From Streptomyces griseiscabiei (GTDB lineage Bacteria > Actinomycetota > Actinomycetes > Streptomycetales > Streptomycetaceae), in NCBI RefSeq assembly GCF_020010925.1, contig NZ_JAGJBZ010000001.1, forward strand, positions 372,001 to 436,000: a stretch of DNA of 64,000 nt. The letters are read 5' to 3'. A model generated the notes under the pieces. It was not told where the DNA came from. It did not search any database and saw nothing but the letters and a program-made list of their open reading frames with translations. Both the position numbers and the translations under genes were made by a program. Below, in pieces: positions 1 through 64,000 of the stretch (position 1 is the first letter of the stretch; every line of letters starts with the position of its first letter).

Positions 1-1
1 C

Positions 2-370
2 GTGTACTGCCCGTTCGACAGCCGGACCCTGACCGTGAACATGGGCGACCTCGGGGACATACTCCTCGTGACGGGCAACATGCCCGCCGACATCAGCGGC
101 GGCACGGGCAACGACATCATCACGCTGGACTACACCGCCAACTCCGCGACCTTCCTGGACGGCCAGGCCGGTCACGACTCCATCTTCGGCAGCGCGGGGG
201 TCGACGACATCACCGGCGGACCCGGCGACGACGTCATGTTCGGCAGGAACGGGAACGACCGCATCAACGCCGCCGACTTCTCCATCGGCAACGACCGCTC
301 CTACGGGGACGGCGGCTCCGACAGGTGCACGGGGGACGCCGACGACCTCAAGGACAGCTGCGAGCGCTGA
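2..370 (+). CDS. RTX-type calcium-binding repeat protein, C-terminal part
   Basis: Only the last 122 residues are in the window; the gene begins upstream. Glycine/aspartate-rich units of the RTX (hemolysin-type) calcium-binding family are visible: GGTGND at 33-38, GQAGHD at 54-59, GGPGDD at 72-77, GRNGND at 81-86 and GDGGSD at 102-107. In this family such units bind Ca2+ and fold into a parallel beta-roll outside the cell. Two cysteines near the end (109 and 120) could form a disulfide, in keeping with an exported protein, but the signal peptide would lie outside the window. Any catalytic domain is also out of view, so the role is unknown. The stop is TGA at 368-370. Confidence 0.75.
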   Translation: MYCPFDSRTLTVNMGDLGDILLVTGNMPADISGGTGNDIITLDYTANSATFLDGQAGHDSIFGSAGVDDITGGPGDDVMFGRNGNDRINAADFSIGNDRSYGDGGSDRCTGDADDLKDSCER

Positions 371-451
371 TCCCCGTCTTTTGCGCGCCGACGTCACAGG
401 GCGGTACACCTGGGCCACGGCAAGCCGACACCTGGGGAAGGCGGAGACGGG

Positions 452-892
452 ATGACCACGCGGACGCACCACGTCGACCACGAGCTGATCGAGGCCGCGG
501 CCCGGGTCGCCCGTACACGCTGCCACGGCGACAACCACACGATGGCGGCGGCGGGTCGCGCCCGGGACGGGCGGATCATCACCGCGGTGAACGCCTACCA
601 CTTCACCGGGGGCCCCTGCGCCGAGCTGGTCCTCATCGGGACGGCCGCCGCCCAGGGCGCCCCCGAGCTGGACACCGTCGTCGCCGTGGGCGACCGCGAC
701 CGGGGCGTCGTCGCCCCGTGCGGCCGGTGCCGTCAGGTCCTGCTCGACTACTTTCCCGCCCTCGAGGTCATCGTCGGTGACGGCGACCGCGTCCGCACGG
801 TCGCCATCACCGACCTGCTGCCCGAGAGCTATGTCTGGGCCGACCATCAACTCCCCATGGACGCGACCACGTCCCCCGAAGCGTCTCATTAG
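452..892 (+). CDS. Blasticidin-S deaminase-like cytidine deaminase
   Basis: 146 residues, a full-length zinc-dependent cytidine-deaminase fold. The zinc and catalytic motifs are G-G-P-C56-A-E58 and P-C90-G-R-C93. The stretch YHFTGGPCAELV with GTAAA behind it, the PCGRCRQVLLD block and the C-terminal LLPESYVW are strikingly like fungal blasticidin-S deaminase (BSD), where the equivalents are C54, E56, C88 and C91. Ordinary bacterial cytidine deaminases are usually less similar around YHFTGGP. The likely reaction is hydrolytic deamination of a cytosine nucleoside, perhaps a nucleoside antibiotic, in the cytoplasm. The ATG follows a purine-rich ribosome site (GGAAGGCGGAG, 436-446). The gene stands alone and converges on the toxin-kinase operon. 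Its substrate cannot be told from sequence; plain cytidine is the alternative. Confidence 0.85.
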   Translation: MTTRTHHVDHELIEAAARVARTRCHGDNHTMAAAGRARDGRIITAVNAYHFTGGPCAELVLIGTAAAQGAPELDTVVAVGDRDRGVVAPCGRCRQVLLDYFPALEVIVGDGDRVRTVAITDLLPESYVWADHQLPMDATTSPEASH

Positions 893-1154
893 CCTCGGCA
901 GGAACCGGCGCCTCCCCAGGGCACGCCGTATCACGGACGTCGTCGACTCGGGCCCGCTCGGCGCCGTGCCCACGCCCGCCGAACGCTCCGGGAACTTCCC
1001 ATCCACGCCTGCCCCTGTCACGGACGCGGGTACCGGCGTCCTGGCTCCCCCAGCCGGGCCGCCGACCGGTGACCCGGCATGATCTCGCCCTGGACATGGC
1101 GCTGGACGCGGCTGGGAGACCGGCCTGCTCCCGGCGGGACGGAGCCGCCCGGCC

Positions 1155-1171
1155 GGACCGCTCAGCGGTCC
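1155..1171 (-). terminator. Hairpin around the kinase stop codon
   Basis: GGACCGC and GCGGTCC form a perfect 7-bp stem with the stop triplet in the loop. It could end the toxin-kinase transcript or protect its 3' end. There is no T-tract, as is common in actinomycetes, so the call is tentative. Confidence 0.35.
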
Positions 1172-1716
1172 ACCGCGGGCAGATGGGCCAGGCCTGTGTC
1201 GCACATGATGCGGTCGACGGTCTCGGTCAGGGCACTGTCGGCGCCGATGACGGTCTCGATGCCACCGGGCAGCAGATCGCACGGCCGATACCAGTCGCGC
1301 AGCCGAGCCGCGTCGACGACGTCGGCGATCGGTTTGGTGGTGTGCCGTGCGAGGGTTTCATCGAGCGGCACATCCAGGTAGTAGGCGTGCGTCGGTCCCC
1401 GGTGATCGGTGCGCAGCCGGGCGAGTATGTCGCCGTAGCGGTCTGCGTAGAGGATGCCTTCGACGACGACGTGGAAGCCGGCGTCGAGGGCGTAGCGGGC
1501 CGTCATCTCGATGAGGCCGATGTTCGCGGCTCCCGGTCGGTCGCGTTCGCGGAGCACGGTACGGCGGAGGTTGTCCTGTCCGACGAGGGCCACGCCACGG
1601 CCGAACCTGTCCCGCAGGCCGTCCGCGACGGACGACTTCCCCGAGGCGGAATTGCCGCGCAGCAGGACCAGCCGGGTCTCCTCGGTGCCCACTTTCCCTG
1701 TGTCCACGCGGGTCAC
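1162..1716 (-). CDS. P-loop kinase of the toxin-antitoxin operon
   Basis: 184 residues. A Walker A motif G-N-S-A-S-G-K27-S lies at 21-28, followed by VGQDN (45-49), VVVEGILY (83-90) and a C-terminal segment LRDWYRPCDLL (139-149). It belongs to the zeta-toxin/AAA_33-like small kinase group, which transfers phosphate from ATP to small molecules or RNA; its substrate is unknown. The ATG overlaps the toxin stop by 4 bases (ATGA), so it should be translated together with the antitoxin and Doc-like toxin. It may be a second toxin, a resistance or modification enzyme, or a passenger. Zeta toxins phosphorylate UDP-N-acetylglucosamine, but the similarity seen here is mostly to the nucleotide-binding part. 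Confidence 0.8.
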   Translation of the reverse strand: MTRVDTGKVGTEETRLVLLRGNSASGKSSVADGLRDRFGRGVALVGQDNLRRTVLRERDRPGAANIGLIEMTARYALDAGFHVVVEGILYADRYGDILARLRTDHRGPTHAYYLDVPLDETLARHTTKPIADVVDAARLRDWYRPCDLLPGGIETVIGADSALTETVDRIMCDTGLAHLPAVDR

Positions 1717-2084
1717 GGCTTCCAGGTGCGCAGCAGGGAGGCAACCTGGGTGGCGGTGCCGTGCGGGTTGTTCAACTCGTGGGCGAGGGCGGTGAGCTGT
1801 TCACGGGTGGGGTCCACGGGGATGTTGCTCGCTTCCAGATACATGACGGCGACGGCGCAGGCCACGGTGAGGTGGGAACGCTCCAGCCAGCGGCAGCGGC
1901 CAAGGGTGTGGACCAGGGCTGCCGCGCGGGTGTAGGGGCCGTCGTAGACGGGTGTGTCGAGAAGTTCGCCGCGGTGCCGGGCGATCGCAGCGATGGGTAC
2001 GCCGTAGTCGTCGGCGGTTGGGTCGCGGTGGCCCGCTCGTTCCGCCACTTCGAGGATCCAGGACTCGTCCACATGCAGGATCAC
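1713..2084 (-). CDS. Doc/Fic-family toxin with degraded Fic motif
   Basis: 123 residues, the usual Doc length. N-terminal HVDESWILEVAE, central GVPIAAIARHRG (28-39) and the helix AAALVHTLGRCRWLERSHLT (54-73) align with Doc proteins. Doc enzymes phosphorylate EF-Tu using a HxFx(D/N)xNKR loop; here that place reads CRWLERSHL, so the catalytic histidine and the NKR signature are not conserved. Similar proteins are known in Streptomyces as toxin components of Fic-type TA systems. The start is GTG, overlapping the antitoxin TGA as GTGA, which implies translational coupling. It may be an inactive or re-purposed toxin, or a divergent one with another mechanism. Confidence 0.7.
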   Translation of the reverse strand: MILHVDESWILEVAERAGHRDPTADDYGVPIAAIARHRGELLDTPVYDGPYTRAAALVHTLGRCRWLERSHLTVACAVAVMYLEASNIPVDPTREQLTALAHELNNPHGTATQVASLLRTWKP

Positions 2085-2335
2085 GCGGCACCCGACTGCG
2101 GCTCCGTGCAGCGGGCGTCGAGCCGCCGCTCCAGGTCGCCGAGGAAGGCGCCGTGCTCGTGGATGAACCTCTGGGCGGCGGCCATGCCGGCGGCGCGGGC
2201 GCCGGTGGTGTCCTCGATGATGAGCCGCTCTATGTATTTGTTGAAATCCAATTGGCGGGAGGCCGCGGCCTCCTTGCCCGCCGCGAGCACGCCCTCGTCC
2301 AGCCGGACCTGTGTCTGCTTCTTCGTGGAAGTCAC
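2081..2335 (-). CDS. Ribbon-helix-helix antitoxin
   Basis: 84 residues. The N-terminal segment KKQTQVRLDEGVLAAG, then DFNKYIERLIIED, has the strand-helix-helix pattern of an RHH DNA-binding antitoxin, and the C-terminal half would wrap the toxin. The GTG start at 2335 is chosen because it keeps the beta-strand intact. GGAG lies directly against it, too close for a normal ribosome site, so the transcript may be leaderless. Its stop overlaps the toxin start by 4 bases, placing it first in a three-gene operon. RHH antitoxins normally repress their own operon with the toxin as co-repressor, and direct repeats just upstream fit that. Confidence 0.75.
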   Translation of the reverse strand: MTSTKKQTQVRLDEGVLAAGKEAAASRQLDFNKYIERLIIEDTTGARAAGMAAAQRFIHEHGAFLGDLERRLDARCTEPQSGAA

Positions 2336-2344
2336 CTCCGGGAG

Positions 2345-2361
2345 GGTAGCAGGGTGGTAGC
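2345..2361 (-). promoter_or_regulatory. Candidate antitoxin operator: paired GGTAGC repeats
   Basis: GGTAGC occurs at 2345-2350 and again at 2356-2361, 11 bases apart (about one helical turn), just upstream of the antitoxin start. RHH repressors commonly bind tandem half-sites of this kind. Binding is inferred. Confidence 0.4.
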
Positions 2362-2473
2362 ACTCAGAGGGTGACAACGGTGAGAACGCCGCGGCCGATC
2401 GCAGGTGACCAGACGCTGTGACTTGTTGCTGGGCAGGGTGTGTCACGGAGGGGCGGGACGCGGAGTTACGCGC

Positions 2474-2504
2474 TTGCCTAGAGCGCACTCCACCGGACTA
2501 GCGT
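2474..2504 (+). promoter_or_regulatory. MerR-type promoter of the aldo/keto reductase
   Basis: TTGCCT (2474-2479) and TAGCGT (2499-2504) are separated by 19 bases, longer than the usual 17. The spacer holds a GAG-N4-CTC dyad (2481-2490). This over-long spacer with a central dyad is the hallmark of promoters opened by MerR-family activators. The ATG at 2511 lies 7 bases after the -10, so the mRNA may be leaderless. No merR gene is in the window. Confidence 0.5.
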
Positions 2505-2510
2505 GGGTCC

Positions 2511-3503
2511 ATGAAGTACACGCAGCTCGGACGCACAGGACTCAAGGTCAGCCGACTCGTCCTCGGCACCATGAACTTCGGTCCGCAGACCGACGAGGCC
2601 GACAGCCACGCGATCATGGACGCGGCACTGGACGCCGGTATCAACTTCTTCGACACGGCGAACGTGTACGGCTGGGGTGAGAACAAGGGCCGGACCGAGA
2701 GCATCATCGGCGACTGGTTCGCCAAGGGCGGCGAGCGGCGGGACAAGGTCGTACTCGGCACCAAGGTGTACGGCAGCATGAGCGCGGACGACGCGGCGTG
2801 GCCCAATCACGACAAGCTGTCGGCGGTGAACATCCGGCGTGCCGTGGACGCGTCGCTGAAGCGGCTGCGGACCGACCACATCGATGTCTACCAGTTCCAC
2901 CACGTCGACCGGGACACCCCGTTCGACGAGATATGGCAGGCCGTCGACGTCCTGATCCAGCAGGGGAAGATCCTCTACGTGGGGTCCTCCAACTTCCCCG
3001 GCTACAAGATCGCCCAGGCCAACGAGACCGCCGCCCGCCGCGGCGGCACCATCGGCCTGGTGAGCGAGCAGTGTCTCTACAACCTCTACGAGCGCCGTGC
3101 CGAGATGGAGGTCATCCCGGCCGCGCAGGAGTACGGTCTCGGCGTCATCCCGTGGTCGCCGCTGCACGGCGGTGCGCTCGGCGGTGTGCTGAAGAAGCAG
3201 GTCGAGGGCGGCCGGCGCAGCGAGGGGCGGGCCGCGGGCGCCATGTCCGGCCCCGAGGTGCACGCGAAGATCCAGGCGTACGAGGACCTGCTGGAGAAGC
3301 ACGGTCTGGAGCCCGGCGAGGCTGCCCTGGCCTGGTTGCTCACCCGTCCCGGCGTGACCGGCCCGATCGTCGGCCCGCGCACGGCGGAGCAGCTCGAATC
3401 CGCCCTGCGGGCCGTCGAGTTGGAGCTGAGCGAGGAAGTGCTGGCCGGGCTGGACGAGATCTTCCCGGGGCCGGGCGCGTCTCCGGAGGCCTTCGCCTGG
3501 TAG
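2511..3503 (+). CDS. Aldo/keto reductase
   Basis: 330 residues, full length for the AKR superfamily (TIM barrel, NADPH-dependent carbonyl reduction in the cytoplasm). N-terminal LGRTGLKVSRLVLGTMNFG is typical of the AKR11/13-like group. The catalytic tetrad can be placed: Asp in NFFDTANVYG, the Tyr of the same motif, Lys in VLGTKV and His in QFHHVD. The C-terminal GPIVGPRTAEQLE contacts the cofactor phosphate. The substrate is unknown; these enzymes often clear reactive aldehydes and ketones. It is transcribed away from the TA operon from a MerR-type promoter, suggesting induction by a small reactive ligand, and is followed by a strong hairpin. Confidence 0.9.
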   Translation: MKYTQLGRTGLKVSRLVLGTMNFGPQTDEADSHAIMDAALDAGINFFDTANVYGWGENKGRTESIIGDWFAKGGERRDKVVLGTKVYGSMSADDAAWPNHDKLSAVNIRRAVDASLKRLRTDHIDVYQFHHVDRDTPFDEIWQAVDVLIQQGKILYVGSSNFPGYKIAQANETAARRGGTIGLVSEQCLYNLYERRAEMEVIPAAQEYGLGVIPWSPLHGGALGGVLKKQVEGGRRSEGRAAGAMSGPEVHAKIQAYEDLLEKHGLEPGEAALAWLLTRPGVTGPIVGPRTAEQLESALRAVELELSEEVLAGLDEIFPGPGASPEAFAW

Positions 3504-3514
3504 CGGTGGGCGGC

Positions 3515-3534
3515 CCGGGGCTCCACGGCCCCGG
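3515..3534 (+). terminator. Terminator of the aldo/keto reductase
   Basis: CCGGGGC (3515-3521), six-base loop, GCCCCGG (3528-3534): a perfect 7-bp GC stem 12 bases after the stop codon, without a U-tract. Confidence 0.6.
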
Positions 3535-3569
3535 AGCAGAACGCACCACAGCGCTGGGGCGAGGGTCAA

Positions 3570-3719
3570 TCAGGTGGCTCTGCGGTGTCGTCGTCGGAGC
3601 CGCCGCCGCACGGGCGAAAAGCACGTGACCACGGCAGCCAGTTCCTCCGCGGTCGGGTTGCCCCGGTCCACCTTCGGGATTGGTCCGGCGAACGCGAGGG
3701 CCGCCGGGCCGTCCCGGTC
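3570..3719 (-). pseudogene. Possible acyl-CoA carboxylase epsilon-subunit remnant; rest of 3535-4009 empty
   Basis: A short minus-strand frame reads KVDRGNPTAEELAAVV and ends in an arginine-rich tail at TGA 3572-3570. RGNPTxEELAA is typical of the small epsilon subunit (AccE/PccE) of actinomycete acyl-CoA carboxylases, but the rest of the subunit and a proper start are missing, so it is at best a fragment. No other gene is supported between 3535 and 4009. Bases 3895-3960 are noticeably richer in A/T and may hold regulatory sequence for the leftward flank. Confidence 0.3.
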
Positions 3720-4009
3720 CACCGCGGTGCTCGCGCCTCAGTGGCGGGTCCGGGTCCGATGTCCGCGGTCGCGGGGGCGTCCCGGTCAGGGCCCGCGGCA
3801 CTGTCCGTCACCGGTCCCGGTGGCGCGCGCGGGCAGGACGCGGGGTACGTCGACGTCGGTGCCGTCCCTCCTCGGCGACGGTGTCGTATCCTCGGGTAAC
3901 AGCACGCTCCGTCACCACCGAATATGAATAGGTCGTTAGATTTACACTCCCCGACCTCGAGGTGGTGACGTACTCGTCGTAGTTGTGAATGTGCACCGCC
4001 CACTGCATC

Positions 4010-5083
4010 TCAGGCGTCGCTCGTCGGCGGCGCTCCTGCCCAGGCGGCCATGAGGAGTCCTTCGACGCCGACGCGGGTGAGGGGCCGGGGGTTGGCGTAC
4101 TGACGGGCGAGAACGAGCTCGGCGATCCGCGGGATGTCCATCTCGCGCATGCCGAGTTCACCGAGGGACCTCGGTGCGCCGAGTCGGACGGCGAGTTCCC
4201 ACAACTCCCGGGCGGGATCCGGTGCACCGCCAAGGGCACGCGAGAGGACGGCGAGGGCCTGCGGTGCGGCTGGAGCGTTGTACGCCAGGGCGTGCGGCAG
4301 GACGACGGTGTGGGAGGGTGCGTGCGGTAGGTCGAGAGCGCCGCCGAGGGAGTGGCACAGCTTGTGGTGGAGCGACATCGTCGTGGCACCCAGCACGGCA
4401 CCGCACAGCCAGGCACCGTACTGGGCATCGGACCGGGCGTCGAGATCGCTGCCGTCGGCGACCACGGCGGGCAGCGCGGCGGTCAGCGCCCGGACACCCT
4501 CCTCCGCCATCAGCGAGACGACGGGTGTGGCGTCGGGGGCGTAGAGGCCTTCCACGGCGTGGGCGATGGCGTTCATGCCGCTGGTGAGCGACACCGGCGC
4601 CGGCAGTCCCACGGTGAGTTCGGGGTCGTAGAGGACGCTGCGCGGCAGGACCCGCGGGTCGCGGCCGGTGCGCTTCACCCCGGCCTCGGTCAGGCCCCAC
4701 ACCGGGGTCATCTCGGAGCCGGCGTAGGTGGTGGGCACGGCGATCACGGGCAGGCCGTGCTGGAAGGCGATCGCCTTGCCCAGGCCGATCGCGGAGCCGC
4801 CGCCGACGGCCACGCACCCATCCGCGCCCAGTTCCGTGACCCGCTCACCAGCGCGGGCGGCGACATCGGCCGGAACATGCATGCGAGCCTCGGCCAGCAC
4901 CCCGACCGCCCGTTGCCCCAACATGCAGGCGACGCGCCGACCGGTCCTCTCCTGGCCCGGCGTACACAGGACGAGCACCCGGTTCAGGCGCAGCCCGGCC
5001 ACCTCGTCGGGGAGTTGGGCCAGGGTTCCGGCGCCGAACAGCACCCGCATCGGCTGCGCCGTGTAGGTGAACGCGCGGGTCAC
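4010..5083 (-). CDS. macA: Maleylacetate reductase
   Basis: 357 residues, iron-type alcohol dehydrogenase fold. Visible are the nucleotide loop VAVGGGSAIGLGKA (91-104), PTTYAGSEMTP (117-127), the LHHKLCHSLGG metal/active-site block (238-248) and the second histidine motif VLPHALAYN (261-269), all characteristic of maleylacetate reductases. The enzyme reduces maleylacetate to 3-oxoadipate with NADH or NADPH, the step after ring opening of hydroxyquinol or chlorocatechols. The GTG start overlaps the stop of the intradiol dioxygenase by 4 bases (GTGA), so the two are translationally coupled consecutive steps of one pathway. It is the last gene of the leftward operon. Confidence 0.9.
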   Translation of the reverse strand: MTRAFTYTAQPMRVLFGAGTLAQLPDEVAGLRLNRVLVLCTPGQERTGRRVACMLGQRAVGVLAEARMHVPADVAARAGERVTELGADGCVAVGGGSAIGLGKAIAFQHGLPVIAVPTTYAGSEMTPVWGLTEAGVKRTGRDPRVLPRSVLYDPELTVGLPAPVSLTSGMNAIAHAVEGLYAPDATPVVSLMAEEGVRALTAALPAVVADGSDLDARSDAQYGAWLCGAVLGATTMSLHHKLCHSLGGALDLPHAPSHTVVLPHALAYNAPAAPQALAVLSRALGGAPDPARELWELAVRLGAPRSLGELGMREMDIPRIAELVLARQYANPRPLTRVGVEGLLMAAWAGAPPTSDA

Positions 5084-6042
5084 GACGGGACACCGGGGGC
5101 GGCCGTCGGCGCGGGCTCGGCCGGGTCGGCGCCGGACGGGGCCTGGTCCGTGCGCAGGAGGCTGATGTCGAAGGTCAGCGCGCGGAACGGGTTGGCCAGC
5201 CCGGCCTCGGTCGCGCGGGCCGGGTCGTCGACCTCCGCGACATCGCGGACGAGGCTCTCCTTGACGCCGAAGACCGCGTCGGAGTCCAGGTAGGGGCTGT
5301 CGGCGACGAACATGTGCGTGGTCACGCGCCGGTAGCCGGGTGCGTCGACGATAAAGTGCAGGTGCGCGGGGCGGTTCGGGTGTCTGCCGGTCGCGGCGAG
5401 CAGCTGGCCGACCGGGCCGTCGTCGGGGATGGGGTAGTAGCGCGGCACGACCGAGCGGAACCGGAAACGGCCCTGCTGGTCGGTGGTGAACAGTCCGCGC
5501 AGGTTGCCGGGCGGCTGGATGTCGGGCTGCTGGACGTCGTAGAAGCCGTCCTCGTTGGTCTGCCACACGTCCACCACCGCCCCGGCCAGCGGCTCACCCG
5601 CGGGGCCGGTCACCTGCCCCGACACCAGGCACGGGGTGCCCAGGCCGTCGAGTGCGATGTCGTCGCCCAGTTCCCGCGGCGGGGACTCCACCATGTGGAA
5701 CGGGCCCAGCACCGTGGATTCGGTGGCGGTGCCGCCGGTGCGGTTGTTTATCGTCTCCACCAGCATGGACACGCCCAGGACATCGGAGAGCAGGATGAAC
5801 TCCTGCCGGACGTCGGTGCACATGTGCCCGGCACGGGTGAGGAAGTCGATCGCGGTCTCCCATTCCCGCTCGGTCAGCTCCACGTCCTTGACGAACGCGT
5901 GCAGGTGGTGCACCAGCGAGGTCAGCACCTGCCGCAGCCGGGGGTCGGGGGTGTTCGCGAAGCTGGCGGCGACCGTCTCGGCCGACTTCTCCTCGCTGAA
6001 GTGCCCCCAGCGCGTCACGCCGTCGTCCCCTCCCTCGGTCAT
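5080..6042 (-). CDS. Intradiol ring-cleavage dioxygenase, hydroxyquinol 1,2-dioxygenase type
   Basis: 320 residues: N-terminal helical dimerisation domain (about 15-110), then the beta-sandwich catalytic domain. Non-heme Fe(III) ligands can be placed at Tyr168 (DGFYDVQ), Tyr202/203 (PRYYPIPDDGPVG), His227 and His229 (RPAHLHF). The PIPDDGPVG segment and the neighbouring maleylacetate reductase point to hydroxyquinol (1,2,4-trihydroxybenzene) cleavage to maleylacetate rather than catechol 1,2-dioxygenase. The ATG overlaps the upstream NTF2-fold gene as ATGA. An unusual Pro/Ala-rich tail of about 20 residues follows the core. Chlorocatechol as substrate cannot be excluded. Confidence 0.88.
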   Translation of the reverse strand: MTEGGDDGVTRWGHFSEEKSAETVAASFANTPDPRLRQVLTSLVHHLHAFVKDVELTEREWETAIDFLTRAGHMCTDVRQEFILLSDVLGVSMLVETINNRTGGTATESTVLGPFHMVESPPRELGDDIALDGLGTPCLVSGQVTGPAGEPLAGAVVDVWQTNEDGFYDVQQPDIQPPGNLRGLFTTDQQGRFRFRSVVPRYYPIPDDGPVGQLLAATGRHPNRPAHLHFIVDAPGYRRVTTHMFVADSPYLDSDAVFGVKESLVRDVAEVDDPARATEAGLANPFRALTFDISLLRTDQAPSGADPAEPAPTAAPGVPS

Positions 6043-6662
6043 GCCGGGGTCCCGGGGCTGTCCGCCCCGGCCAGCCATCCCGCGCCCTCGGCGTACAACT
6101 GCTCGACCGCGGGACCGGTGAGCCCGGGCAGGCCCTCCTTGACGGTGAAGCCGGCCTTGGTCTGCAGATATCCCAGGTGCTGGTAGCCGACGGGGAACCG
6201 GGCCAGCAGCTCGGGGTCCAGGCTGAGTTCGGCGACGGTGTCCACGGGGTCGAGCCGGTCCTTCTCGTAGATCGGCTGCCGCCGCACGATGGTCCACCTC
6301 CCGTCGTCGCGGGAGAGGAAGTCGTAGAAGCGACCGGTACACACGACGTCGACGAGGACACCGTCGACGGAGGCACGCTGGCTGATGGTCATCTTGGTCT
6401 GCGCGACGGCACGGCCACCGGCGATGTCGGCGGTGTGGCCTCCCAGGAAGTGCAGGATGCTCACGCCGTGCTCGAAGCCCTCCCGGCTGACCTTGATGAA
6501 CTCGGTCGCCGTGCCCTGGAACCACGTCGCGCTCATCCACCCCTTGCGCGGGTGCCAGACGGTGGCGAAGCGTTGCCAGTCCCCGGCATCACGCCAGACG
6601 GCCCAGTCCTCGATCAGCTGTCTGATCCGGAGACGATCCAGATCGAATTCCTTGTCCGACAT
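6039..6662 (-). CDS. NTF2/SnoaL-fold protein of the aromatic operon
   Basis: 207 residues from ATG 6662. LIEDWAVWRDAGDWQRFATVWHPRKGWM is the typical N-terminal helix pair of the NTF2-like (SnoaL_4) superfamily, whose cone-shaped cavity serves small enzymes, isomerases and dioxygenase small subunits. The C-terminal 60 residues (from about 150) extend beyond the usual fold. It is the first gene of an operon with the intradiol dioxygenase and maleylacetate reductase, joined by 4-base overlaps, so a direct role in feeding or converting the aromatic intermediate is likely, but its reaction is not predictable. An in-frame upstream ATG at 6707 is possible; 6662 is preferred because AAGAGCAGG precedes it. 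Confidence 0.75.
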   Translation of the reverse strand: MSDKEFDLDRLRIRQLIEDWAVWRDAGDWQRFATVWHPRKGWMSATWFQGTATEFIKVSREGFEHGVSILHFLGGHTADIAGGRAVAQTKMTISQRASVDGVLVDVVCTGRFYDFLSRDDGRWTIVRRQPIYEKDRLDPVDTVAELSLDPELLARFPVGYQHLGYLQTKAGFTVKEGLPGLTGPAVEQLYAEGAGWLAGADSPGTPA

Positions 6663-6743
6663 CGCCTGCTCTTGTCCGATCCCTCGCGTAACGGTCACGA
6701 CCGCCATGCTGCTGAACCGTCGTCGTTCGAACCAGGACTGGCC

Positions 6744-6756
6744 GCCACTCAGTGGC
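6744..6756. promoter_or_regulatory. Palindromic box GCCACTCAGTGGC upstream of the NTF2-dioxygenase operon
   Basis: A perfect 13-base palindrome (one central base) between the IclR gene and the first gene of the leftward operon. Near-identical boxes occur at the other promoters of this locus, so it is a candidate IclR operator. Confidence 0.6.
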
Positions 6757-6791
6757 AGGGGCCGGCGTGCGTCGCGGGGCCCGGCAGGCCG

Positions 6792-7553
6792 TCACAGTTC
6801 GCGGGCGGCACACACCCGGGAGACGCCCAGAGCCGCGGCCCGCACCGCGGGCGCCAGCCGTTCCAGACGCGCCCGAGAACGGGTGACGATGCCCAGAGCC
6901 GCGAGGACGCGGTCGTCGCGCCCCAGGACGGGGGCGGCGACGGAGACGGCCCCGAGGGTCATCTCCTCCTGCGAGAAGGCCAGACGCGCGCGGCGCACGT
7001 CCTGGAGCGAGCGCGCCAGACGCCCGGGCTCGGTCACCGTGAACCGGGTGATCCGTGGAAGCCCGTTGTGCAGCGTGGCCTGGAGGACCTCGGGGGGCGA
7101 CAACGCGAGCAGGACCTTGCCCACACCGGTCGCGTGCAGCGGAAGACGCCCTCCCACCACGGTCTTGGTCGATACCGCGCCCGCCGCCGAGATCCTCTCG
7201 ATGCACAGGGCTTCGAGCCCGTCCAGGACGACCAACTGGACGTTCTCCTGCGTGGCTTCGCACAGGTCCTGCATGAAGGGCAGCGCCGCGTCGCGCAGGT
7301 TCCGCTGCTGGGGTGCCAGGGATCCCAGCCGCCACAGTCGCAGGCCGACCCGGTAGCGCTGGTCGGGGAGCCGCTCGAGAGCGCCCCAGTCGGCGAGTTC
7401 CTTCAGCAGTCGCCTGCTCGTGGACAGCGGCAGGCCGGTGAGCGCGGCGACTTCAGTGAGGCTGAGTGTCGGCCGACTGATGTCGAAGGCCCCCAGTACG
7501 GCGAGCAGGCGGCTGGACACACTGCGTCCCGGCTCACTGGTGTTACCGGACAA
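6792..7553 (-). CDS. IclR-family regulator of the aromatic locus
   Basis: 253 residues from TTG 7553, chosen because GGGAGGTGG sits 5 bases upstream; an ATG at 7592 is the alternative. The N-terminal winged helix is seen in LSLTEVAALTGLPLSTSRRLLKEL, followed by the IclR effector domain with GGRLPLHATGVGKVLLA and the C-terminal VSVAAPVLGRDDRVLAALGIV. IclR proteins are dimeric repressors or activators that bind small aromatic or keto acids. It is flanked by the dioxygenase operon on one side and the ThDP enzyme on the other. Identical-type boxes occur at 6744, 7671, 9658 and 9721, so control of the whole 4-13 kb locus, and of itself, is a reasonable inference. Confidence 0.88.
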   Translation of the reverse strand: MSGNTSEPGRSVSSRLLAVLGAFDISRPTLSLTEVAALTGLPLSTSRRLLKELADWGALERLPDQRYRVGLRLWRLGSLAPQQRNLRDAALPFMQDLCEATQENVQLVVLDGLEALCIERISAAGAVSTKTVVGGRLPLHATGVGKVLLALSPPEVLQATLHNGLPRITRFTVTEPGRLARSLQDVRRARLAFSQEEMTLGAVSVAAPVLGRDDRVLAALGIVTRSRARLERLAPAVRAAALGVSRVCAAREL

Positions 7554-7670
7554 CGTCCACCTCCCTGGGCGTGCCGCCCCTGCGCGCCCCAATGGAACGA
7601 TGCCGGATCCGTTCGCCCCCCGGCCTCCGCCGTTTCGACCTCACCCTAGTGCGTGGGTGGCTAGAGGCCT

Positions 7671-7683
7671 ACCACTGAGTGGC
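7671..7683. promoter_or_regulatory. Palindromic box ACCACTGAGTGGC upstream of the IclR gene
   Basis: CCACT-G-AGTGG lies about 120 bases upstream of the IclR start, between that gene and the ThDP-enzyme stop. It matches the boxes at 6744 and 9721 and suggests autoregulation. Confidence 0.55.
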
Positions 7684-7713
7684 CGGCGGGGGCCGAGACC
7701 CACCTCCCCCGGC

Positions 7714-9354
7714 CTACTCGTGGTGAATGGCGTCGGCGAGGAACCAGCAGGGGAAGGACGCGATCTTCGCGTCGATCACCAACGGGGCGGCCCGCGGCCC
7801 GTCCAGCCAGGCCTTCACACCGCCGAGGTCGTCGACGCCGCGTACCGTGATCGCCTCGCATCCCACACCGCGTGCGATGGCGGCCAGGTCCGTCTGGGGG
7901 AACACGACGGCACTGAGGTCGAACCCGCCGTCCGCGAAGTGGTGGACTTCCGCGCCATAAGCGCTGTCGTTGTAGACGAGCACCACGAGAGGCAGGCGCA
8001 GCCGGACGGCTGTCTCCAACTCGCTCAGCCCCATGAGGAACCCTCCGTCGCCCACTCCGGCCACGGCCAGGCGATCCGGTCGGGCCAGAGCGGCTCCGAT
8101 ACTGCCGGACAGCCCCAGACCGACGGACATGAAGGCGAAGGACATGCAGAAGCCGTCGTTGTCGGGGACCGACAGGAACATGGAGGGGTAGCCGCAGAAG
8201 TTTCCGCTGTCGGGCACGACGACGCGCTCCCGGGGCAGGATGTCGTCGAGGGCGAACGACAGCGTGCGGGGATCGACGCAGTCCGCGTCGCCCTGGTCCT
8301 CGTAGGGCACGTTCCGCCAGCCGACGCGCGTCGCGATGGTCTCGTGCACCTCCGTCGTCCGGTACCCCGTCACGGCGTGGTCGGCTCGGTCGAGGGCATC
8401 GCCGACCTGGAGAGCCACGGCCGCGACGTCTGCGACGATCCCGAGATGCACCGGCCGATGACGTCCGATGGCGCCCGGATCGTCATCCACGTGGACGATC
8501 GTCGCCGCGGAACCGACGAGCGTCCCGTCGCGGGTGGTCCACCGGTTGAGGCTCGCTCCCCAGGCCACAATGAGGTCGGCGTCGGCGATGAGGGCCGCCG
8601 CGGCGGGTGAGGCGAAGCCACCCATGACGTCGACCGACCACGGGTCACCGGCGAACAGGCCGCGGGCGACAGCGCTCGTCGCCAGCAGCGCGCCGGACTG
8701 CTCGGCGAGGCGTCTGAGCGGGCCGGAGGCGTGGCGCGCGCCCCGACCGGCGACGAAGACCGGCCGACGGGCGTTCATCAGAGCCTGGCTGAGACGGTCG
8801 ACGGCCGCTGCGCTCGCCGCCGGTGCCTCCAGTTCCGGCAGCGGCGACACCGGGACGCCGTCGGGCACCTCGCGCTCCTGAACGTCCAGGGGCAGGTTGA
8901 CGACGATCGTCCGTCGTTCGTGCGCGGCCTGCCAGTACGCGCGAGCCACTTCCGACACCGCCGTGACCGGCGACGTGAGGGTGACGACCTCCGCCCCGAG
9001 GGCACGGATGACGGCCTCCTGGTCGATCCAGAAGTTGGAGGTGCGCTGCCAGGCCGGCGTGTCCCCGGCCAGGACCAGCAGTGGGGTCCGGCTCTTGGCC
9101 GCCTCGGTGATGCCGGTCAGCGCGTTGGTCAGGCCCGGCCCCTGGTGCAGGGACAGGGCGGCGACCCGGCCGGTCAGCCGAGCGTGGATGTCGGCCATCG
9201 TGGCCGCTCCGCCCTCATGGCGGGCGGCCACGAACCGGGCGCCGTGCCGGATCAGCGACTCCGTGACGTGGAAGTTGCCCGAGCCCACGACGCCGAACAC
9301 ATGGCTGACGCCGAGTCCGGCGAGCTCACGGCCGACAGCTTCTGCGACCTTCAT
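7714..9354 (-). CDS. Thiamine-diphosphate-dependent enzyme of the acetolactate synthase/decarboxylase family
   Basis: 546 residues from ATG 9354. The N-terminal pyrimidine-binding domain has the conserved Glu47 in AARHEGGAATMAD, the middle domain has VFVAGRGARH, and the C-terminal diphosphate domain has GVGDGGFLMG followed by LVVLVYNDSAYG, the GDG...N thiamine-binding motif. Relatives include acetolactate synthase, benzoylformate decarboxylase and sulfoacetaldehyde acetyltransferase. The reaction here is unknown; in an aromatic locus, decarboxylation or carboligation of an aryl 2-oxo acid is plausible. It is divergent from the O-demethylase operon across a control region with two IclR-type boxes. 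A 56-codon frame ends on its start codon (ATGA). Confidence 0.85.
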   Translation of the reverse strand: MKVAEAVGRELAGLGVSHVFGVVGSGNFHVTESLIRHGARFVAARHEGGAATMADIHARLTGRVAALSLHQGPGLTNALTGITEAAKSRTPLLVLAGDTPAWQRTSNFWIDQEAVIRALGAEVVTLTSPVTAVSEVARAYWQAAHERRTIVVNLPLDVQEREVPDGVPVSPLPELEAPAASAAAVDRLSQALMNARRPVFVAGRGARHASGPLRRLAEQSGALLATSAVARGLFAGDPWSVDVMGGFASPAAAALIADADLIVAWGASLNRWTTRDGTLVGSAATIVHVDDDPGAIGRHRPVHLGIVADVAAVALQVGDALDRADHAVTGYRTTEVHETIATRVGWRNVPYEDQGDADCVDPRTLSFALDDILPRERVVVPDSGNFCGYPSMFLSVPDNDGFCMSFAFMSVGLGLSGSIGAALARPDRLAVAGVGDGGFLMGLSELETAVRLRLPLVVLVYNDSAYGAEVHHFADGGFDLSAVVFPQTDLAAIARGVGCEAITVRGVDDLGGVKAWLDGPRAAPLVIDAKIASFPCWFLADAIHHE

Positions 9355-9521
9355 ACCGTCACCGCCTGCACTGAGCGGCACCCGCCCCGGGCCGGGTACG
9401 ACACCGGCGCCGTCGCCGTGAGCACGGCACTGCGGGGCGTGGAACCCGCAAGGAGGATGGCGGTCGCCGGCCGTGACCGTCCGGATGGATCGGGGTGGGC
9501 GGCACCGTGGGCAGGATTCAT
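9351..9521 (-). CDS. Small upstream frame coupled to the ThDP enzyme
   Basis: 56 residues, no recognised family. It is listed because an ATG at 9521 is preceded by GAAGGACGACC, a good ribosome site, and its TGA overlaps the ThDP-enzyme ATG as ATGA, the arrangement of coupled genes here. The sequence is Pro/Ala/Ser-rich without clear structure, so it may be a leader or chance. Confidence 0.3.
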   Translation of the reverse strand: MNPAHGAAHPDPSGRSRPATAILLAGSTPRSAVLTATAPVSYPARGGCRSVQAVTV

Positions 9522-9657
9522 GGTCGTCCTTCGTCGGAGGGGAACGGCGGCCACGACGGCGTTCGGGGGCCCGTCGTCCGCCCTGCCTGCCCGGGTTGGG
9601 CGGTTTCAGCGGAAGCGCAGTCTTGGAGCCTCACGAGGTGGACGTCCAGGCATCAGT

Positions 9658-9733
9658 GCCACTGAGCAGCAGAGCGCGGAGAACCACCGGATCACTCGGC
9701 AGGCGGCGACCCGGACTGCTGCCGCTCAGTGGC
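9658..9733. promoter_or_regulatory. Two IclR-type boxes in the divergent control region
   Basis: GCCACTGAGCAGC (9658-9670, 11 of 13 matches) and GCCGCTCAGTGGC (9721-9733, 12 of 13 matches) resemble the box at 6744. They are 63 bases apart, six helical turns, and lie between the ThDP enzyme and the O-demethylase. The 9355-9845 gap otherwise holds only the small frame at 9351-9521 and presumed promoters. Confidence 0.55.
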
Positions 9734-9845
9734 AGCCGACGCTTCGCTCCGCTTGTCAAGCGGTCCTACCGTCGCTGCAAACCGGTGACGCCCTCGTCGC
9801 CCGACCTGAGCCCTGCACCTCCACCGACGAGAAGGGCGACCCTCC

Positions 9846-11120
9846 GTGGACGTCAGCAGTATGCGTACAACCCCGCAAGGACACTTCACGTCGAGATGGG
9901 GTCTGCCGGAGTACACCGACTGGCAGGACGAGAGCATGTCGTGGAAGGAGACGTGCTACATCGGCGACTGGTCGTTCCTGTGGGAGCGGCGTTACCGCGG
10001 TCCCGAGGTGCTCAAGCTGTTCTCCGACTACTCGGTGAACAGCTTCGCGAAGTTCGACCTGGACCAGTCCAAGCACGTCGTCCACTGCAACCAGAACGGG
10101 AAGGTGATCCACGAGGGGATCCTCAGCCGGGTCGGCGAGGAGGAGTTCGTCCTCTTCGGCCGCGGTACCTTCCTGATGGACCACCACCTGCGCAGGGGCA
10201 GGTACAACGTGTCCTCGGAGGTCCTCGACCTGCACGTCCTGCAGGTCTCCGGGCCGACCGCCGTGCACGTCGTCGAGAAGGCCGCCGGGGAGTCGCTGCG
10301 CGACGTGAAGTTCATGCACTCACGCACGATCCGCGTGGGCGGACACGAGGTGCGTGCCCTGCGCCAGGGCATGGCCGGAGAGATCGGCTTCGAGTTGCAG
10401 GGCCCGAGTGAGAACACCGAGGACGTCGTGGCAGCGATCCTGGAGGCGGGCGAGGAGTTCGGGATCCGGCGGCTCGGCGGCCGGACGGTGTTCATCAACC
10501 ACCTGGAGGCCTGCTTCCCGACGATCATCACCGACTATCTGCCGGCCATGTACGGCGACGACATGGCGGAGTACCGCGAGGAGTTCCTGGCGGCGATGCC
10601 GGCGGCGTCGGCGACCTTCAACATCGCCGGCAGCTTCGAGTCCGACGACGTCAGCGACTGGTACCGCTCCCCCGTCGAGCTCGGCTGGGGGAACCGGATC
10701 AGGTTCGACCACGACTTCGTGGGGCGCGCCGCCCTCGAGGTGGAGAAGGCCGCCCCGCGACGGGTGATGCGCACGCTGGTGTGGAACGCCGACGACGTCG
10801 CCGACGTCTACGGGTCGCTGTTCCGGTCGGGGACGCCCTACGACTACATGGAGATCCCCCGCGACCAGCGCGGGTTCGCGTGGAACGACCAGGTGCTCGT
10901 CGGCGACAGCCTCGTCGGGGCCGCGACGTCGCGCGGGTACAGCTACTACTTCCGCGAGATGCTGTCGCTCTGTGTCATCGACGTCGCCCACAGCGAACCC
11001 GGTACCCCGGTCGAGGTGCTCTGGGGGAACCCGGGCAGCCCGCAGAAGCGCATCCGCGCGACCGTCGCGCCGGCGCCGTACAAGCAGGACAACCGCCGAG
11101 CCGACCTCTCCTCGTCGTGA
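9846..11120 (+). CDS. Tetrahydrofolate-dependent aromatic O-demethylase (LigM/GcvT family)
   Basis: 424 residues of the aminomethyltransferase (GcvT) fold. Blocks match the Sphingobium vanillate/3-O-methylgallate demethylases LigM and DesA: a tryptophan-containing start followed by YRGPEVLKLFSDYSVNSF, LRQGMAGEIGFELQGPSE, RFDHDFVGRAALE, then VLVGDSLVGAATSRGYSYY and the C-terminal VAPAPY. These enzymes move the methyl group of an aryl methyl ether to THF, giving 5-methyl-THF and a phenol. The start is GTG 9846 with GAAGGG upstream; ATG 9861 lacks a ribosome site. The purU gene follows after 31 bases, consistent with folate C1 recycling. Other GcvT-like demethylases (dimethylglycine, DMSP) are less similar in these blocks. 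Confidence 0.82.
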   Translation: MDVSSMRTTPQGHFTSRWGLPEYTDWQDESMSWKETCYIGDWSFLWERRYRGPEVLKLFSDYSVNSFAKFDLDQSKHVVHCNQNGKVIHEGILSRVGEEEFVLFGRGTFLMDHHLRRGRYNVSSEVLDLHVLQVSGPTAVHVVEKAAGESLRDVKFMHSRTIRVGGHEVRALRQGMAGEIGFELQGPSENTEDVVAAILEAGEEFGIRRLGGRTVFINHLEACFPTIITDYLPAMYGDDMAEYREEFLAAMPAASATFNIAGSFESDDVSDWYRSPVELGWGNRIRFDHDFVGRAALEVEKAAPRRVMRTLVWNADDVADVYGSLFRSGTPYDYMEIPRDQRGFAWNDQVLVGDSLVGAATSRGYSYYFREMLSLCVIDVAHSEPGTPVEVLWGNPGSPQKRIRATVAPAPYKQDNRRADLSSS

Positions 11121-11151
11121 CCGGTCCGGCCCACCTCACCCGGAGAACCTC

Positions 11152-12063
11152 ATGACCGCAACCCCGACCGCGCTGCCCCTGCAGCGCGCCACCCCCGCCG
11201 CCCGGACCGGTGCGGATCACGGCCGGCTGCTGATCCAGTGCCAGGACCGGGCCGGAGTGGTCTCGGCGGTGAGTACGTTCCTCACGGCGGCCGGGGCGAA
11301 CATCGTGTCGCTGGACCAGTTCTCCACCGCCGCGGAGGACGGGGCGTTCTTCCAGCGCACCGAGTTCCACCTGCCCGGTCTGAGCGCCGCCCGCGACGAG
11401 TTGGAGCGGACCTTCGCCACGGACGTGGCCGAGAGGTTCGGCATGGAGTTCCGGCTGACCGAGAAGACGAAGCCCAAACGTGTGGCGATCATGGTGTCCA
11501 AGACCGACCACTGCGTGCTGGACCTCCTCTGGCGGCATCGGCGCGGCGAGCTGGACATGAACGTCGCTCTCGTGATCTCCAACCACCCCGACCTGGCCGA
11601 TGAGGTCCGCCCGTTCGGGATTCCGTACTTCCACATTGCCGCGACCCGGGACAACCGGCCCGAGGCCGAGGCACGGATCTTGGAGCTGTTGCGCGGAAAC
11701 GTCGATCTGGTGGTACTGGCCCGCTACATGCAGATCATCACGCCGGATTTCCTCGACCGCGTGGACTGCCCGCTGATCAACATCCACCACTCGTTCCTGC
11801 CCGCGTTCATCGGCGCCGGCCCCTACCAGCGGGCCAAGGAACGTGGCGTCAAGCTCATCGGAGCCACCGCCCACTACGTCACCGCCGACCTGGACGAGGG
11901 CCCGATCATCGAACAGGACGTCGTCCGCGTCGACCACGGGCACACCGCCACCGACCTGGTGCGCCTCGGCGCCGACGTCGAACGCGCCGTGCTGTCCAGA
12001 GCCGTGCGCTGGCACCTGGAGGACCGGGTCGCCCGGCACGGCAACACCACCATCGTCTTCTGA
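11152..12063 (+). CDS. purU: Formyltetrahydrofolate deformylase
   Basis: 303 residues. An N-terminal ACT domain (LLIQCQDRAGVVSAVSTFL, about 25-100) is followed by a formyltransferase-type catalytic domain with KRVAIMVSKTDHCVLDLLWR, LARYMQIITPDFLD and the catalytic INIHHSFLPAF histidine motif; DEGPIIEQDV closes the active site. PurU hydrolyses 10-formyl-THF to formate and free THF. GGAG lies 6 bases before the ATG. Placed directly behind a THF-dependent demethylase, its likely job is to drain the C1 units loaded on folate and regenerate THF, rather than the usual role in purine synthesis. Confidence 0.93.
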   Translation: MTATPTALPLQRATPAARTGADHGRLLIQCQDRAGVVSAVSTFLTAAGANIVSLDQFSTAAEDGAFFQRTEFHLPGLSAARDELERTFATDVAERFGMEFRLTEKTKPKRVAIMVSKTDHCVLDLLWRHRRGELDMNVALVISNHPDLADEVRPFGIPYFHIAATRDNRPEAEARILELLRGNVDLVVLARYMQIITPDFLDRVDCPLINIHHSFLPAFIGAGPYQRAKERGVKLIGATAHYVTADLDEGPIIEQDVVRVDHGHTATDLVRLGADVERAVLSRAVRWHLEDRVARHGNTTIVF

Positions 12064-12135
12064 CGCGCATCCGCAACCACAGCACTCATCGTCGAACGGC
12101 CACCACCACATCAACGAGGATTGGGGACAGGGACC

Positions 12136-12975
12136 ATGAGCATGCGCACGAACACGGCCGACCCCGGCCTGCCGACCACGGCCGCGGAGGTCAACTACGC
12201 CGTCGACACCGGCGGCCGGGGAAGGTTCGACGTGGTCGAGCCCGAACGCACCAACCTCCGCCTCGACGCGACGCCGGTGCGGATCGCCGACGCCCGGCCC
12301 GCCCTGAGCGACCTGGATCTCATGCGGGACGGGTACACGCTCGTCGACCATCACAGCGCCGTGACCTCGGCCGACGACAAGCAGCTGTTCGAGACGGTGT
12401 ACCTGGACGAGATGAGCTCGTTGATCCAGCGGATCACGGGCGCACGGGAGGTCCGGCCTCAGCGCAGTACCACGTTCGTCCGCAAGAACGAGTGGACGGC
12501 CGAGGGCGGGATCGGCCCCGTCCGCTACACCCACCTCGACTACACCCCGCTCAGCGTCGAGTCATGGCTCAAGCTGTCGGAGGAGGACGACGGTCCGATC
12601 GCCCCCTTCCGACGGGTCGTCATCGTCCAGGCCTGGCGTGCGCTGTCCGAATCCCGGCAGGAGAGCTCACTGGCACTGATCGATCCGGCCACCATGGACT
12701 ACGACGACGACACCATGGTGTTCGACGCCCGGTTCGGCCCGGAGGAGTTTCCGTCGTGCTTCTTCGAGCTCAGGCTGGTGAAGAGCAACCCCGCTCACCG
12801 TTGGCTGCACTTCGACTCGATGAAACCGGACGAGGTCCTGCTGTTCCAGGGATATGACTCCGACAAGCGTTCGGGCAGCGGCGTCGCGCACACCGCCTTC
12901 GACCGCCCCGCGGGCACCCCGGGCCTCGTGCCGCGGCACAGTGTCGAAGCGCGGTTCCTGGCGTTCTTCGAGTAG
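12136..12975 (+). CDS. CmcJ/NvfI-type oxidoreductase
   Basis: 279 residues. Recognisable family blocks are VNYAVDTG near the start, RYTHLDYTPLSVE, a VIVQAWRAL block, HRWLHFDSMKPDEVLLFQGY and C-terminal VAHTAFDRPAGTPG with VEARFLAFFE. This matches the CmcJ (cephamycin), AsaB and NvfI group, non-heme iron and 2-oxoglutarate type hydroxylases or desaturases mostly known from secondary metabolism. It is the third gene of the operon with the O-demethylase and purU, so it may hydroxylate or desaturate an aromatic or its side chain. The substrate is unknown. An ATG at 12142 is an alternative start. Confidence 0.75.
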   Translation: MSMRTNTADPGLPTTAAEVNYAVDTGGRGRFDVVEPERTNLRLDATPVRIADARPALSDLDLMRDGYTLVDHHSAVTSADDKQLFETVYLDEMSSLIQRITGAREVRPQRSTTFVRKNEWTAEGGIGPVRYTHLDYTPLSVESWLKLSEEDDGPIAPFRRVVIVQAWRALSESRQESSLALIDPATMDYDDDTMVFDARFGPEEFPSCFFELRLVKSNPAHRWLHFDSMKPDEVLLFQGYDSDKRSGSGVAHTAFDRPAGTPGLVPRHSVEARFLAFFE

Positions 12976-13339
12976 GCGGCAGCTGGGGACGTACTCGGGT
13001 CAGCTCCGTGCAGGCCGTACAGCTTCCGGCCCCACCGGGGACGCCGGAACTCCGCCCGATCCGGGGTCCCGTCTCGTCGTCCGTCCGTCAGGTCTGCGCC
13101 CGGCTCCGCTCGTCGGCCGGATCAGCACCGTTGCGCTCATCGGTCCGACGGCTCGACACCGGTCCCTGCCGGGAGGCGATCGAGGGTTCGCCCCCGGCAG
13201 GGACCCCTGCGTCTACCCCGCGGGGCCCGTTGCTCGATGCCACGACGACTCAACGATGTCTTGTCTCACACGGGGCCTGTCGGCGAGCCGCCGTCACGCC
13301 GGTGGCACGGACGAGCAGCAGTATGGCCAGCGTGCTGAG

Positions 13340-13489
13340 GGTGAATGCGAGCGACTCCGGCACCGCGGCGGCGGCCCCGTGTTCCTCCCAGGCGGTGTCC
13401 GGGTCGGCGTGCAGCCGTTCCGAGAGGGAGATCAGTGCCTCGGCATGCCGGTCGACCTGGCACCGGGCAACCTCTTTCGGTGCCGTCAT
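13340..13489 (-). pseudogene. Remnant of an M20-family amidohydrolase, N-terminus only
   Basis: From ATG 13489 the minus strand reads an M20-like beginning, with EALISLSERLHADPDTAWEE equivalent to the common LS-x-x-IHxHPE-x-x-x-EE start of amidohydrolases. After about 50 residues the similarity ends and nothing of the metal-binding core follows. It lies directly downstream of the decayed DUF1028 gene. Bases 12976-13339 to its left hold no gene I can support. Confidence 0.5.
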
Positions 13490-13554
13490 CGCTGATCGCC
13501 CGGAACACCGTAGGAGGATGCGGACGCCGGATCGAGACCGCGCCACACATTGTC

Positions 13555-14165
13555 GTTCCGCGCGGCAACCATACGGTGACGAGGTCGGCCAGACGTTCGA
13601 TCGGATCGTCGTCCCAGCCCACGCGAAGGTCAGCCACCCGCCAGCCCACGTCCGCGAGGACCGCCAGGCCGGTGGATTGCACTGGTGCCTTCTCGCCACC
13701 GGCCGCCCCGCGGCACGCATGGCGGCGGCCAAACACTCCTCCAGTCCCCTATTGGTCGCGAAGTAGGTGTCCAGGAGGACATGGGGAATGCGCTTCCCGG
13801 CCAGCATGTTGCCGGCCGCCACCGCGCCGTCCGCGGTGGCCGAGGCGTGCGTGCCGGGCGTCTACGAACCGCTGAAGGCGTAGCCGGGACCGGTTCGGCC
13901 AAGGACCGTCAACTGCAGGAAGTCCATGCTCCCCTTGACGCCGGGCGTGCCGGTGACGTCGGCCAACGCACGCTGTGCGTCGCCGTGCCTGGCCAGCCGG
14001 TCGATCAGCTTCGTGCTGAGGGAGGGGTCGGTCATGTTCTGCGAGACTCGGCACCGATGCCGGGCCGCAGGTGGGCGACGCGTGCGGCGACCGCGGAACT
14101 CGACGAGCTGACCGCGAGCCCGAACCGCTCATCATCACGAAACGAGTGAAAACGTCACGGTCGGG
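13555..14165 (-). pseudogene. Decayed DUF1028 (Ntn-hydrolase-like) gene
   Basis: DUF1028 blocks occur in order on the minus strand but in different frames: DERFGLAVSSSSS, then AVAARVAHLRPGIGAES (frame ends in a stop), then QNMTDPSLSTKLIDRLARHG from 14038, LQLTVLGRTGPGYAFSGS ending at TAG, then GAVAAGNMLAGKRIP, and finally AVLADVGWRVADLRVGWDDD with ERLADLVTVWLP near 13560. At least three frameshifts or stops break it. DUF1028 proteins are often neighbours of M20 amidohydrolases, as here. Bases 14166-14451 contain only the approach to the RIO kinase gene. Confidence 0.7.
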
Positions 14166-14451
14166 CCTCCGGTCAAAATGGGGTGCACCGCCCGGGCCGG
14201 ACGCCTGCATCGGCCCAAGCAGGGCAGGGGCGAGCCCAGTGCGGTGGATTACGCCCGAGACCTACGGCACCGCTGTGGCAACTCACCGCGCGCCACCTTT
14301 AGTTAGTTTCGGCTTCCCGGGTCCGACCCTACGATGAGCGCGACACCGGGAACTGCCCGGTGCTCCACGAGAGGAGGCACGACCGTGACCACGACAGTCC
14401 TCGGCCTGCCCGCAGGCCGCCTTTCTCTCGCCTCATGGAGCACCTCCAGCG

Positions 14452-15381
14452 ATGTCTCACGACCATCTCTCGCAGCACCCTCAGCACCCGGCCTTTCCTG
14501 ACGGATTCAGCACCGACGCCTACCGCCACGTCCCGCCGCCGGGCGACATCGACGACCGGTTCGTCTTCGAGTTCCGTACCTACGACGACCTCGAGGACGG
14601 TCGGCGCTGGTCGACCTGGCACGACGTCGAACGCCTCTGCCAAGGCCCTGAGCCGCGTCCGGCCTGGGTGGTGACCTCGCAGGGCGCGGTCGACACCGAG
14701 CTCGGCATCCTCAAGACCGGCAAGGAGGCCGACGTCCACCTCGTCGAGCGCGCCGACCCGCACGACCCCGCCGCGGGCGTGGTCATGGCGGCCAAGCGGT
14801 ACCGCTCTCCCGAGCGCCAGACATTCCACCGCTCCGCGTCCTACACCGAGGGCCGCTCGATGAAGCGCTCCCGTGACGAGCGGGCCCTCAAGCGGAAGAG
14901 CACCTTCGGCCGCCAGCTCGCGGCCGACGAGTGGGCGGTGTCCGAGTGGGGCGCGCTGGTGCGGCTCTGGAGCCTCGGACTCCCGGTTCCCTACCCGGTC
15001 CAGATCGACGGCACCGAGATCCTGATGGAGTGGATCACCGTCGTGGACGAGGACGGCACCGTCGCGACCGCGCCCCGGCTCGCGCAGACCCGGCCCTCAC
15101 CCGAGCTGCTGGAGTCGTACTTCGGGCAACTCACCGATGCGCTCGCGACGATGGTGCAGAACGGCGTCGTGCACGGCGACCTCTCGGCGTACAACATCCT
15201 GGCGGCCGGCGAGCGGGTGGTCGTCATCGACCTGCCCCAGATCGTCGACCTGGTCGGCAACCACAACGCGATGACGTTCCTCCAGCGGGACTGTGCCAAC
15301 ATCTGCGACTGGTTCCGCTCCCGGGGCCTCGACGTCGACGAGCACGCGCTGTTCGCGGAGCTGATCGCGCACGCCTTCTGA
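14452..15381 (+). CDS. RIO-family protein kinase
   Basis: 309 residues. The ATP-binding part has LKTGKEADVHLVERAD with the invariant Lys in VMAAKRYR; the catalytic loop is HGDLSAYNIL (about 241-250) and the metal-binding loop IDLPQ (about 259-263), both diagnostic of RIO1-type atypical kinases. In archaea and eukaryotes RIO kinases act in ribosome maturation; bacterial targets are unknown. A disordered, His/Pro-rich stretch of about 25 residues leads the protein. The start ATG has only a weak ribosome site. It stands alone between a degenerate region and a convergent hydrolase gene. Confidence 0.88.
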   Translation: MSHDHLSQHPQHPAFPDGFSTDAYRHVPPPGDIDDRFVFEFRTYDDLEDGRRWSTWHDVERLCQGPEPRPAWVVTSQGAVDTELGILKTGKEADVHLVERADPHDPAAGVVMAAKRYRSPERQTFHRSASYTEGRSMKRSRDERALKRKSTFGRQLAADEWAVSEWGALVRLWSLGLPVPYPVQIDGTEILMEWITVVDEDGTVATAPRLAQTRPSPELLESYFGQLTDALATMVQNGVVHGDLSAYNILAAGERVVVIDLPQIVDLVGNHNAMTFLQRDCANICDWFRSRGLDVDEHALFAELIAHAF

Positions 15382-15553
15382 ACCGGCCGGGCTGCTGGCG
15401 GCGAGCTACTACGCCGCCACGGCCCGGTTCGGACCGGCTCCGACCAGTGCGATCGTCTTCGACAGCACGGGCGGGGCCGGTGTCCGGAGGAAGCCGCTCC
15501 CGTCACCGGGGGCGGCGAACCACCGGGCGGCCCGCCGTCTGCTCCACCGGCCC

Positions 15554-16351
15554 TTACAGGTGCTCTGCGATCGCGTCCGACACGGCCTGCATGCCGGCGC
15601 TGTTGGGATGGAAGGCACTCATGATGGTGGAGCCACGCAGGCGTGCGGGCAGTCCGTTCACCCAGGGTTCGGCCGAGCCGAGGGCGTGGTCACCACTGCG
15701 CTCCCCCATGGCGACGAGTTCTGCCCCGGAGCGGCTCGCGGCACGCTGGAAGACGGCGGCGACATCGTCGCCCAGCCGACGGAACTCCTTCAGTGTCGTC
15801 GCGTCGAAGGGGGTCGCACGGCTGTCGCGGGTGTCGGGTCCGAGCACCGTCAGGTAGTCCACCAGGAGCACCCGCGCGTCCTTCGCCCGGCGCCGCGTCT
15901 CCTCCACGATCCGGGCGAGACCGGCCGCCGCCCGGTCGATGTCGTCCTCCGACGGCCGCGGCACACCCCGCTTGCCGAAAGCCGCGCCCAGCGGCCGGGT
16001 GAGGGCGCGGGACGAGAGCCGGGCCGCCAGGCCCAGCCGCACCATGCTGCCGATGTAGTCGAGGTCGTTGCCGCCCGCGGTGATCGTCACGAGGTCGGCG
16101 TCCGCGGGCAGGCCCTCCAACTGGGGCGCGAAGGTGTGGAACATGACGCGTTGCGGCGTGGAGATGATCGTCTCCGTGGTGGCTCCGCTCACGGTCAGGT
16201 CGGTGAGTTCGGCACCGAGCCGGGCGGCGAGCAGCCCGGGGTAGTTCCGCGTCGAACGGTGCGCTCTGCGCTCGGCGAGCGGCTCGATACCGGGTCCCGA
16301 GGCGAACGAGCTTCCCAGCGCGGCGATGCGGCGGACGGACTCCGTGGTCAT
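15554..16351 (-). CDS. SGNH/GDSL-type hydrolase
   Basis: 265 residues. Block I is ALGSSFASGPG (11-21, nucleophile Ser14/15), block III is GGND (93-96) and block V is FHPNSAGM with the catalytic His at 248. No signal peptide is seen, so it is probably cytoplasmic. Members hydrolyse esters, lipids or acyl-CoA thioesters. It lies 100 bases behind the last malonate decarboxylase gene on the same strand and may be transcribed with it, but a functional link is not evident. GDSL spelling is replaced by GSSF, a common actinomycete variant. Confidence 0.85.
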   Translation of the reverse strand: MTTESVRRIAALGSSFASGPGIEPLAERRAHRSTRNYPGLLAARLGAELTDLTVSGATTETIISTPQRVMFHTFAPQLEGLPADADLVTITAGGNDLDYIGSMVRLGLAARLSSRALTRPLGAAFGKRGVPRPSEDDIDRAAAGLARIVEETRRRAKDARVLLVDYLTVLGPDTRDSRATPFDATTLKEFRRLGDDVAAVFQRAASRSGAELVAMGERSGDHALGSAEPWVNGLPARLRGSTIMSAFHPNSAGMQAVSDAIAEHL

Positions 16352-16451
16352 GTGGTCTTTCTCCTTTGGTGGTTGATCGATCCGTCGGCAGTCGCGGGAT
16401 CGTCGGTGTATGGCTTCTCGTCCGGCCGCCGGGGGGACGGCCGGTCCGGGG

Positions 16452-17390
16452 TCATCGTGAACAGGTCCGCAGGACCTGCTCGATGCCCGCGTCGTCCAGG
16501 GCGATCGGCCGGGTCCCGGGGGCCGCGGCCTGCATCAGGCGGGCCAGTACCCGCCCCGGTGGCATCTGGACGGCACGGGTCACGCCGAGTTCGGCGAGCA
16601 CCCGCGTCGCGTCGTACCACCGCACCGGACGGGCGACGGAGCGTGCGAGGTCGTCGAGCACGGCAGCGGCGTCTTCGCGGACGCGCCGGCCTCGCACGTT
16701 GGTCAGGTAGGGCACCCGCTGCGGGCGGCGGGGCACGCCGGTGAGATGTCCGGCCAGGCGTTCGGCGACGGGTTCCTGCAAGGGGCAGTGCGACGCGACG
16801 GTCACCTCCAGGCGCTTCCAGCGACGCGCGCCCAGGCCGGGCGCGGCCGACTCCGCCCGCCCCAGGGCCGTCGCCGTACCGGACAGGACGATCTGGTCCG
16901 CGGCGTTGACGTTGGCCACCCACAGAGGGTCGTCCGCGGTGCTCACCCGTTCGGTGAGGGTCCGTGCGTCGCGCGCGCCCAGTCCGAGTACGGCGGCCAT
17001 GCCCCACTGGCCGTCGGCGCAGACCCGCCGCATGAGTTCGCCCCGCAGGTGCACGGCCCCGATCGCCTCCTCGAAGGTCAGGACGCCCGCTGTGACGGCG
17101 GCGGCGAACGCGCCGACGGAGTGACCGGCCACGAGGTCCGGGCGCAGACCGTGCTCCTCGGTGAGGACGCGGGCCGCCGCCACTCCGGCGATGAGCAGGG
17201 CCAGTTGGGTGTACGTCGTGACGCGCAACGCCTCGGGAGTGTCCAGCGTGTCCGGGTCCCGGGCGCCGATCCGGTGGAGCGCAGTCGCCGCCTCGCCGAG
17301 CGTCTCGGCGACCTCGGGAGAGGTCGGCAACGCGTGCAGCATGCCCGGGCGTTGGGACCCTTGTCCGGGGTAGAGGAAGGCGAGGCTCAT
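16452..17390 (-). CDS. mdcH: Malonate decarboxylase malonyl transferase subunit
   Basis: 312 residues of the acyltransferase (FabD-like) fold: N-terminal FLYPGQGSQRPGM, nucleophile elbow GHSVGA (89-94, Ser91) and the His-containing VASHCPLQEP (198-207). MdcH transfers malonyl groups from malonyl-CoA to the thiol of the MdcC carrier to prime malonate decarboxylase. The ATG overlaps the mdcG stop as ATGA. It is the last of the mdc genes. Confidence 0.92.
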   Translation of the reverse strand: MSLAFLYPGQGSQRPGMLHALPTSPEVAETLGEAATALHRIGARDPDTLDTPEALRVTTYTQLALLIAGVAAARVLTEEHGLRPDLVAGHSVGAFAAAVTAGVLTFEEAIGAVHLRGELMRRVCADGQWGMAAVLGLGARDARTLTERVSTADDPLWVANVNAADQIVLSGTATALGRAESAAPGLGARRWKRLEVTVASHCPLQEPVAERLAGHLTGVPRRPQRVPYLTNVRGRRVREDAAAVLDDLARSVARPVRWYDATRVLAELGVTRAVQMPPGRVLARLMQAAAPGTRPIALDDAGIEQVLRTCSR

Positions 17391-18010
17391 CCCGCCGTCT
17401 CCCGGGCGACGGTGACCAGGCGCGGACCGTCGGCGGTACGCAGCAGGACCTCGGTCGTCGACGCGGCGAGATCCCCCAGTGCCACGGCGCCTTGATCGGT
17501 TTCGATCAGGCAGTCGACGCGCGCGGGCAGTTCCCCGAGTGCGGCGTGGAGGCGTTCCGCCACGCCGCGGATCGGCAGTCGCGCACTGCGGATCAGCAGG
17601 TCCAGATCGCTCGTGGCCGTCACCGCGGGCATCCCGGTGGCCAGTTCGAACCCCACACTGCCGGTCGGCCCCCACGGCAGGTCGACGCACCCCTGGATCA
17701 ACGAGGCGGCGGCGTGCAGCGTGTGAAGCGCCGGAAGGTCCCGGTTCGCTCTGCCGAGACGCGTGGCGAGTTCCTCGGGGCGGAGCGCCTCGGCCACCCA
17801 TTCGGCGGGGATCTCCAGGGCGCAACGCAGTGCCCGTACCGGTCCGCAGACGCCGACGGCGATCCGGTCGGCCGCTGTCGCCGGGGCCCGGCGGACGACG
17901 ACCCAGGGGGTGGTGGCCAAGGCTGAGGCCACCCAGACCGGGGTGCCGACGGGCAGGACGCTCCGCCGCCGGGACAGGCGCAGCAGGTCGTGCGGGCGTA
18001 CCGCGGTCAT
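17387..18010 (-). CDS. mdcG: Phosphoribosyl-dephospho-CoA transferase
   Basis: 207 residues. The nucleotidyltransferase-like motif TATSDLDLLIR, preceded by WGPTGSVGFELATG, marks MdcG, which attaches the 2'-(5''-phosphoribosyl)-3'-dephospho-CoA prosthetic group to a serine of MdcC. The start at ATG 18010 is chosen because it overlaps the mdcDE stop as ATGA; an in-frame start 9 bases upstream exists. Neighbours make the identification firm. Confidence 0.9.
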   Translation of the reverse strand: MTAVRPHDLLRLSRRRSVLPVGTPVWVASALATTPWVVVRRAPATAADRIAVGVCGPVRALRCALEIPAEWVAEALRPEELATRLGRANRDLPALHTLHAAASLIQGCVDLPWGPTGSVGFELATGMPAVTATSDLDLLIRSARLPIRGVAERLHAALGELPARVDCLIETDQGAVALGDLAASTTEVLLRTADGPRLVTVARETAG

Positions 18011-19704
18011 GCTCGCCACTGTGCGGCCATCCTGTCCCGGACCCGGCGCGACGCGGCACGGGCGGTGACCGCCGCCGCGGAGTCCAGTCGGCCCGAGAGA
18101 TCGCCCGCTCCGGTACGGGCGTCCTCGATCGCCCGTGCCACCGCGTGGCGAACGCTCGCCACGTCCTCGGGCGTCGGGTTGTCAGCGTTCCGCACCGGCA
18201 GGAGTCCGTCGCAGAAGCCCAGGCGCGCCCAGTCCCGCACCCGGTAGCTCAGCGGCAGGATCTTCTGGGCGAGTTCGGCGAGTTCCTCGACGGAGCGCAG
18301 GGTGACACGCGCCGCGGCGGCCTGGTGCATGGCGTGGATCTCCACACCGGGGTCGTCCAGGGCGAGGATCCGCTGTGCCTGCAGGCCGTGGGCGAGGAAG
18401 CCGCCGGACAGCGCACGGCCGACGACGAGAGTGACCACGGGGTGACCGTCCCGGCGCGCGCTCGCGCAGGCGTCGACCGCCGCGGCGATCGCCTGGTGCA
18501 GTCCCGCCATCTCCTCGATCCGGCCGTATGCCTGGCTCGGCAGGTCCACCACCGCGACGACGGCCCGTCGGTGCCCGGTCCGCGCGTCCTCGGAGACGAT
18601 GTCCCGCACGGTCCGGGCGAGGGCAACGCATTCGGCCAGTCCGACCTCGCCGCCGCGGGCGCGGTGGAACGGGGCGGACGGATCGGGGACGACCGCCAGG
18701 TACACGGCGTCGGGGGTGTCCGCGCGTACGACCGAGGGGATGACCGGGGTCGGCTCGCCGCCCAGGGCGGCGAGCCAGGCCAGGCCGCGGCTTGGACCGC
18801 CCACGTCCACGCGGCGCTGCCGCGGACCGGGGTGGTCATGGGTGCCAGCCCTCTCGAAGAGGGCTCGGAGTTCGAACGGTGTCGGCGGATGCGCGGGATC
18901 CAGCGCATCCACGCACGCGGCCAGGACGTCGAGCCGCTCGCTGCGGTGCTGACCGGGGTCGGTGACACCGGCGGCCACAGCCGCCGTGACGGCGCGGCGC
19001 AACGCGTCGGCGTCGTCGGGCACAAGTGTGTCGGCCTGACCGATCGCGTGGCGTTGCGCACCACCGTGGACGGCCCAGATCAGGGGGCGGTCGGACGCGT
19101 CGAACTCGGCCGGTCCGGCTTCCTGCTCGATGACCGCGGGGCCGTTGAGCCCCAGCCTGCCCTGCGGGGTCATGATCAGACGGGTGCAGAGCCCGGCGAC
19201 GATGCCGAGGCCGCCGAAGCAGCCGACCTGACCGGCCACGACGCCGATCACCGGGGCGAGTTCACGCAGCTCCAGCACGGCGGAGCAGATCTCGGCGACC
19301 GCGTTGAGGCCGAGGTTGGCCTCGTGCAGGCGGACCCCTCCGGTCTCCAGGAGCAGCACGGCCGCCGTCGGTACACCGGCACGGCAGTCGGCGGCGGCCA
19401 GCAGCAGTGCCTGGCTGATCTTCGCGCCGGAGACCTCGCCGATGCCGCCTCCGAGGAACCCCTGCTCGATCGAGACGACGACGACCCGGGCTCCGTCGAT
19501 GGTGCCGCGCAGGACGACCACGCCGTCGTCCGCCTGCGGGACCATGCCCTGGGGCTCCAGCCAGGGCGACTCCAGGTGGTCGAAGGGATCGCACACCTCC
19601 CGGCCCGACCCGCCGTCCACCAGGGCGTGGGCCCGGGCGCGGGCGTCGTACTCGATGAAGCTGCGGCGGGTGAGAACCTGCCGCCAGTCGGTGCCTGTGC
19701 TCAC
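18007..19704 (-). CDS. mdcDE: Malonate decarboxylase beta-gamma fusion (MdcD-MdcE)
   Basis: 565 residues. The first part (about 1-285) is MdcD, with carboxyltransferase features LLLETGGVRLHEAN and GCFGGLGIVAGL; the second (about 300-565) is MdcE, starting near RGLAWLAALGG and containing GRALSGGFLAHGLQA with IHAMHQAAAARVT. In Klebsiella and Acinetobacter the two are separate genes; here they are one open frame without internal stop. The complex decarboxylates malonyl-S-carrier to acetyl-S-carrier and CO2. GTG start overlaps the mdcC stop as GTGA. Confidence 0.92.
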   Translation of the reverse strand: MSTGTDWRQVLTRRSFIEYDARARAHALVDGGSGREVCDPFDHLESPWLEPQGMVPQADDGVVVLRGTIDGARVVVVSIEQGFLGGGIGEVSGAKISQALLLAAADCRAGVPTAAVLLLETGGVRLHEANLGLNAVAEICSAVLELRELAPVIGVVAGQVGCFGGLGIVAGLCTRLIMTPQGRLGLNGPAVIEQEAGPAEFDASDRPLIWAVHGGAQRHAIGQADTLVPDDADALRRAVTAAVAAGVTDPGQHRSERLDVLAACVDALDPAHPPTPFELRALFERAGTHDHPGPRQRRVDVGGPSRGLAWLAALGGEPTPVIPSVVRADTPDAVYLAVVPDPSAPFHRARGGEVGLAECVALARTVRDIVSEDARTGHRRAVVAVVDLPSQAYGRIEEMAGLHQAIAAAVDACASARRDGHPVVTLVVGRALSGGFLAHGLQAQRILALDDPGVEIHAMHQAAAARVTLRSVEELAELAQKILPLSYRVRDWARLGFCDGLLPVRNADNPTPEDVASVRHAVARAIEDARTGAGDLSGRLDSAAAVTARAASRRVRDRMAAQWRA

Positions 19705-20018
19705 GGCTGCTCCTCAGAGGTGTCGGTAGCGGCCTCCGCGGCCTGGCCGAGCCTCAGCGCGACCACTCCGGGGGTGGCGCCGGAGTCGTTCAGATCCCAG
19801 TGGCCGGCCAGTGGGACGCGGGCGAAGAAACGCTCGAGCACCTGGCCCCACACGGTGTCGAAGCCGTCGACGCTGGTGCGTACCCGAACCTCGGCGTACG
19901 CGACGGACGTGGTCGGGGGCACGAGAAGGATCTCGAGGTCACCGGAGGCGACGACGCCGGTGTGGACCGGCCGTACCGGCACCCGGTCAGCGGGGAAACG
20001 GTAGACGAGTGTCTGCAT
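19701..20018 (-). CDS. mdcC: Malonate decarboxylase acyl carrier protein
   Basis: 105 residues, the delta subunit. The attachment serine is Ser25 in GVVASGDLE, which carries the phosphoribosyl-dephospho-CoA arm made by MdcB and MdcG. Malonyl and acetyl groups ride on this arm. The start lies inside the end of mdcB (32-base overlap), and its stop overlaps the start of mdcDE. Confidence 0.9.
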   Translation of the reverse strand: MQTLVYRFPADRVPVRPVHTGVVASGDLEILLVPPTTSVAYAEVRVRTSVDGFDTVWGQVLERFFARVPLAGHWDLNDSGATPGVVALRLGQAAEAATDTSEEQP

Positions 20019-20907
20019 GGGAACGCGTGTGTCCTTTCACTGCCGGAGGGGTCTTCGGGGCCGCCGGGAGGGAGTCGAGGAAGAGCGCGGCGGCGAGCAG
20101 GTCGGCGCTGCCGCCCGGGGACAGGCGCCGGGACAGTGCCAGAGCGTCGAGTTCGGACAGCCGCCGTCGGCCGGCGGGATCGGCGGTGCCTCCGACGGCC
20201 AGGACGTCTGCCGCACCTCGCTGGATGATCGCGAGTCCGGCGGGCCCACCTCGGTGCAGCACGCAGGTGTCCGGCAGATGGGCCATCACGGACAGCAGGG
20301 CGTCCAGCCGCGCGCTGGTCTCGTCCGCGCCGCGAGCCCGCGCCCGCCGCAGCATGGGCAGCGCATGGCCCGTCACGTGGGGAAAGCCCGCCGCCGCCTC
20401 ACCGCGCGCGCCCGGCGCACCGTAGCGACGGCCCGCCCCGGCGCCGTGGGAGGTCCCCTGAGCGGGTGGCACCGCCGAGTCCGGCAGCCGGGCCAGGCCC
20501 GCGGCGAAACGTACGGCGTCGCCGATGCCGTGCCGCCGGGCGGCGCCCGCGGCAAGGAGCCCTACGGCCCACAGTGCGCCCCGGTGTGTGTTGACGCCGC
20601 CGGTGACCTGGAGCATCTGGCGCTCCCCGGCCCGGCCGGCGGCTCCGATCCGCGCGCGGAGTTCCGGCCCGAGGGGCAGTTCGACGGCCAGTCGGGCGCA
20701 GTGGGCGAACGCGCCGCGCAGGGCGTCCGCCGATCTCACCAGCAGGGCGTGGTCCATGTCGGTGTGGGCGCCGTTGTCGCGCGGGTCGACCAGGCCCGGT
20801 TTGGGGGCGAGGTCGGCTTCCGCGCGCAGCGCGGCCACGGCCAGGTCGGCGACGGCGTCCGGGGTGGGTGTGCGAGCCCCGGTGTGACGTTGCGGCACGG
20901 TGCTCAC
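19987..20907 (-). CDS. mdcB: Triphosphoribosyl-dephospho-CoA synthase
   Basis: 306 residues. CitG/MdcB-type motifs are ADLAPKPGLVDPRDNGAHTD (31-50), VTGGVNTHRGALW (101-113) and GTSHGAGAGRRYG with GARGEAAAGF (151-175). It makes the precursor of the MdcC prosthetic group from ATP and dephospho-CoA. GTG start overlaps the mdcA stop (GTGA). The C-terminal 25 residues past the conserved core overlap mdcC. Confidence 0.92.
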   Translation of the reverse strand: MSTVPQRHTGARTPTPDAVADLAVAALRAEADLAPKPGLVDPRDNGAHTDMDHALLVRSADALRGAFAHCARLAVELPLGPELRARIGAAGRAGERQMLQVTGGVNTHRGALWAVGLLAAGAARRHGIGDAVRFAAGLARLPDSAVPPAQGTSHGAGAGRRYGAPGARGEAAAGFPHVTGHALPMLRRARARGADETSARLDALLSVMAHLPDTCVLHRGGPAGLAIIQRGAADVLAVGGTADPAGRRRLSELDALALSRRLSPGGSADLLAAALFLDSLPAAPKTPPAVKGHTRSHADTRLPFPR

Positions 20908-22565
20908 CACTCCCGGAACCGGGCGGGAGGGTCGTACAGTCCGCCCGACCACGCCACCAGGTCCTCGATGCTGCGCGCGGCCAGCAGTGACCGGTTCGCC
21001 AGCCGGACCTCGACCCCCAGGTCCTCCGGCAGGGCGACCAGCCCGTCCCGGCGCAGGGACTCGGTCCGCGCGGTGTCGGCTTGGCGGCCCACGGGGGTGA
21101 TGCCCGCGATCGCCGCCAGGGCCGCACGCCGGTCGGCGAGGCTGTGCGCCTTGTACAGGTAGGCCACGCCTTCCTCGGTCACCACGTGTGTGACGTCGTC
21201 GCCGTAGATCATCACGGGTGGGACGGGCATACCGGCCGATGCGCCGACCTCGACGGCGTCCAGTGTCTCGACGAACGTGGGGAGGCCGCCGGCGCGGAAG
21301 CTCTGTGCCATCTGTACGACGAGTTTGCGGCCGCGCAGCATGGGCGCCTCGCCGTGCAGCAGACTCAGCCACGCGGGCGAGGCATGACGGCGGCCCCCCG
21401 GGTCGTGCCCCATGTTCGGCGCCCCGCCGAAGCCGGACAGCCGCCCATCGGTGACGGTGGAGGAGTTGGCGTCGCCGTCGATCTGGAGCGACGAGCCGAT
21501 GAACATGTCGATCGCGTACTGGCCGGCCAGCTGGCACAGCACCCGGTTCGAGCGCAGTGAGCCGTCGCGGCCGGTGAAGAAGACGTCGGGGCGCGCGGCC
21601 GTGTACCGCTCCATGCCCGGCTCGCCGCCGAAGCAATGCACCGACTCCACCCAGCCCGACTCGATCGCCGGGATGAGAGTCGGGTGGGGGTTGAGTGTCC
21701 AGTGCCGGGCGATGCGTCCCTTCAGCCCCAGTCGCTCCCCGTAGGTCGGCAGGATCAGCTCGATCGCCGCGGTGTCGAAGCCGATGCCGTGGTTCAGCGA
21801 GACCACCTCGTGCCGTTCGTACACGCCTCGCAGCGCGATCATGGCCATGAGGATCTGTACGTCGCCGATGTGGCGCGGGTCGCGGGTGAACAGGGGCTCC
21901 AGGGCGAACGGCCGGTCGGCGCCCACCACGAGGTCCACCCAGTCGCCGGGCACGTCCACCCGGGGCAGGTCGGTGACGCTGTCGACGATCTCGTCGGCCT
22001 GGACCAGGACCACGCCGTCGCGGAACGCCGTCGCCTCGGCGATGGTGGGCGTGTCCTCGGTGTTCGGCCCCGTGTAGAGGTTGCCGTCACGGTCGGCCTT
22101 GGCCGCGCACAGCAGCGCGACATGCGGGGTCAGGTCGGTGAACATCCGCGCGTACAGCTCGACGTACGTGTGGATCGACCCGATCGTGACCGTCCCGTCC
22201 TCCACCAACTGCGCCAGCCGCAGACTCTGCGGGCCCGCGTACGCCAGGTCCAGGCGGCGGGCGATGCCCGACTCGAACAGGTCCAGGTGTTCCGGCCGGG
22301 ACACCGACGAGATCAGCATGTGCAGGTCGTGCACCCGTTGCGGATCGCATGCGGCCAGTGTGCGGGAGAGGAAGTCCGCCTGCTTCTGGTTGTCGCCCTC
22401 CAGTGCGACCCTGTCGCCCGGCCTCAGCAGATTCTCCAGCGCCTGGCGCAGCCGGCCGGGGTCGAGTATCTTCCCCTCCCGGTACGGCGCGAGCGCGTCG
22501 AGCCGCTCTGCCTTGGCCCTGCGGCGCCGGTCCCATAGGGCCGGCACGGCCTCTCTAGCGGACAT
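20904..22565 (-). CDS. mdcA: Malonate decarboxylase acyl-carrier transferase (alpha subunit)
   Basis: 553 residues from ATG 22565, which has AAAGAGG 5 bases upstream. CoA-transferase-like blocks include LRPGDRVALEGDNQKQADFL, SLNHGIGFDTAAIELILP, the GDANSSTV/GFGGAPNMGHD region and MIYGDDVTHVVTEEGVAYLY, all close to MdcA. It exchanges malonate for acetate on the carrier protein, the first half of the decarboxylation cycle. It leads the operon mdcA-B-C-DE-G-H, which is divergent from its LysR regulator. Confidence 0.94.
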   Translation of the reverse strand: MSAREAVPALWDRRRRAKAERLDALAPYREGKILDPGRLRQALENLLRPGDRVALEGDNQKQADFLSRTLAACDPQRVHDLHMLISSVSRPEHLDLFESGIARRLDLAYAGPQSLRLAQLVEDGTVTIGSIHTYVELYARMFTDLTPHVALLCAAKADRDGNLYTGPNTEDTPTIAEATAFRDGVVLVQADEIVDSVTDLPRVDVPGDWVDLVVGADRPFALEPLFTRDPRHIGDVQILMAMIALRGVYERHEVVSLNHGIGFDTAAIELILPTYGERLGLKGRIARHWTLNPHPTLIPAIESGWVESVHCFGGEPGMERYTAARPDVFFTGRDGSLRSNRVLCQLAGQYAIDMFIGSSLQIDGDANSSTVTDGRLSGFGGAPNMGHDPGGRRHASPAWLSLLHGEAPMLRGRKLVVQMAQSFRAGGLPTFVETLDAVEVGASAGMPVPPVMIYGDDVTHVVTEEGVAYLYKAHSLADRRAALAAIAGITPVGRQADTARTESLRRDGLVALPEDLGVEVRLANRSLLAARSIEDLVAWSGGLYDPPARFREW

Positions 22566-22672
22566 GGATCCTCTTTCGTCGCATGCGGCGTCACCGCGCC
22601 GCTGGTGTGGACCCCCTGACTCGAATTCTTGGAGATACCGGTGGGGTAGGCGAATGCACTCGTACGCACTGC

Positions 22673-22691
22673 TTATACTGTAAGTACATAA
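22673..22691. promoter_or_regulatory. LysR-type box TTAT-N11-ATAA
   Basis: TTAT (22673-22676) and ATAA (22688-22691) flank 11 bases with an inner TGTA-AG-TACA near-palindrome. This is the canonical T-N11-A LysR box, lying between mdcA and the divergent regulator in an otherwise GC-rich region. Confidence 0.65.
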
Positions 22692-22736
22692 CGGCTGCGC
22701 CTGCTGTACTTCGCGGCGCATCACCCGAGGCGGCAC

Positions 22737-23678
22737 ATGTCAGAAGGCCGGGAAACCTCCTCGACCACCCCTGCGGAGACGTTCGCTCCGCGACTCGTCC
22801 AGTTCCTCGCCGTCGCCCGCCATGAGAATGTCAGCCGAGCCGCAGAACAGCTCTGGCTCGGGCAGTCGGCACTAAGCCGTGCGATCACCCGGCTGGAAGC
22901 CGACCTCGGCCTGGCGCTGTTCAGCCACCAGTCCCGTCGCCTGAAGCTGACGCCCGCCGGGCGAACGCTCGCCACTCTGCTGGAACCGCTGGTACGGCAC
23001 ATCGACCAAGCCGTGGAAGAGGCAGGCGGATCCGTGGATCCCCAGCACGGCCATGTCCGCCTGGGCTTCCTGAGGTCCATGGGCGACGAGGTCGTGCCCA
23101 CCATGATCAGTGCCTTCGCCGCGCGGGAGCCGGACATCGAGTTCACGGTCCTGAAGGAGGGCAGCAACGCGGACCTGCTCGGCGCGCTGCGGGACGGGGA
23201 GATCGACCTCGCCCTGCTCGCCCCGGAACCGAAGGAGCCGGACATCGCCGGCGAGCTGCTGGAGACCCAACGGCTTCATCTGGAGGTGCCCGCGAACCAC
23301 CGGCTCGCCGCTGTCGGCACCGCCCGTTTCCAGGACCTGGCCGCGGAGACCTTCGTCGCCCTGACCAGCGGCTACGGTCTGCGGCAGATCCTGGACGGCG
23401 TATGCCGGGCCGCCGGTTTCCGTCCGAACATCGCGTTCCAGGGCGACGACATCCGCACCGTACGCGCTCTGGTCGCCTCCGGCGCAGGTATCGCGCTGCT
23501 ACCGCCCGCCGCCCAGCCCTCGGCCGGCACGGTGGCCGTGCCCGTCACCGAACCCGTCGCCACCCGCGATGTCTGCCTCGTCCGGAGCACGACGAACCGC
23601 CTCAGCGCCCCGGCCGAGACCTTCCGGGCCTTCATGGTCGCCCAGCGTGGACAACTGTTCCCCTGCACGGACACGTGA
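22737..23678 (+). CDS. mdcR: LysR-family regulator of malonate use
   Basis: 313 residues. N-terminal winged helix LVQFLAVARHENVSRAAEQL with QSALSRAITRLEADLGLALF, then a periplasmic-binding-like effector domain with VRLGFLRSMGDEVVP and DLALLAPEP. GAGGCGG lies 4 bases before the ATG. It is divergent from mdcA with a LysR box between, so control of malonate decarboxylase, probably with malonate as inducer, is inferred. The symbol rests on position as much as on sequence. Confidence 0.85.
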   Translation: MSEGRETSSTTPAETFAPRLVQFLAVARHENVSRAAEQLWLGQSALSRAITRLEADLGLALFSHQSRRLKLTPAGRTLATLLEPLVRHIDQAVEEAGGSVDPQHGHVRLGFLRSMGDEVVPTMISAFAAREPDIEFTVLKEGSNADLLGALRDGEIDLALLAPEPKEPDIAGELLETQRLHLEVPANHRLAAVGTARFQDLAAETFVALTSGYGLRQILDGVCRAAGFRPNIAFQGDDIRTVRALVASGAGIALLPPAAQPSAGTVAVPVTEPVATRDVCLVRSTTNRLSAPAETFRAFMVAQRGQLFPCTDT

Positions 23679-23679
23679 A

Positions 23680-23712
23680 GCGGGGCGGCATCCCTTCCGG
23701 ATGCCGCCCCGC
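23680..23712. terminator. Bidirectional terminator
   Basis: A perfect 14-bp GC-rich stem (23680-23693 with 23699-23712) and a 5-base loop CTTCC separates the converging mdcR and MFS genes. Confidence 0.85.
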
Positions 23713-23784
23713 GCCGCCGCCTCTTTTCAGGTCAGCCGAATGGAGGCCGATATACCACGCTCTCAGTCGATTTCTGTTCCCCGC

Positions 23785-25383
23785 TCATGAGCGGGACTCG
23801 ACCGCACCGTCGTTCCGCTGCCCGGCGGGAACCGTGGGCGAGGTCGGCGCGGGCAGATCGAGGCTGCTGCGAAGGCTGACCGGTTTCATCAGAAGGGCGG
23901 CGACGACAGCGAGGACGGCTGCGGCCGCCGAAAGGAGGAAGACCTGCGCCGTCGCGTCGCCGTAGGCCGCGCGGACGACCGCCCGCACGGCGTGCGACGG
24001 CTCGGTGGCTCCGGAGACGGCGGCGCCCGTGGAAGGCAGACCGGCGGCGGCGAGACCGTGGGTGATCCGGTCCTGGACCTGCCGGGCCAGTATCGCGCCG
24101 AGCACCGAGACACCGATCGTGCCGCCCATGGAGCGGAAGAAGGACACCGTCGAACTGGCCGCTCCCACGTCTTTCAGGGCCACGGTGTTCTGCACGGTGA
24201 GCACGAAGTTCTGCAAGGTCATGCCGACGCCCATGCCGACGCACATCATCGCGGTGCCGAGGAAAGCCATGGACGTGGTGGAGTCGATGGTGCCGAGCCC
24301 TGCGGACCCGGCCGTGAGGAGCAGGGCGCCGGTGACGAGGAACGGTTTGATCTTTCCGGTACGGCTGATGAGACGACCCGCGATCGTGGAGGCGATCAGG
24401 GTGCCGGCCATCATGGGAATCGTCAGCAGGCCCGCCGCGGTGGGGGTCTGTTCCCGGCTGAGCTGGAAGTACTGGCTAAGGAACACGCCACTGCCGAACA
24501 TGGCCGTCCCTACGGCGAGGCTGCCGAGGATGGCGAGAGCGGTCGTGCGCTGTCTGACGATGCCGAGGGGGATGACGGGCTCGGCGGCGCGGGTCTCCAC
24601 CCACGCGGCCGAGGCGAGCAGCGCCAGAGCGGCCGTCACCATGGCGGCGGTCTGCCACGAGGCCCAGGCGAAGGAGTTGTCGAGGAACGACACCCAGATC
24701 AGCAGCGCACTGACGCCTGCGGCGATCAGCGTGGCACCCCAGTAGTCGATCTTGACGTTCTCCCGGTGTGCGGAAGGAAGACTCAGCGCCTGCCGGAGCA
24801 GCAGGAGCGCGAGGACGGCGAGGGGCAGACTGATGAAGAAGCACCACCGCCATCCGAGCCAGCCGGTGTCGACGATGACCCCGCCGAGGAGTGGGCCGCC
24901 GATGGTCGACGCGGCCGTCACACTGCCCAGGTAACCGCTGTACCGGCCGCGCTCACGGGGCGGGATCATGGCTGCGATCGTGATCTGGACGAGGGCCTGC
25001 ACGCCACCCACCCCTACGCCCTGAATGGCTCGCGCGGCGATGAGCTGACCGGCGCTCTGGCTGATCCCGGAGGCCACGGACCCCAGCATGAAGACGGCCA
25101 CGGACACCTGCACGAGGGTCTTCTTGCTGAAGAGGTCTGCCAGCTTGCCCCAGATCGGAGTGGTGGCCGTGGTCGTGAGGAGCGTGGCGGTGACGATCCA
25201 CGCGTACTGGTCCTGCGATCCGTGCACGGCTCGGATGATCTTCGGCAGGGCGGTCGAGACGACCGTGCTGCTGAGTGTCGAGACGAACAGGGCGAGCAGA
25301 AGGCCGCTGAGGGCTTTCAGCACAGGGCCGCGCGAGGTGACCGGCTCGTCCACGGACCTGGGTTCCTCCAGAGGATGCTTCAT
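23785..25383 (-). CDS. Drug-efflux MFS transporter, DHA2 (14-TMS) family
   Basis: 532 residues with about 14 hydrophobic segments. Motif A appears as GKLADLFSKKT after the second segment, motif C-like GGPLLGGVIVDTGW near segment 5, and RWCFFISLPLAV typical of EmrB/QacA antiporters. It probably exports toxic organic compounds in exchange for protons. The charged N-terminus (about 22 residues) and a Pro/Ser tail are cytoplasmic. No regulator is adjacent on its 5' side; the upstream 340 bases hold tandem repeats instead. The ATG has only a weak ribosome site. Confidence 0.9.
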   Translation of the reverse strand: MKHPLEEPRSVDEPVTSRGPVLKALSGLLLALFVSTLSSTVVSTALPKIIRAVHGSQDQYAWIVTATLLTTTATTPIWGKLADLFSKKTLVQVSVAVFMLGSVASGISQSAGQLIAARAIQGVGVGGVQALVQITIAAMIPPRERGRYSGYLGSVTAASTIGGPLLGGVIVDTGWLGWRWCFFISLPLAVLALLLLRQALSLPSAHRENVKIDYWGATLIAAGVSALLIWVSFLDNSFAWASWQTAAMVTAALALLASAAWVETRAAEPVIPLGIVRQRTTALAILGSLAVGTAMFGSGVFLSQYFQLSREQTPTAAGLLTIPMMAGTLIASTIAGRLISRTGKIKPFLVTGALLLTAGSAGLGTIDSTTSMAFLGTAMMCVGMGVGMTLQNFVLTVQNTVALKDVGAASSTVSFFRSMGGTIGVSVLGAILARQVQDRITHGLAAAGLPSTGAAVSGATEPSHAVRAVVRAAYGDATAQVFLLSAAAAVLAVVAALLMKPVSLRSSLDLPAPTSPTVPAGQRNDGAVESRS

Positions 25384-25585
25384 CGGACCGGCTCACAATG
25401 ACTGTTGGGGTGCCGCTGCACCACCGGCGCCTCGGTCATGCCGACGCTCCGGGGGTGTGCCTCGCCACGTTCGCACCGCGTTGCTCCGCCCATGGCGGTG
25501 AAGACGGCGGCCGTTCGGCAGCCGTCGCCAGGGGGCAGCTCCACCTGTGGCTGTCTCCGCGGAGCGGACGGCACGGTCGGCCGAG

Positions 25586-25663
25586 GATCCGGTGACGAGC
25601 CGAACCCCGTCGTAGGAGCAAGCAGATCCCGTAACGAGCCGAACCCCCTCGCAGGAGCGAGCG
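25586..25663. repeat. Two tandem 39-base repeats
   Basis: Unit 1 (25586-25624) and unit 2 (25625-25663) both start GATCC, share ACGAGCCGAACCCC and end in GGAGC-A/G-AGC. They abut exactly and lie between the efflux gene and the 3' end of the transposase gene. Nothing else is recognisable in 25384-25722. Confidence 0.7.
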
Positions 25664-25722
25664 CCCGGTGTGACGGCGGCCAGTAGAAATTGGTTCAGGC
25701 CGCGATTCCGTGAATCCGCAGA

Positions 25723-27159
25723 TCATGATCGGAGCAGGATTCGGGTGCGGAGGAGGCGGAACGAGGCTCGGCCGTACATGGTCCGCTTGATGGTCTTGAT
25801 GCGGTTGACGTGGCCTTCGACGATGCCCGAACTCCACGGCAGTGTGAGGCCGGCGGTGACCGCGTCGAGGTCGAGGCACAGACTCTGCGCGAAGGACAAG
25901 ACCGGGGCGGGTGCGTCGTGCTCGGCTTGGCGGACCCACTCCAAGAGCCGGTGACCGCGCCGGTGTTGGACCAGGTCGTGGAAGGTCCAGGCGAGGTCGC
26001 AGGCCCGGGCGATGTCCGGGCACGCCAGCCGGACTTTGAGGAGTTCGTCCTCCTCTTGGTGCTTCAGGGCACTGCGGGGAACCATGATCCAAGTGGTGAT
26101 CTTGCGTGGGCTCGGGATGGCTCCGCGGGCGGGTTCGACGGTCCCGGTCTTGAGTCCGGCCACGTAACGGCGCACGGGTAGATCGCTGCCCTGGTAGCCG
26201 CGTTGGCGGATCTCGCGGAAGAGGTCGGTCGGGCTGGTCACGCCGTCGGTGAACCGTTCGGTGAGGTAGGCGGTGAACGGCTCCAGCACTCCCTTGGGGC
26301 GGCCGCACCGGGCGGAGGCCAGCAGCTCGTCGAGGCCGGTGTCGCGGAAGTGGCGGACGGTCTTGCGGTCCAGGTGCAGTCGCCGGGCGATCTCGGAGAT
26401 GGTGTGCCCCTGTGCCAGCAGGCGGTGGATGTCCGAGTACCGGTCGACGGTACGGACGGCCATCTTTGTGGGCGGCAGAGTCGGCGGAGGAAGCGGATTG
26501 ATGATCCGCCTGGGCTTTGCGTCTTGGTCGGCTTCGGCCTGTTTGCGCAGGCAGGGGCGGTGCTGGTGGCATGTCTTCTCGACCGCGGAGGAGAGGTTGT
26601 GCAGCAGGTGCCATCGGTCGGCGACCTCCTGAGCGCCGGGGGCGGCGTCGCGGACGGCCTTGGAGTAGGCGCTGGCCCGGTCCCTGCAGATGATCTCCGC
26701 GCCGGGGTGTTCACGCAGCCAGGCAGCGAAGGTCACCGCGTCCCGGTCCGGCAGGACGTCCACGACCTGGGCCGCCTCGATGTCGACCAGGACGGTGCCG
26801 TAACGCCAGCCCTTGCGGAAGGCGAACTCGTCAACACCCAGCACCCGAGGCGACCGCTCGGGCACTGCCGGGGCAGTGAGCAACCCCAGCAGGTAGGTGC
26901 GGCCGGTGGGTAACTGCAGGGCCTGGCACAGGCGTTCACCTGGGCGTCCGCCCAGGAACGTTGCGATGGCCTGCATCCATCGCCGCAGCCCGACGCTGTG
27001 ACGCCGGTACCGCTCGCTCAGCTCCGAGACCTGCTCGACGAACGTCCGCCGGCGGCACTCGGGCCGGTCGCAGAAGAACCGACGCACGCTGAGCGAGATG
27101 GCCAACGGCCGTCCCGCAGCCGGGCGTTCGGCTATCCGGCGCACGTATCGAGAGTGCAC
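25723..27159 (-). CDS. ISL3-family transposase, N-terminally truncated
   Basis: 478 residues from a GTG at 27159. Family features are HSRYVRR, LSVRRFFCDRPECRRRTFVEQ, the DDE domain with GVDEFAFRKGWRYGT (first Asp) and RDRASAYSKAV (second), VADRWHLLHNL, an inserted helix-turn-helix SEIARRLHLDRKTVRHF, and C-terminal WSSGIVEGHVNRIKTIKR with the last Glu. In the same frame just before the GTG lie the zinc-ribbon residues CPDCGCPGRR, but a stop (TAG, 27241-27243) comes before any start codon, so the usual first 30 residues are absent. No terminal inverted repeats were found. It catalyses cut-and-paste transposition if intact. Confidence 0.85.
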   Translation of the reverse strand: MHSRYVRRIAERPAAGRPLAISLSVRRFFCDRPECRRRTFVEQVSELSERYRRHSVGLRRWMQAIATFLGGRPGERLCQALQLPTGRTYLLGLLTAPAVPERSPRVLGVDEFAFRKGWRYGTVLVDIEAAQVVDVLPDRDAVTFAAWLREHPGAEIICRDRASAYSKAVRDAAPGAQEVADRWHLLHNLSSAVEKTCHQHRPCLRKQAEADQDAKPRRIINPLPPPTLPPTKMAVRTVDRYSDIHRLLAQGHTISEIARRLHLDRKTVRHFRDTGLDELLASARCGRPKGVLEPFTAYLTERFTDGVTSPTDLFREIRQRGYQGSDLPVRRYVAGLKTGTVEPARGAIPSPRKITTWIMVPRSALKHQEEDELLKVRLACPDIARACDLAWTFHDLVQHRRGHRLLEWVRQAEHDAPAPVLSFAQSLCLDLDAVTAGLTLPWSSGIVEGHVNRIKTIKRTMYGRASFRLLRTRILLRS

Positions 27160-27406
27160 GCGACGTCCCGGACAGCCGCAGTCTGGACAGGGAGGTGGTC
27201 GCCCGCATGAACTCGGCGAGGTGCCCGACCGCCCGGTTCCCTACTGGGGCTGGGGCAACCTCCCGGACCAGTACGCGCGCCGGTGGGACGGGGATGATGG
27301 GGAGTCGCCGATGCCGAAGCGGCCGGTCCGCGGCCTCAGCGACCTGCCTCCGATCCTGCCGTGGTGGGGCGAACACCGCCGGGGATGACGTCACGCTGCG
27401 TACACC

Positions 27407-27487
27407 AAGTGGCCGCCAGTGGGGAATTGAAGTGGCCGTGGTGGGGAGACGAAGTGGCCGCGCGTGGGGAAATCTAACTGGCCGCTG
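27407..27487. mobile_element. IS21-like end with tandem AAGTGGCCG repeats
   Basis: AAGTGGCCG starts at 27407, 27430 and 27452, and AACTGGCCG at 27476, spaced 22-24 bases and mostly followed by GTGGGGA. Multiple internal repeats of this kind are typical of IS21-family ends, bound by IstA. No istA or istB could be recognised, so this is a remnant end. The rest of 27160-27861 shows no gene I can support. Confidence 0.5.
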
Positions 27488-27861
27488 ACACCGGTGGCAG
27501 CCGACCTGACCGGCAGGCGAGACAGCTTCCGGCCCGGTTTCGGCGCCGGCCCGTCCGTCTCCGCGTCGGCAGGCGCCGAGGGAGATTCCGGTCGGTGGCC
27601 GTGTGCCCTCGCCGAAGTGGTGGTCGTGGAAGACGACCACGCCGGGCCGGAGGGGAAGTCGTGCCTCGCCGTCTCCCCGGGGGCTGCTGGTGCTGCCCCC
27701 TCCGCCCGTTGGCGCACGGCGGCGGCTCCCCTGAGAAAGGTGGGGGTGGATCGTGGTCACAGGGTCTCCGCAGGACGGGTACGCGCCCGCGCCAGGGCGG
27801 CAGGGGCACACGAGGGCTTCGGCTCAGGTACCGGGTGAATGTCGCCACCGTAGCCTCGACT

Positions 27862-27917
27862 CATCAAAAATAGAAGCTCGCATCTAAATTGATGGGTCGG
27901 GGATTCCGCCCTATGCT
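27862..27917 (+). promoter_or_regulatory. TetR-gene promoter with overlapping dyad
   Basis: TTGATG (27889-27894) and TATGCT (27912-27917) are 17 bases apart, with the GTG start only 6 bases after the -10, indicating a leaderless mRNA. A dyad CATCAA (27862-27867) with TTGATG (27889-27894), with inner TAGA and TCTA, overlaps the -35 and is a likely autoregulatory operator. Confidence 0.6.
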
Positions 27918-27923
27918 CGACCC

Positions 27924-28619
27924 GTGACGAAGCAGGCGAAGACAGCGAGCGGCGGGGCCCGCGGCCCTCGGGGAGCCTACGCGAAGACAGCCGAAGTGCG
28001 GCAGAAGATTCTCGACGCCTGCGTCGAGGCGTTCGGCGCCGGAGGTTTCCACGGGGCCACCATGAGGGAGATCGCGAAGCTGGCCGGCATCAGCCAGACC
28101 GGACTGCTGCACCATTTCGACAGCAAGGCGGAACTGCTCATCGAGGTACTCGCCGCACACGAGCGGGAGACCTCCAGGATCGTACGGGAAGCGGACGACC
28201 TCGATGCACTGCAGGCTCAACTGCAGGTCACACACGCCAACGAAGCCCGCCCCGGGCTGATCCAGCTGCACAGCATGATCGCGGGCGAAGCCACCGCCGA
28301 CGACCATCCCGCGCACGAGCTGTACCGGGCCCGCTATGACAGTCTGCGCCTGCATCTGACCCGGATCTTCGCGGAGTTGCGCGGTCGCGGATGCCTGAAG
28401 GTGGACACCAAGCCCGAGATCCTCGCCAACCTGTTCGTCGCCGTCATGGACGGACTCCAGATCCAGTGGCTGTACGCCCCGGGCGCGGTGGACATCTCGA
28501 CAGGCCTGGAGGCTTTCATCGCGGGGGTGGTGGACGACGAGGCCCGAGAATCGCCGCACGGCCGAGACGGCTCGTCAGCCAGCCCGAACGCTAAATACGA
28601 ATCCGAATTCGACATTTAA
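27924..28619 (+). CDS. TetR/AcrR-family regulator
   Basis: 231 residues. The N-terminal HTH is EVRQKILDACVEAFGAGGFHG with MREIAKLAGISQTGLLHHF (about 48-68); the C-terminal ligand domain is all-helical. It resembles TetR proteins that control sugar or small-molecule transport genes. The translation start is GTG directly behind a -10 box. The next ATG downstream (28634) has a good ribosome site but opens only a short frame, so its original target operon may have been lost; the MFS/GH3 genes lie further on. Confidence 0.88.
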   Translation: MTKQAKTASGGARGPRGAYAKTAEVRQKILDACVEAFGAGGFHGATMREIAKLAGISQTGLLHHFDSKAELLIEVLAAHERETSRIVREADDLDALQAQLQVTHANEARPGLIQLHSMIAGEATADDHPAHELYRARYDSLRLHLTRIFAELRGRGCLKVDTKPEILANLFVAVMDGLQIQWLYAPGAVDISTGLEAFIAGVVDDEARESPHGRDGSSASPNAKYESEFDI

Positions 28620-28633
28620 CCAGGAAGAGCTCC

Positions 28634-28840
28634 ATGACAGAGACATCGGCTCCAGGGCGCAGCCATGACGCTGTGTTCCCTGACGGCGTAGGACCCACAG
28701 GCGGAAGGAGGGCACGTCGTACCCGCCGGAGGCATGCGCACACCGCGGCGCTCGGGGGATCGGCCACCGACCGACAGGACCATCGCGCCCATCCCGGGCA
28801 CTTCGCTCCGCTGCTGGCGTCCGGTGACAACGACCCCTGA
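28634..28840 (+). CDS. Short frame behind the TetR gene, perhaps a gene stub
   Basis: 68 residues, no family recognised. ATG 28634 has AGGAAG 5 bases upstream and lies 14 bases behind the regulator. The first residues (MTETSAPGRSHD) look like a normal protein start, but the rest is Arg/His-rich with no order. It is most simply the surviving 5' end of a deleted gene, or chance. Confidence 0.3.
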   Translation: MTETSAPGRSHDAVFPDGVGPTGGRRARRTRRRHAHTAALGGSATDRQDHRAHPGHFAPLLASGDNDP

Positions 28841-28893
28841 ACTGGGGGCCGTTGCAGGGTGCCTTTCCGCCGGCTCGGCACGATACTCAGGAC

Positions 28894-29214
28894 ATGCCGT
28901 TCGTGTTGTTCATGACCCTGCCCGGACTGGTCGTCGCGCTGACCCTGCTGGCCTTCGTCGACCAGCTACTGCTGCGTGCGGGACGGGCCGGTGTGCTGCC
29001 GTGCCGAAACAGCGCGCGTCAGGGGCAGATATCAGCGACCGGGTTCGAGCAACTGCATGCCAACCTCTCCCCAGGCAAGCAGCACGAGTTGAAGGAGCGG
29101 CAGTCGTCACTGGTCATGCCGGACAACCAGGATGACGGCGCCCCGCCGAATAGGACGACAGTGGATCTGACCGCGGGGAAGGCGGTCGTACGGATCCCGC
29201 GCTCCGGGCGGTAG
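28894..29214 (+). CDS. DUF6191-family small membrane protein
   Basis: 106 residues. An N-terminal hydrophobic helix (about 3-22, FVLFMTLPGLVVALTLLAFV) is followed by the block GQISATGFEQLHANLSPGKQ and SLVMPDN typical of this small Streptomyces family. Function is unknown; it is predicted to be anchored by one membrane segment. The ATG follows GATACT by 6 bases, so a leaderless transcript is likely. It is monocistronic. Confidence 0.7.
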   Translation: MPFVLFMTLPGLVVALTLLAFVDQLLLRAGRAGVLPCRNSARQGQISATGFEQLHANLSPGKQHELKERQSSLVMPDNQDDGAPPNRTTVDLTAGKAVVRIPRSGR

Positions 29215-29254
29215 AAGTACCCACCCAACCCTCGCACCCAGGGCGGTAGAAGTA
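29206..29254. repeat. Direct repeat GGGCGGTAGAAGTA; 29215-29857 otherwise without a gene
   Basis: The 14-mer occurs at 29206-29219, spanning the end of the DUF6191 gene, and at 29241-29254. The second copy may mark a duplication of the gene end. Between here and 29857 I see only chance frames on both strands. Confidence 0.5.
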
Positions 29255-29857
29255 TCGCCCGACCGTCGATGACACACGCTCCGGATTCGTCGGCACAAGA
29301 CCTGTCGTGGTTCGTCGCGTATGGCGCGACCACAACTGCTCGATGAGGCCCGGGAGTTCGTCCCGTAGTTCCTGCCGACGATGATCGAGGGGGACGTGCC
29401 ACTGGTCCGCCTGGCTCACGGTTGCATGCGTCTGTCATGACGCCGTCATGAGGCAGATCCGCAGGGACTTCTCGCTCCGCGATGAAGGCCACCACTGAGG
29501 AGAGAACCAGGCCAGAGCGGCCACCGGCAAGAGCGAGACGGGCAGCCAGGTGGATTCACCTCGCCGTCGACCGCCTGCGCCGTCACGTCGGCGCTCATCC
29601 CGACCGCCGGCCGGGCCGCCGACAGCCCGCAGTCCATCCTCGTACAGAGGAGGGGAGCGTCTGCGACCTGCGCCACCCCTCCAGATTCAGGCCTGAGGGC
29701 CTCACACGAACGCCCCTTTGACCACCACCACACCCGCCCTGCCCGCCGGCGCCACGAGCCTTGGGCGCACAGAGCAGCGCGACATGCCCACACAGAAACG
29801 GACCGCCATACACGCCAGGCCGGCACTGATCGTCACGACCCACACCCTGGGGCGGTT

Positions 29858-31192
29858 ATGGCCCTCGAATCCGCTCACCTTCTCGCCCCGGCACCCGAGA
29901 GTCACCGCACCGCCGGTATCGCCCTGGTGAAACACAGTCAACTCTCGCCTCGGCTCACCGAATTGACCTTGTCCTCCTCCGCCCTCACCGGCACGGCCGA
30001 GGTGCGTGTCCTGCTTCCTCGGGGCTACGGCGTGGAGGAGGGGCGCAGTTACCCCGTGCTGCACCTCTACCACGGTGGCGGACAGAGCGCTTCGAGCTGG
30101 ACGCGGGACGGAGCCGCGGAGGAGATCACCGCCGATCTGCCCGCCATCGTGGTGATGCCGGACGCCGGCTGCACGGACTGGTACGCCGACTGGTGGAACG
30201 ACGGCGATCACGGTCGGCCGATGTGGGAGACCTTCCACATCGGCCTGCTCATCCCGTGGGTGGACGAGCACTACCGCACGATCCCGGTGCGCGGGGCACG
30301 GGCCGTCGCCGGACTGTCGATGGGCGGGTTCGGAGCCCTCTCGTACGCCGCCCGGCATCCCGATCTCTTCGGTGCGGTCGGCTCGTTCTCCGGAGACGTC
30401 GATCACCAGAATCTGGAGATGCGCACCATCATCGAGCAACTCCACCCCTGCCTCTGGGGCCCGTGGGCGACGCAGGAAGTCCGCTGGCGAGGGGACAACC
30501 CCTGGGACCTGGGGGCCAATCTGGCCGGACTGGACGTGTCTCTGTACACGGGCAACGGGCACCCCCGCCAGGACGGCGAAGCCGTGGACCGCACGGAACA
30601 GAGAATCTGGCAGGAGAACGTCTCCCTGCACGAGCGTCTGCTGACTCTCGGCACCCGGCACCGGTGGCACGACTACGGCGCCGGCAGCCACACCTGGCCC
30701 TACTGGCAGGCGAGCCTCCGCGCCTGGATACCGCACCTGAAGGCATGCTTCGCCCGCCACGCGCAACACCCTGAGATCCCCCGATCATTCACCTTCTCGT
30801 CGATCAGGCCGCAGTACAGCACCTACGGCTGGAGCGTGCGGATGCGTCGTGACGTGACCGAGTTCAGCGCGCTGAAGGTGGCGCGCACGGGGCATTTCAC
30901 GGTGTTCGGGAACGGCGCGGCCACGGTACGGACACCTCCCCTGGCCCGTCCGGGCAGCCGGCATAGCCTCACCGTCCACGACCGCGAGGCCGCTTCGGTG
31001 CGCACGGTCTCCGCCGACAGCCAGGGGCGCCTGGCGATCACCGTCTCCCTGGGCCCCGGCAACCCGTACCAGCAGTACTCGCAAGAAGCCGAGGCATCGA
31101 GTTCCGGCCCCAGCCCCGACGACGTGCCGTTCCACGTCAGGGGTGACGGCTCCCGCTTCCACCGGGCCGAGGTGACCATCCTCCAGCACTGA
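29858..31192 (+). CDS. Esterase of the antigen-85/EsteraseD alpha/beta-hydrolase type
   Basis: 444 residues. The hydrolase core (about 50-300) has VLHLYHGGGQSASSWTRDG (oxyanion region), the nucleophile elbow GLSMGG with Ser154, and a histidine near GAGSHTWPYW. After it come about 130 residues of beta-rich sequence, probably a separate sugar- or lipid-binding module. Relatives are usually secreted, but no signal peptide is visible, so either the N-terminus was lost or it acts inside. GGGGCGG precedes the ATG by a few bases. The substrate is unknown. Confidence 0.78.
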   Translation: MALESAHLLAPAPESHRTAGIALVKHSQLSPRLTELTLSSSALTGTAEVRVLLPRGYGVEEGRSYPVLHLYHGGGQSASSWTRDGAAEEITADLPAIVVMPDAGCTDWYADWWNDGDHGRPMWETFHIGLLIPWVDEHYRTIPVRGARAVAGLSMGGFGALSYAARHPDLFGAVGSFSGDVDHQNLEMRTIIEQLHPCLWGPWATQEVRWRGDNPWDLGANLAGLDVSLYTGNGHPRQDGEAVDRTEQRIWQENVSLHERLLTLGTRHRWHDYGAGSHTWPYWQASLRAWIPHLKACFARHAQHPEIPRSFTFSSIRPQYSTYGWSVRMRRDVTEFSALKVARTGHFTVFGNGAATVRTPPLARPGSRHSLTVHDREAASVRTVSADSQGRLAITVSLGPGNPYQQYSQEAEASSSGPSPDDVPFHVRGDGSRFHRAEVTILQH

Positions 31193-31394
31193 GACCCGCC
31201 GGGTTCACCCTCGGCGTCAGATGCGGGCGGGCGGCGGGAGACCGCCGCCGGACACCTCCTGCCCCGCACCCGTCGGGTGAAGCCGGCGCCACGGGGGCAC
31301 GAACAGCAGGTGACCGGCACCGGTCGAGCACCAGGGGCGGCGCAGACTCCCCTTGCGGAACGATCCACAGGACATAGGTATTGCCCCGCGCTAC

Positions 31395-31416
31395 TTATGC
31401 GCATAACTTATGCGCA
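31395..31416 (+). promoter_or_regulatory. Overlapping palindromes, candidate LacI operator
   Basis: TTATGCGCATAA (31395-31406) is a perfect palindrome with the central CG favoured by LacI-family repressors. A second TTATGCGCA (31408-31416) makes another dyad with the first. They lie 23-44 bases before the MFS start. Confidence 0.55.
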
Positions 31417-31438
31417 CCACCGCTCGATGGAGAGTCCT

Positions 31439-32707
31439 ATGACCGAGCCCACCCTGTCCCTTGACGCACCTGAAGCCGGTGCTCAGCCCGCGTCCCCCCG
31501 GCCCCCCAGGAGGCTTGCTGTCGCGATCGCTCTCGCGGTCGCGTGCTGGATCGGCCCGCTCATCGCCGGAGGCAGCGTGCTGCTGCCCGCCCGCCTCGAA
31601 GTGCTCGCCCCCGCGAACAAGGTGACGCTTCTCTCCACGATCGCGGCCGTCGCCGCGGTCGTGGCCCTGGTGATGAACCTCGTCTTCGGTGCCCTTTCGG
31701 ACCGGACCCGCGGCCGTCTCGGACGCCGGACCCCCTGGATGCTGCTCGGTTCCATCGGATGCGCTGTGGGGCTGCTGATCTGCGGGTTCGCGCCGAACGT
31801 CGCCACGCTGATCATCGGATGGCTCGTCTTCCAGCTCTTCGTCAACGCGATCATCGCCGGACTCATCGCCGTGGTGCCCGACCGGGTGCCGACCGCTCAT
31901 CAGGGCTCGTACTCGGCCGTGTACGGCGTCTCGCTGATGGCGGGCGCCGGCGTCGGCACCGCGGCCGCCGGAGCTTTCGTGGCCCACCCCTCGGCTGGCT
32001 TCTTCGTGTTCGCCGTGGTCGTGCTCCTGGCCGGTCCGGTGATGGCGGTGCTAGCACCGGACCGCCCGAGCACCGACCTTCCGCCATCCCCCCTCACCAC
32101 CAAGACACTGTTCGCGAGCTTCAGCTTCCCGACCAAGGGAGCGCGCGACTTCTACCTGGCCGGTGCCGGCAAGTTCCTGTTCGTCATCGCCGCGTACTCG
32201 GTCTCGGGCTTCCAGCTCTACATCCTGACCGACTTCATCGGCCTGGCGAAGGCCGACGCCGGCGGCATCATCAGCATCACCGCGCTGATCAACCTCGTGC
32301 TCGGCCTGCTCTTCGGGTCGATCTCGGGACCCGTTTCCGACCGTCTGGGACGTCGGAAGGTGCTGGTCATGGGCGCGGCGATCGTCGTCGCCGGCGGAAT
32401 GGTGATCCTCGCCGTGTTCCAGTCCGTACCGGCGCTGTTCACCTACACCGTCATCGGCGGCATCGGCCTGGCCGTGTTCAACTCCGTGGACCAGGCACTC
32501 AACTACGAGGTGCTGCCGTCCAGCGCGTCGAGCGCCAAGGACCTCGGCGTCCTCAACGTGGCCAACACCGGCGGGCAGATCGTCGGACCCGCCATCGCCG
32601 GTGGGGCGATCGCCACCGGCCTCGGCTACGGCGGCCTCCTCTACTGCCTCGCCGGCGCCCTCGTGCTCTCGGCACTCGTGCTCGCCCCGATCAAAAAGGC
32701 CCGGTGA
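31439..32707 (+). CDS. MFS permease, glycoside/sugar type
   Basis: 422 residues with about 12 hydrophobic segments. Motif A appears twice: GALSDRTRGRLGRRTPW after segment 2, and GPVSDRLGRRKVL in the second half. The RTRGRLGRRTPW loop resembles the GPH/sugar-importing MFS group. It lies 70 bases before a GH3 glycosidase and behind a LacI-type operator, so uptake of the oligosaccharide or glycoside cleaved by that enzyme is likely. The start ATG 31439 has GGAGAG 5 bases upstream. Confidence 0.88.
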   Translation: MTEPTLSLDAPEAGAQPASPRPPRRLAVAIALAVACWIGPLIAGGSVLLPARLEVLAPANKVTLLSTIAAVAAVVALVMNLVFGALSDRTRGRLGRRTPWMLLGSIGCAVGLLICGFAPNVATLIIGWLVFQLFVNAIIAGLIAVVPDRVPTAHQGSYSAVYGVSLMAGAGVGTAAAGAFVAHPSAGFFVFAVVVLLAGPVMAVLAPDRPSTDLPPSPLTTKTLFASFSFPTKGARDFYLAGAGKFLFVIAAYSVSGFQLYILTDFIGLAKADAGGIISITALINLVLGLLFGSISGPVSDRLGRRKVLVMGAAIVVAGGMVILAVFQSVPALFTYTVIGGIGLAVFNSVDQALNYEVLPSSASSAKDLGVLNVANTGGQIVGPAIAGGAIATGLGYGGLLYCLAGALVLSALVLAPIKKAR

Positions 32708-32710
32708 TCA

Positions 32711-32744
32711 GCGTCAGCCCACGCCGTGCGGCGTGGGCTGACGC
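32711..32744 (+). terminator. Strong hairpin between permease and glycosidase
   Basis: A perfect 15-bp stem (32711-32725 with 32730-32744) and 4-base loop GTGC begins 3 bases after the permease stop. It may terminate or attenuate, giving unequal amounts of the two products, or stabilise the upstream mRNA. Confidence 0.75.
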
Positions 32745-32777
32745 TCGCCCCGGGATCCCTCCGACCTACCAAGGACC

Positions 32778-35213
32778 ATGATGAGCAACGCTGCCACCCC
32801 CCGCGAGCGTGCGGTCGAACTACTGGCTCGGATGAGCCTGGAGGAGAAGGCACAGCAACTGTCCGCGTTGATGCCCAACATCCTCTTCGGGGCTTCCGGG
32901 CTGGACCCCGCCGCCCTGCAGCAGCACCTCGGACACGGCATCGGGCACCTCTCCAACGCCGGCAGCCTCCCCCAGCCGCACGAGCTGGCCGCGAGGACCA
33001 ACGGGATTCAGCGCTTCCTGGTCGAACAGACCCGCCTCGGCATCCCGGCGATCTCACACGCGGAGGCGTTGAACGGCTTCCTGGCGCCGGGCTACACCTC
33101 CTTCCCGACGGCGATCGGCCTGGCCGCCACATGGAACCCCGACGCGGTGCAGGCGATGACCGACGTGATCCGCCGGCAGATGCGATCCGTGGGCGCACGT
33201 CAGGCACTGTCGCCGGTGATGGACATCGCGCGCGACGCCCGCTGGGGCCGCGTGCACGAGACCTACGGCGAGGACGTCTACCTCGCCAGTGCGATGAGTG
33301 TGGCGTTCGTCCGCGGAATACAGGGCGAGGACCTGACCGACGGGGTACTCGCGACCGCCAAGCACTTCCTCGGCTACTCGATGACCGAAGCCGGCCAGAA
33401 CATGGCGACGACACAGCTCGGATCCCGTGAGCTCTACGACGTGTACGCCACACCGTTCGAGGCCGCGATCAAACTCGCCGGCCTGGGCAGCGTGATGAAC
33501 TCCTACTCCGAGATCGACGGTGTTCCCGCCGGTGCGAGCCGGGAACTCCTCACGGATCTCCTGCGCGGTCGCATGGGCTTCGACGGCTCCGTCGTGTCCG
33601 ACTACGGCACGGTCGAGTGGCTCGCCACCCGGCAGTTCGTAGCCGACACGGTCGCCGAGGCCGGGATCCTCGCCCTTGAGGCGGGCCTCGACGTCGAACT
33701 CCCGACGATCGTCGGCTACGGGCAGAACCTCGCCGACGCGGTGTCGTCCGGCCGACTCGACGAGTCGGTTCTCGACGACGCGGTGATGCGTGTGCTGGTC
33801 GACAAGTTCAAGCTGGGGCTGTTCGAGAACCCCTACGTCAAGGAAGACCCGGTCGAGCTCGGCGCCCTCGCGGCGTCCGGGCGGGACCTCGCGCAGTCAC
33901 TGACCGACCAGTCGATCACGCTCCTCAAGAACGACGGGGTGCTGCCCCTGTCCAAGGCCACCCGTGTCGCGGTCATCGGACCCCACGCGAACTCGTCCAT
34001 CGTCAACTTCGCGGCGTACACGCATCCCGCGTCGATCGACATGATGAAGGGCATGGCCACCGGGGAGTCCCGGATGGCGGGCGTCGGCGCCATGATGGAG
34101 CTGACTCCGGAGATGGCCGCCGCGAGGGCGGCTCGCTACGCGCAGTTGGCGGCCGTCGACACGGATGCCCTGGCCAAGGAGGAGTACGGCGCGCTGGGCC
34201 TGGCCGAGGCAGTCGGCGAACTGGTCGGTGAGGCGAACGTCGCGTCGCTGACCGGTGTGGGAATCAACGCCGACGAACCACGCGACCTCGAAGCGGCCGT
34301 CGCCGCCGCCGCTGACGCGGATGTGGTCATCCTCGCGATCGGAGGCCGGGCCGGCTGGTTCGGCACGAGGATCACGGAGGGTGAAGGCACGGACAGCGCC
34401 GCCATCGAGCTGTCGGCCTCGCAGGTCGAGCTCGTCAAGGCCGTGTCGGCCACCGGCACTCCGCTCGTGGCGGTGATGTACCAGGGGCGGCCCTATGCCC
34501 TGACGGAGATCGACGATCTCCTGTCGGCACTGCTGGTGGCCTACTACCCCGGCCCGGCCGGTGCCCGCTCCGTCGCGGGTGTGCTCTTCGGGGACGTGAA
34601 CCCGAGCGGACGCCTCCCGTACACGATGCCGCGCGCCACGGGACAGGTCCCGATCTACTACTCCCAGCGGAACGGCAGCGGTTATCGCCGCGGTGCGGGA
34701 GACATGTTCCGCGGCTATATCGATCTGGAGCACACGCCCCTGTACCCGTTCGGACACGGGCTCGGCTACACCACTTTCGAGTACGGCGAGTTGAGCGTCG
34801 CGTCGTCCGAACTGCCCACGGACGGCGGGCGGATCAGGGCCAGTGTCGAGGTGTCGAACACCGGTGAACGCGACGGTGTCGAGACGGTGCAGCTGTACGC
34901 GTCGGTGAACACCTCGGGGATCACCCGGCCGGCGCTGCAGCTGATCGGCTTCGGCCGGGCCGCCCTCCCCGCCGGCGGCAGGGCGACGGTCACCTTCGAC
35001 GTGGAGACCAGTCTGCTGGGCTACACCGGGCTCGATGGCCGCTTCACGCTCCAGCCCGGCACCGTCGAGCTGGCGGCGGGCCCGAGTTCCGCCGATCTGG
35101 TCTCACAGACGAGCATCTCTCTGGTGGGGCCCTCCGCCGACCTCAAGGGACGGCGCAGCTACCTGAGCGAGGCAGGTGTGACGCTCCACGAGGGGCAGCC
35201 TCAGCCGGCGTAG
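32778..35213 (+). CDS. GH3-family beta-glycosidase
   Basis: 811 residues with the usual order: GH3 N-domain (about 30-330) carrying KHFLGY and the nucleophile Asp275 in SVVSDYG; GH3 C-domain (about 380-640); and a C-terminal fibronectin-III-like domain from about 700. No signal peptide, so it acts on imported glycosides in the cytoplasm, releasing glucose or xylose from beta-linked di- or oligosaccharides or plant aryl glycosides. AAGGACC precedes two adjacent ATGs. The neighbouring permease and LacI regulator form a typical sugar-use cluster. Confidence 0.92.
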   Translation: MMSNAATPRERAVELLARMSLEEKAQQLSALMPNILFGASGLDPAALQQHLGHGIGHLSNAGSLPQPHELAARTNGIQRFLVEQTRLGIPAISHAEALNGFLAPGYTSFPTAIGLAATWNPDAVQAMTDVIRRQMRSVGARQALSPVMDIARDARWGRVHETYGEDVYLASAMSVAFVRGIQGEDLTDGVLATAKHFLGYSMTEAGQNMATTQLGSRELYDVYATPFEAAIKLAGLGSVMNSYSEIDGVPAGASRELLTDLLRGRMGFDGSVVSDYGTVEWLATRQFVADTVAEAGILALEAGLDVELPTIVGYGQNLADAVSSGRLDESVLDDAVMRVLVDKFKLGLFENPYVKEDPVELGALAASGRDLAQSLTDQSITLLKNDGVLPLSKATRVAVIGPHANSSIVNFAAYTHPASIDMMKGMATGESRMAGVGAMMELTPEMAAARAARYAQLAAVDTDALAKEEYGALGLAEAVGELVGEANVASLTGVGINADEPRDLEAAVAAAADADVVILAIGGRAGWFGTRITEGEGTDSAAIELSASQVELVKAVSATGTPLVAVMYQGRPYALTEIDDLLSALLVAYYPGPAGARSVAGVLFGDVNPSGRLPYTMPRATGQVPIYYSQRNGSGYRRGAGDMFRGYIDLEHTPLYPFGHGLGYTTFEYGELSVASSELPTDGGRIRASVEVSNTGERDGVETVQLYASVNTSGITRPALQLIGFGRAALPAGGRATVTFDVETSLLGYTGLDGRFTLQPGTVELAAGPSSADLVSQTSISLVGPSADLKGRRSYLSEAGVTLHEGQPQPA

Positions 35214-35476
35214 CGGGCCTTGGCACACTTGCTGTGTCCTGGCATGAGGTCGACGGCCTGCCCACGTCCCTCCCCCTCCCCGCAACGGCGCCGGGGCAGG
35301 GACGTGCGAGCTGCGCCTCGACCTCGGCCCGCGGGCACCGACGACTGCTGGTGGGACCGAACCGCGCAGTCCCGCACCGGTGCTGTCACGCGACGCACCG
35401 CGGCAGCTCGTCGGTGTCGCCGGTCGCCGACGGGGGCCGGCCCACCACCGAGACAGACCAAAGAAAGAGAGCACCT

Positions 35477-36298
35477 GTGAAGATCGAACAAGGGCAGGTC
35501 GCCGTGGTCACCGGCGGCGCCAGCGGAATCGGCTTCGGTCTGGCCGAAGCACTGGTCGACCGCGGTGTCGCCGTCGCGCTCAGCGACATCCGTGCGGAAG
35601 CAGTCGCCGAAGCGGCCGCACGACTCACCGGCCGGGGCGGGCGCGTGCTCCCCGTCGTCACGGACGTCACCGACCCCGCTTCCGTCGACGAGCTGGCCGA
35701 CCGGACCCTCACCGAGTTCGGGCAGGTCGACCTGGTCTGCAACAACGCCGGCGTCGTCTGTGCGGCGGCCCCCATGTGGGAGCAGACCCTGGAGACCTGG
35801 CAGCGGATGATCGACATCAAGGTCCTGGGCGTGGTGCACGGGGTGCGATCGTTCGCCCCGCACCTGGTCCGAAGGGGCCACGGGCACATTCTGAACACAG
35901 CCTCTTCGGGCGGCCTGGCACCCCTGCCGGACCGCACTCCGTACACGGCCACCATGCACGCGATCATGGGACTGACCGAGACGCTGGACATCGAGTTGCG
36001 CGCCGCCGCCTCCGGAGTGGGTGCGACCGTCCTGTGTCCAGGCCTGGTGGACACGCCACTGGGACAGAACTCGGCCACGCTCGGCATGCTCGCACCGCCC
36101 CGCCGTGTGGACCCCGAGGCCATGAAGAAGTATGCCGCAGCCGAGGGCGGCATCATCTCCTCCCGAGACGTCGCCGAGGCCTCCCTCGTGGCCGTGGAGG
36201 CCGACCGGGTCCACGTCGCGCCGGGAGCCGGTGTGTACCAACGCGCGGAGGCCCGAACACACGCACTCCTGAGTGATATCGCTCACGACAGGAAGTGA
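35477..36298 (+). CDS. Short-chain dehydrogenase with missing catalytic lysine
   Basis: 273 residues. The cofactor motif TGGASGIG (12-19) and NNAG (89-92) are intact, as are the catalytic Ser143 and Tyr156. The Y-x-x-x-K motif reads Y156-T-A-T-M160: the lysine is methionine, one base from AAG. The rest resembles classical SDRs, with PG-LVDTPL after the active site. Without Lys the enzyme should be much weaker or non-catalytic. GTG start follows AAAGAGAG. It may be transcribed after the glycosidase (263-base gap) and ahead of the LacI gene. Confidence 0.85.
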   Translation: MKIEQGQVAVVTGGASGIGFGLAEALVDRGVAVALSDIRAEAVAEAAARLTGRGGRVLPVVTDVTDPASVDELADRTLTEFGQVDLVCNNAGVVCAAAPMWEQTLETWQRMIDIKVLGVVHGVRSFAPHLVRRGHGHILNTASSGGLAPLPDRTPYTATMHAIMGLTETLDIELRAAASGVGATVLCPGLVDTPLGQNSATLGMLAPPRRVDPEAMKKYAAAEGGIISSRDVAEASLVAVEADRVHVAPGAGVYQRAEARTHALLSDIAHDRK

Positions 36299-36553
36299 CG
36301 GAGTCCTGTTCGGTCGGCGTGGGCCCGGTGCGAACATGATCGTGGGTCAGGGTCCGTGTGCGGGGAGCGCGGGCTCGAAGAGCGTGTCCACCCAGCCTGC
36401 GGATGGTGGGGGGCCGACTCGTCGCGCCGGTCGGCCCCTCACCCGGGCCACCCGGAACGCGCCGACAGGCAGGCGGTGCCCGGCAGGCGATCGAGGCTGC
36501 CGGAGATCTTGGCGCTGAGGTCTTGACGGTGGCCGAACAGATAAGGTTGAGGT

Positions 36554-37489
36554 ATGCCCGGCTCACAACGCCCCGCCACCATGACCGACATCGCCCGACG
36601 CGCCGGAGTGTCGCAGGCGACGGTGAGTTATGTGCTCAACAACGTGGAGAAACAGTCGATTTCGGAGCAGACGCGACGTGCCGTGCTCGACGCGGCGAAG
36701 GCTCTCGACTACCGGACCAACCACAACGCCCGCAGCCTGGCATCGGGGGTCAGCTCCACCGTCGTGTGCGTGGTACCTCCCGTGCAGTTGGGTGAGCCGA
36801 TCCTCGGGCTGCTCGGAGAGCTCACGCTCGAGTTCGCGCGCCGCGACTTCGTCCTGGCCGTGCATTTCGAACAGGCAGGGGACGAGTCCCTGGAGGCGAT
36901 GAAGAAGGCTCTCCGCCCGATGGCTGTCTTCCCCTTGCTCAGCCCTCATGGAAGGGTGCCTTCCGGCGCACAACCCGGGTCGTCCTCGGAACCCGGAGCC
37001 CGGCTCCAGGTGACGTATCTGGCCGAGCGAGGCCATCGGCGGCTCGCTTTCGCCGCCCCGGCGGTGCCGTCACTCACGGTGCAGTGGGCATGGCGACTCA
37101 GCTCCGCCGAAGGCGCCGCGGAAGAGCTCGGGCTGCCGGAGATGGTCTCTGCCGAGTTCCTGCTCGACGGCTCCGACGCCCGCGACATCATCCGTCGGTG
37201 GCACTCCTCAGGCGTCACCGCCGTCTGCGCGCACAATGACGACGTCGCCTTCGCGGTGCTCCGCGGAATCCGGGAGAACGGACTGCGCTGCCCCGAGGAC
37301 ATCGCGGTCATCGGCTACGACGCGACCACACTCGGCGCGACCAGCGATCCCCCTCTCACCTCGATCCACTGGGAAACCCACCAGGTGGCTTCGATGCTCG
37401 CCGCCCAGATCCTGGGCGCGGAAGTACCAGGTGAGAAGGGCATCCAGGATCGCTACTCAGTCGCCGTGAAGAAGGGCGAGTCGGCCTGA
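36554..37489 (+). CDS. LacI-family repressor
   Basis: 311 residues. HTH MTDIARRAGVSQATVSYVLN (10-29) and hinge YRTNHNARSLASG are typical, and C-terminal IAVIGYDATTLGATSDPPLTS matches the sugar-binding domain. The protein is about 25 residues shorter than most LacI members: between AVFPLLS and YLAERGHRRLAF the usual stretch, which normally contributes sugar contacts, is reduced. GAGGT precedes the ATG. It probably controls the permease/GH3 genes through the palindromes at 31395. The following gap 37490-37814 shows nothing. Confidence 0.87.
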   Translation: MPGSQRPATMTDIARRAGVSQATVSYVLNNVEKQSISEQTRRAVLDAAKALDYRTNHNARSLASGVSSTVVCVVPPVQLGEPILGLLGELTLEFARRDFVLAVHFEQAGDESLEAMKKALRPMAVFPLLSPHGRVPSGAQPGSSSEPGARLQVTYLAERGHRRLAFAAPAVPSLTVQWAWRLSSAEGAAEELGLPEMVSAEFLLDGSDARDIIRRWHSSGVTAVCAHNDDVAFAVLRGIRENGLRCPEDIAVIGYDATTLGATSDPPLTSIHWETHQVASMLAAQILGAEVPGEKGIQDRYSVAVKKGESA

Positions 37490-37814
37490 GCCTGCATGCC
37501 GGTGCGCCGTCAGCCACTCACAAGAGCCTTGCGCTTTCCCGCGGCAAGGCCTCGGGCGGGTGATCAGATTCCCCTCTTCTGGACCGTGTCCCATCGCTAC
37601 CTGGCCCATGCCTGCGGATGACACGGCCGCTTGTGCGCTGACGTTCCGTCGCCCATCCCGCTCTCGCTCGCCAGGCCGCCGCACTCCCCCACCGCGTCTC
37701 ACGCACACGTGACGTGTCACGCCGGAGAGGGACATGCACTCGCCCGGATTGCGCTGCGGCAGCCGAACGGCGACCGCCCCCGGACATCGGCTATGCCTGC
37801 TCAGCCCGCCCCTG

Positions 37815-38783
37815 TCATGCTCGTGCACCGTACAAGTCGGCCAGTTCGGCGGCGACTGCGGTGAGTTCGGCGCGGGCCTCGGGCGGGTCGTAGACCTCGA
37901 CGCTGGCACCGAGGGACAACAGACCGCGCATGTCGGGCAGTTCACGGAAGGCGAGCTCGGCGTGGGCCCAGTCGTCGTCCACCGGTTGGGGCGGGGCTGT
38001 CAGGTGGGAGGAGAAGAGCCGCCGGAATATCTCCAGCTGGGCGCGGCGCACCCGGCAGCGGACCCGGATGCCGTCCGGCAGGCTTTCGAAGCGTTCGCGC
38101 AGCAGCGCCCAGACGGTGGCCAGGTCCTGGCCGGGACGGCGGCGGACGGGCTCGTCGGTGACCTCGGCAGCGTGGATGCGGTCGGCGCGGAACAGCCGGG
38201 GTTCCTCTTCCCGGTCGGCGACCAGATACCAGATGCCGGCCTTGCTCACCAGCCCGTACGGGTCGACGGTGTGGCTGCGCGGGGTGCGGGCGTTGCCGCT
38301 CCGGTAGATCAACGTCAGTCGCCGGTCCGCGAAGACGGCGTGCTGCAGCTGGGCGAGGTCCGTGTCAAGGGCCGTCTCGGTGCCGTGCATCCAGCGGGCC
38401 GGGTCGACGAGGATGCGCTGGCTGGTGCGCTCGGCGTCGTCGCGATGGGGTGCGGGCAGCGCGGCCATCACCTTGCGCAGGGCGGAGCGGATCGCGTCGC
38501 CCAGCCCCAGGGCGTCATGGGTGCCCTCTGCGGCGAGTACGAACAGGGCGCGTGCCTCGTCATGGGTGAGGCCGGTGACGTCGGTGCGGTAATTGGGCAG
38601 GAGCCGCACGCCGCCGCTGCGTCCGCGCTCCGTCCACACCGGGACGCCGGCCGCGGACAGGGCCTCGACGTCGCGGTAGACGGTGCGGACGGAGACCTCC
38701 AGTAGGTCGGCGAGCTCGACGTGGGACACACGCTCACGGGTCTGCAGGAGCAGCAGTATCGACAGCAGTCGGTCGGCTTTCAC
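37815..38783 (-). CDS. YafY/WYL-domain transcriptional regulator
   Basis: 322 residues from GTG 38783. The N-terminal HTH is LADLLEVSVRTVYRDVEALSAAGVPV, followed by a WYL domain (about 130-210, with DPYGLVSKAGIWYLVADR) and a C-terminal WCX extension. WYL proteins sense small ligands or nucleic acids and often control a neighbouring gene. It is divergent from a carboxylesterase, with TGACA-N5-TGTCA (38802-38816) between. TAGGCT lies 7 bases before the GTG, so the message may be leaderless; an in-frame GTG at 38807 is an alternative start. Confidence 0.87.
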   Translation of the reverse strand: MKADRLLSILLLLQTRERVSHVELADLLEVSVRTVYRDVEALSAAGVPVWTERGRSGGVRLLPNYRTDVTGLTHDEARALFVLAAEGTHDALGLGDAIRSALRKVMAALPAPHRDDAERTSQRILVDPARWMHGTETALDTDLAQLQHAVFADRRLTLIYRSGNARTPRSHTVDPYGLVSKAGIWYLVADREEEPRLFRADRIHAAEVTDEPVRRRPGQDLATVWALLRERFESLPDGIRVRCRVRRAQLEIFRRLFSSHLTAPPQPVDDDWAHAELAFRELPDMRGLLSLGASVEVYDPPEARAELTAVAAELADLYGARA

Positions 38784-38801
38784 ACGACTCAGCCTAAATC
38801 C

Positions 38802-38816
38802 TGACACAGGATGTCA
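38802..38816. promoter_or_regulatory. TGACA-N5-TGTCA operator-like dyad, copy 1
   Basis: TGACA (38802-38806) and TGTCA (38812-38816) are perfect inverted arms. An overlapping ATCCTG-ACA-CAGGAT palindrome spans 38798-38812. It lies between the WYL gene and the carboxylesterase, and a close copy occurs at 40501. Confidence 0.55.
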
Positions 38817-38879
38817 AGAACGCCTGGGATGCTGTCCATGCAACGCAAACATCGCAACACAGAGAAACAGGCACAGACA

Positions 38880-40415
38880 ATGACAGACGCCGCACTGGTG
38901 GAGACCACTGGCGGAACCGTCCGCGGGCTCACCCTCCCCGACGACGGCCGGCTCTTCGCCGGCATCCCCTTCGCCGCACCTCCGGTGGGTGAGCTGAGGT
39001 TTCGTCCGCCGCAGTCGCCCCGGTCGTGGCAGGGCGTCCGCCCGGCCGATCGTTTCGCACCGGCCCCCGCCCAGGGCGTCTCGACCCTGATGCCGGAGGC
39101 GAGCCAGAAGTCCTCCTTCCCCACCTTCCCCACCGCCGAGATCACGGAGACCTCCGAGGACTGCCTGTACCTCAACGTGTGGACGCCCGGGACACCGGCC
39201 GGGGAAGGCCCGCTCCCGGTGATCATGTGGATCTACGGCGGCGGCTTCGAGGCCGGCTCGGCCGCACCTCCCTACAGTGACGGCGCCACCCTCGCCCGCC
39301 AGACCGGTGCCGTCGTCGTCACCGTCAACTACCGGCTCGGGGCCCTGGGCTTCCTGCACCTCGCCGACCTCGGCAGCCAGTGGGCCGACAGCACCAACCT
39401 CGCCCTGCAGGACCAGACCGCGGCCCTGCGCTGGATCCGGGACAACATCGCCGCCTTCGGTGGCGACCCGGACAACGTCACCCTGGCGGGCCAGTCCGCC
39501 GGAGCGTTCTCCATCGGCGCACTGCTGGCCGTCCCCGCGGCGGCCGGCCTCTTCCACAAGGCGATCCTCCAGAGCGGCAGCACCTCCCGGCTCTTCGACC
39601 GGGACACCGCCACCGGCATGGCGGAGGGCCTGCTCACGGCCCTCGGCCTCGACAACGCCGAGGGCCTGCTGACCGTGCCCGTGCAGCGGATCCTGGACCT
39701 GCAGAGCACCGTCGTCACCGGCGACATCGGCCGGCGCAACCTGCCCGGCGGCCGGTCCTGGGGCGCCGTGCTCGACGGCAACGTGCTGCCCATCGCGCCG
39801 CATCAGGCCGTCACGCAGGGGGCCGCCACGGCGATCCCGCTGCTCATCGGCACAACGCGCGACGAGGTACGCGTCTTCCAGATGATCGGCGGCGACTCGT
39901 TCCGGCCCGCCGACGAGGCAGCTCTGCACGCCGAGATGCGACGTGCGGGGATCGCCGAGCCGGACAAGCTCCTCGCCTCCTACCGGCACCGCGTTCCCGA
40001 GGCCGACGACCTGGCGAACCTGCGCAGCGCCTTCCTCACCGACGCCGTCTACCGGATGCCGGCGACGCGCCTGGCTCAGGCGCAGGTCGCCGCGGGCGGC
40101 CGCGCCTACCACTACCTCGTGCTCGACGAGCCCTGCGGCCCAGCGATGGGCGCCTTCCACGGCGTCGACCTGCTGCACGTCTTCGACAAGCTCCCCCTCG
40201 TGGGCGCCGCCACCCCCGAGCACCTCGCCGCACGCGACACTCTGGTCGGCGCGTGGGCCTCCTTCGCCGCCACCGGCGACCCCGGCTGGCCCGTCTACGA
40301 CGCGAACGCCACGGGCAATTCCCAGGCCATCGGCGGTCCTTCGGCTGACGGGCATTCCATGATCACCGAGCCTCCCGCGGACGACGCCACCGCACTCTGG
40401 CCCACCCAGGTCTGA
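38880..40415 (+). CDS. Type-B carboxylesterase
   Basis: 511 residues. Family blocks are GIPFAAPPVGELRF, EDCLYLNVWTP, the oxyanion loop IYGGGFEAGS, NYRLGALGFL, GGDPDNVTLAGQSAGA with nucleophile Ser at about 206, and the His region AFHGVDLLHVF. No signal peptide is seen. Such enzymes hydrolyse carboxylic esters or carbamates, including p-nitrobenzyl and aryl esters. It is divergent from the WYL regulator and followed 171 bases later by a second esterase with the same operator-like box. Confidence 0.9.
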   Translation: MTDAALVETTGGTVRGLTLPDDGRLFAGIPFAAPPVGELRFRPPQSPRSWQGVRPADRFAPAPAQGVSTLMPEASQKSSFPTFPTAEITETSEDCLYLNVWTPGTPAGEGPLPVIMWIYGGGFEAGSAAPPYSDGATLARQTGAVVVTVNYRLGALGFLHLADLGSQWADSTNLALQDQTAALRWIRDNIAAFGGDPDNVTLAGQSAGAFSIGALLAVPAAAGLFHKAILQSGSTSRLFDRDTATGMAEGLLTALGLDNAEGLLTVPVQRILDLQSTVVTGDIGRRNLPGGRSWGAVLDGNVLPIAPHQAVTQGAATAIPLLIGTTRDEVRVFQMIGGDSFRPADEAALHAEMRRAGIAEPDKLLASYRHRVPEADDLANLRSAFLTDAVYRMPATRLAQAQVAAGGRAYHYLVLDEPCGPAMGAFHGVDLLHVFDKLPLVGAATPEHLAARDTLVGAWASFAATGDPGWPVYDANATGNSQAIGGPSADGHSMITEPPADDATALWPTQV

Positions 40416-40500
40416 GCGGTCGCGCTCTGACCCATCCGGGTCAGAGCTGCACAGAGCAGAAGGCAGCCGGCCGAACCTCACGAAAACGCCTTGAGAATGC

Positions 40501-40515
40501 TGACGCTCGATGTCA
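40501..40515. promoter_or_regulatory. TGACG-N5-TGTCA operator-like dyad, copy 2
   Basis: TGACG (40501-40505) and TGTCA (40511-40515) share 12 of 15 bases and the same spacing with the dyad at 38802. It precedes the second esterase, suggesting common control by the WYL protein. Confidence 0.5.
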
Positions 40516-40586
40516 GGTATGGCGCGGAAGACTGGCCGCCCTCCCCGCGATCTTGCACACGAAACCCTTCTGAGGAGCAGAGCACC

Positions 40587-41552
40587 ATGTCCTATGCTTT
40601 CGATCCCGAGCTGGCCCAGTGGGCCGCGATGATCAACGATCTGCCGTTCGCCGACATCGCCGCAGCCCGCGACGCCGAGAAGGCGATGACGGCGAACATG
40701 CCCGTGTACGAGCCGGCCCAGCCGGTCGACGTCCGCGACACCCTCGCCCCGGGGCCCGAGGGCGCGCCGCGGATACCGGTCCGGATCTACACGCCGACCG
40801 CCGCCCGGGCGGAGGGCGCCGGATTGCCGGGGCTGGTGTACATGCACGGCGGCGGATACGTGCTCGGCACCCGGGAGTTCTGCCATTCCGACCTGCTGCG
40901 GATCGCCGACCAGGTCGGCGCCGTAGTGGTGTCGGTGGACTACCGGCTCGCCCCAGAACACCCGTTCCCGGCCGGCCTGGAGGACTCCTACGCCGTACTG
41001 GTGTGGACGGCCGCGCATGCAGCGGAACTGGGCATCGACCCGGCCCGCCTCGCCGTCGGCGGCGACAGCGCGGGCGCCGGGCTCGCCACGGCCGTCAGCC
41101 TGCTGGCCCGCGACCGCCGTGGCCCGGCTCTCTGCTTCCAGTACCTCGGCGTCCCCAAGCTGGACGACCGGCTGACGACGCCCTCGATGCAGGCCTTCAC
41201 CGACACCCCGGTGTGGAACCGTCCCATCGCCGAGATCTGCTGGAATCACTACCTCGGCGGCGAGGAGCACCGCGGCGGCCCCGACGTCTCCCCCTACGCG
41301 GCCCCGGCGCGTGCCGAGGACGTCTCCGCACTGCCGCCGGCGTTCGTCTACGTCTGCGAGTTCGATCCCCTGCGCGACGAGGGCCTGACCTACGCGCAGC
41401 GGCTGACGCAGGCCGGAGTCCCGACCGAGCTGCACCTCTACCCGGGGACGTTCCACGGCTCCACGGGATTCACGATGACGGCCATCGGCCGGAAGATGGT
41501 CGGGGACGTTCTGGACGGACTGCGGCGGGGACTGGCGCGCCGGGAGCCGTAA
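40587..41552 (+). CDS. HSL-family alpha/beta hydrolase (esterase)
   Basis: 321 residues. HGGG at 87-90 (oxyanion hole), GDSAGA at 159-164 with nucleophile Ser161, Asp in CEFDPLRDEG and His in FHGS near the C-terminus define the hormone-sensitive-lipase (type IV) family. YRLAPEHPFPAG is the conserved linker. GAGGAGCAG lies before the ATG. It has its own dyad upstream and probably works with the neighbouring carboxylesterase on the same class of ester. Confidence 0.92.
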   Translation: MSYAFDPELAQWAAMINDLPFADIAAARDAEKAMTANMPVYEPAQPVDVRDTLAPGPEGAPRIPVRIYTPTAARAEGAGLPGLVYMHGGGYVLGTREFCHSDLLRIADQVGAVVVSVDYRLAPEHPFPAGLEDSYAVLVWTAAHAAELGIDPARLAVGGDSAGAGLATAVSLLARDRRGPALCFQYLGVPKLDDRLTTPSMQAFTDTPVWNRPIAEICWNHYLGGEEHRGGPDVSPYAAPARAEDVSALPPAFVYVCEFDPLRDEGLTYAQRLTQAGVPTELHLYPGTFHGSTGFTMTAIGRKMVGDVLDGLRRGLARREP

Positions 41553-41617
41553 AGCTCGCACCCGCCGTCCTCAGCACCATTGCGTGAGAACGGCGGTGCC
41601 GGCCGGGCGGTGCGAGG

Positions 41618-42244
41618 CTACTCCGTGATTGCATCCATCGCCCGGTCGAGCATCACAGCGAGAGGAACGGCGCCTTCGCAGGCCACCCACGCCGTCGCGG
41701 CCGCGTCGAGGCAAGCGAGCGCGGCCGCGACCAGCGCATGCGGCCCGGGGTCAGCGGGCCGGTCAGGGGTGCGGCCCATTCGCCGGGCGATCTCCGGCAC
41801 CAGCAGTTCCTGCCACTTCAGCTGCTTCTCGAAGTGCCGGGCGCGCAATGACGGCGTCTGCTGGAGCATGCGCAGATAGCTGAGCGCCTGCTCAGGCGCC
41901 TGTTCGTTCACCCGCGCGAGGACATCGAACGCCCGTCGCAGCGTCTCCCAGGGGCGCTCGCCGTCCGGGCGGGCGGCGAGCTCCCCGGCGATCTCGTGTC
42001 CGGTTTCCTCGAGGCCGACCAGGACGATGTCCTCCTTGGTGCCGAAGTACCGGAACAGGCTGGCGCGCGACAGCCCCGCCTCGGCGGCGATCTGGTCCAC
42101 GGTCGTCCGGTCGAACCCCTGCTCGGCGAAGAGCCGCAGCGCCACCGCGACCACGTCCGCACGGACCGTCGCCCGCATGCGTTCACGCAGGCCGGGAGGC
42201 TTCGGGGGGGACTGGGCGTCGGCGGGAGTGGCGGAGTCGGTCAT
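41618..42244 (-). CDS. TetR-family regulator
   Basis: 208 residues. HTH VAVALRLFAEQGFDRTTVDQ with IAAEAGLSRASLFRYF (about 52-67), then an all-helical ligand domain. The start ATG follows TAGCCT by 6 bases, consistent with a leaderless mRNA. It is divergent from an SDR gene with an 8-4-8 inverted repeat between, so it most likely represses the SDR and itself. Confidence 0.88.
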   Translation of the reverse strand: MTDSATPADAQSPPKPPGLRERMRATVRADVVAVALRLFAEQGFDRTTVDQIAAEAGLSRASLFRYFGTKEDIVLVGLEETGHEIAGELAARPDGERPWETLRRAFDVLARVNEQAPEQALSYLRMLQQTPSLRARHFEKQLKWQELLVPEIARRMGRTPDRPADPGPHALVAAALACLDAAATAWVACEGAVPLAVMLDRAMDAITE

Positions 42245-42290
42245 AGCCGCAGGCTAGCAGAGCGGATCAACTCGACACATACTCTTTAAA

Positions 42291-42310
42291 CAAGACGACA
42301 ACTCATCTTG
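42291..42310. promoter_or_regulatory. TetR-type operator CAAGACGA-N4-TCATCTTG
   Basis: Eight-base arms match at 7 positions around a 4-base centre in the divergent gap between the TetR and SDR genes. The centre lies 56 bases from the TetR start and about 89 from the SDR start. Confidence 0.6.
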
Positions 42311-42388
42311 AGACTTCGTATCAGATAGGTGTAGAGTCTCCACCCAAGACTTCATGACCCAAGGCTTATCTCGAATGGAAGTGTGCTC

Positions 42389-43213
42389 GTGAGCAAGATC
42401 TGGTTCATCACCGGTGCGTCCCGTGGCTTCGGCCGCCGGTTCGTCGAGGCGGCTCTGGAGCGCGGCGACAAGGTCGCGGCCACGGCTCGCAACGCCGACT
42501 CGCTGAAGGACCTCCTGGCCGCCCACGGTGAGGCGATCCTTCCCCTGACGCTGGACGTCACGGACAAGACGGCCGCCTTCGAGGCCGTCCAGCGCGCACA
42601 CGCCCACTTCGGCCGCCTGGACGTCCTCGTCAACAACGCCGGGTACGGCCTGTTCGGCGCCGTCGAGGAACTGACCGAACAGCAGATGCGCGACCAGCTG
42701 GAGACCAACTTCTTCGGCGCGCTGTGGGTCACCCAGGCCGCCCTCCCGCTACTGCGTGAGCAGGGCAGCGGGCACATCGTGCAGATCTCCACCGTCGGCG
42801 GCGTCACCGCCTTCCCGAATCTCGGCGGTTACAACGCCTCCAAGTGGGCCCTGGAGGGCCTGACCGAGGCGCTCGCCCAGGAGGTCTCCGCCTTCGGCAT
42901 CAACGTCACCCTCGTCGAGCCCGGCGGCTACGCCACCGACTGGGCCGGGTCCTCCGCCGTCTTCGCCGAGCAGCTCCCGGTCTACGACGAGCTGCGCGCG
43001 GCCGTGGCCGCCGGCTGGAGCCAGGTCGAGGTCGGAAACCCCGACGCCTCCGGCCCGGCGCTGCTGAAGATCGTCGACGCCGACAACCCGCCGCTGCGCG
43101 TCTTCTTCGGTACGGCGCCGCTCGGCCTCGTCCCTCACGTCTACGCCGAGCGACTCAAGACCTGGGAGGAGTGGGCCAACGTCTCGACCGAGGCCCAGGG
43201 CAGCAAGGCGTAG
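42389..43213 (+). CDS. Short-chain dehydrogenase/reductase
   Basis: 274 residues. Cofactor motif TGASRGFG (8-15), NNAG (82-85), and catalytic Ser134/Thr135, Tyr148 and Lys152 (GGYNASKWALEGLTE) are complete. ATARN after the second strand suggests NADPH use. It resembles broad-range SDRs near TetR repressors. Start GTG 42389 is preferred because GGAAG lies about 9 bases upstream; an in-frame GTG at 42383 is possible. Its substrate is unknown. Confidence 0.9.
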   Translation: MSKIWFITGASRGFGRRFVEAALERGDKVAATARNADSLKDLLAAHGEAILPLTLDVTDKTAAFEAVQRAHAHFGRLDVLVNNAGYGLFGAVEELTEQQMRDQLETNFFGALWVTQAALPLLREQGSGHIVQISTVGGVTAFPNLGGYNASKWALEGLTEALAQEVSAFGINVTLVEPGGYATDWAGSSAVFAEQLPVYDELRAAVAAGWSQVEVGNPDASGPALLKIVDADNPPLRVFFGTAPLGLVPHVYAERLKTWEEWANVSTEAQGSKA

Positions 43214-43246
43214 CACCAACCGGCACCCATACCGGGCGACCCCCAC

Positions 43247-43290
43247 GGAGTCCGTCGCGGTCCGAGCGAGCGCGGACCGCGACGGACTCC
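43247..43290 (+). terminator. Long terminator hairpin after the SDR
   Basis: A perfect 18-bp stem (43247-43264 with 43273-43290) with an 8-base loop, 34 bases after the stop codon. It likely also stops transcription from the converging FAH operon. Confidence 0.85.
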
Positions 43291-43322
43291 GTCCAGCCGG
43301 GACGCACGCGAAGCAGCGTCCG

Positions 43323-43356
43323 GCTACCGCATCCCGAACACTGCGGATGCGGTAGC
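43323..43356 (-). terminator. Terminator of the leftward HyuAB/FAH operon
   Basis: GCTACCGCATCC (43323-43334) pairs with GGATGCGGTAGC (43345-43356), a perfect 12-bp stem and 10-base loop, 8 bases behind the FAH-gene stop. Confidence 0.75.
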
Positions 43357-43363
43357 GGAACCA

Positions 43364-44245
43364 TCAGACGACGGTGTTCTCCAGTGTTCCCAGGCCTGTG
43401 ATGGTGGCAGTCATGACGTCACCGTCGACGAGATAGGCACCTTCGTGGGCTGCGGCGGTTCCGGCCGGGGTGCCGGTCAGCACGAGGTCGCCCGGCTGCA
43501 ACGTCACGAGCTGCGACAGGGCGGCGATCTGCTCGGCCAGGTCGACGATCATCAACGAGGTGCTGGAGTCCTGCCGGATGTGGCCGTTGACGGCCAGGGT
43601 CAGGCCGAGGGCTCCCGGTTCGGGGACGAAGCGGGCCGGGACAACCGAGGGTCCGAGCGGGGTGCAGCCGTCGGAGTTCTTGGAGGCGGTCCAGTCGATA
43701 CCGAAGAAGGGGTGCCGTAGCCAATCCTCGTCACGGACCGACACGTCGTTGGCGATCGTGTACCCGGCGACGTGAGACAGGGCGTCCTCGGTGCTGACCC
43801 GCCTGGCCGGGCGGCCGATGACGGCGGCGAGCTCGATCTCCCAGTCCAGCTTCGTCGCGCCGGTCGGCCGGGCGACCACCGCTCGGTGGCCGGACAGGAC
43901 AGTCGCCGGGGAGAGGAAATGGAAGGCGCGCTTGTCGAAGTCGGTCACGCCCATCTCGATGACGTGATCGGTGTAGTTCGCTCCGGCGCACCAGACCGTG
44001 GGGCGGTCGACGGCGGGGGGAAGGAACTCGACGGCGGCCGACGGGGTGGCGGGGCCGACGGCCACGGAGGCCAGGGCGGCGGCGACCGAGTCGACCAAAG
44101 GCTCCCAGTTCTCCAGCGCCTGCTCGAAGTTGACCGGGCCGCGCTCGCCGAGCAGATCGCTCAGCGGGCGGACGGTGTCGTCCCGGACGACGCCCAGCAC
44201 GGGCTGTCCGTCGTGGACGATGCGGGCCATGCCGAAGGGGGTCAT
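43364..44245 (-). CDS. Fumarylacetoacetate hydrolase-family protein
   Basis: 293 residues from ATG 44245, with GGGAGAGGACAG before it. The C-terminal FAH domain shows WCAGANYTDHVIEMG, the metal-binding DWEIELAAVIG (Glu-x-Glu), GYTIANDVSVRD and DLVLTGTPAGT. Family members cleave C-C bonds of acylpyruvates, or act as hydratases, decarboxylases or isomerases in meta-cleavage pathways. It is the last gene behind hyuA and hyuB and presumably processes their product. Which of the several FAH activities applies is not predictable. Confidence 0.88.
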   Translation of the reverse strand: MTPFGMARIVHDGQPVLGVVRDDTVRPLSDLLGERGPVNFEQALENWEPLVDSVAAALASVAVGPATPSAAVEFLPPAVDRPTVWCAGANYTDHVIEMGVTDFDKRAFHFLSPATVLSGHRAVVARPTGATKLDWEIELAAVIGRPARRVSTEDALSHVAGYTIANDVSVRDEDWLRHPFFGIDWTASKNSDGCTPLGPSVVPARFVPEPGALGLTLAVNGHIRQDSSTSLMIVDLAEQIAALSQLVTLQPGDLVLTGTPAGTAAAHEGAYLVDGDVMTATITGLGTLENTVV

Positions 44246-44258
44246 CTGTCCTCTCCCT

Positions 44259-46007
44259 CTACCGGGTGCGAAGGCGGGCTGTGGCGGCCTCGTCGACGGC
44301 CGGTTCACCGTCGAGGGGTTCGGTCAGCGCGACGCCGTAGTGCTCGCGGGCCGCCTCGACACTGACGTAGCCCGCGCGCACATCGCGCAGTACGTCCGCC
44401 GCGGGGCGTTCGTACGGGGAGCCGTAGCCACCTCCGCCGCCGGTCTCGACGACGACGCGGTCACCCGCCTCGACCGGTCGTGAGTCGACCTTGCCGTTGG
44501 GGAAGTCGACCCGCTGTCCTTGTGCTGTGATCAGGGAGATCCGGTTGGGCAGTGCCTCACCGCCGCCGTCGATGCCCCACGGGGCGCTGCGGGTGCGCTC
44601 GACGAACGTGTTCAGGCGGACCGGTGCCTCAGTGCGTACGTCGACCACCGTGCCGAGCCCGCCGCGGTGCCTGCCGGGGCCCGCGGAATCGGGGCGCAGC
44701 GCGTAGCGCTCCACGAGCAGCGCGGGGTACTTGGCCTCGGTGACCTCGACCGGCGTGTTGTGGGTGTCGCCGTCGTTGATGCAGATGGTGGCGCTCTCGC
44801 CATCCTTGGCTGCGGTGGCGCCCCAACCACCGCCCTGGGCACCACCGTTGTAGAGGAACAGACGGCCGCCGGCCGGATCGGTGCCGTACATGGTGATCAC
44901 GGCGAGGTCGGCGTGGTGGCCGGCGATGGTGCCGCCGGGCACGGCTTGGGCCAGGGCGCGGAAGACGCAGTCGATGATGGTGATCGGGTAGGTCATCCAC
45001 CAGCGCATCGCGGCGGGCTTGGTGGCGCTGACGACCCGGCCGGGCGGCAGAATGATCTGCACGGGCCTGAGCGAGCCCTCGTTGACCGGGTACTCGTGCG
45101 GTGAGGTGAGGAACTTGAAGGCGACCTGCGCGGCGGACCGGCCGGCGGTGGCACCGGAGTTGAAGTAGCCGGCGACCTGGGGGCTGACCTCGCTCAGGTC
45201 GATGGTCATCCGGTCGCCCTCGACGAGCACCCTGACCTTGATCGGAACGGGCTTGCCCAGGGCCACTCCGTCGTCGTCCATGGAGGTCTCGGCGAAGTAC
45301 TCGCCGTCCGGGATGGCTTCCACGGCGTGGCGGGCGAGGGCGTCGCTGCGTTCGTAGATCAGCTCGAAGCCGCGTGTGACGGTGTCGGCGCCGTAGCGGT
45401 CGACGAGTTCGGTCAGCCGCCGCTCGCCGGTGCGGATCGCGGCGACCTGGGCCCGCAGGTCGCCGAGGGCAAGCTCGGAGAAGCGGACGTTGGTCTTGAT
45501 GATGCGGGTGATCTCGTCGTCCTGCTCGCCGCGCTTGAAGATCTTGACGATGGGGACCTGGAGACCCTCGGAGTAGATGTCCTGGGTGGTGGCGCCCAGT
45601 ACGCCGCCGATGTCCAGCCAGTGCGCCATGGACGAGGCGAACGCCACGATCTCACCGTCGGCGAAGATCGGAATGGTGAAGATCATGTGGTTGAGGTGAC
45701 TGCCCATGATGTAGGCGTCGTTGGTGAGCAGGATGTCGCCCGGCTCGATGCCGTCGTATCCGTAGTGCTCGATCTTGGCCTTGATCGCCTGGGACAGGCC
45801 GCCGACGAACATGGGCAGACCCAGGCCGATGGAGACGGTGTCGCCGTTGCGGTCGAACAGGCCGACGGTGAAGTCCTGGGCCTCGTAGATGATCGCGTTG
45901 TAGGCGGTGCGGCGCAGGTTGGTCTTCATCTCGTCGGTGATGGCGACCAGGTTGGCGCGCAGGATCTCCAGCGTCACCGGGTCTACCTCGACAGGGGTGG
46001 TGGTCAT
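44259..46007 (-). CDS. Hydantoinase B/acetophenone-carboxylase-type subunit
   Basis: 582 residues of the HyuB family: VDPVTLEILRANLVAITDEM at the start, GDILLTNDAYIMGSHLNHM, a Gly-rich GGAQGGGWGA block, and GPGRHRGGLGTVVDV typical of the C-terminal half. With HyuA it forms an ATP-dependent heteromer acting as N-methylhydantoinase, 5-oxoprolinase, or carboxylase of acetone or acetophenone-like ketones. The ATG overlaps the hyuA stop as ATGA. In an aromatic-degradation setting a ketone or cyclic-amide substrate is plausible, but the choice is open. Confidence 0.88.
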   Translation of the reverse strand: MTTTPVEVDPVTLEILRANLVAITDEMKTNLRRTAYNAIIYEAQDFTVGLFDRNGDTVSIGLGLPMFVGGLSQAIKAKIEHYGYDGIEPGDILLTNDAYIMGSHLNHMIFTIPIFADGEIVAFASSMAHWLDIGGVLGATTQDIYSEGLQVPIVKIFKRGEQDDEITRIIKTNVRFSELALGDLRAQVAAIRTGERRLTELVDRYGADTVTRGFELIYERSDALARHAVEAIPDGEYFAETSMDDDGVALGKPVPIKVRVLVEGDRMTIDLSEVSPQVAGYFNSGATAGRSAAQVAFKFLTSPHEYPVNEGSLRPVQIILPPGRVVSATKPAAMRWWMTYPITIIDCVFRALAQAVPGGTIAGHHADLAVITMYGTDPAGGRLFLYNGGAQGGGWGATAAKDGESATICINDGDTHNTPVEVTEAKYPALLVERYALRPDSAGPGRHRGGLGTVVDVRTEAPVRLNTFVERTRSAPWGIDGGGEALPNRISLITAQGQRVDFPNGKVDSRPVEAGDRVVVETGGGGGYGSPYERPAADVLRDVRAGYVSVEAAREHYGVALTEPLDGEPAVDEAATARLRTR

Positions 46008-48067
46008 CGCCGTCCGCCGATCGTGAGAAGCAGGTTGCCGTAGGAGTCGACCTCGCAGCGGTCGCCCTCGCGCAACAGGGTGGTCGTGGTCTCTTCCGCG
46101 ATGGCCGCCGGGCCGGTGACGACGTTGCCCGCGAGGAGTTGCGGGCGTGAGTACACCGGGCAGTCCCGTGCGGGAGCGTCGGGGCGCAGGATCATGGGCC
46201 GGGTGCCGGCGTGGGCTGCGGCGGGGGGCTCGTGGCCGCCGATGCCGATCTTCGCGGGTTCCGGCCGGGGCACCGACCGGATCAGGGACACGCGCAGCGT
46301 CACGATCTCCGCGGGCTCGTCCGGAGCGCCGTGCGCGAACCGTTGCTCGTGCGCCAGGTCGAACGCCTTCTTGAGCGCGGCGAGCCCGTCCACGGTGGCC
46401 GCGGCGTCCAGCGGCGGGATCTCCAGCGTGATGGAGTGCTCCTGCCCCACATAGCGCATGTCGGCCTGGCGGAGGAACATCAACTCGCCCGCCCCGGAGT
46501 CGTCGAGGGCGGCGGCGCACTCCTGCTCGAGTTCCCGGAACCGGCTGTCCAGGACGGCGGAGTCGAGGTCGTCGAGCCGGTCCACCTGGGTACGGACGGC
46601 GTCGTGGCGCAGGTCGGCCATCAGCATGCCCAGCGCGGAGAACACCGCGGGGATCTGCGGTACGACGACCTGGGTGATGCCGAGTTCGCGGGCGACCAGC
46701 GAGACGTGCAGCGGCCCGTTGCCGCCGTAGGCGAAGAGCGCGAACTCCCGCGGGTCGAGGCCGCGTTCGGTGGTCACGGCGCGTACGGCGTTCGCCATGG
46801 ACGCCGCCGCGATCGCGAGGACGCCGGACGCCGTGCGGGCCACGTCGAGGCCGACCTCGTCGCCGATCCGTGCCACGGCGGCCTCGGCGGCGGCACCGTC
46901 GAGCCGCAGGTTCCCTGACAGGCTTCCGTTCTTCGGCAGCAGGCCGAGCGCCACGGCGGCGTCGGTCACCGTCGCTTCGGTGCCGCCCTGGCCGTAGCAC
47001 GCCGGGCCGGGCAAGGCGCCGGCGCTGCGGGGTCCGACATGGAGGCCGCCCGCGGCGTCGATCCACGCGGTACTGCCGCCGCCGGTGCCGACCTCGACGA
47101 TGTCCAGGCACGGGATCTGGATCGGCAGGCCGTTGGCGTAGCCGCCGACGAAGTACTCGGCTGCCTGCGGGAACGTGAGGTCCCGGATCACCGACGCCTT
47201 CGCCGTCGTACCGCCCATGTCGAACGCGATGGCGTCGCGCAGGCCCAGCGTGCGGCACACCTCGATGGTGCCGACCACCCCGCCCGCCGGACCGGACTCC
47301 ATCATGTGCACGCACTGTTCGCGGATGGTCGCGACGTCCGAGAGACCGCCGCTGGACTGCATGACGAGCAGGGGTCCCCGGGAGCCGGCGTCGGTCAGCT
47401 TCTGTTCCAGCCGGGTGAGGTAGTCACTGACCACCGGTCCGACGTAGGCGTTGGCGACCGTCGTCGAGGTGCGCTCGAACTCGCGGTATTCGCGGGTGAG
47501 TTGGTGGGACAGCGTGACGTAGGTGTCCGGGCAGTGCTCGGCCAGGATCTCCCCGAGGCGGCGTTCGTGATCAGGGTTGCGGTAGCCGTGCAGCAGGCAC
47601 ACCGCGACCGCCTCGGCGCCGCTGCGCCGGACGCGGTCGGCGACCTCTCGGGCGGCGTCCTCGTCCAGCGGGCGTTCCACCCGTCCGTCGGCGCGCATCC
47701 ATTCCGGGACCTCGAACACCATCTCCCGCGGGAGCAGAGGCTGGTGCTGGCGGAAACCGAGGTCGAACGCCTCCGGCCGGTTGACCCGGCCGATCTCGTA
47801 GACGTCCCGGAAACCCTCGGTGGTGACGAGCGCGACGCGGGCGCCCTTGCGCTCGGTCAGCGCGTTGATGACGACCGTGCTGCCGTGCACGATCATCGAG
47901 GCGTCGGCGGCATCGGCGCCGCACGCGGTGAAACCGGTGAGGATGCCCTCGATCAGGTCATGCGGGGTGCTGAGGGTCTTGCCGATGACCGTGCTGCCTC
48001 GCACGTCGTCGTAGACCACGACATCGGTGAATGTTCCGCCGATGTCGACTGCCGCGCGGGTACTCAT
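46004..48067 (-). CDS. Hydantoinase A/acetophenone-carboxylase-type subunit
   Basis: 687 residues from ATG 48067, with a strong AAAGGAG six bases upstream. The actin-like ATPase fold shows phosphate-1 motif DIGGTFTDVVV (8-18), IVHGSTVVINALTERKG, the central DMGGTTAKASV motif and FALFAYGGNGPLH, diagnostic of HyuA. It binds and uses ATP to activate its substrate, with HyuB completing the reaction. Divergence between N-methylhydantoinase, oxoprolinase and ketone carboxylases is mostly in substrate-binding loops, which I cannot assign. It is the first enzyme gene of the operon hyuA-hyuB-FAH. Confidence 0.9.
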   Translation of the reverse strand: MSTRAAVDIGGTFTDVVVYDDVRGSTVIGKTLSTPHDLIEGILTGFTACGADAADASMIVHGSTVVINALTERKGARVALVTTEGFRDVYEIGRVNRPEAFDLGFRQHQPLLPREMVFEVPEWMRADGRVERPLDEDAAREVADRVRRSGAEAVAVCLLHGYRNPDHERRLGEILAEHCPDTYVTLSHQLTREYREFERTSTTVANAYVGPVVSDYLTRLEQKLTDAGSRGPLLVMQSSGGLSDVATIREQCVHMMESGPAGGVVGTIEVCRTLGLRDAIAFDMGGTTAKASVIRDLTFPQAAEYFVGGYANGLPIQIPCLDIVEVGTGGGSTAWIDAAGGLHVGPRSAGALPGPACYGQGGTEATVTDAAVALGLLPKNGSLSGNLRLDGAAAEAAVARIGDEVGLDVARTASGVLAIAAASMANAVRAVTTERGLDPREFALFAYGGNGPLHVSLVARELGITQVVVPQIPAVFSALGMLMADLRHDAVRTQVDRLDDLDSAVLDSRFRELEQECAAALDDSGAGELMFLRQADMRYVGQEHSITLEIPPLDAAATVDGLAALKKAFDLAHEQRFAHGAPDEPAEIVTLRVSLIRSVPRPEPAKIGIGGHEPPAAAHAGTRPMILRPDAPARDCPVYSRPQLLAGNVVTGPAAIAEETTTTLLREGDRCEVDSYGNLLLTIGGRR

Positions 48068-48122
48068 GGGACTCCTTTGCGTGCTTGAGGGCGTGGGCGT
48101 CAGCCGCACGGGTCAGTGGACG

Positions 48123-48431
48123 TCAGCCGCACCGGTGATGGGACAGGATTTCCCGGACCCATTGCGACCAGACGACTTCCGCGGACCGGCGTGCGGCGTC
48201 CTGGTCGCCGGGGTCGATCAGAGCGACGATCCGCAGGTCGCCGGTGAGATGAGCATCGGGAAAGTGCCTCTCCGTCACCAGCAGCAGGTGGTTGTCCAGC
48301 TCCGCGACGACGCGCGCCACCTCCGCGCTGCCGACTTCAGGCAGACGCGCTTTCAGTTCGGTCAGGAAAAGTGCTTTGTGCGGCCTGCTTTCGAGGACGC
48401 CGATAACGTGTGTCCGCACGTCCTTGGTCAT
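48123..48431 (-). CDS. Small winged-helix-like protein
   Basis: 102 residues from ATG 48431; a longer form from ATG 48482 is possible. Helical segments DVRTHVIGVLESRPHKALFL and AEVARVVAELDNHLLLVTERH have the spacing of a winged helix, suggesting a small regulator, but no family is recognised with confidence. It lies between the LysR gene and hyuA, on the same strand, and may be part of the operon's control or a subunit of the HyuAB enzyme. Confidence 0.5.
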   Translation of the reverse strand: MTKDVRTHVIGVLESRPHKALFLTELKARLPEVGSAEVARVVAELDNHLLLVTERHFPDAHLTGDLRIVALIDPGDQDAARRSAEVVWSQWVREILSHHRCG

Positions 48432-48514
48432 GCCGAAAGGGAAGCCGAGGTTAAATACATGCGTCAACTGAATGTCATTCATGGGAGACATGCAGCGCAT
48501 TCATCAGTGCTGCG

Positions 48515-49456
48515 TCACTCGTGTGTCACTGCCCTGAGCAGCTGCTCCCGTAGCCATGCACATGCCGGGTCGTGGGCGAGCCGGGGGTTCCACACCATGT
48601 CGATGCCGAGTGGGGGCACGACGATGGGCAGCGGGAAGACCTGGACCAGCCCGGCTTCCTGGAACCGCAGCGCGATGCGCTTCTGGACCACGGCCAGAGC
48701 CTTGGAGGAGGCGACGACCAGCGGGATGCTGAGGAAGTCGTGACAGCGGGCCCGCACCTGGCGGTCGATGCCGAGCGCGTCCATGACCGAGTACGGCGGG
48801 ATGCGCATGTCCGCGTTCTCGAACACGACATGCGGCAGCTCGCGCAGATGGTCGACGGTGAGGTCGCCGGTCACGGCCGCGTTGTCCGGTGCCAGGACCG
48901 CGACCCACTCGTCGTTGAGGAGGCGTTCACGGGGCAGCGGGGTGGCCAGCCCGTCGGGCAGCAGTACGAGGTCGAGATCGGGGTGGGAGGAGAGATCCTC
49001 GATGAGCTGCGGGCTGGTGACGACCTGCAGGGACACCCCGGGAGCGTTCTCGTCGAGCAGACGGAGCAGGGGGCCGAGCACCACGGCGATGGTCGACGAG
49101 GAGGCGGAGATGCGGAACCGTCGCCGCGAGACCGCCGGCACGAATCCGGGCCGGTCCAGCACCTCGCTGGACATCGCGTGGAGCAGTCGGCGCAGCGGTC
49201 CCAGCAGGGCACGGCCGCGCGGTGTGAGCTCGAGTGTCGTGCCGACCTTCATCAGGAGATCGTCGCCGATGAGCCGACGGCAGCGGTTCAGGCTGTGGCT
49301 CATCGCGGGCTGGGTCAGGCCGATGCGCGCCGCCGCCCGTGTCACGCTGCGTTCCTCCAGGAGGACCTGGAGGTGCACGAGCAGGTTGAGGTCCACTCGG
49401 GACAGCCGCGCGATCTCGGACCCGTTCTCGCCCTCTGCCGGTGACGGTGCCTCCAT
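48515..49456 (-). CDS. LysR-family regulator (NodD-like)
   Basis: 313 residues. The HTH is LQVLLEERSVTRAAARIGLTQPAMSHSLNRCRRLIGDDLLMK, the NodD/NahR-like version, followed by the effector domain with RRRFRISASSSTIAVVLGP. Such regulators often sense aromatics and act as activators. GAGGTGAG lies 3 bases before the ATG. It lies 3 bases behind a second, frameshifted LysR gene and probably controls the hyuA-hyuB-FAH genes. Confidence 0.85.
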   Translation of the reverse strand: MEAPSPAEGENGSEIARLSRVDLNLLVHLQVLLEERSVTRAAARIGLTQPAMSHSLNRCRRLIGDDLLMKVGTTLELTPRGRALLGPLRRLLHAMSSEVLDRPGFVPAVSRRRFRISASSSTIAVVLGPLLRLLDENAPGVSLQVVTSPQLIEDLSSHPDLDLVLLPDGLATPLPRERLLNDEWVAVLAPDNAAVTGDLTVDHLRELPHVVFENADMRIPPYSVMDALGIDRQVRARCHDFLSIPLVVASSKALAVVQKRIALRFQEAGLVQVFPLPIVVPPLGIDMVWNPRLAHDPACAWLREQLLRAVTHE

Positions 49457-49459
49457 GAC

Positions 49460-50523
49460 TCACCTCGCCCGCTCGTCGCGCCGCCGCACGCCGGCCACCG
49501 GTGTTCCGCTCGCGGCCTGGGCGGCCCGGACCCGCAGGACGAGCTCGACGAACGCCGTTCCGACGCTGCTCGTGACCCGGGCGGGCAGGAACATCAGGTA
49601 GCTGCTGGGCGGGATGTCCCGGACCGGCAGCGCGACGATCCCGGCGTGGTTGACCGACTCCGCCACGGACCGCGGAACGAGATGGACACCGAGACCGACG
49701 GCGACGCAGGCGAGCGCCTCGTCGAAGTCCCGCACGACGGGACCACGCGGCGCGGGTTTCCCACCGGGCCGCGGCTCGACGAGGGCCCACCGGACGAACT
49801 CCGGGTCCGACGCGGCCGGCACCAGGAAGGGCACGTCGGCCAGCGCGTCCAGGGACAGCCCGGCCGGAGACAGACGATCCGGAGAGAGACCGTCCGAAGG
49901 CAGACCATCTGTGGACAGACCGCCCCAGGCCAACCCGTCTTTTGACAAACCATCCCGCGCCATGCCATCTCGGGCCAGACCATCCCGGGTGCCGGCGAGT
50001 TCGCTGTCGGCCGGGACGAGCAGAACGCGCTCCTCCTCGCACAGCTGCTGCGTGCGCACGCCGTCGATCCGGCGCGGTCCCCAGGCGAACACGACGTCGA
50101 CCTCGCCCGAGTGCAGCGCCTCGGCCACCTCGTCCGGCTGGACGTGCCGGAACTCCAGCCGAAGCCGGGCGGGGCCCTCGGCGGCCCGCGCGAAGATCGC
50201 GCCGAGCAGCGGCGCGGGACCGACCTGGTGGAAGCCGATCCGGACGAGGGTGTCGTCGCGGCGACGCCGCGCCCATGAGTCGATCCGGCTGTGCGCGTCG
50301 AGAACGTCCTGGGCGAGCGGGAGGAGCTGCCGGCCCGCCTCGGTGAGCTCGACCTTCGGGACGACCGGTGAAACAGCTCCACGCCGACGAGCCGCTCGAG
50401 CCGGAGGATGTGCTGGCTCAGTGCGGGCGTCGTCATGTACAGCGCCTGAGCCGCCCGGCCGAAGTGGAGTTCCCGGGCGACGGCCACGAAGGCGCGCAGT
50501 GCCGAACTGCTCGGCTCGGGCAT
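49460..50523 (-). pseudogene. LysR-family regulator with a one-base frameshift and internal repeat
   Basis: From ATG 50523 (GAGGAGGAGGCGG before it) the frame gives a normal Lys[44 protein letters not shown]. At HRSSR the frame changes; the continuing LysR linker [11 protein letters not shown] and full effector domain lie in another frame ending at 49460. One missing base near 50356-50361 explains the break. The effector domain also holds a ten-unit DGLxx repeat. It may be a true pseudogene, a phase-variable gene or a sequencing error. Confidence 0.75.
49835..49984 (-). repeat. Ten 15-base repeats coding for DGLxx pentapeptides
   Basis: Inside the LysR effector domain, ten consecutive pentapeptides read [50 protein letters not shown]. 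The DNA repeats every 15 bases without breaking the frame, typical of a slippage-prone minisatellite. Confidence 0.8.
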
Positions 50524-50750
50524 GTCCGCCTCCTCCTCGTCGGGCGTTCGGCAACTCTGCGAACGCCTCTCGTCGCTTGTCAACAGACTGCACGTCACCG
50601 GGCGGTTCGTCGTGCGTAAAGCCCGAGCTTCACGATCCGCACGGATTACGACGTGGACCGCGACGGCCGAGCCGCTCAGGATGGCTCGTACCACGGACGC
50701 GGCCCTGCGTCCGCCCCTCGACACCGACGGCGCTGAAGAGGAGTCTCCTG

Positions 50751-51839
50751 GTGATCGACGACTTTCCCGTCATCGACGCGGTCGTGCACGCCTACAACCT
50801 CGACCCGGCCAACTACGCCAACAAGTGGGGACTGCCGTCCTCCGAACTCGTGGCGGGTGCGAGCTACGCCGGCAGCAAGCCCGGCTACCGGCTCCCCCAC
50901 GACCAGTACGTGCGGAACTGGACCATGGCGGAGACCGCCTCCATGATCTTCGCCGAGAGCAGCACCGACCTGGCCGTCCACCATGTCCTGCCGGTGGGCG
51001 CGTTCAGGGACGGCATGTGCTCGGTGGAGAAGACCCATGAGGCGATCACCCGCTGGCCGGACCGGTTCGTCGTCTACGCCGGCGTCGACCCCACCCTCGG
51101 CCGAGCGGCGATCGACGAGATCGACCGCCAGGTCGAGCTGCTGGGCAACCCGCCCGGCCTCAAGCTCTACCCCAACAGCTGGCGCGACGACGAGGTCCTG
51201 ACCTGGAAGATGGACGACCCCGAGGTCGCCTTCCCGGTGTTCGAGCACGCCCGCTCTCGCGGGATCAAGGTCATCGCGGTGCACAAGGCCGTGCCGCTCG
51301 GCCCCTACCCGCTCGACGGCTACCGGGTCGACGACATCGATCGCGCCGCGATCGCCTTTCCGGACCTGACCTTCGAGATCGTGCACGGCGGCTCGGCATT
51401 CCTGGAGGAGACCGCCTGGCAGCTCGCCCGCTTCCCGAACACCTTCGTCAACCTGGAGATCACCACCTCGATGGCCTGCTCGAAGCCCACGGCGTTCCAG
51501 TACGCGATGGGCGGGCTGATGCAGGTCGCGGGGACGGCGGTACTGCCCCGCATCGTGTGGGGCACCGGTGCGATGGCGTTCCATCCGCAGCCGCTGATCG
51601 ACGCGTTCTGGCGTGACTTCCGGTTCGACTCCGCCGTCATGGAGCGGTTCGGGCTGCCGCAGATCACCGACGAGGACAAGAAGGCGATCCTCGGCGCGAA
51701 CTACGCACAGCTGCTCGGCATCGACGTCCCCGCCCGGCTCGCACGCATCGCGGGTGACGAGTTCAGCAAGAGAAAGGCCGAGGCGGGCGGTCTGCTGCCT
51801 GCGTACTCGACCACGGCCTCGGCAGGCGCGCATGTCTGA
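50751..51839 (+). CDS. Amidohydrolase-family 2 protein
   Basis: 362 residues of the PF04909 amidohydrolase (TIM-barrel) type. N-terminal [16 protein letters not shown] corresponds to the first metal motif, here lacking the common DxHxH spelling; [14 protein letters not shown] carries a later histidine, and [13 protein letters not shown] replaces the usual final Asp loop. Relatives include ACMS and gamma-resorcylate decarboxylases. Start GTG 50751 follows GAGGAG. It leads an operon with a MIP18-type protein, a double EthD protein and an alpha/beta hydrolase, so hydrolysis or decarboxylation of an aromatic-derived intermediate is likely. Confidence 0.8.
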
Positions 51840-52215
51840 ACCGAGCCCCGGCCCCACGGAGATCGACCCGGACATCGCCGCCGCGCTGCGCACGGTCGTG
51901 GACCCGTGCAGCGCGGCCACCGGCGCCCCGCTGAACCTGCTGGACATGGGCCTGGTCAAGCGGGCGGAGCGGGTCGGGGACCGGGTCGAGGTGGAGCTGC
52001 GCCTGACCTCGCCGATCTGCTGGAACGCCGCGCCGATGGCGGAGGCCGTCGAGCAGGCCGTGGCCCGCGTCGCCGGGGTGCGCCGGGTGACCTGCACCGC
52101 CGACCACGGGCTGGAATGGACACCCGACATGGTCAGCGCCGAAGGACAGGCGAGGCTGCGCCGCCTCCGCCCGGTCCCCTCACCCCCGCAGCGCCCCCTG
52201 CCGGTTCGCCCCTGA
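51832..52215 (+). CDS. MIP18/DUF59-family protein
   Basis: 127 residues. IAAALRTVVDPCSAATGAPL with NLLDMGLV, then VEVELRLTSPICWNA and VAGVRRVTC, follow the MIP18 (SufT/PaaD-like) pattern. These proteins help deliver Fe-S clusters or metals; PaaD does so for phenylacetyl-CoA epoxidase. The ATG overlaps the amidohydrolase end by 8 bases, a coupling that suggests it serves that metalloenzyme or the Rieske proteins downstream. The Cys in SPICWN is the likely functional residue. Confidence 0.78.
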   Translation: MSEPSPGPTEIDPDIAAALRTVVDPCSAATGAPLNLLDMGLVKRAERVGDRVEVELRLTSPICWNAAPMAEAVEQAVARVAGVRRVTCTADHGLEWTPDMVSAEGQARLRRLRPVPSPPQRPLPVRP

Positions 52216-52243
52216 CGTAGGACATCGGACATCGGAGTTTCGA

Positions 52244-53113
52244 ATGATCAAGTTCTGGTTGGCCAGCAGACCTCCGGTCGGAGGCGAGCGCGAGCGTTTC
52301 GACTACGAGTGGGGCGTCATGCACCCGTCGCTGATGGCGATGACGCCCTCGGTGATGCGTGCTTTCCAGCGCTACGCCCAGCACCGGGTCGCCGTCGGTG
52401 CGACCGACGACATGCTGCTGCTCGGCGCGTCGGACGAGAACTGGTACAGCATCTCCGACCACTGGCTGGAGAACCTCGACGAGCTCGTCGACGACATCTT
52501 CGCGGGGGCGGACTACCCCCGGCGGATGGGCCCGCACAGGTTCGGTGACAGCGCCTTCGTCATCGAACTCACCGCGGGTGAGGTGCTCCACGACCAGGCC
52601 GTCCCGTTCACCGGCCGCGGCGGCGTGAAGGTGGTGCACTTCCTACGCCGCCGTGAGGACGTCGACCGGGCCGAGTTCGCTCGTCGCTGGTGCGAGGAGC
52701 ACGCCCCGCTGCTGCTGCAGGCCACCACCGCGGACCGCGACCTGGTCCGCCGGTACGTGCAGAACCCGCAGCTCCCGCTCGATCCCGCGGTGTTCACGGG
52801 CACGCTGTTCGAGATGGGCGGCGTGGGCACCTACGCCGGCATCGAGGAGATCTGGTTCGACGACCTCGACTCGCTCGCCGCCCTGCGCCGCGACGACCGA
52901 CTGCACAAGGTGTTGCGCGACAGCCTGGCGTCCTTCGTGGACATCGAGAACAGCTTCGCGATGCCGGTCGTCGAGCGGGTGGCGTGGGACTTCACCGTCC
53001 CGGGCGCGCCGCGGCCCGCGATCCTCGACCCGGACAGCTTCGAGTCCCGGCTGCTCGCCACCGAACGCCTCGCGCACGAGTGGGCCGTCGTCGAACCGAC
53101 CCGTCCGGCATGA
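52244..53113 (+). CDS. Double EthD-type (dimeric alpha-beta barrel) protein
   Basis: 289 residues made of two related halves (about 1-125 and 126-289), each with the EthD/ferredoxin-like pattern: KFWLASRPPVGGERERFDYEW...HP and later KVVHFLRRREDVDRAEFARRW...HAPLL. Single EthD domains act in breakdown of ethers or of polyketides and usually dimerise; here a tandem fusion makes an internal dimer. It lies 28 bases after the MIP18 gene and overlaps the hydrolase start. A decarboxylase or dehydratase role in aromatic breakdown is possible. Confidence 0.75.
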   Translation: MIKFWLASRPPVGGERERFDYEWGVMHPSLMAMTPSVMRAFQRYAQHRVAVGATDDMLLLGASDENWYSISDHWLENLDELVDDIFAGADYPRRMGPHRFGDSAFVIELTAGEVLHDQAVPFTGRGGVKVVHFLRRREDVDRAEFARRWCEEHAPLLLQATTADRDLVRRYVQNPQLPLDPAVFTGTLFEMGGVGTYAGIEEIWFDDLDSLAALRRDDRLHKVLRDSLASFVDIENSFAMPVVERVAWDFTVPGAPRPAILDPDSFESRLLATERLAHEWAVVEPTRPA

Positions 53114-53994
53114 CGGGAGGATCGCGCAGCCGGTACGTCCTCGTCGACGGCGTCCGCACCCACTACCTCGACGCCGGCGACGGGGACGCCACCCTCGTGC
53201 TGCTGCACGGCGGTGCCTACGGCGAGGACGCCGCCCTGAGCTGGGAGCGCACCATCCCGGCGCTGGCGGAGCACTACCGGGTGCTGGCGCCGGACTGGCT
53301 CGGTTTCGGCGGGACCGACAAGATCCGCGATTTCGCTTCGGGCAGTGCCCGCATGCTCGCCCACATGACCCGGTTCCTGGAGATCATGTGCGTCGAGCGC
53401 GCGCATTTCGCCGGAGTGTCGATGGGCGCCACCATGCTGCTGAGGGTCGCCGCGACCGGGCGGCCCGCCTGGCCGATCACCTCGGTCGTCTCCGCCTCCG
53501 GAGGCGGGTTCACCCCGGCGAACGCCGCCCGCCAGGTGCTGCTGGACTACGACCAGTCGCTTGAGGCGATGCGGGCACTGGTCGCGGTGTCCTACCACGA
53601 CCCGGCATGGGCCGCCGACGAGGAGTTCGTCCGCCGCCGCTGGCGGAACAGCCTGGTCCCCGGGGCGTGGGAGGCCACCGCCTCCGCACGGTTCAAGGGC
53701 CCGGCGACACCCGACCGGGGCGAGTTCGGCCGACCCGACGACATCCCGTACGAGAACATCACCGTCCCGGTGCTTTACACCGGCGGCCGGCACGACCGGC
53801 TCCGCGAACCCGGATACCTCGACGAGATCACCGCGCGCACCCCCCGCGCCCGGTCGCAGCTGTTCGACTGCGGCCATGTCGTCCCCGTGGAGCGACCCGC
53901 GCGGTGGAACGACCTCGTCCTGCGCTTCCTCGCCGGCGTCGACGGCCGGCCCGCTCCGGGAGGCGTCTCGGCGGAGGGCTCGGTCCTGTCGTAG
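53110..53994 (+). CDS. Alpha/beta hydrolase, meta-cleavage-product hydrolase type
   Basis: 294 residues. LVLLHGGAYGEDAALSWERT, DWLGFGGTDK and the elbow GVSMGA (Ser104) resemble MhpC/BphD-like C-C hydrolases; the acid is in YTGGRHDRL and the His in CGHVVPVERP. It could cleave a ring-opened product or an ester. Its ATG overlaps the EthD stop as ATGA, completing a four-gene operon. The 118 bases behind it hold five copies of CGCGTCAGG. Confidence 0.85.
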   Translation: MTGGSRSRYVLVDGVRTHYLDAGDGDATLVLLHGGAYGEDAALSWERTIPALAEHYRVLAPDWLGFGGTDKIRDFASGSARMLAHMTRFLEIMCVERAHFAGVSMGATMLLRVAATGRPAWPITSVVSASGGGFTPANAARQVLLDYDQSLEAMRALVAVSYHDPAWAADEEFVRRRWRNSLVPGAWEATASARFKGPATPDRGEFGRPDDIPYENITVPVLYTGGRHDRLREPGYLDEITARTPRARSQLFDCGHVVPVERPARWNDLVLRFLAGVDGRPAPGGVSAEGSVLS

Positions 53995-54011
53995 GACCGA
54001 CGGTGACCCTC

Positions 54012-54117
54012 CGCGTCAGGTAGACGGTGGCTCTCCGCGTCAGGCAAGGGCGCTCGGGGCAGGCGCGCTCGCGTCAGGCAGGCTCGCCTCGCGTCAGGGA
54101 GGGGTGCTCGCGTCAGG
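54012..54117. repeat. Five copies of CGCGTCAGG
   Basis: Copies start at 54012, 54036, 54070, 54090 and 54109, between the converging hydrolase and IclR genes. The last overlaps the IclR stop codon, so the IclR 3' end seems to have been duplicated in part. Confidence 0.65.
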
Positions 54118-54913
54118 CAGAGGCACTCTGGCCCCCGAGCCGCAGGCTGCGGGAGATGCCACGTCCGGCGAGGACCACCGCCGGGGACAGCTGGTGCGTG
54201 GCCGGGTCGGCGCTGACCACGGCCAGCGCGGCCACCACGCGATGGTTCGCGTCGACGACCGGTGTCGCCACGGAGTACACGCCGGGGCTCATCTCCTCGC
54301 GGACGACGGCCACGCCGGTGCGCCTGCAGTCGGCCAGGGCCGCCCGCAGCCGCGCGGGGTCGGTCGTGGTCGAGGGGGTGAAACGGGAAAGCCCGGCCCG
54401 GACGGTCTCGGTGAACAGATCCTCGCCGGCATGGGCGAGCAGTACCTTGCCGGAAGCAGTGGCGTGCAGGGGCATCCGGCCGCCGACCGGGGACGCGACG
54501 GGTACGGCGTTCGTCGTGGAGATGCGTTCGACGATGAGCGCGTCGGTGCCGTCGAGCACGGCGAGTTGCACATGCTCATGGGTGGCGGCGTGCAGGTCCT
54601 CCATGATGGGCATCGCGTGGAAACGCAGCGGCAGACCGCGCGGGTTGAGGGTGCCCAGCTCCCACAGCCTGAGGCCGATCACGTAGGCGCCGCCGGGCAG
54701 CCGTTCCATCGCGCCCCATGCCGTGAGCTCGGCGACCAGCCGGTGCGCCGTCGAGTGGCGGAGCCCGGTGAGGCGGCAGATCTGCGCGAGCGTGAGCTGC
54801 GTACGTGCGGGGGTGAACGCAGCCAGGATGGCCAGGACCCGCGATGTCACCGTGCGTCCCCGGTCCTCGCTGCTGGACACCTCGGCCACACCACCCTTCA
54901 CGCTCGTGCCCAT
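54113..54913 (-). CDS. IclR-family regulator
   Basis: 266 residues from ATG 54913; GTG 54880, with AAGGGTGG upstream, is also possible. Winged helix ICRLTGLRHSTAHRLVAEL, effector domain with GGRMPLHATASGKVLLAHAG and C-terminal VYSVATPVVDANHRVVAALAV. It is closely similar in plan to the IclR at 6792. It lies between the amidohydrolase operon and the benzoylformate-decarboxylase operon, divergent from the latter, with CGGACA-N6-TGTCCG in between. Confidence 0.88.
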   Translation of the reverse strand: MGTSVKGGVAEVSSSEDRGRTVTSRVLAILAAFTPARTQLTLAQICRLTGLRHSTAHRLVAELTAWGAMERLPGGAYVIGLRLWELGTLNPRGLPLRFHAMPIMEDLHAATHEHVQLAVLDGTDALIVERISTTNAVPVASPVGGRMPLHATASGKVLLAHAGEDLFTETVRAGLSRFTPSTTTDPARLRAALADCRRTGVAVVREEMSPGVYSVATPVVDANHRVVAALAVVSADPATHQLSPAVVLAGRGISRSLRLGGQSASA

Positions 54914-54930
54914 GGTCGCAGGCTCATGGG

Positions 54931-54964
54931 CCCACCGGACAGGAAGATGTCCGCCCACCGGACA
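54931..54964. promoter_or_regulatory. Candidate IclR operator with CCCACCGGACA repeats
   Basis: CGGACA (54936-54941) and TGTCCG (54948-54953) form a perfect 6-6-6 dyad. The element CCCACCGGACA occurs at 54931 and 54954, 23 bases apart. It lies just upstream of the IclR start, in front of the divergent ThDP-enzyme gene. Confidence 0.55.
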
Positions 54965-55121
54965 TCGTGCTGACGTCGGTTTGCGTCGGCGTCGACGATG
55001 TGGACCGGCCTTCCGCCTCTCGCACGGCCTTCTCCCTCGGATCCCTGTCGGCGTTGCCCGCAGGTTCGTCCGTGGTACCGGTCGCAGCTTTCGCCGACCA
55101 TCGGCGAGAAAGGGACCTTGG

Positions 55122-56744
55122 ATGACACTCCGCGATGAACACTCGACGAGGAGCGTTCGCGATGCCGCGTTGGATGTGCTGCGCCGGCTGGGACTGACCA
55201 CGATCTTCGCCAACCCGGGCTCGACGGAGATCCCGTTTCTCGGCGGCCTGCCCGACGAAATGACCTTCCACCTGGCCCTGCACGAAGGCTCCGTCGTCGG
55301 CATGGCCACCGGATGGGCACTCGCGCAGGGCCGCCCGGCGCTGGTCAACCTGCACACCACCGCGGGCTTGGGAAACGCCGTCGGCGCGGTGGCCACGGCC
55401 CGACAGAACCGCGTACCGCTCGTGGTGGTCGTCGGCCAGCAGGACCGCCGCCACCTCGCTCTCGACCCCTTCCTGGCGGGGCGGCTCGACGGTCTCGCCG
55501 GGGAGTATCCGGTGTGGACACATCAGATCGCGCGTCCTCAGGACGTGCCCGGTGCGCTGGCCCGGGCGTATCACGAGGCGGTGACCGGGCGCGGACCGGC
55601 GATCCTGGTGGTGCCGATGGACGACTGGGACGCGCCGTCCGACGAGGTCCGCGACGCCGCCCCGCTCGTCGTGCGGCGCCCCCTCACCGCGATCGGTGAC
55701 GAGGCGGACGAGCTCACCGGCTGGCTCGACGAGTCCGTCTCCCCGGTGATCGTCGCCGGGTCGGGCAACGACGACGCCACGTCGTGGGCGGCCCTGGTGG
55801 AACTGGCCGAGAAACTCGGCGCACCGGTGTGGCAGGAGGCCTTCGGGGCGCGCGCGGGGTTCCCGCAGGACCATCCGGCCTTCGCCGGGCACCTGCCGTC
55901 CGGGCGAACGGCGCTGCGTGAGGTGCTCGCCGGGCACGACCTGCTGCTCACCGTCGGGGCCCCCGCGCTGCGCCAGTACACGTGGGAGCCCGGCGAGCTC
56001 GTGCCCGCCGGCACCCGCGTCGCGCAGATCACGGCGTACCCGGACGAGGCGCACAACAGCATCGCCGACCTCACGGTGATCGCCGACCCCGCCCGCCTGT
56101 GCTGGCACCTGGCCGGGCAGGTCCGCGGCCGCGCCGCCACCGCGAGCGTACGTCGGGTTCCGGATCCGGTCCCTCCGCCCGGACGCGACGAACCGTTGCG
56201 CCCCGCCCACGTCTTCGACCTGCTCGCGCGTCACCTGCCCGCCGACGCGGTGCTGGTCGAGGAGAGCCCGTCGAGCCGCCCGGAACTCCATCGGCGCGTC
56301 CCGGCCCGTACCAGCCTCGGCTTTCTCAGCGCGGCGGGCGGCGGCCTCGGTTTCGGGCTGCCCGCAGCCGTCGGTGTGCGACTGGGCGCGCCCCAGCGGC
56401 CGGTCGTCGCGGTGCTGGGTGACGGATCGTCGCTCTACGGCATCCAGGGCCTGTGGAGCGCCGCTCACTACCAGATCGGCGTGCTCCTCCTCGTGCTCTC
56501 CAACGGTGGCTACGCCGTCATGGACCGGCTGGCCGAACAGGCCGGGCGCGGGAAGGCTCCGTGGCCTCGGTTCGAGGAGGTGCGCATCTCGACGCTCGCG
56601 GCCGGCCTCGGCTGTCCCACACAGCGCATCACGACCCACGACCAGCTCAGCGAGGCCCTGGCCGACCTGCTCCCCACGCTCGCCGACCGGACTGCGCCGC
56701 TCCTGCTCGACATCGACGTCGCCGGGGACCCCACCTACGGCTGA
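55122..56744 (+). CDS. Benzoylformate decarboxylase-like ThDP enzyme
   Basis: 540 residues. Active-site positions of Pseudomonas putida benzoylformate decarboxylase align with the same spacing: Ser34 (NPGSTEIPFL), Glu55 (LALHEGS) and His78 (LHTTAG), equivalent to Ser26, Glu47 and His70. The position of His281 appears to be Tyr286 (LRQYTWEPG). The thiamine-diphosphate motif is GDGSSLYGI...LSNGGYAV. It probably decarboxylates an aryl 2-oxo acid to an aldehyde for the following dehydrogenase. AGAAAGGGA precedes the ATG. It leads an operon with the aldehyde dehydrogenase and VanAB-type genes. Confidence 0.85.
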   Translation: MTLRDEHSTRSVRDAALDVLRRLGLTTIFANPGSTEIPFLGGLPDEMTFHLALHEGSVVGMATGWALAQGRPALVNLHTTAGLGNAVGAVATARQNRVPLVVVVGQQDRRHLALDPFLAGRLDGLAGEYPVWTHQIARPQDVPGALARAYHEAVTGRGPAILVVPMDDWDAPSDEVRDAAPLVVRRPLTAIGDEADELTGWLDESVSPVIVAGSGNDDATSWAALVELAEKLGAPVWQEAFGARAGFPQDHPAFAGHLPSGRTALREVLAGHDLLLTVGAPALRQYTWEPGELVPAGTRVAQITAYPDEAHNSIADLTVIADPARLCWHLAGQVRGRAATASVRRVPDPVPPPGRDEPLRPAHVFDLLARHLPADAVLVEESPSSRPELHRRVPARTSLGFLSAAGGGLGFGLPAAVGVRLGAPQRPVVAVLGDGSSLYGIQGLWSAAHYQIGVLLLVLSNGGYAVMDRLAEQAGRGKAPWPRFEEVRISTLAAGLGCPTQRITTHDQLSEALADLLPTLADRTAPLLLDIDVAGDPTYG

Positions 56745-56801
56745 CGAGACACCCGCAGGCCATCACCCCCTCCTCACCCCGCAAAGGAAAGGACATCCGC
56801 C

Positions 56802-58259
56802 ATGGCTGTACCGGTCGTCCCCGAGATCGGCCATCTGATCGGTGGTCGTACGTATGTCGCGAACCTGCGCGCGGTTCACGACCCGGGCCGCCTCGACGAG
56901 GTCGTGGCGCAGGTAACCGTCGGCACCGCCGACGACGTCGACAAGGCGGTACGGGCCGCCCACGCCGCCTTCCCGCGCTGGCGCGACACCCCCGTCGCCG
57001 AGCGGATCCGGGTGCTGGGCGCGGTCGCCGACGTCGTGGCCGCCGCCGGTGAGGAGCTCGCCCCGCAGCTGGTGCGCGAACACGGCGGCATGCTGTGGGA
57101 GGCACAGACCGACTTCGGGATCGGCGGGGCCGTACTGGGGAACGTGGCCGACCTCGTCGAGGACTTCCTCAGGCCGGTGCGGTTCGAGGACGAGCACGGT
57201 TTCATCAGCATCGAGAAGGCGCCGCGCGGCGTCGCCGCGGCGATCGTCCCCTGGAACATGCCGGTCGCTCTGACCATGCAGAAGCTGGCCCCGGCGCTCG
57301 CGAGCGGTAACACCTTCGTGCTGAAGCCGTCGCCGTTCGCGCCGGCGGCGTTGACGCTGCTGCTGCAGCGCGTCGCCGAACTGCTGCCCGCGGGTGTGCT
57401 CAACGTCGTCCACGGCGACGGGGACGTCGGCGCCGCGCTCTGCGGCCACCCGCTCGTCCGCAAGGTCGCCTTCACCGGCGGCACCGCCACCGCGCGGAAG
57501 GTCATCGAGGCCACCGCCGCCACCGTCAAGAACGTCACCCTCGAACTCGGTGGCAACGATCCCGCCGTAGTGCTCGACGACGCCGACATCGACACGGCGG
57601 TCGGCCGGATGCTCAAGGGCGTCTACACGCGCAGCGGCCAGATCTGCTTCGCGGTCAAGCGGATCTACGTACCCCGCAACCGGTACGCGCGTTTCGCGGA
57701 CGCGTTCTGCGAGAGCGTGGACCAGTACGCGGTCGGGCACGGTCTGGACCCGGCGGCGAGCTTCGGGCCGCTGAACAACGAGGCCCAGTTCAAGAAGGTC
57801 GTCGACCTCCTCGACACCACGCGCAACTCCCCGGCGCGACTGGTGGAGCTGGGGCGCAAGCTCGATCCGTCGTCCTGGGACAACGGCTACTACCTGCTCC
57901 CCCACGTCGTGCGGGAAGCCGAGCACACCGCGCTGATCTCGCGCGTCGAGCAGTTCGGCCCCGTCGTCCCGCTCATCCCCTACGACGACGAGGACCAGGT
58001 GCTGGCCTGGGCCAACGACAGCGAATACGGACTGGGTTCGTCGGTGTGGACCGCCGATCCGGAGCGGGGCCTGGCGTTCGCCCGCAGGATCGAGGCGGGC
58101 AGCACCTTCATCAACACGCACTCCTTCGACTCGCTCGACCTGCGCATGCCCTTCGGCGGGGTCAAGCAGAGCGGCATCGGCCGCGAGCTCGCCGACGCGG
58201 GCCTGTCGGAGTACGTCGAGGTGCATTCGATCCGCTGGCTCCAGGACCAGGGCCACTAG
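56802..58259 (+). CDS. Aldehyde dehydrogenase
   Basis: 485 residues. Catalytic Cys282 in SGQICFAVKR, general base Glu248 in LELGGNDP, and Asn152 in PWNMP are intact; FTGGTATARKVIEA binds NAD(P)+, and EQFGPVVPL with MPFGGVKQSGIGRE complete the active site. It likely oxidises the aldehyde made by the preceding decarboxylase to the aromatic acid (for example benzaldehyde or vanillin type). AAAGGAAAGGA lies upstream of the ATG. Confidence 0.93.
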   Translation: MAVPVVPEIGHLIGGRTYVANLRAVHDPGRLDEVVAQVTVGTADDVDKAVRAAHAAFPRWRDTPVAERIRVLGAVADVVAAAGEELAPQLVREHGGMLWEAQTDFGIGGAVLGNVADLVEDFLRPVRFEDEHGFISIEKAPRGVAAAIVPWNMPVALTMQKLAPALASGNTFVLKPSPFAPAALTLLLQRVAELLPAGVLNVVHGDGDVGAALCGHPLVRKVAFTGGTATARKVIEATAATVKNVTLELGGNDPAVVLDDADIDTAVGRMLKGVYTRSGQICFAVKRIYVPRNRYARFADAFCESVDQYAVGHGLDPAASFGPLNNEAQFKKVVDLLDTTRNSPARLVELGRKLDPSSWDNGYYLLPHVVREAEHTALISRVEQFGPVVPLIPYDDEDQVLAWANDSEYGLGSSVWTADPERGLAFARRIEAGSTFINTHSFDSLDLRMPFGGVKQSGIGRELADAGLSEYVEVHSIRWLQDQGH

Positions 58260-58276
58260 GACAGGGGAGGATCCCG

Positions 58277-59368
58277 ATGTTCCCGCTCAACGCGTGGTAT
58301 GCCGCCGCCTGGGACGCGGAGGTGGGCCGCACCCTGCTGGCGCGCACGATCTGCGAACGCCCCGTCGTGCTCTACCGCACCACCTCGGGCACCGCCGTGG
58401 CGCTCGCCGACGCCTGCTGGCACCGCCTGGTACCGCTGTCGATGGGTCGGCTGCACGGCGACGATCTCATCTGCGGCTACCACGGCCTGGCCTACGGCCC
58501 CAACGGCCGCTGCACCCACATGCCGGCCCAGGAAACGCTCAACCCGTCCGCGGCGGTCACGTCCTACCCCGTCGTCGAGCAGCACCGCTTCGTCTGGATC
58601 TGGCCCGGCGACCCGGCGGCGGCCGACCCCGCCCTCGTCCCGGACCTGCACTGGAACGACGACCCGGAGTGGGCCGGTGACGGTGAGACCATCCACCTCG
58701 ACTGCGACTACCGCCTGGTCCTGGACAACCTCATGGACCTGACCCACGAGCAGTTCCTGCACTCCGACAGCCTCGGCAACGACGAGCTGTCCGACGCCGA
58801 ACCGGACGTCGACCACGACGCGGACACGGTGACCGTCACGAGGTGGATGCGCGGCATCGAGGCTCCGCCGTTCCTGGGCATGCAGCTGCGGCGCAAGAAC
58901 CCCCGGCACGAGGGCCCGGTCGACCGGTGGCAGATCATCCGGTTCACCGCACCGGCGACGGTCACCATCGACGTCGGCGTGGCGCCGACCGGTACCGGGG
59001 CGCCCGAAGGCGACCGCGGCGCCGGGGTCAACGGTCAGGTCCTCAACACCGTCACCCCGGGCGCGGCCGGTACCTGCCACTACTTCTGGGCCTTCACCCG
59101 CAACTACCACCTCCAGGACCAGGGCCTGACCACCCTGCTCAAGCGCAGTGTCGCCCGGGTCTTCGCCCAGGACACCGAGATGCTCAACGCCCAGCAGCGC
59201 GCCATCGAGCTCAACCCCGGCTACGACTTCTACAACCTCAACATCGACGTCGGCGGGATGTGGGTGCGACGCCTCATCGACGCCCAGGTCGCCCGCGAGC
59301 AGGGCCGGGCGCCCACCCCGCCCGCCCGGCTCGCCGCCGTCGCGGCCGCGACCCGGCGGACCGCATGA
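58277..59368 (+). CDS. vanA: Vanillate O-demethylase-type Rieske oxygenase subunit
   Basis: 363 residues. The Rieske 2Fe-2S ligands are Cys47, His49, Cys66 and His69 (ACWHR and CGYHG). The mononuclear iron site is in LTHEQFLHSD; NLMDLTHEQF is characteristic of VanA and related O-demethylases. It takes electrons from VanB to oxidise aryl methyl ethers, releasing formaldehyde. GGGGAGG lies before the ATG. Other members of this group demethylate syringate or dicamba, so the exact substrate is uncertain. Confidence 0.85.
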   Translation: MFPLNAWYAAAWDAEVGRTLLARTICERPVVLYRTTSGTAVALADACWHRLVPLSMGRLHGDDLICGYHGLAYGPNGRCTHMPAQETLNPSAAVTSYPVVEQHRFVWIWPGDPAAADPALVPDLHWNDDPEWAGDGETIHLDCDYRLVLDNLMDLTHEQFLHSDSLGNDELSDAEPDVDHDADTVTVTRWMRGIEAPPFLGMQLRRKNPRHEGPVDRWQIIRFTAPATVTIDVGVAPTGTGAPEGDRGAGVNGQVLNTVTPGAAGTCHYFWAFTRNYHLQDQGLTTLLKRSVARVFAQDTEMLNAQQRAIELNPGYDFYNLNIDVGGMWVRRLIDAQVAREQGRAPTPPARLAAVAAATRRTA

Positions 59369-60393
59369 CCGGCGCGGCCGAGACGCCCGGGCGGCTCGAC
59401 CACGCCGACGGCGAGCGCCACACCGACGGCGAGCACCGCGCCACGGTCGTGACGCGCACGGAGCTCGTTCTCGGCATCGTCGAGCTGACCCTGCGGCCGG
59501 ACCGGACCGTCGGGGCGGTCCCGCCGGGCAGCCACATCGACCTCGCGGTGCCCCTGGAGGGCGGCCCGGAGACACGGTCGTACTCCCTCGTCGATCTGGG
59601 CGACAGCGACAGCGACAGAACCCGCGTCGGCCGCTACCGCATCGCCGTGCGGCGCGACGACGCCGGGCGGGGCGGGTCCCGGTGGCTGCACACCCTGCAA
59701 CCGGGCCGGTCAGTGACGTGCACGGGCCCGGCCAGCGCGTTCGCCCCCAGCCCCGGCGGGCTCCCCAGCGTGCTGCTCGCCGCGGGCATCGGCATCACGC
59801 CGATCATCGGGCTCGCGCGGGCCGTCCGCGACGCCGGTTCGGACTACCGGATCGTCTATGCCGGTCACTCCCGCGACCGGATGGCGTACCTCGATCACCT
59901 TGAGCGGGACCATCCCGACCGGGTCCGGATCGTCGAGTCGGCCCATGGCACCCGGGTCGAGTCCCGGCAGCTCGTCGCGGCCGTTCCCGCCGACGGCGTG
60001 CTCTACGTGTGCGGCCCCATGAGCCTGCTCACCGCCATCCGCGCCGAGTGGCAGCAGACCGGCCGTCCGGCGGGGAACCTGCGGTTCGAGACCTTCGGCA
60101 CCAGCGGCACCCGGCCCGCCTCCGCCTTCCGCGCCCACGTCCCATCCCACGGGCTCAGCGTCGACGTGCCGACCGGCACGACCCTGCTCGACGCCCTCGA
60201 GAACGCCGGGGTGGAGATGATGTACGGCTGTCGGCGGGGCGAGTGCGGCCTGTGCCGGGTGAGGGTCCTCGCCAGCGACGGCGACATCGACCACCGCGAC
60301 GTCTTCCTGTCCGAACGCCAGCGCCTCCTGGGGCGCCAGATGTGTGCGTGCGTGTCCCGGGTCGCCGGCGCGTCGATCACCATCGACTGCTGA
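59365..60393 (+). CDS. vanB: Vanillate O-demethylase-type reductase subunit
   Basis: 342 residues: an FMN-binding ferredoxin-reductase domain (RSYSLVDLGD), an NAD domain (LLAAGIGITPIIGLAR, YVCGPMSLL) and a C-terminal plant-type 2Fe-2S domain with YGCRRGECGLCRVRV (first Cys about 289). It supplies electrons from NADH to VanA. The ATG overlaps the vanA stop as ATGA. A low-complexity N-terminus of about 25 residues is not part of the conserved fold. Confidence 0.88.
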   Translation: MTGAAETPGRLDHADGERHTDGEHRATVVTRTELVLGIVELTLRPDRTVGAVPPGSHIDLAVPLEGGPETRSYSLVDLGDSDSDRTRVGRYRIAVRRDDAGRGGSRWLHTLQPGRSVTCTGPASAFAPSPGGLPSVLLAAGIGITPIIGLARAVRDAGSDYRIVYAGHSRDRMAYLDHLERDHPDRVRIVESAHGTRVESRQLVAAVPADGVLYVCGPMSLLTAIRAEWQQTGRPAGNLRFETFGTSGTRPASAFRAHVPSHGLSVDVPTGTTLLDALENAGVEMMYGCRRGECGLCRVRVLASDGDIDHRDVFLSERQRLLGRQMCACVSRVAGASITIDC

Positions 60394-60399
60394 TCCCAC

Positions 60400-60440
60400 A
60401 GGTCGGCCGGGCTGCTCCGTGAGGACGGCCCGGCCGACCT
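60400..60440 (+). terminator. Terminator of the vanAB operon
   Basis: A perfect 13-bp stem, 60400-60412 with 60428-60440 (15-base loop), beginning 6 bases after the vanB stop. Confidence 0.75.
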
Positions 60441-60659
60441 TCTGCTCCTCGACGGGGACCCGCCGACCGACGTCCCGACCATGCCGGCCGCATGGTCGAC
60501 GAACGGGTCGAGCGTCCCCGTACACCATGGGCCCACCGCCCGGTTTCGCTCACGCTCCCGCCCGGCTTGTACGTCGCGGCGGCGCGGGGGCAAGGCGCCC
60601 CTGGCCGCAGCCACCGCGAGGCGCCTGCGGCACTCCGCGACGGAGCCGGGGTGCGGGAC

Positions 60660-61454
60660 TCAGTGCAGCACCTCGGCAGCCTCCGCCACGACATCACGCA
60701 GCACCGCGCTGATCCGGCGATGGTCGGCGTGGTTGAGGCGGCCGACCGGCACGGAGACGTTGAAGGCGACCTGCATGGGGGCCCGCTGGGCGGGCAGGGC
60801 CACGGCGACCGAGCCCACCCCCTCCTCGCTCTCCTCGGAGCTCGTCGCGTAGCCCAGTCGACGGACCATGTCGACCTCCCTCTCCAACTCCGTGCGGGTG
60901 GCCACGGAGTTGGGGGTCAGCTGCCGCAGCTCCTCGTCCGGGTAGCGCCGTCGCAGTTCCTCGTCCGAGAGCTGAGCGAGGAGAACCTTGCCGGTGGAGG
61001 TGCAGTGCGCGGGCATCGACTGCCCGAGGCGGGAGGCGACGCGTACGGCACGCGGGCTCTCCAGCCCGTCCACGAAACGGACCGTCGTCCCGTCCAGCAC
61101 CCCGATGTGCACCGTCTCCTGAAGATCGGCGTTGAGACGCTCCAGGAAGGGGTGCAGGGCCTGCCGGACGTCGAAGCGCTGGAGGATGGAGAAGGCGACC
61201 TGGGTGAGCGCCGTTCCCGGCACGTACGCCTTGCCTCGCTCGGCCTGCCGGATGAAGCCGCGGTAAATGAGCATCGCGAGCAGGCGGTGCGCGGTGGAGG
61301 TCGCGACTCCCAGGTACTGGGCGACCTCGGTGAGCCTGAGCTCGTTCCGCTCGCCGAGCAGGAGCAGCACCTTCAGCGCGTTGTCCACGGACTCGATGGG
61401 GTACTGCGGCGCGGGCCCGCTGCCGGATGAGAACTGAACCTCGGACTTCTTCAT
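60660..61454 (-). CDS. IclR-family regulator of the Rieske dioxygenase operon
   Basis: 264 residues. Winged helix LTEVAQYLGVATSTAHRLLAMLIYRGF, effector domain with SRLGQSMPAHCTSTGKVLLAQL, and a C-terminal VAVALPAQRAPMQVAFNVSVP. ATG 61454 is chosen because the sequence starting there is the first that aligns with IclR proteins. It is divergent from the ring-hydroxylating dioxygenase genes and lies next to the promoter at 61555, so regulation of that operon is inferred. Confidence 0.88.
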   Translation of the reverse strand: MKKSEVQFSSGSGPAPQYPIESVDNALKVLLLLGERNELRLTEVAQYLGVATSTAHRLLAMLIYRGFIRQAERGKAYVPGTALTQVAFSILQRFDVRQALHPFLERLNADLQETVHIGVLDGTTVRFVDGLESPRAVRVASRLGQSMPAHCTSTGKVLLAQLSDEELRRRYPDEELRQLTPNSVATRTELEREVDMVRRLGYATSSEESEEGVGSVAVALPAQRAPMQVAFNVSVPVGRLNHADHRRISAVLRDVVAEAAEVLH

Positions 61455-61554
61455 AGCAGAAGAGTAGGACGGAAGCGGGTGCGAGTCGCCCCCCTCCCCT
61501 TCTTGATGGGCCGGTCCGGCTCCAGGTGGGACCCGTCTCCGTCCGCTTCTCCCG

Positions 61555-61583
61555 TTGACTGTACTCGACATCAATGTTCTACT
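61555..61583 (+). promoter_or_regulatory. Promoter of the dioxygenase operon
   Basis: TTGACT (61555-61560) and TCTACT (61578-61583) are 17 bases apart. ACATCAATGT (61568-61577), with ACAT/ATGT arms, sits in the spacer and may be the operator for the divergent IclR protein. Confidence 0.55.
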
Positions 61584-61621
61584 TTGCAGAGGAGATTTCC
61601 CCTATACAGAAAAGAGGGATG

Positions 61622-63037
61622 ATGGGAGATCACGCCGACATCCTCGACGAGGTGCGCCGTGGAATGATCCCGGCCCACATCTACAACGACCAGGATGTCT
61701 TCGAGCTCGAGAAGAAGAGGCTGTTCAGCCGGGCGTGGATGTTCGTGGGGCACGAGTCGGAGATACCGGCGTCCGGCGACTACGTCGTACGGCGCGTGCT
61801 GGAGGACTCCTTCATCGTCGCCCGGGACGAGAAGGGCGAGATCCACGCCCACTTCAACATGTGTCTGCATCGGGGAATGCAGGTGTGCAGGGCAGAGATG
61901 GGTAACGCCTCCCACTTCCGCTGCCCGTACCACGGCTGGTCCTACCGCAACGACGGCCGGATCGTCGGCCTGCCGTTCCACCAGGACGCCTACGGCGGCG
62001 AGGCCGGCTTCCGCCGCAAGGGCCAGACACTGCTGCCCGCGCCGAACCTCGACACATACAACGGACTGATCTTCGTCAGCCTGGACCCCGAGGCCCCGCC
62101 GCTGCGCGAGTATCTCGGCGACTTCGCCTTCTACCTCGACTACTACACGAAGCAGAGCCCGAGCGGCATCGAGCTGCGCGGTCCGCAGCGGTGGCGGGTC
62201 AAGGCCAACTGGAAGATCGGCGCGGAGAACTTCGCCGGCGACATGTACCACACGCCGCAGACCCACACGAGCGTCGTCGAGATCGGCCTGTTCCGCGAGC
62301 CGAAGGCCGAGAAACGCAAGGACGGCTGCACCTACTGGGCGGGCAACGGCGGCGGCACGACCTACAAGCTGCCCCCGGGCACGCTGGAGGAGCGCCTGCG
62401 GTACGTCGGCTACCCCGACGAGATGGTCGAGCGGATGAAGGAGTCCTGGTCCGAGGACCAGCTCCGGGTCATCGGCGACGACGGCTTCATGATCTCCGCC
62501 GCCTCGCTGCTCCCCAACATCAGCCTGGTGCACAACTGGCCGAAGGTCGCCGACGGCGACGACGTGCTGCCGTTCATCTCCATCCGCCAGTGGCAGCCCG
62601 TCGGGCGGGACGAGACCGAGGTCCTGTCCTGGTTCGCCGTGGACGCCGAGGCGCCCGAGGAGTTCAAGGAACTGTCGTACAAGGCGTACCTCATGTGCTT
62701 CGGCTCGACGGGCATGTTCGAGCAGGACGACGTGGAGAACTGGGTGTCCCTCACGAACACCGCCGCCGGTTCGATGTCCCGGCGTCTGCTGCTCAACAGC
62801 CGGATGGGCCTGCTGGAGGACGGCACCGAGGTGACTCCGGCGCTCACGCCCGAGCAGTTCGCGGGCCCCGGCACCGCGCACGTCGGTTACGCCGAGTACA
62901 ACCAGCGCGAACTGCTCAACCGGTGGGCCGACTACCTGGCCACCGAGGACGCCACGGCCGCATCGGTGGAGGTCGGCCAGAGCGGCGACCCCCGCAACCC
63001 GCACCCGCAGACCGACACGACGGGAGCTCCGGCATGA
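61622..63037 (+). CDS. Rieske aromatic-ring-hydroxylating dioxygenase, large subunit
   Basis: 471 residues. Rieske ligands Cys81, His83, Cys101 and His104 (CLHRG and CPYHGW); mononuclear iron site at Asp207, His210 and His215 in NFAGDMYHTPQTHTS. It inserts both atoms of O2 in the ring of an aromatic substrate to give a cis-dihydrodiol. Group resemblance is to naphthalene/biphenyl and salicylate-type oxygenases; the substrate is uncertain. ATG 61622 is preferred because AAAGAGGG ends 4 bases before it; another ATG is directly in front (61619). Coupled to the beta subunit by an ATGA overlap. Confidence 0.9.
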   Translation: MGDHADILDEVRRGMIPAHIYNDQDVFELEKKRLFSRAWMFVGHESEIPASGDYVVRRVLEDSFIVARDEKGEIHAHFNMCLHRGMQVCRAEMGNASHFRCPYHGWSYRNDGRIVGLPFHQDAYGGEAGFRRKGQTLLPAPNLDTYNGLIFVSLDPEAPPLREYLGDFAFYLDYYTKQSPSGIELRGPQRWRVKANWKIGAENFAGDMYHTPQTHTSVVEIGLFREPKAEKRKDGCTYWAGNGGGTTYKLPPGTLEERLRYVGYPDEMVERMKESWSEDQLRVIGDDGFMISAASLLPNISLVHNWPKVADGDDVLPFISIRQWQPVGRDETEVLSWFAVDAEAPEEFKELSYKAYLMCFGSTGMFEQDDVENWVSLTNTAAGSMSRRLLLNSRMGLLEDGTEVTPALTPEQFAGPGTAHVGYAEYNQRELLNRWADYLATEDATAASVEVGQSGDPRNPHPQTDTTGAPA

Positions 63038-63660
63038 GCGTGCAGACCAGGACGTACCGCAGCGGGGTCCATTCCGCGAAGGGCTCCGGTACCCACTCCG
63101 AGCAGGCCGTGCTCGGCGCCAAGGCTTCACGGGTGCAGCGTGCGGGAGCCACTCTGCCCTTCCACGACGAGCGTCATCTTGAGGCCCACCAGTGGCTGGT
63201 CGACGAGGCGTACCTGCTGGACGCCCAGCAGTACGAGGAGTGGCTGGAGCTGCTCACCGACGACATCCACTACGTGATGCCGGTCCGGGTCACCACCGCG
63301 CTCGGCTCGGGCTTCGACACCGCCCCCGGCATGGCCCACTTCGACGAGGACAAGTACTCCCTCTCGCGCCGCGTCGCCCGGTTCCTGACCGAGCACGCCT
63401 GGACGGAGGACCCGCCGTCCCGGCTGCGCCACCACCTCACCAACGTCCGCACCTTCGCCACCGACGCACCGGACCACGTGGTGGTGGAGTCCGGCCTGCT
63501 GCTCTACCGCAGCCGCGGCGACTACCGGGAGGCGGCCCAGGTGTCCGCCGGCCGGGAGGACCTGCTGCGCCGCACCGAGGACGGATGGAAGCTGGCGCGC
63601 CGCACCATCCTGGTCGACGACTCGGTGATCCGGATGCAGAACCTGGCGGTGTTCCTGTGA
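63034..63660 (+). CDS. Ring-hydroxylating dioxygenase small subunit
   Basis: 208 residues of the NTF2-fold beta subunit: EAHQWLVDEAYLLDAQQYEEWL, LLTDDIHYVMPVRVT, SRLRHHLTNVR and GWKLARRTILVDDSV. The first 40 residues are variable. It stabilises the alpha3beta3 enzyme. Start overlaps the large-subunit stop (ATGA). Confidence 0.92.
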   Translation: MSVQTRTYRSGVHSAKGSGTHSEQAVLGAKASRVQRAGATLPFHDERHLEAHQWLVDEAYLLDAQQYEEWLELLTDDIHYVMPVRVTTALGSGFDTAPGMAHFDEDKYSLSRRVARFLTEHAWTEDPPSRLRHHLTNVRTFATDAPDHVVVESGLLLYRSRGDYREAAQVSAGREDLLRRTEDGWKLARRTILVDDSVIRMQNLAVFL

Positions 63661-63962
63661 CCCTGACCTGGGAGGGCGAGGACGAGGACCTCCGGGCCGC
63701 GCGCCGGGCCGCCGAGGAGAAGGCCGCGCTGGAGGCCGGCCGTGTCGGGGAGCCCCTCACGCTGGGCAACGAGTTCTCCGAGATCCGGGTCGGCCTCGTA
63801 CGGACCCGCAACGGCCTGCGCCTGCTCGTCGAGTCGACCCGCTCGGGCCAGTGGGTGGCGCTGTGCCCGCTCGAACTGGAGGCCCTGACCTGGCAGAACA
63901 CGGCCACGTTCTCGGCGATGATCGGCAGCCCCTTCGGCCCCCTCGTCACGGAGGAGGACTGA
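63657..63962 (+). CDS. Small protein of the dioxygenase operon
   Basis: 101 residues. A charged helix EDEDLRAARRAAEEKAALEAG leads into NEFSEIRVGLVRTRNGLRLLVES and LEALTWQNTATFSAMIG. Comparable small proteins sit between dioxygenase and dehydrogenase genes in other actinomycetes and are sometimes called dihydrodiol dehydrogenase, which the length argues against. Function unknown. GTG overlaps the beta-subunit stop as GTGA. Confidence 0.65.
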   Translation: MTLTWEGEDEDLRAARRAAEEKAALEAGRVGEPLTLGNEFSEIRVGLVRTRNGLRLLVESTRSGQWVALCPLELEALTWQNTATFSAMIGSPFGPLVTEED

Positions 63963-64000
63963 TGAGCGGCTGGCTGGACGGCAAGCGCGCCCTCGTGGTG
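63962..64000 (+). CDS. Start of a short-chain dehydrogenase, cut by the window end
   Basis: Only 13 residues (MSGWLDGKRALVV) are visible. LDGKRALVV is the usual first strand of an SDR, next to the expected TGxxxGxG. Its place directly after the dioxygenase genes (TGATG overlap) suggests a cis-dihydrodiol dehydrogenase. Confidence 0.6.
   Translation, partial: MSGWLDGKRALVV

Follow-up and report, generated by a model that had tools for sequence, protein, structure and literature searches.

Our analysis suggests that the genes of a divergent cluster in Streptomyces griseiscabiei are regulated together and break down a small methylenedioxyphenol, sesamol (3,4-methylenedioxyphenol) or a precursor of sesamol being the simplest candidates. 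The cluster lies in a 64,000-nucleotide stretch of the genome (the window; all coordinates are positions within it), and we consider it probable, though well short of certain, that a demethylenase is coupled there to the opening of hydroxyquinol; sesamol itself is a possible rather than a probable substrate. Gene identities, operator repeats, clade, residue pattern and absent MetF linkage are read directly from the sequence, while methylene rather than methyl chemistry and a methylenedioxyphenol substrate are what we infer. The methylenedioxyphenyl group is a protective feature of many plant defence compounds, including sesamin, piperine, berberine and safrole, and to our knowledge little has been established about how bacteria complete the breakdown of such compounds after bridge removal. 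If our proposal is true, bridge removal and ring opening are tied together in one regulon, and THF-dependent demethylases and demethylenases, now annotated alike (plasmid records of either kind read, for example, 'aminomethyltransferase family protein'), become distinguishable by a rule that can be tested on genomes.

Domain and profile matches bear out the gene set that a preliminary description had assigned to this locus, every gene being present and uninterrupted where it had been placed. On the minus strand, a maleylacetate reductase of the Fe-ADH family (MAR; 4010..5083, PF25137/PF00465, with GTG 5083 as the chosen start) is adjoined by an intradiol dioxygenase of the hydroxyquinol 1,2-dioxygenase type (HQD; 5080..6042, PF00775/PF04444), whose gene overlaps each of its neighbours by 4 bases, and by a SnoaL_4/NTF2-fold protein (6039..6707, PF13577). 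An IclR-type regulator (6792..7592, PF01614/PF09339) and a ThDP-dependent enzyme of the acetolactate synthase/decarboxylase superfamily (7714..9381, PF02776/PF00205/PF02775) lie on the same strand. Divergent from these, the plus strand carries a GcvT-like THF-dependent enzyme, the proposed methylenedioxy demethylenase (9846..11120, PF01571), the formyltetrahydrofolate deformylase PurU for THF recycling (11152..12063; TIGR00655, 397 bits against a cut-off of 286) and an oxygenase placed in the CmcJ/NvfI family by its score (12121..12975; NF041278, 205 bits against a cut-off of 80). The regulator and this oxygenase were absent from the preliminary gene list. FolD, a dedicated ring hydroxylase, a transporter and protocatechuate dioxygenase were not found among the eight genes of the locus.

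The top solved relative of MAR (432 bits) is labelled just iron-containing alcohol dehydrogenase; two named maleylacetate reductases of solved structure, 3hl0 and 3w5s, score 347 and 346 bits, in keeping with assignment to that activity. HQD, aligned with 8r2x, 3n9t and 1tmx, which are among its best solved relatives, scores 324-253 bits with its top five solved relatives versus 139 with the best catechol 1,2-dioxygenase, which marks it as hydroxyquinol-type; three of the five are depositor-named (chloro)hydroxyquinol dioxygenases, one is PnpC, which we take to be a hydroxyquinol dioxygenase, and one has a domain name only. The IclR protein lies near the PcaR/PcaU/PobR group, its nearest model, yet outside it (TIGR02431, 153 bits, cut-off 285), and the ThDP enzyme reached no NCBIfam cut-off among the matches listed (25 of 53 families). 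When the CmcJ-type protein is aligned to NvfI, the HxD and the later His and Arg coincide, residues that in NvfI are presumably the iron and co-substrate binders.

The designation of the GcvT-like protein as a 'LigM-like' demethylase holds at the superfamily level, LigM being its top solved relative (220 bits), and fails at the level of the family models, as it scores 272 bits with the LigM model (cut-off 580) and 289 with that of DesA (cut-off 800). Its nearest relatives are mostly proteobacterial, and we know of no assayed enzyme from its own subclade. In a tree of 133 GcvT-like proteins built by a quick method, one side consists of the 49 LigM-type rows (support 100), which excludes the window protein from the LigM/DesA clade; it lies among the other 84 (support 100), inside a set of 35 (support 99). 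The residues compared were K76, H77, E90, R95, R173, E183, V215 and H219. The column of LigM Tyr247, which we take to be the catalytic Tyr, is occupied by Val215, so the tyrosine characteristic of LigM/DesA is missing. The available text of PMC9296663 mentions a methyl-transferring catalytic tyrosine and gives no residue number. Conversely, the predicted proton-donor set of SesA (H82, R100, R179 and H225) is found complete as H77, R95, R173 and H219, a match made through published positions and spacing, gap-free in locus L027, followed by alignment to the window protein. As described in the accessible part of PMC5547118, which grades the roles of the SesA/BrdA residues as expected or predicted, all BrdA proteins keep these four positions and not R81, with Y221 in only two; the window protein shows the same combination. 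Where BrdA of BD7100 retains D95, the window protein carries Glu, as is the case in 64/67 window-types. Two window-type proteins with the BrdA pattern including D95 occur in an Arthrobacter genome (L038) and in L040. The L040 assembly is titled Rhodococcus, yet it is labelled Cyanobacteriota in our tree.

Because family types were sorted by the LigM Tyr247 and SesA H225 columns, counts by type at those columns are true by definition. The SesA H82 column, which is independent of the sorting, is His in all 67 window-type rows, that of the window among them, and Gln in 39/40 LigM-types. At the column of LigM R122, presumably a carboxylate contact, Arg is kept in all 31 rows with identity of 55% or more, the window protein among them (L030 had Gly in an earlier alignment), and an acid such as piperonylate would therefore suit the enzyme better than sesamol.

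Gene context speaks against 5-methyl-THF, which needs MetF, as the product. We surveyed a non-random sample of 106 loci, consisting of the window, 51 loci from one scan of named genomes, 44 from other genomes and 10 plasmid loci counted out of 83 plasmid records found. The counts leave out L056-L087, L089-L112 and L141-L166 (mostly short stretches refetched longer or loci from other genes, with the GcvT-like copies in L057, L058, L074, L079 and L165 missing in consequence), L137 and L138 (contigs of L019 and L018), L020-L022 (near-copies of L023) and GcvT-like frames under 330 residues; plasmid loci L214 and L215, fetched for CmcJ, also lie outside them. A search with only the MetF of this genome gave a false negative, missing MetF in all groups; the search behind the counts was made with this protein plus three MetF proteins annotated beside plasmid GcvT-like genes, the genome's own MetF locus serving as positive control. 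MetF was found in 11/29 loci with only LigM-type copies versus 0/66 with only copies from the window's side of the family (H-side; Fisher 4e-7), though 25 of these 66 have PurU or FolD; among loci with PurU or FolD, the counts are 10/14 and 0/25, respectively, and after collapse at 70% identity 13/25 and 0/38. Where a window-type copy and MetF occur within 10 kb (7 loci), a LigM-type copy is also present in every case, nearer to a MetF. The folate product is thus probably methylene-THF and the enzyme probably a demethylenase. Since MetF is missing from 18/29 LigM-only loci, its absence at one locus says little. PurU or FolD was discarded as a sign of methylene chemistry, as LigM-types have them about as often nearby. 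MetF is documented as a partner of LigM in the accessible portions of two papers: the SYK-6 gene sits in a ligM-metF-ligH operon (PMC6888825), and growth of Pseudomonas KT2440 carrying LigM on vanillate required MetF and LigH co-expression (PMC12997858).

A single operator motif, GCCACTSAGTGGC, occurs ahead of the SnoaL, IclR and GcvT units. An exact site, GCCACTCAGTGGC, lies upstream of SnoaL-HQD-MAR (6744..6756), a site with 1 mismatch between the ThDP and IclR genes, upstream of IclR (7671..7683), and sites with 2 mismatches (9658..9670) and 1 mismatch (9721..9733) in the divergent gap and upstream of the GcvT-like gene, respectively. Three of the 15 near-matches in the 10.6 Mb genome fall in the three intergenic gaps of this locus, none of 100 shuffles of the window reaches 3 matches, and in another Streptomyces genome (L135) a locus with a 56%-identical IclR and SnoaL-HQD-MAR has 4 motif sites. 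The operator case is made by 13-base sites with no more than one mismatch to the motif, plus L135; permuting the three gaps gave no significant excess of generic palindromes (25/300 shuffles reach the observed 5), and a looser 11-base form was no commoner in the window than expected by chance (25 found versus 24). Because the motif is common to both divergent units, it supports their coupling, and in this respect the earlier proposal that a THF-dependent C1-removing enzyme feeds hydroxyquinol opening is sustained, on stronger grounds than that proposal could offer. We infer the pairing of the IclR regulator with these putative operators.

The following pathway would account for these genes. 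The GcvT-like enzyme would transfer the methylene bridge of a 1,3-benzodioxole to THF, yielding 5,10-methylene-THF and a catechol, which in the case of sesamol would be hydroxyquinol. FolD from elsewhere in the genome would convert the methylene-THF to 10-formyl-THF, from which PurU would release formate and THF. Hydroxyquinol 1,2-dioxygenase would open hydroxyquinol to maleylacetate, maleylacetate reductase would reduce this to 3-oxoadipate, and one IclR regulator would govern both divergent units via its GCCACTSAGTGGC sites. It is a guess that CmcJ is a hydroxylase supplying or positioning the third hydroxyl, and any role for SnoaL and the ThDP enzyme is equally a guess; for the latter, none can be drawn from elsewhere because homologues near SnoaL-HQD loci are only 26-28% identical. 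We found no report joining methylenedioxy-ring opening to hydroxyquinol opening, while single steps have known relatives. The full claim, which we rate at somewhat less than an even chance, is that the locus encodes an entire bacterial pathway for sesamol-type methylenedioxyphenols, with folate-dependent demethylenation straight to hydroxyquinol, in which an IclR regulon captured a demethylenase operon and a CmcJ/NvfI oxygenase serves an aromatic pathway, and that, in bacteria and archaea alike, a short residue motif together with the presence or absence of MetF tells GcvT-like enzymes that remove methyl groups from those that remove methylene groups.

The preliminary description had instead proposed that methoxyhydroquinone or a similar methoxyphenol is O-demethylated by a LigM-like enzyme, giving hydroxyquinol and 5-methyl-THF, with the hydroxyquinol handled by the same operons. 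This is improbable: LigM is the closest solved structure, Arg is kept at the R122 position, HQD and MAR are present, and fungi turn vanillate into methoxyhydroquinone, with an onward step to hydroxyquinol proposed for some (PMC8336404, in the part available), but the Val at the catalytic position, the separate clade, the scores well under the LigM and DesA cut-offs, the demethylenase residues and the lack of MetF in all 66 loci with only this side of the family indicate that the O-demethylase reading is probably wrong. Still more doubtful, we think, is that the window-type clade takes a formaldehyde-level C1 unit from a non-benzodioxole donor. Such a donor would suit a clade that extends to haloarchaea and includes assemblies named as anaerobes (L014, L016, L032 and L035), with no probe genes within 10 kb, yet the residues fit demethylenases and the window copy adjoins aromatic ring-opening genes.

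It is quite unlikely that two unrelated operons happen to adjoin here, one a SnoaL-HQD-MAR module that is common in Streptomyces and serves another substrate, the other an acquired operon of GcvT, PurU and CmcJ. A SnoaL match at E <= 1e-25 occurs in 16/384 genomes of the genus, own included, and in 14 of the 18 fetched loci that contain SnoaL, relatives of both HQD and MAR are nearby, with no GcvT relative in any of the 18; at the same threshold CmcJ has no match in the other 383 genomes searched, and the nearest GcvT relatives are mostly proteobacterial. Against this stand the operator motif ahead of both units and the occurrence, in other phyla, of HQD and MAR next to related enzymes. In four loci an H-side copy has both of them no more than 10 kb away: the window, L002 (tree sister of the window protein, support 88), L012 and L129 (whose copy adjoins FolD), and Pseudomonas insulae L030 has HQD, PurU, FolD and two CmcJ genes around its GcvT-like copy. 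HQD-like matches (29-46% identity) also occur near LigM-type copies in 5/29 LigM-only loci. The genome-context search that had been suggested recovers parts of the set in other genomes. CmcJ was rejected as a conserved partner, no GcvT gene being listed within 9 kb at two plasmid loci (Sphingomonas JE1 and Paraburkholderia) opened of 3 records found. An overlapping variant of our proposal, less likely than not, has the demethylenase act on an acid, piperonylate to protocatechuate, with oxidative decarboxylation, either before or after this step and perhaps catalysed by the CmcJ-type oxygenase, bringing the acid to the hydroxyquinol level. Against it, we know of no CmcJ-family enzyme for oxidative decarboxylation of such an acid, and the missing protocatechuate dioxygenase and the rarity of CmcJ in the genus also count. 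In its favour are a hydroxyquinol route for protocatechuate that Rhodococcus RHA1 reportedly has, the conserved R122 equivalent, the related Streptomyces operons in which the enzyme is accompanied by an RPE65-type oxygenase, an aldehyde dehydrogenase and amidohydrolase_2, which fit an aldehyde-to-acid route, and the preference of PipA of Rhodococcus ruber for piperonylic acid, as described in the available part of PMC12753220.

Compared with known systems, the window protein shares the GcvT family, the THF acceptor and its nearest solved structure with LigM/DesA of Sphingobium SYK-6, which differ in the catalytic Tyr, Gln at the H82 position, the MetF partner, the 5-methyl-THF product and a separate clade. 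PipA, the piperonylate methylenetransferase of Rhodococcus ruber No. 14, likewise uses THF. Known to us by description, it resembles our case in its small benzodioxole, actinomycete host and catabolic cluster, although that cluster begins from piperine (PMC12753220, available part). The berberine demethylenase BrdA (Rhodococcus, Arthrobacter, Burkholderia, Sphingobium) is GcvT-like and THF-dependent with some actinomycete hosts and, compared by published positions only, has the H82/R100/R179/E189/H225 set without R81; it differs in its substrate, and the portion of PMC5547118 available describes no hydroxyquinol gene link. SesA, the sesamin demethylenase of Sinomonas sp. no. 22, is by its accessible description a THF-dependent enzyme that opens methylenedioxy rings and shares H82, R100, R179 and H225, but has R81 and Y221 where the window protein has K76 and V215, and acts on a lignan. 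The suggestion that such an enzyme would be new in an actinomycete cannot be upheld for the THF-dependent superfamily: BrdA has been described in members of Rhodococcus and Arthrobacter and SesA in a Sinomonas strain (PMC5547118), an Actinomadura protein matches the dicamba demethylase Dmt06 exactly (PMC9404685; both papers in available part), and a Rhodococcus opacus plasmid carries a LigM-type gene adjoining MetF, PurU and FolD. The piperine paper was set aside as a precedent for hydroxyquinol coupling, the sole related term in its available text being 8-hydroxyquinoline in a chemicals list. With the hydroxyquinol pathway the locus shares hydroxyquinol 1,2-dioxygenase and maleylacetate reductase, here adjacent and overlapping. 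That pathway is usually fed by a monooxygenase acting on resorcinol-, nitrophenol- or chlorophenol-type substrates; what sets the window apart is the link to a THF enzyme.

Judged by its sequence, the GcvT-like enzyme of the window (9846-11120, plus strand) is not a LigM. The preliminary description had made it a LigM-like demethylase, and LigM, an aryl O-demethylase of Sphingobium SYK-6, is its best solved relative, but the protein scored 272 and 289 bits against the NCBI models for LigM (cut-off 580) and DesA (cut-off 800), it falls in the other clade of the family, and its Val215 aligns with LigM Tyr247, which we take to be the catalytic residue. Four residues beyond Val215 stands His219, in the motif RTVFINHLE. 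In the partial text of the study on the sesamin demethylenase SesA (Takeda et al., PMC5547118), R81, H82, R100, R179 and H225 are the expected proton donors and D95, E189 and Y221 the predicted THF contacts; all BrdA (berberine) demethylenases are said there to keep the donors, R81 excepted, and for Y221 it is BrdA1 and BrdA2 of strain BD3100 that are named as conserving it. Aligned to these positions, the window protein shows K76, H77, E90, R95, R173, E183, V215 and H219, and in a relative of the same type from another genome (L027) the spacings of H82, R100, R179, E189 and H225 were matched gap-free, the comparison being with the published positions.

Because the family was sorted by the V215 and H219 columns, into window-type copies (His, no Tyr) and LigM-type copies (Tyr, no His), counts in these two columns are definitions rather than tests. 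The H82 position, a column not used for the sorting, agrees with it: all 67 window-types, the window protein among them, have His there, and 39 of 40 LigM-types have Gln. D95 is kept by BrdA of strain BD7100 but is mostly Glu among the window-types (64 of 67); the window-type proteins of L038 (an Arthrobacter genome) and L040 (an assembly titled Rhodococcus, labelled Cyanobacteriota in the tree and of unsure source) have the BrdA pattern, D95 included. In a maximum-likelihood tree built by a quick method from 133 rows, SesA, BrdA and PipA sequences not among them, the 49 LigM-types fall together (support 100), opposite the remaining 84 rows (100). The window protein lies within a set of 35 (support 99), and its sister is a protein from a Rhizobiaceae assembly, L002, at a support of 88, under the 95 mark. 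Haloarchaea (L031, L036, L039, L042, L048, L052 and L053) carry several types of GcvT-like copies, including a group of three rows that combine His at H82 with Gln at H225, which possibly represents a further activity. Window-type enzymes also occur in assemblies labelled Desulfotomaculaceae, Formimonas, Cuneatibacter, Synergistaceae and Prevotella (L014, L016, L032, L035 and L041), the L014 and L016 copies being 63% identical to the window protein; if these are demethylenases, they would permit methylenedioxy ring opening without oxygen.

An enzyme that removes a methyl group yields 5-methyl-THF, which needs MetF for re-entry into the cycle, while one that removes a methylene group yields 5,10-methylene-THF, for which only FolD and PurU are needed. 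We typed 132 GcvT-like copies from 106 loci (71 window-type, 48 LigM-type, 10 with both Tyr and His, 3 with neither) and found MetF within 10 kb of 19 of the 48 LigM-types, 7 of the 71 window-types, and none of the 10 both-type or 3 neither-type copies; an initial scan with a single query, which gave no MetF in any locus, was a false negative. All seven window-types with MetF share their locus with a LigM-type copy that lies closer to a MetF. Counted by locus, MetF was present in 11/29 with LigM-type copies only, 7/11 with both types and 0/66 without a LigM-type, and among loci with PurU or FolD in 10 of 14 (LigM-type only) vs none of 25 (no LigM-type). The difference persisted after collapse at 70% identity (13/25 LigM-type vs 0/38 copies on the window protein's side of the family, "H-side", excluding those with a LigM-type in the same locus; p 5e-7). 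PurU (near 30/71 window-types vs 17/48 LigM-types) and FolD (20 of 71 vs 18 of 48) were rejected as discriminators, both being found near either type. Three reports bear on the MetF association of LigM: SYK-6 has a ligM-metF-ligH operon (PMC6888825), the partner of LigM is an MTHFR operating in reverse (PMC12585457), and growth of Pseudomonas KT2440 with LigM on vanillate required co-expression of MetF and LigH (PMC12997858).

On the likely reading of the GcvT-like enzyme as a methylenedioxy demethylenase, a sesamol-like substrate and THF would give hydroxyquinol and methylene-THF, whose carbon FolD (two genes in the 10.6-Mb host genome) and then the adjacent PurU (11152-12063, plus strand) would set free as formate, and the hydroxyquinol ring would be opened, ending at 3-oxoadipate. 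The main variant of this scheme begins instead with an acid, piperonylate, and includes an oxidative decarboxylation. Common to sesamol and piperonylate schemes, the final conversion, from hydroxyquinol through maleylacetate to 3-oxoadipate, is a well-founded prediction for the intradiol dioxygenase (HQD; 5080-6042) and maleylacetate reductase (MAR; 4010-5083), both on the minus strand, because of their scores against solved relatives. For the dioxygenase the five best gave 324-253 bits, with three named as (chloro)hydroxyquinol dioxygenases, and the best catechol 1,2-dioxygenase gave 139 bits; the reductase gave 347 and 346 bits against two maleylacetate reductases, its top match (432 bits) being named only an iron-containing alcohol dehydrogenase. 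These scores support the earlier proposal of hydroxyquinol opening here.

Upstream of HQD and MAR on the same strand lie genes for a SnoaL_4/NTF2 protein (6039-6707), an IclR regulator (6792-7592) and a ThDP enzyme (7714-9381), neighbours among the SnoaL, HQD and MAR genes sharing 4-base overlaps; a CmcJ/NvfI oxygenase (12121-12975, plus strand) follows PurU. Five flanking genes (cytidine deaminase-like, AAA/zeta-toxin-like kinase, aldo/keto reductase, RIO kinase and GDSL hydrolase by domain search) look unrelated to the cluster. Elsewhere in the window, ORF translations suggest a second aromatic-catabolism stretch (54113-63660), with an IclR regulator, a benzoylformate-decarboxylase-like ThDP enzyme, an aldehyde dehydrogenase, a VanA/VanB-like Rieske oxygenase and reductase, and a ring-hydroxylating dioxygenase alpha/beta pair, and by eye a hydantoinase/oxoprolinase A and B type pair (44259-48109) and a malonate-decarboxylase-like gene set (16452-22736).

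Four loci have HQD as well as MAR no more than 10 kb from an H-side copy. These are the window, L002, L012 (Croceicoccus bisphenolivorans) and L129, from Streptomyces G350, where a Tyr+His copy adjoins FolD, HQD and MAR. Within the same distance, L191 has MAR alone and L030 (Pseudomonas insulae) HQD alone, the L030 copy having HQD, PurU, FolD and a pair of CmcJ genes on its flanks and, in the vicinity, a P450-like, a ferredoxin-reductase-like and an FAD protein. Among the 29 LigM-only loci, no MAR turned up near the LigM-type copies, and HQD matches (29-46% identity) occurred in five. Three Streptomyces loci (L017 and L028, assigned by identity, and L128, by domains) encode an RPE65-type oxygenase, a hydrolase, an aldehyde dehydrogenase and an amidohydrolase_2, then a window-type GcvT and PurU, in what looks like a separate aryl-alkene route; this gene order suits conversion of an aryl-alkene to aldehyde and acid, and piperonylate-like substrates are therefore plausible in that subclade.

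The palindrome GCCACTSAGTGGC is present in all three intergenic gaps of the cluster: exactly at 6744, before SnoaL-HQD-MAR; with one mismatch at 7671, before IclR; and in the divergent gap, upstream of the GcvT gene, with one mismatch at 9721 and two at 9658. The first three are the only window sites with at most one mismatch, a number reached in none of 100 shuffles, and genome-wide there are 15 such sites (3 in the cluster), two of them exact (1 in the cluster), as against 28 for a reversed control pattern; a generic palindrome permutation test was not significant. Because the motif was first found in the window, a more independent test is L135, another Streptomyces genome with an IclR 56% identical and SnoaL, HQD and MAR genes nearby: four sites (up to two mismatches; 11270-12617) lie next to the called IclR frame (11768-12595) and barely within its ends; three of them have at most one mismatch, and 530 kb of genus loci hold no others of this grade. 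L124 (IclR 64%) has three weaker sites with two mismatches, two just upstream of IclR, and L113, L114, L116 and L121 (IclR 43-45% identical) have none. IclR is the presumed binding protein of the GCCACTSAGTGGC sites.

In the genus Streptomyces, 23 of 392 genomes (the host genome counted) have a GcvT relative (E <= 1e-60), and the closest other relative of near full length is 64% identical; SnoaL occurs in 16 of 384, and CmcJ (E <= 1e-25) in this genome only among 384. HQD and MAR accompany SnoaL in 14 of 18 fetched SnoaL loci, a GcvT relative in none of the 18, and the closest relatives of the window GcvT protein are mostly proteobacterial. The likely history, we infer, is that a demethylenase operon was acquired and passed into the control of the regulator belonging to a hydroxyquinol module common in Streptomyces. 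Relatives of SnoaL, MAR and HQD form a Streptomyces module in L113-L121, close to which L113 has a Rieske oxygenase, a reductase and an aldehyde dehydrogenase.

The available part of a review has sesamol presumably converted to hydroxyquinol via hydroxyl radicals (PMC7914952), and we found no report of an enzymatic conversion in the open-licence literature; the listed titles and abstract starts there likewise held no description of a demethylenase or LigM-family enzyme coupled to hydroxyquinol opening. The individual parts of the proposed pathway are already known, and it is their joining, together with the MetF/His rule, that appears to be new.
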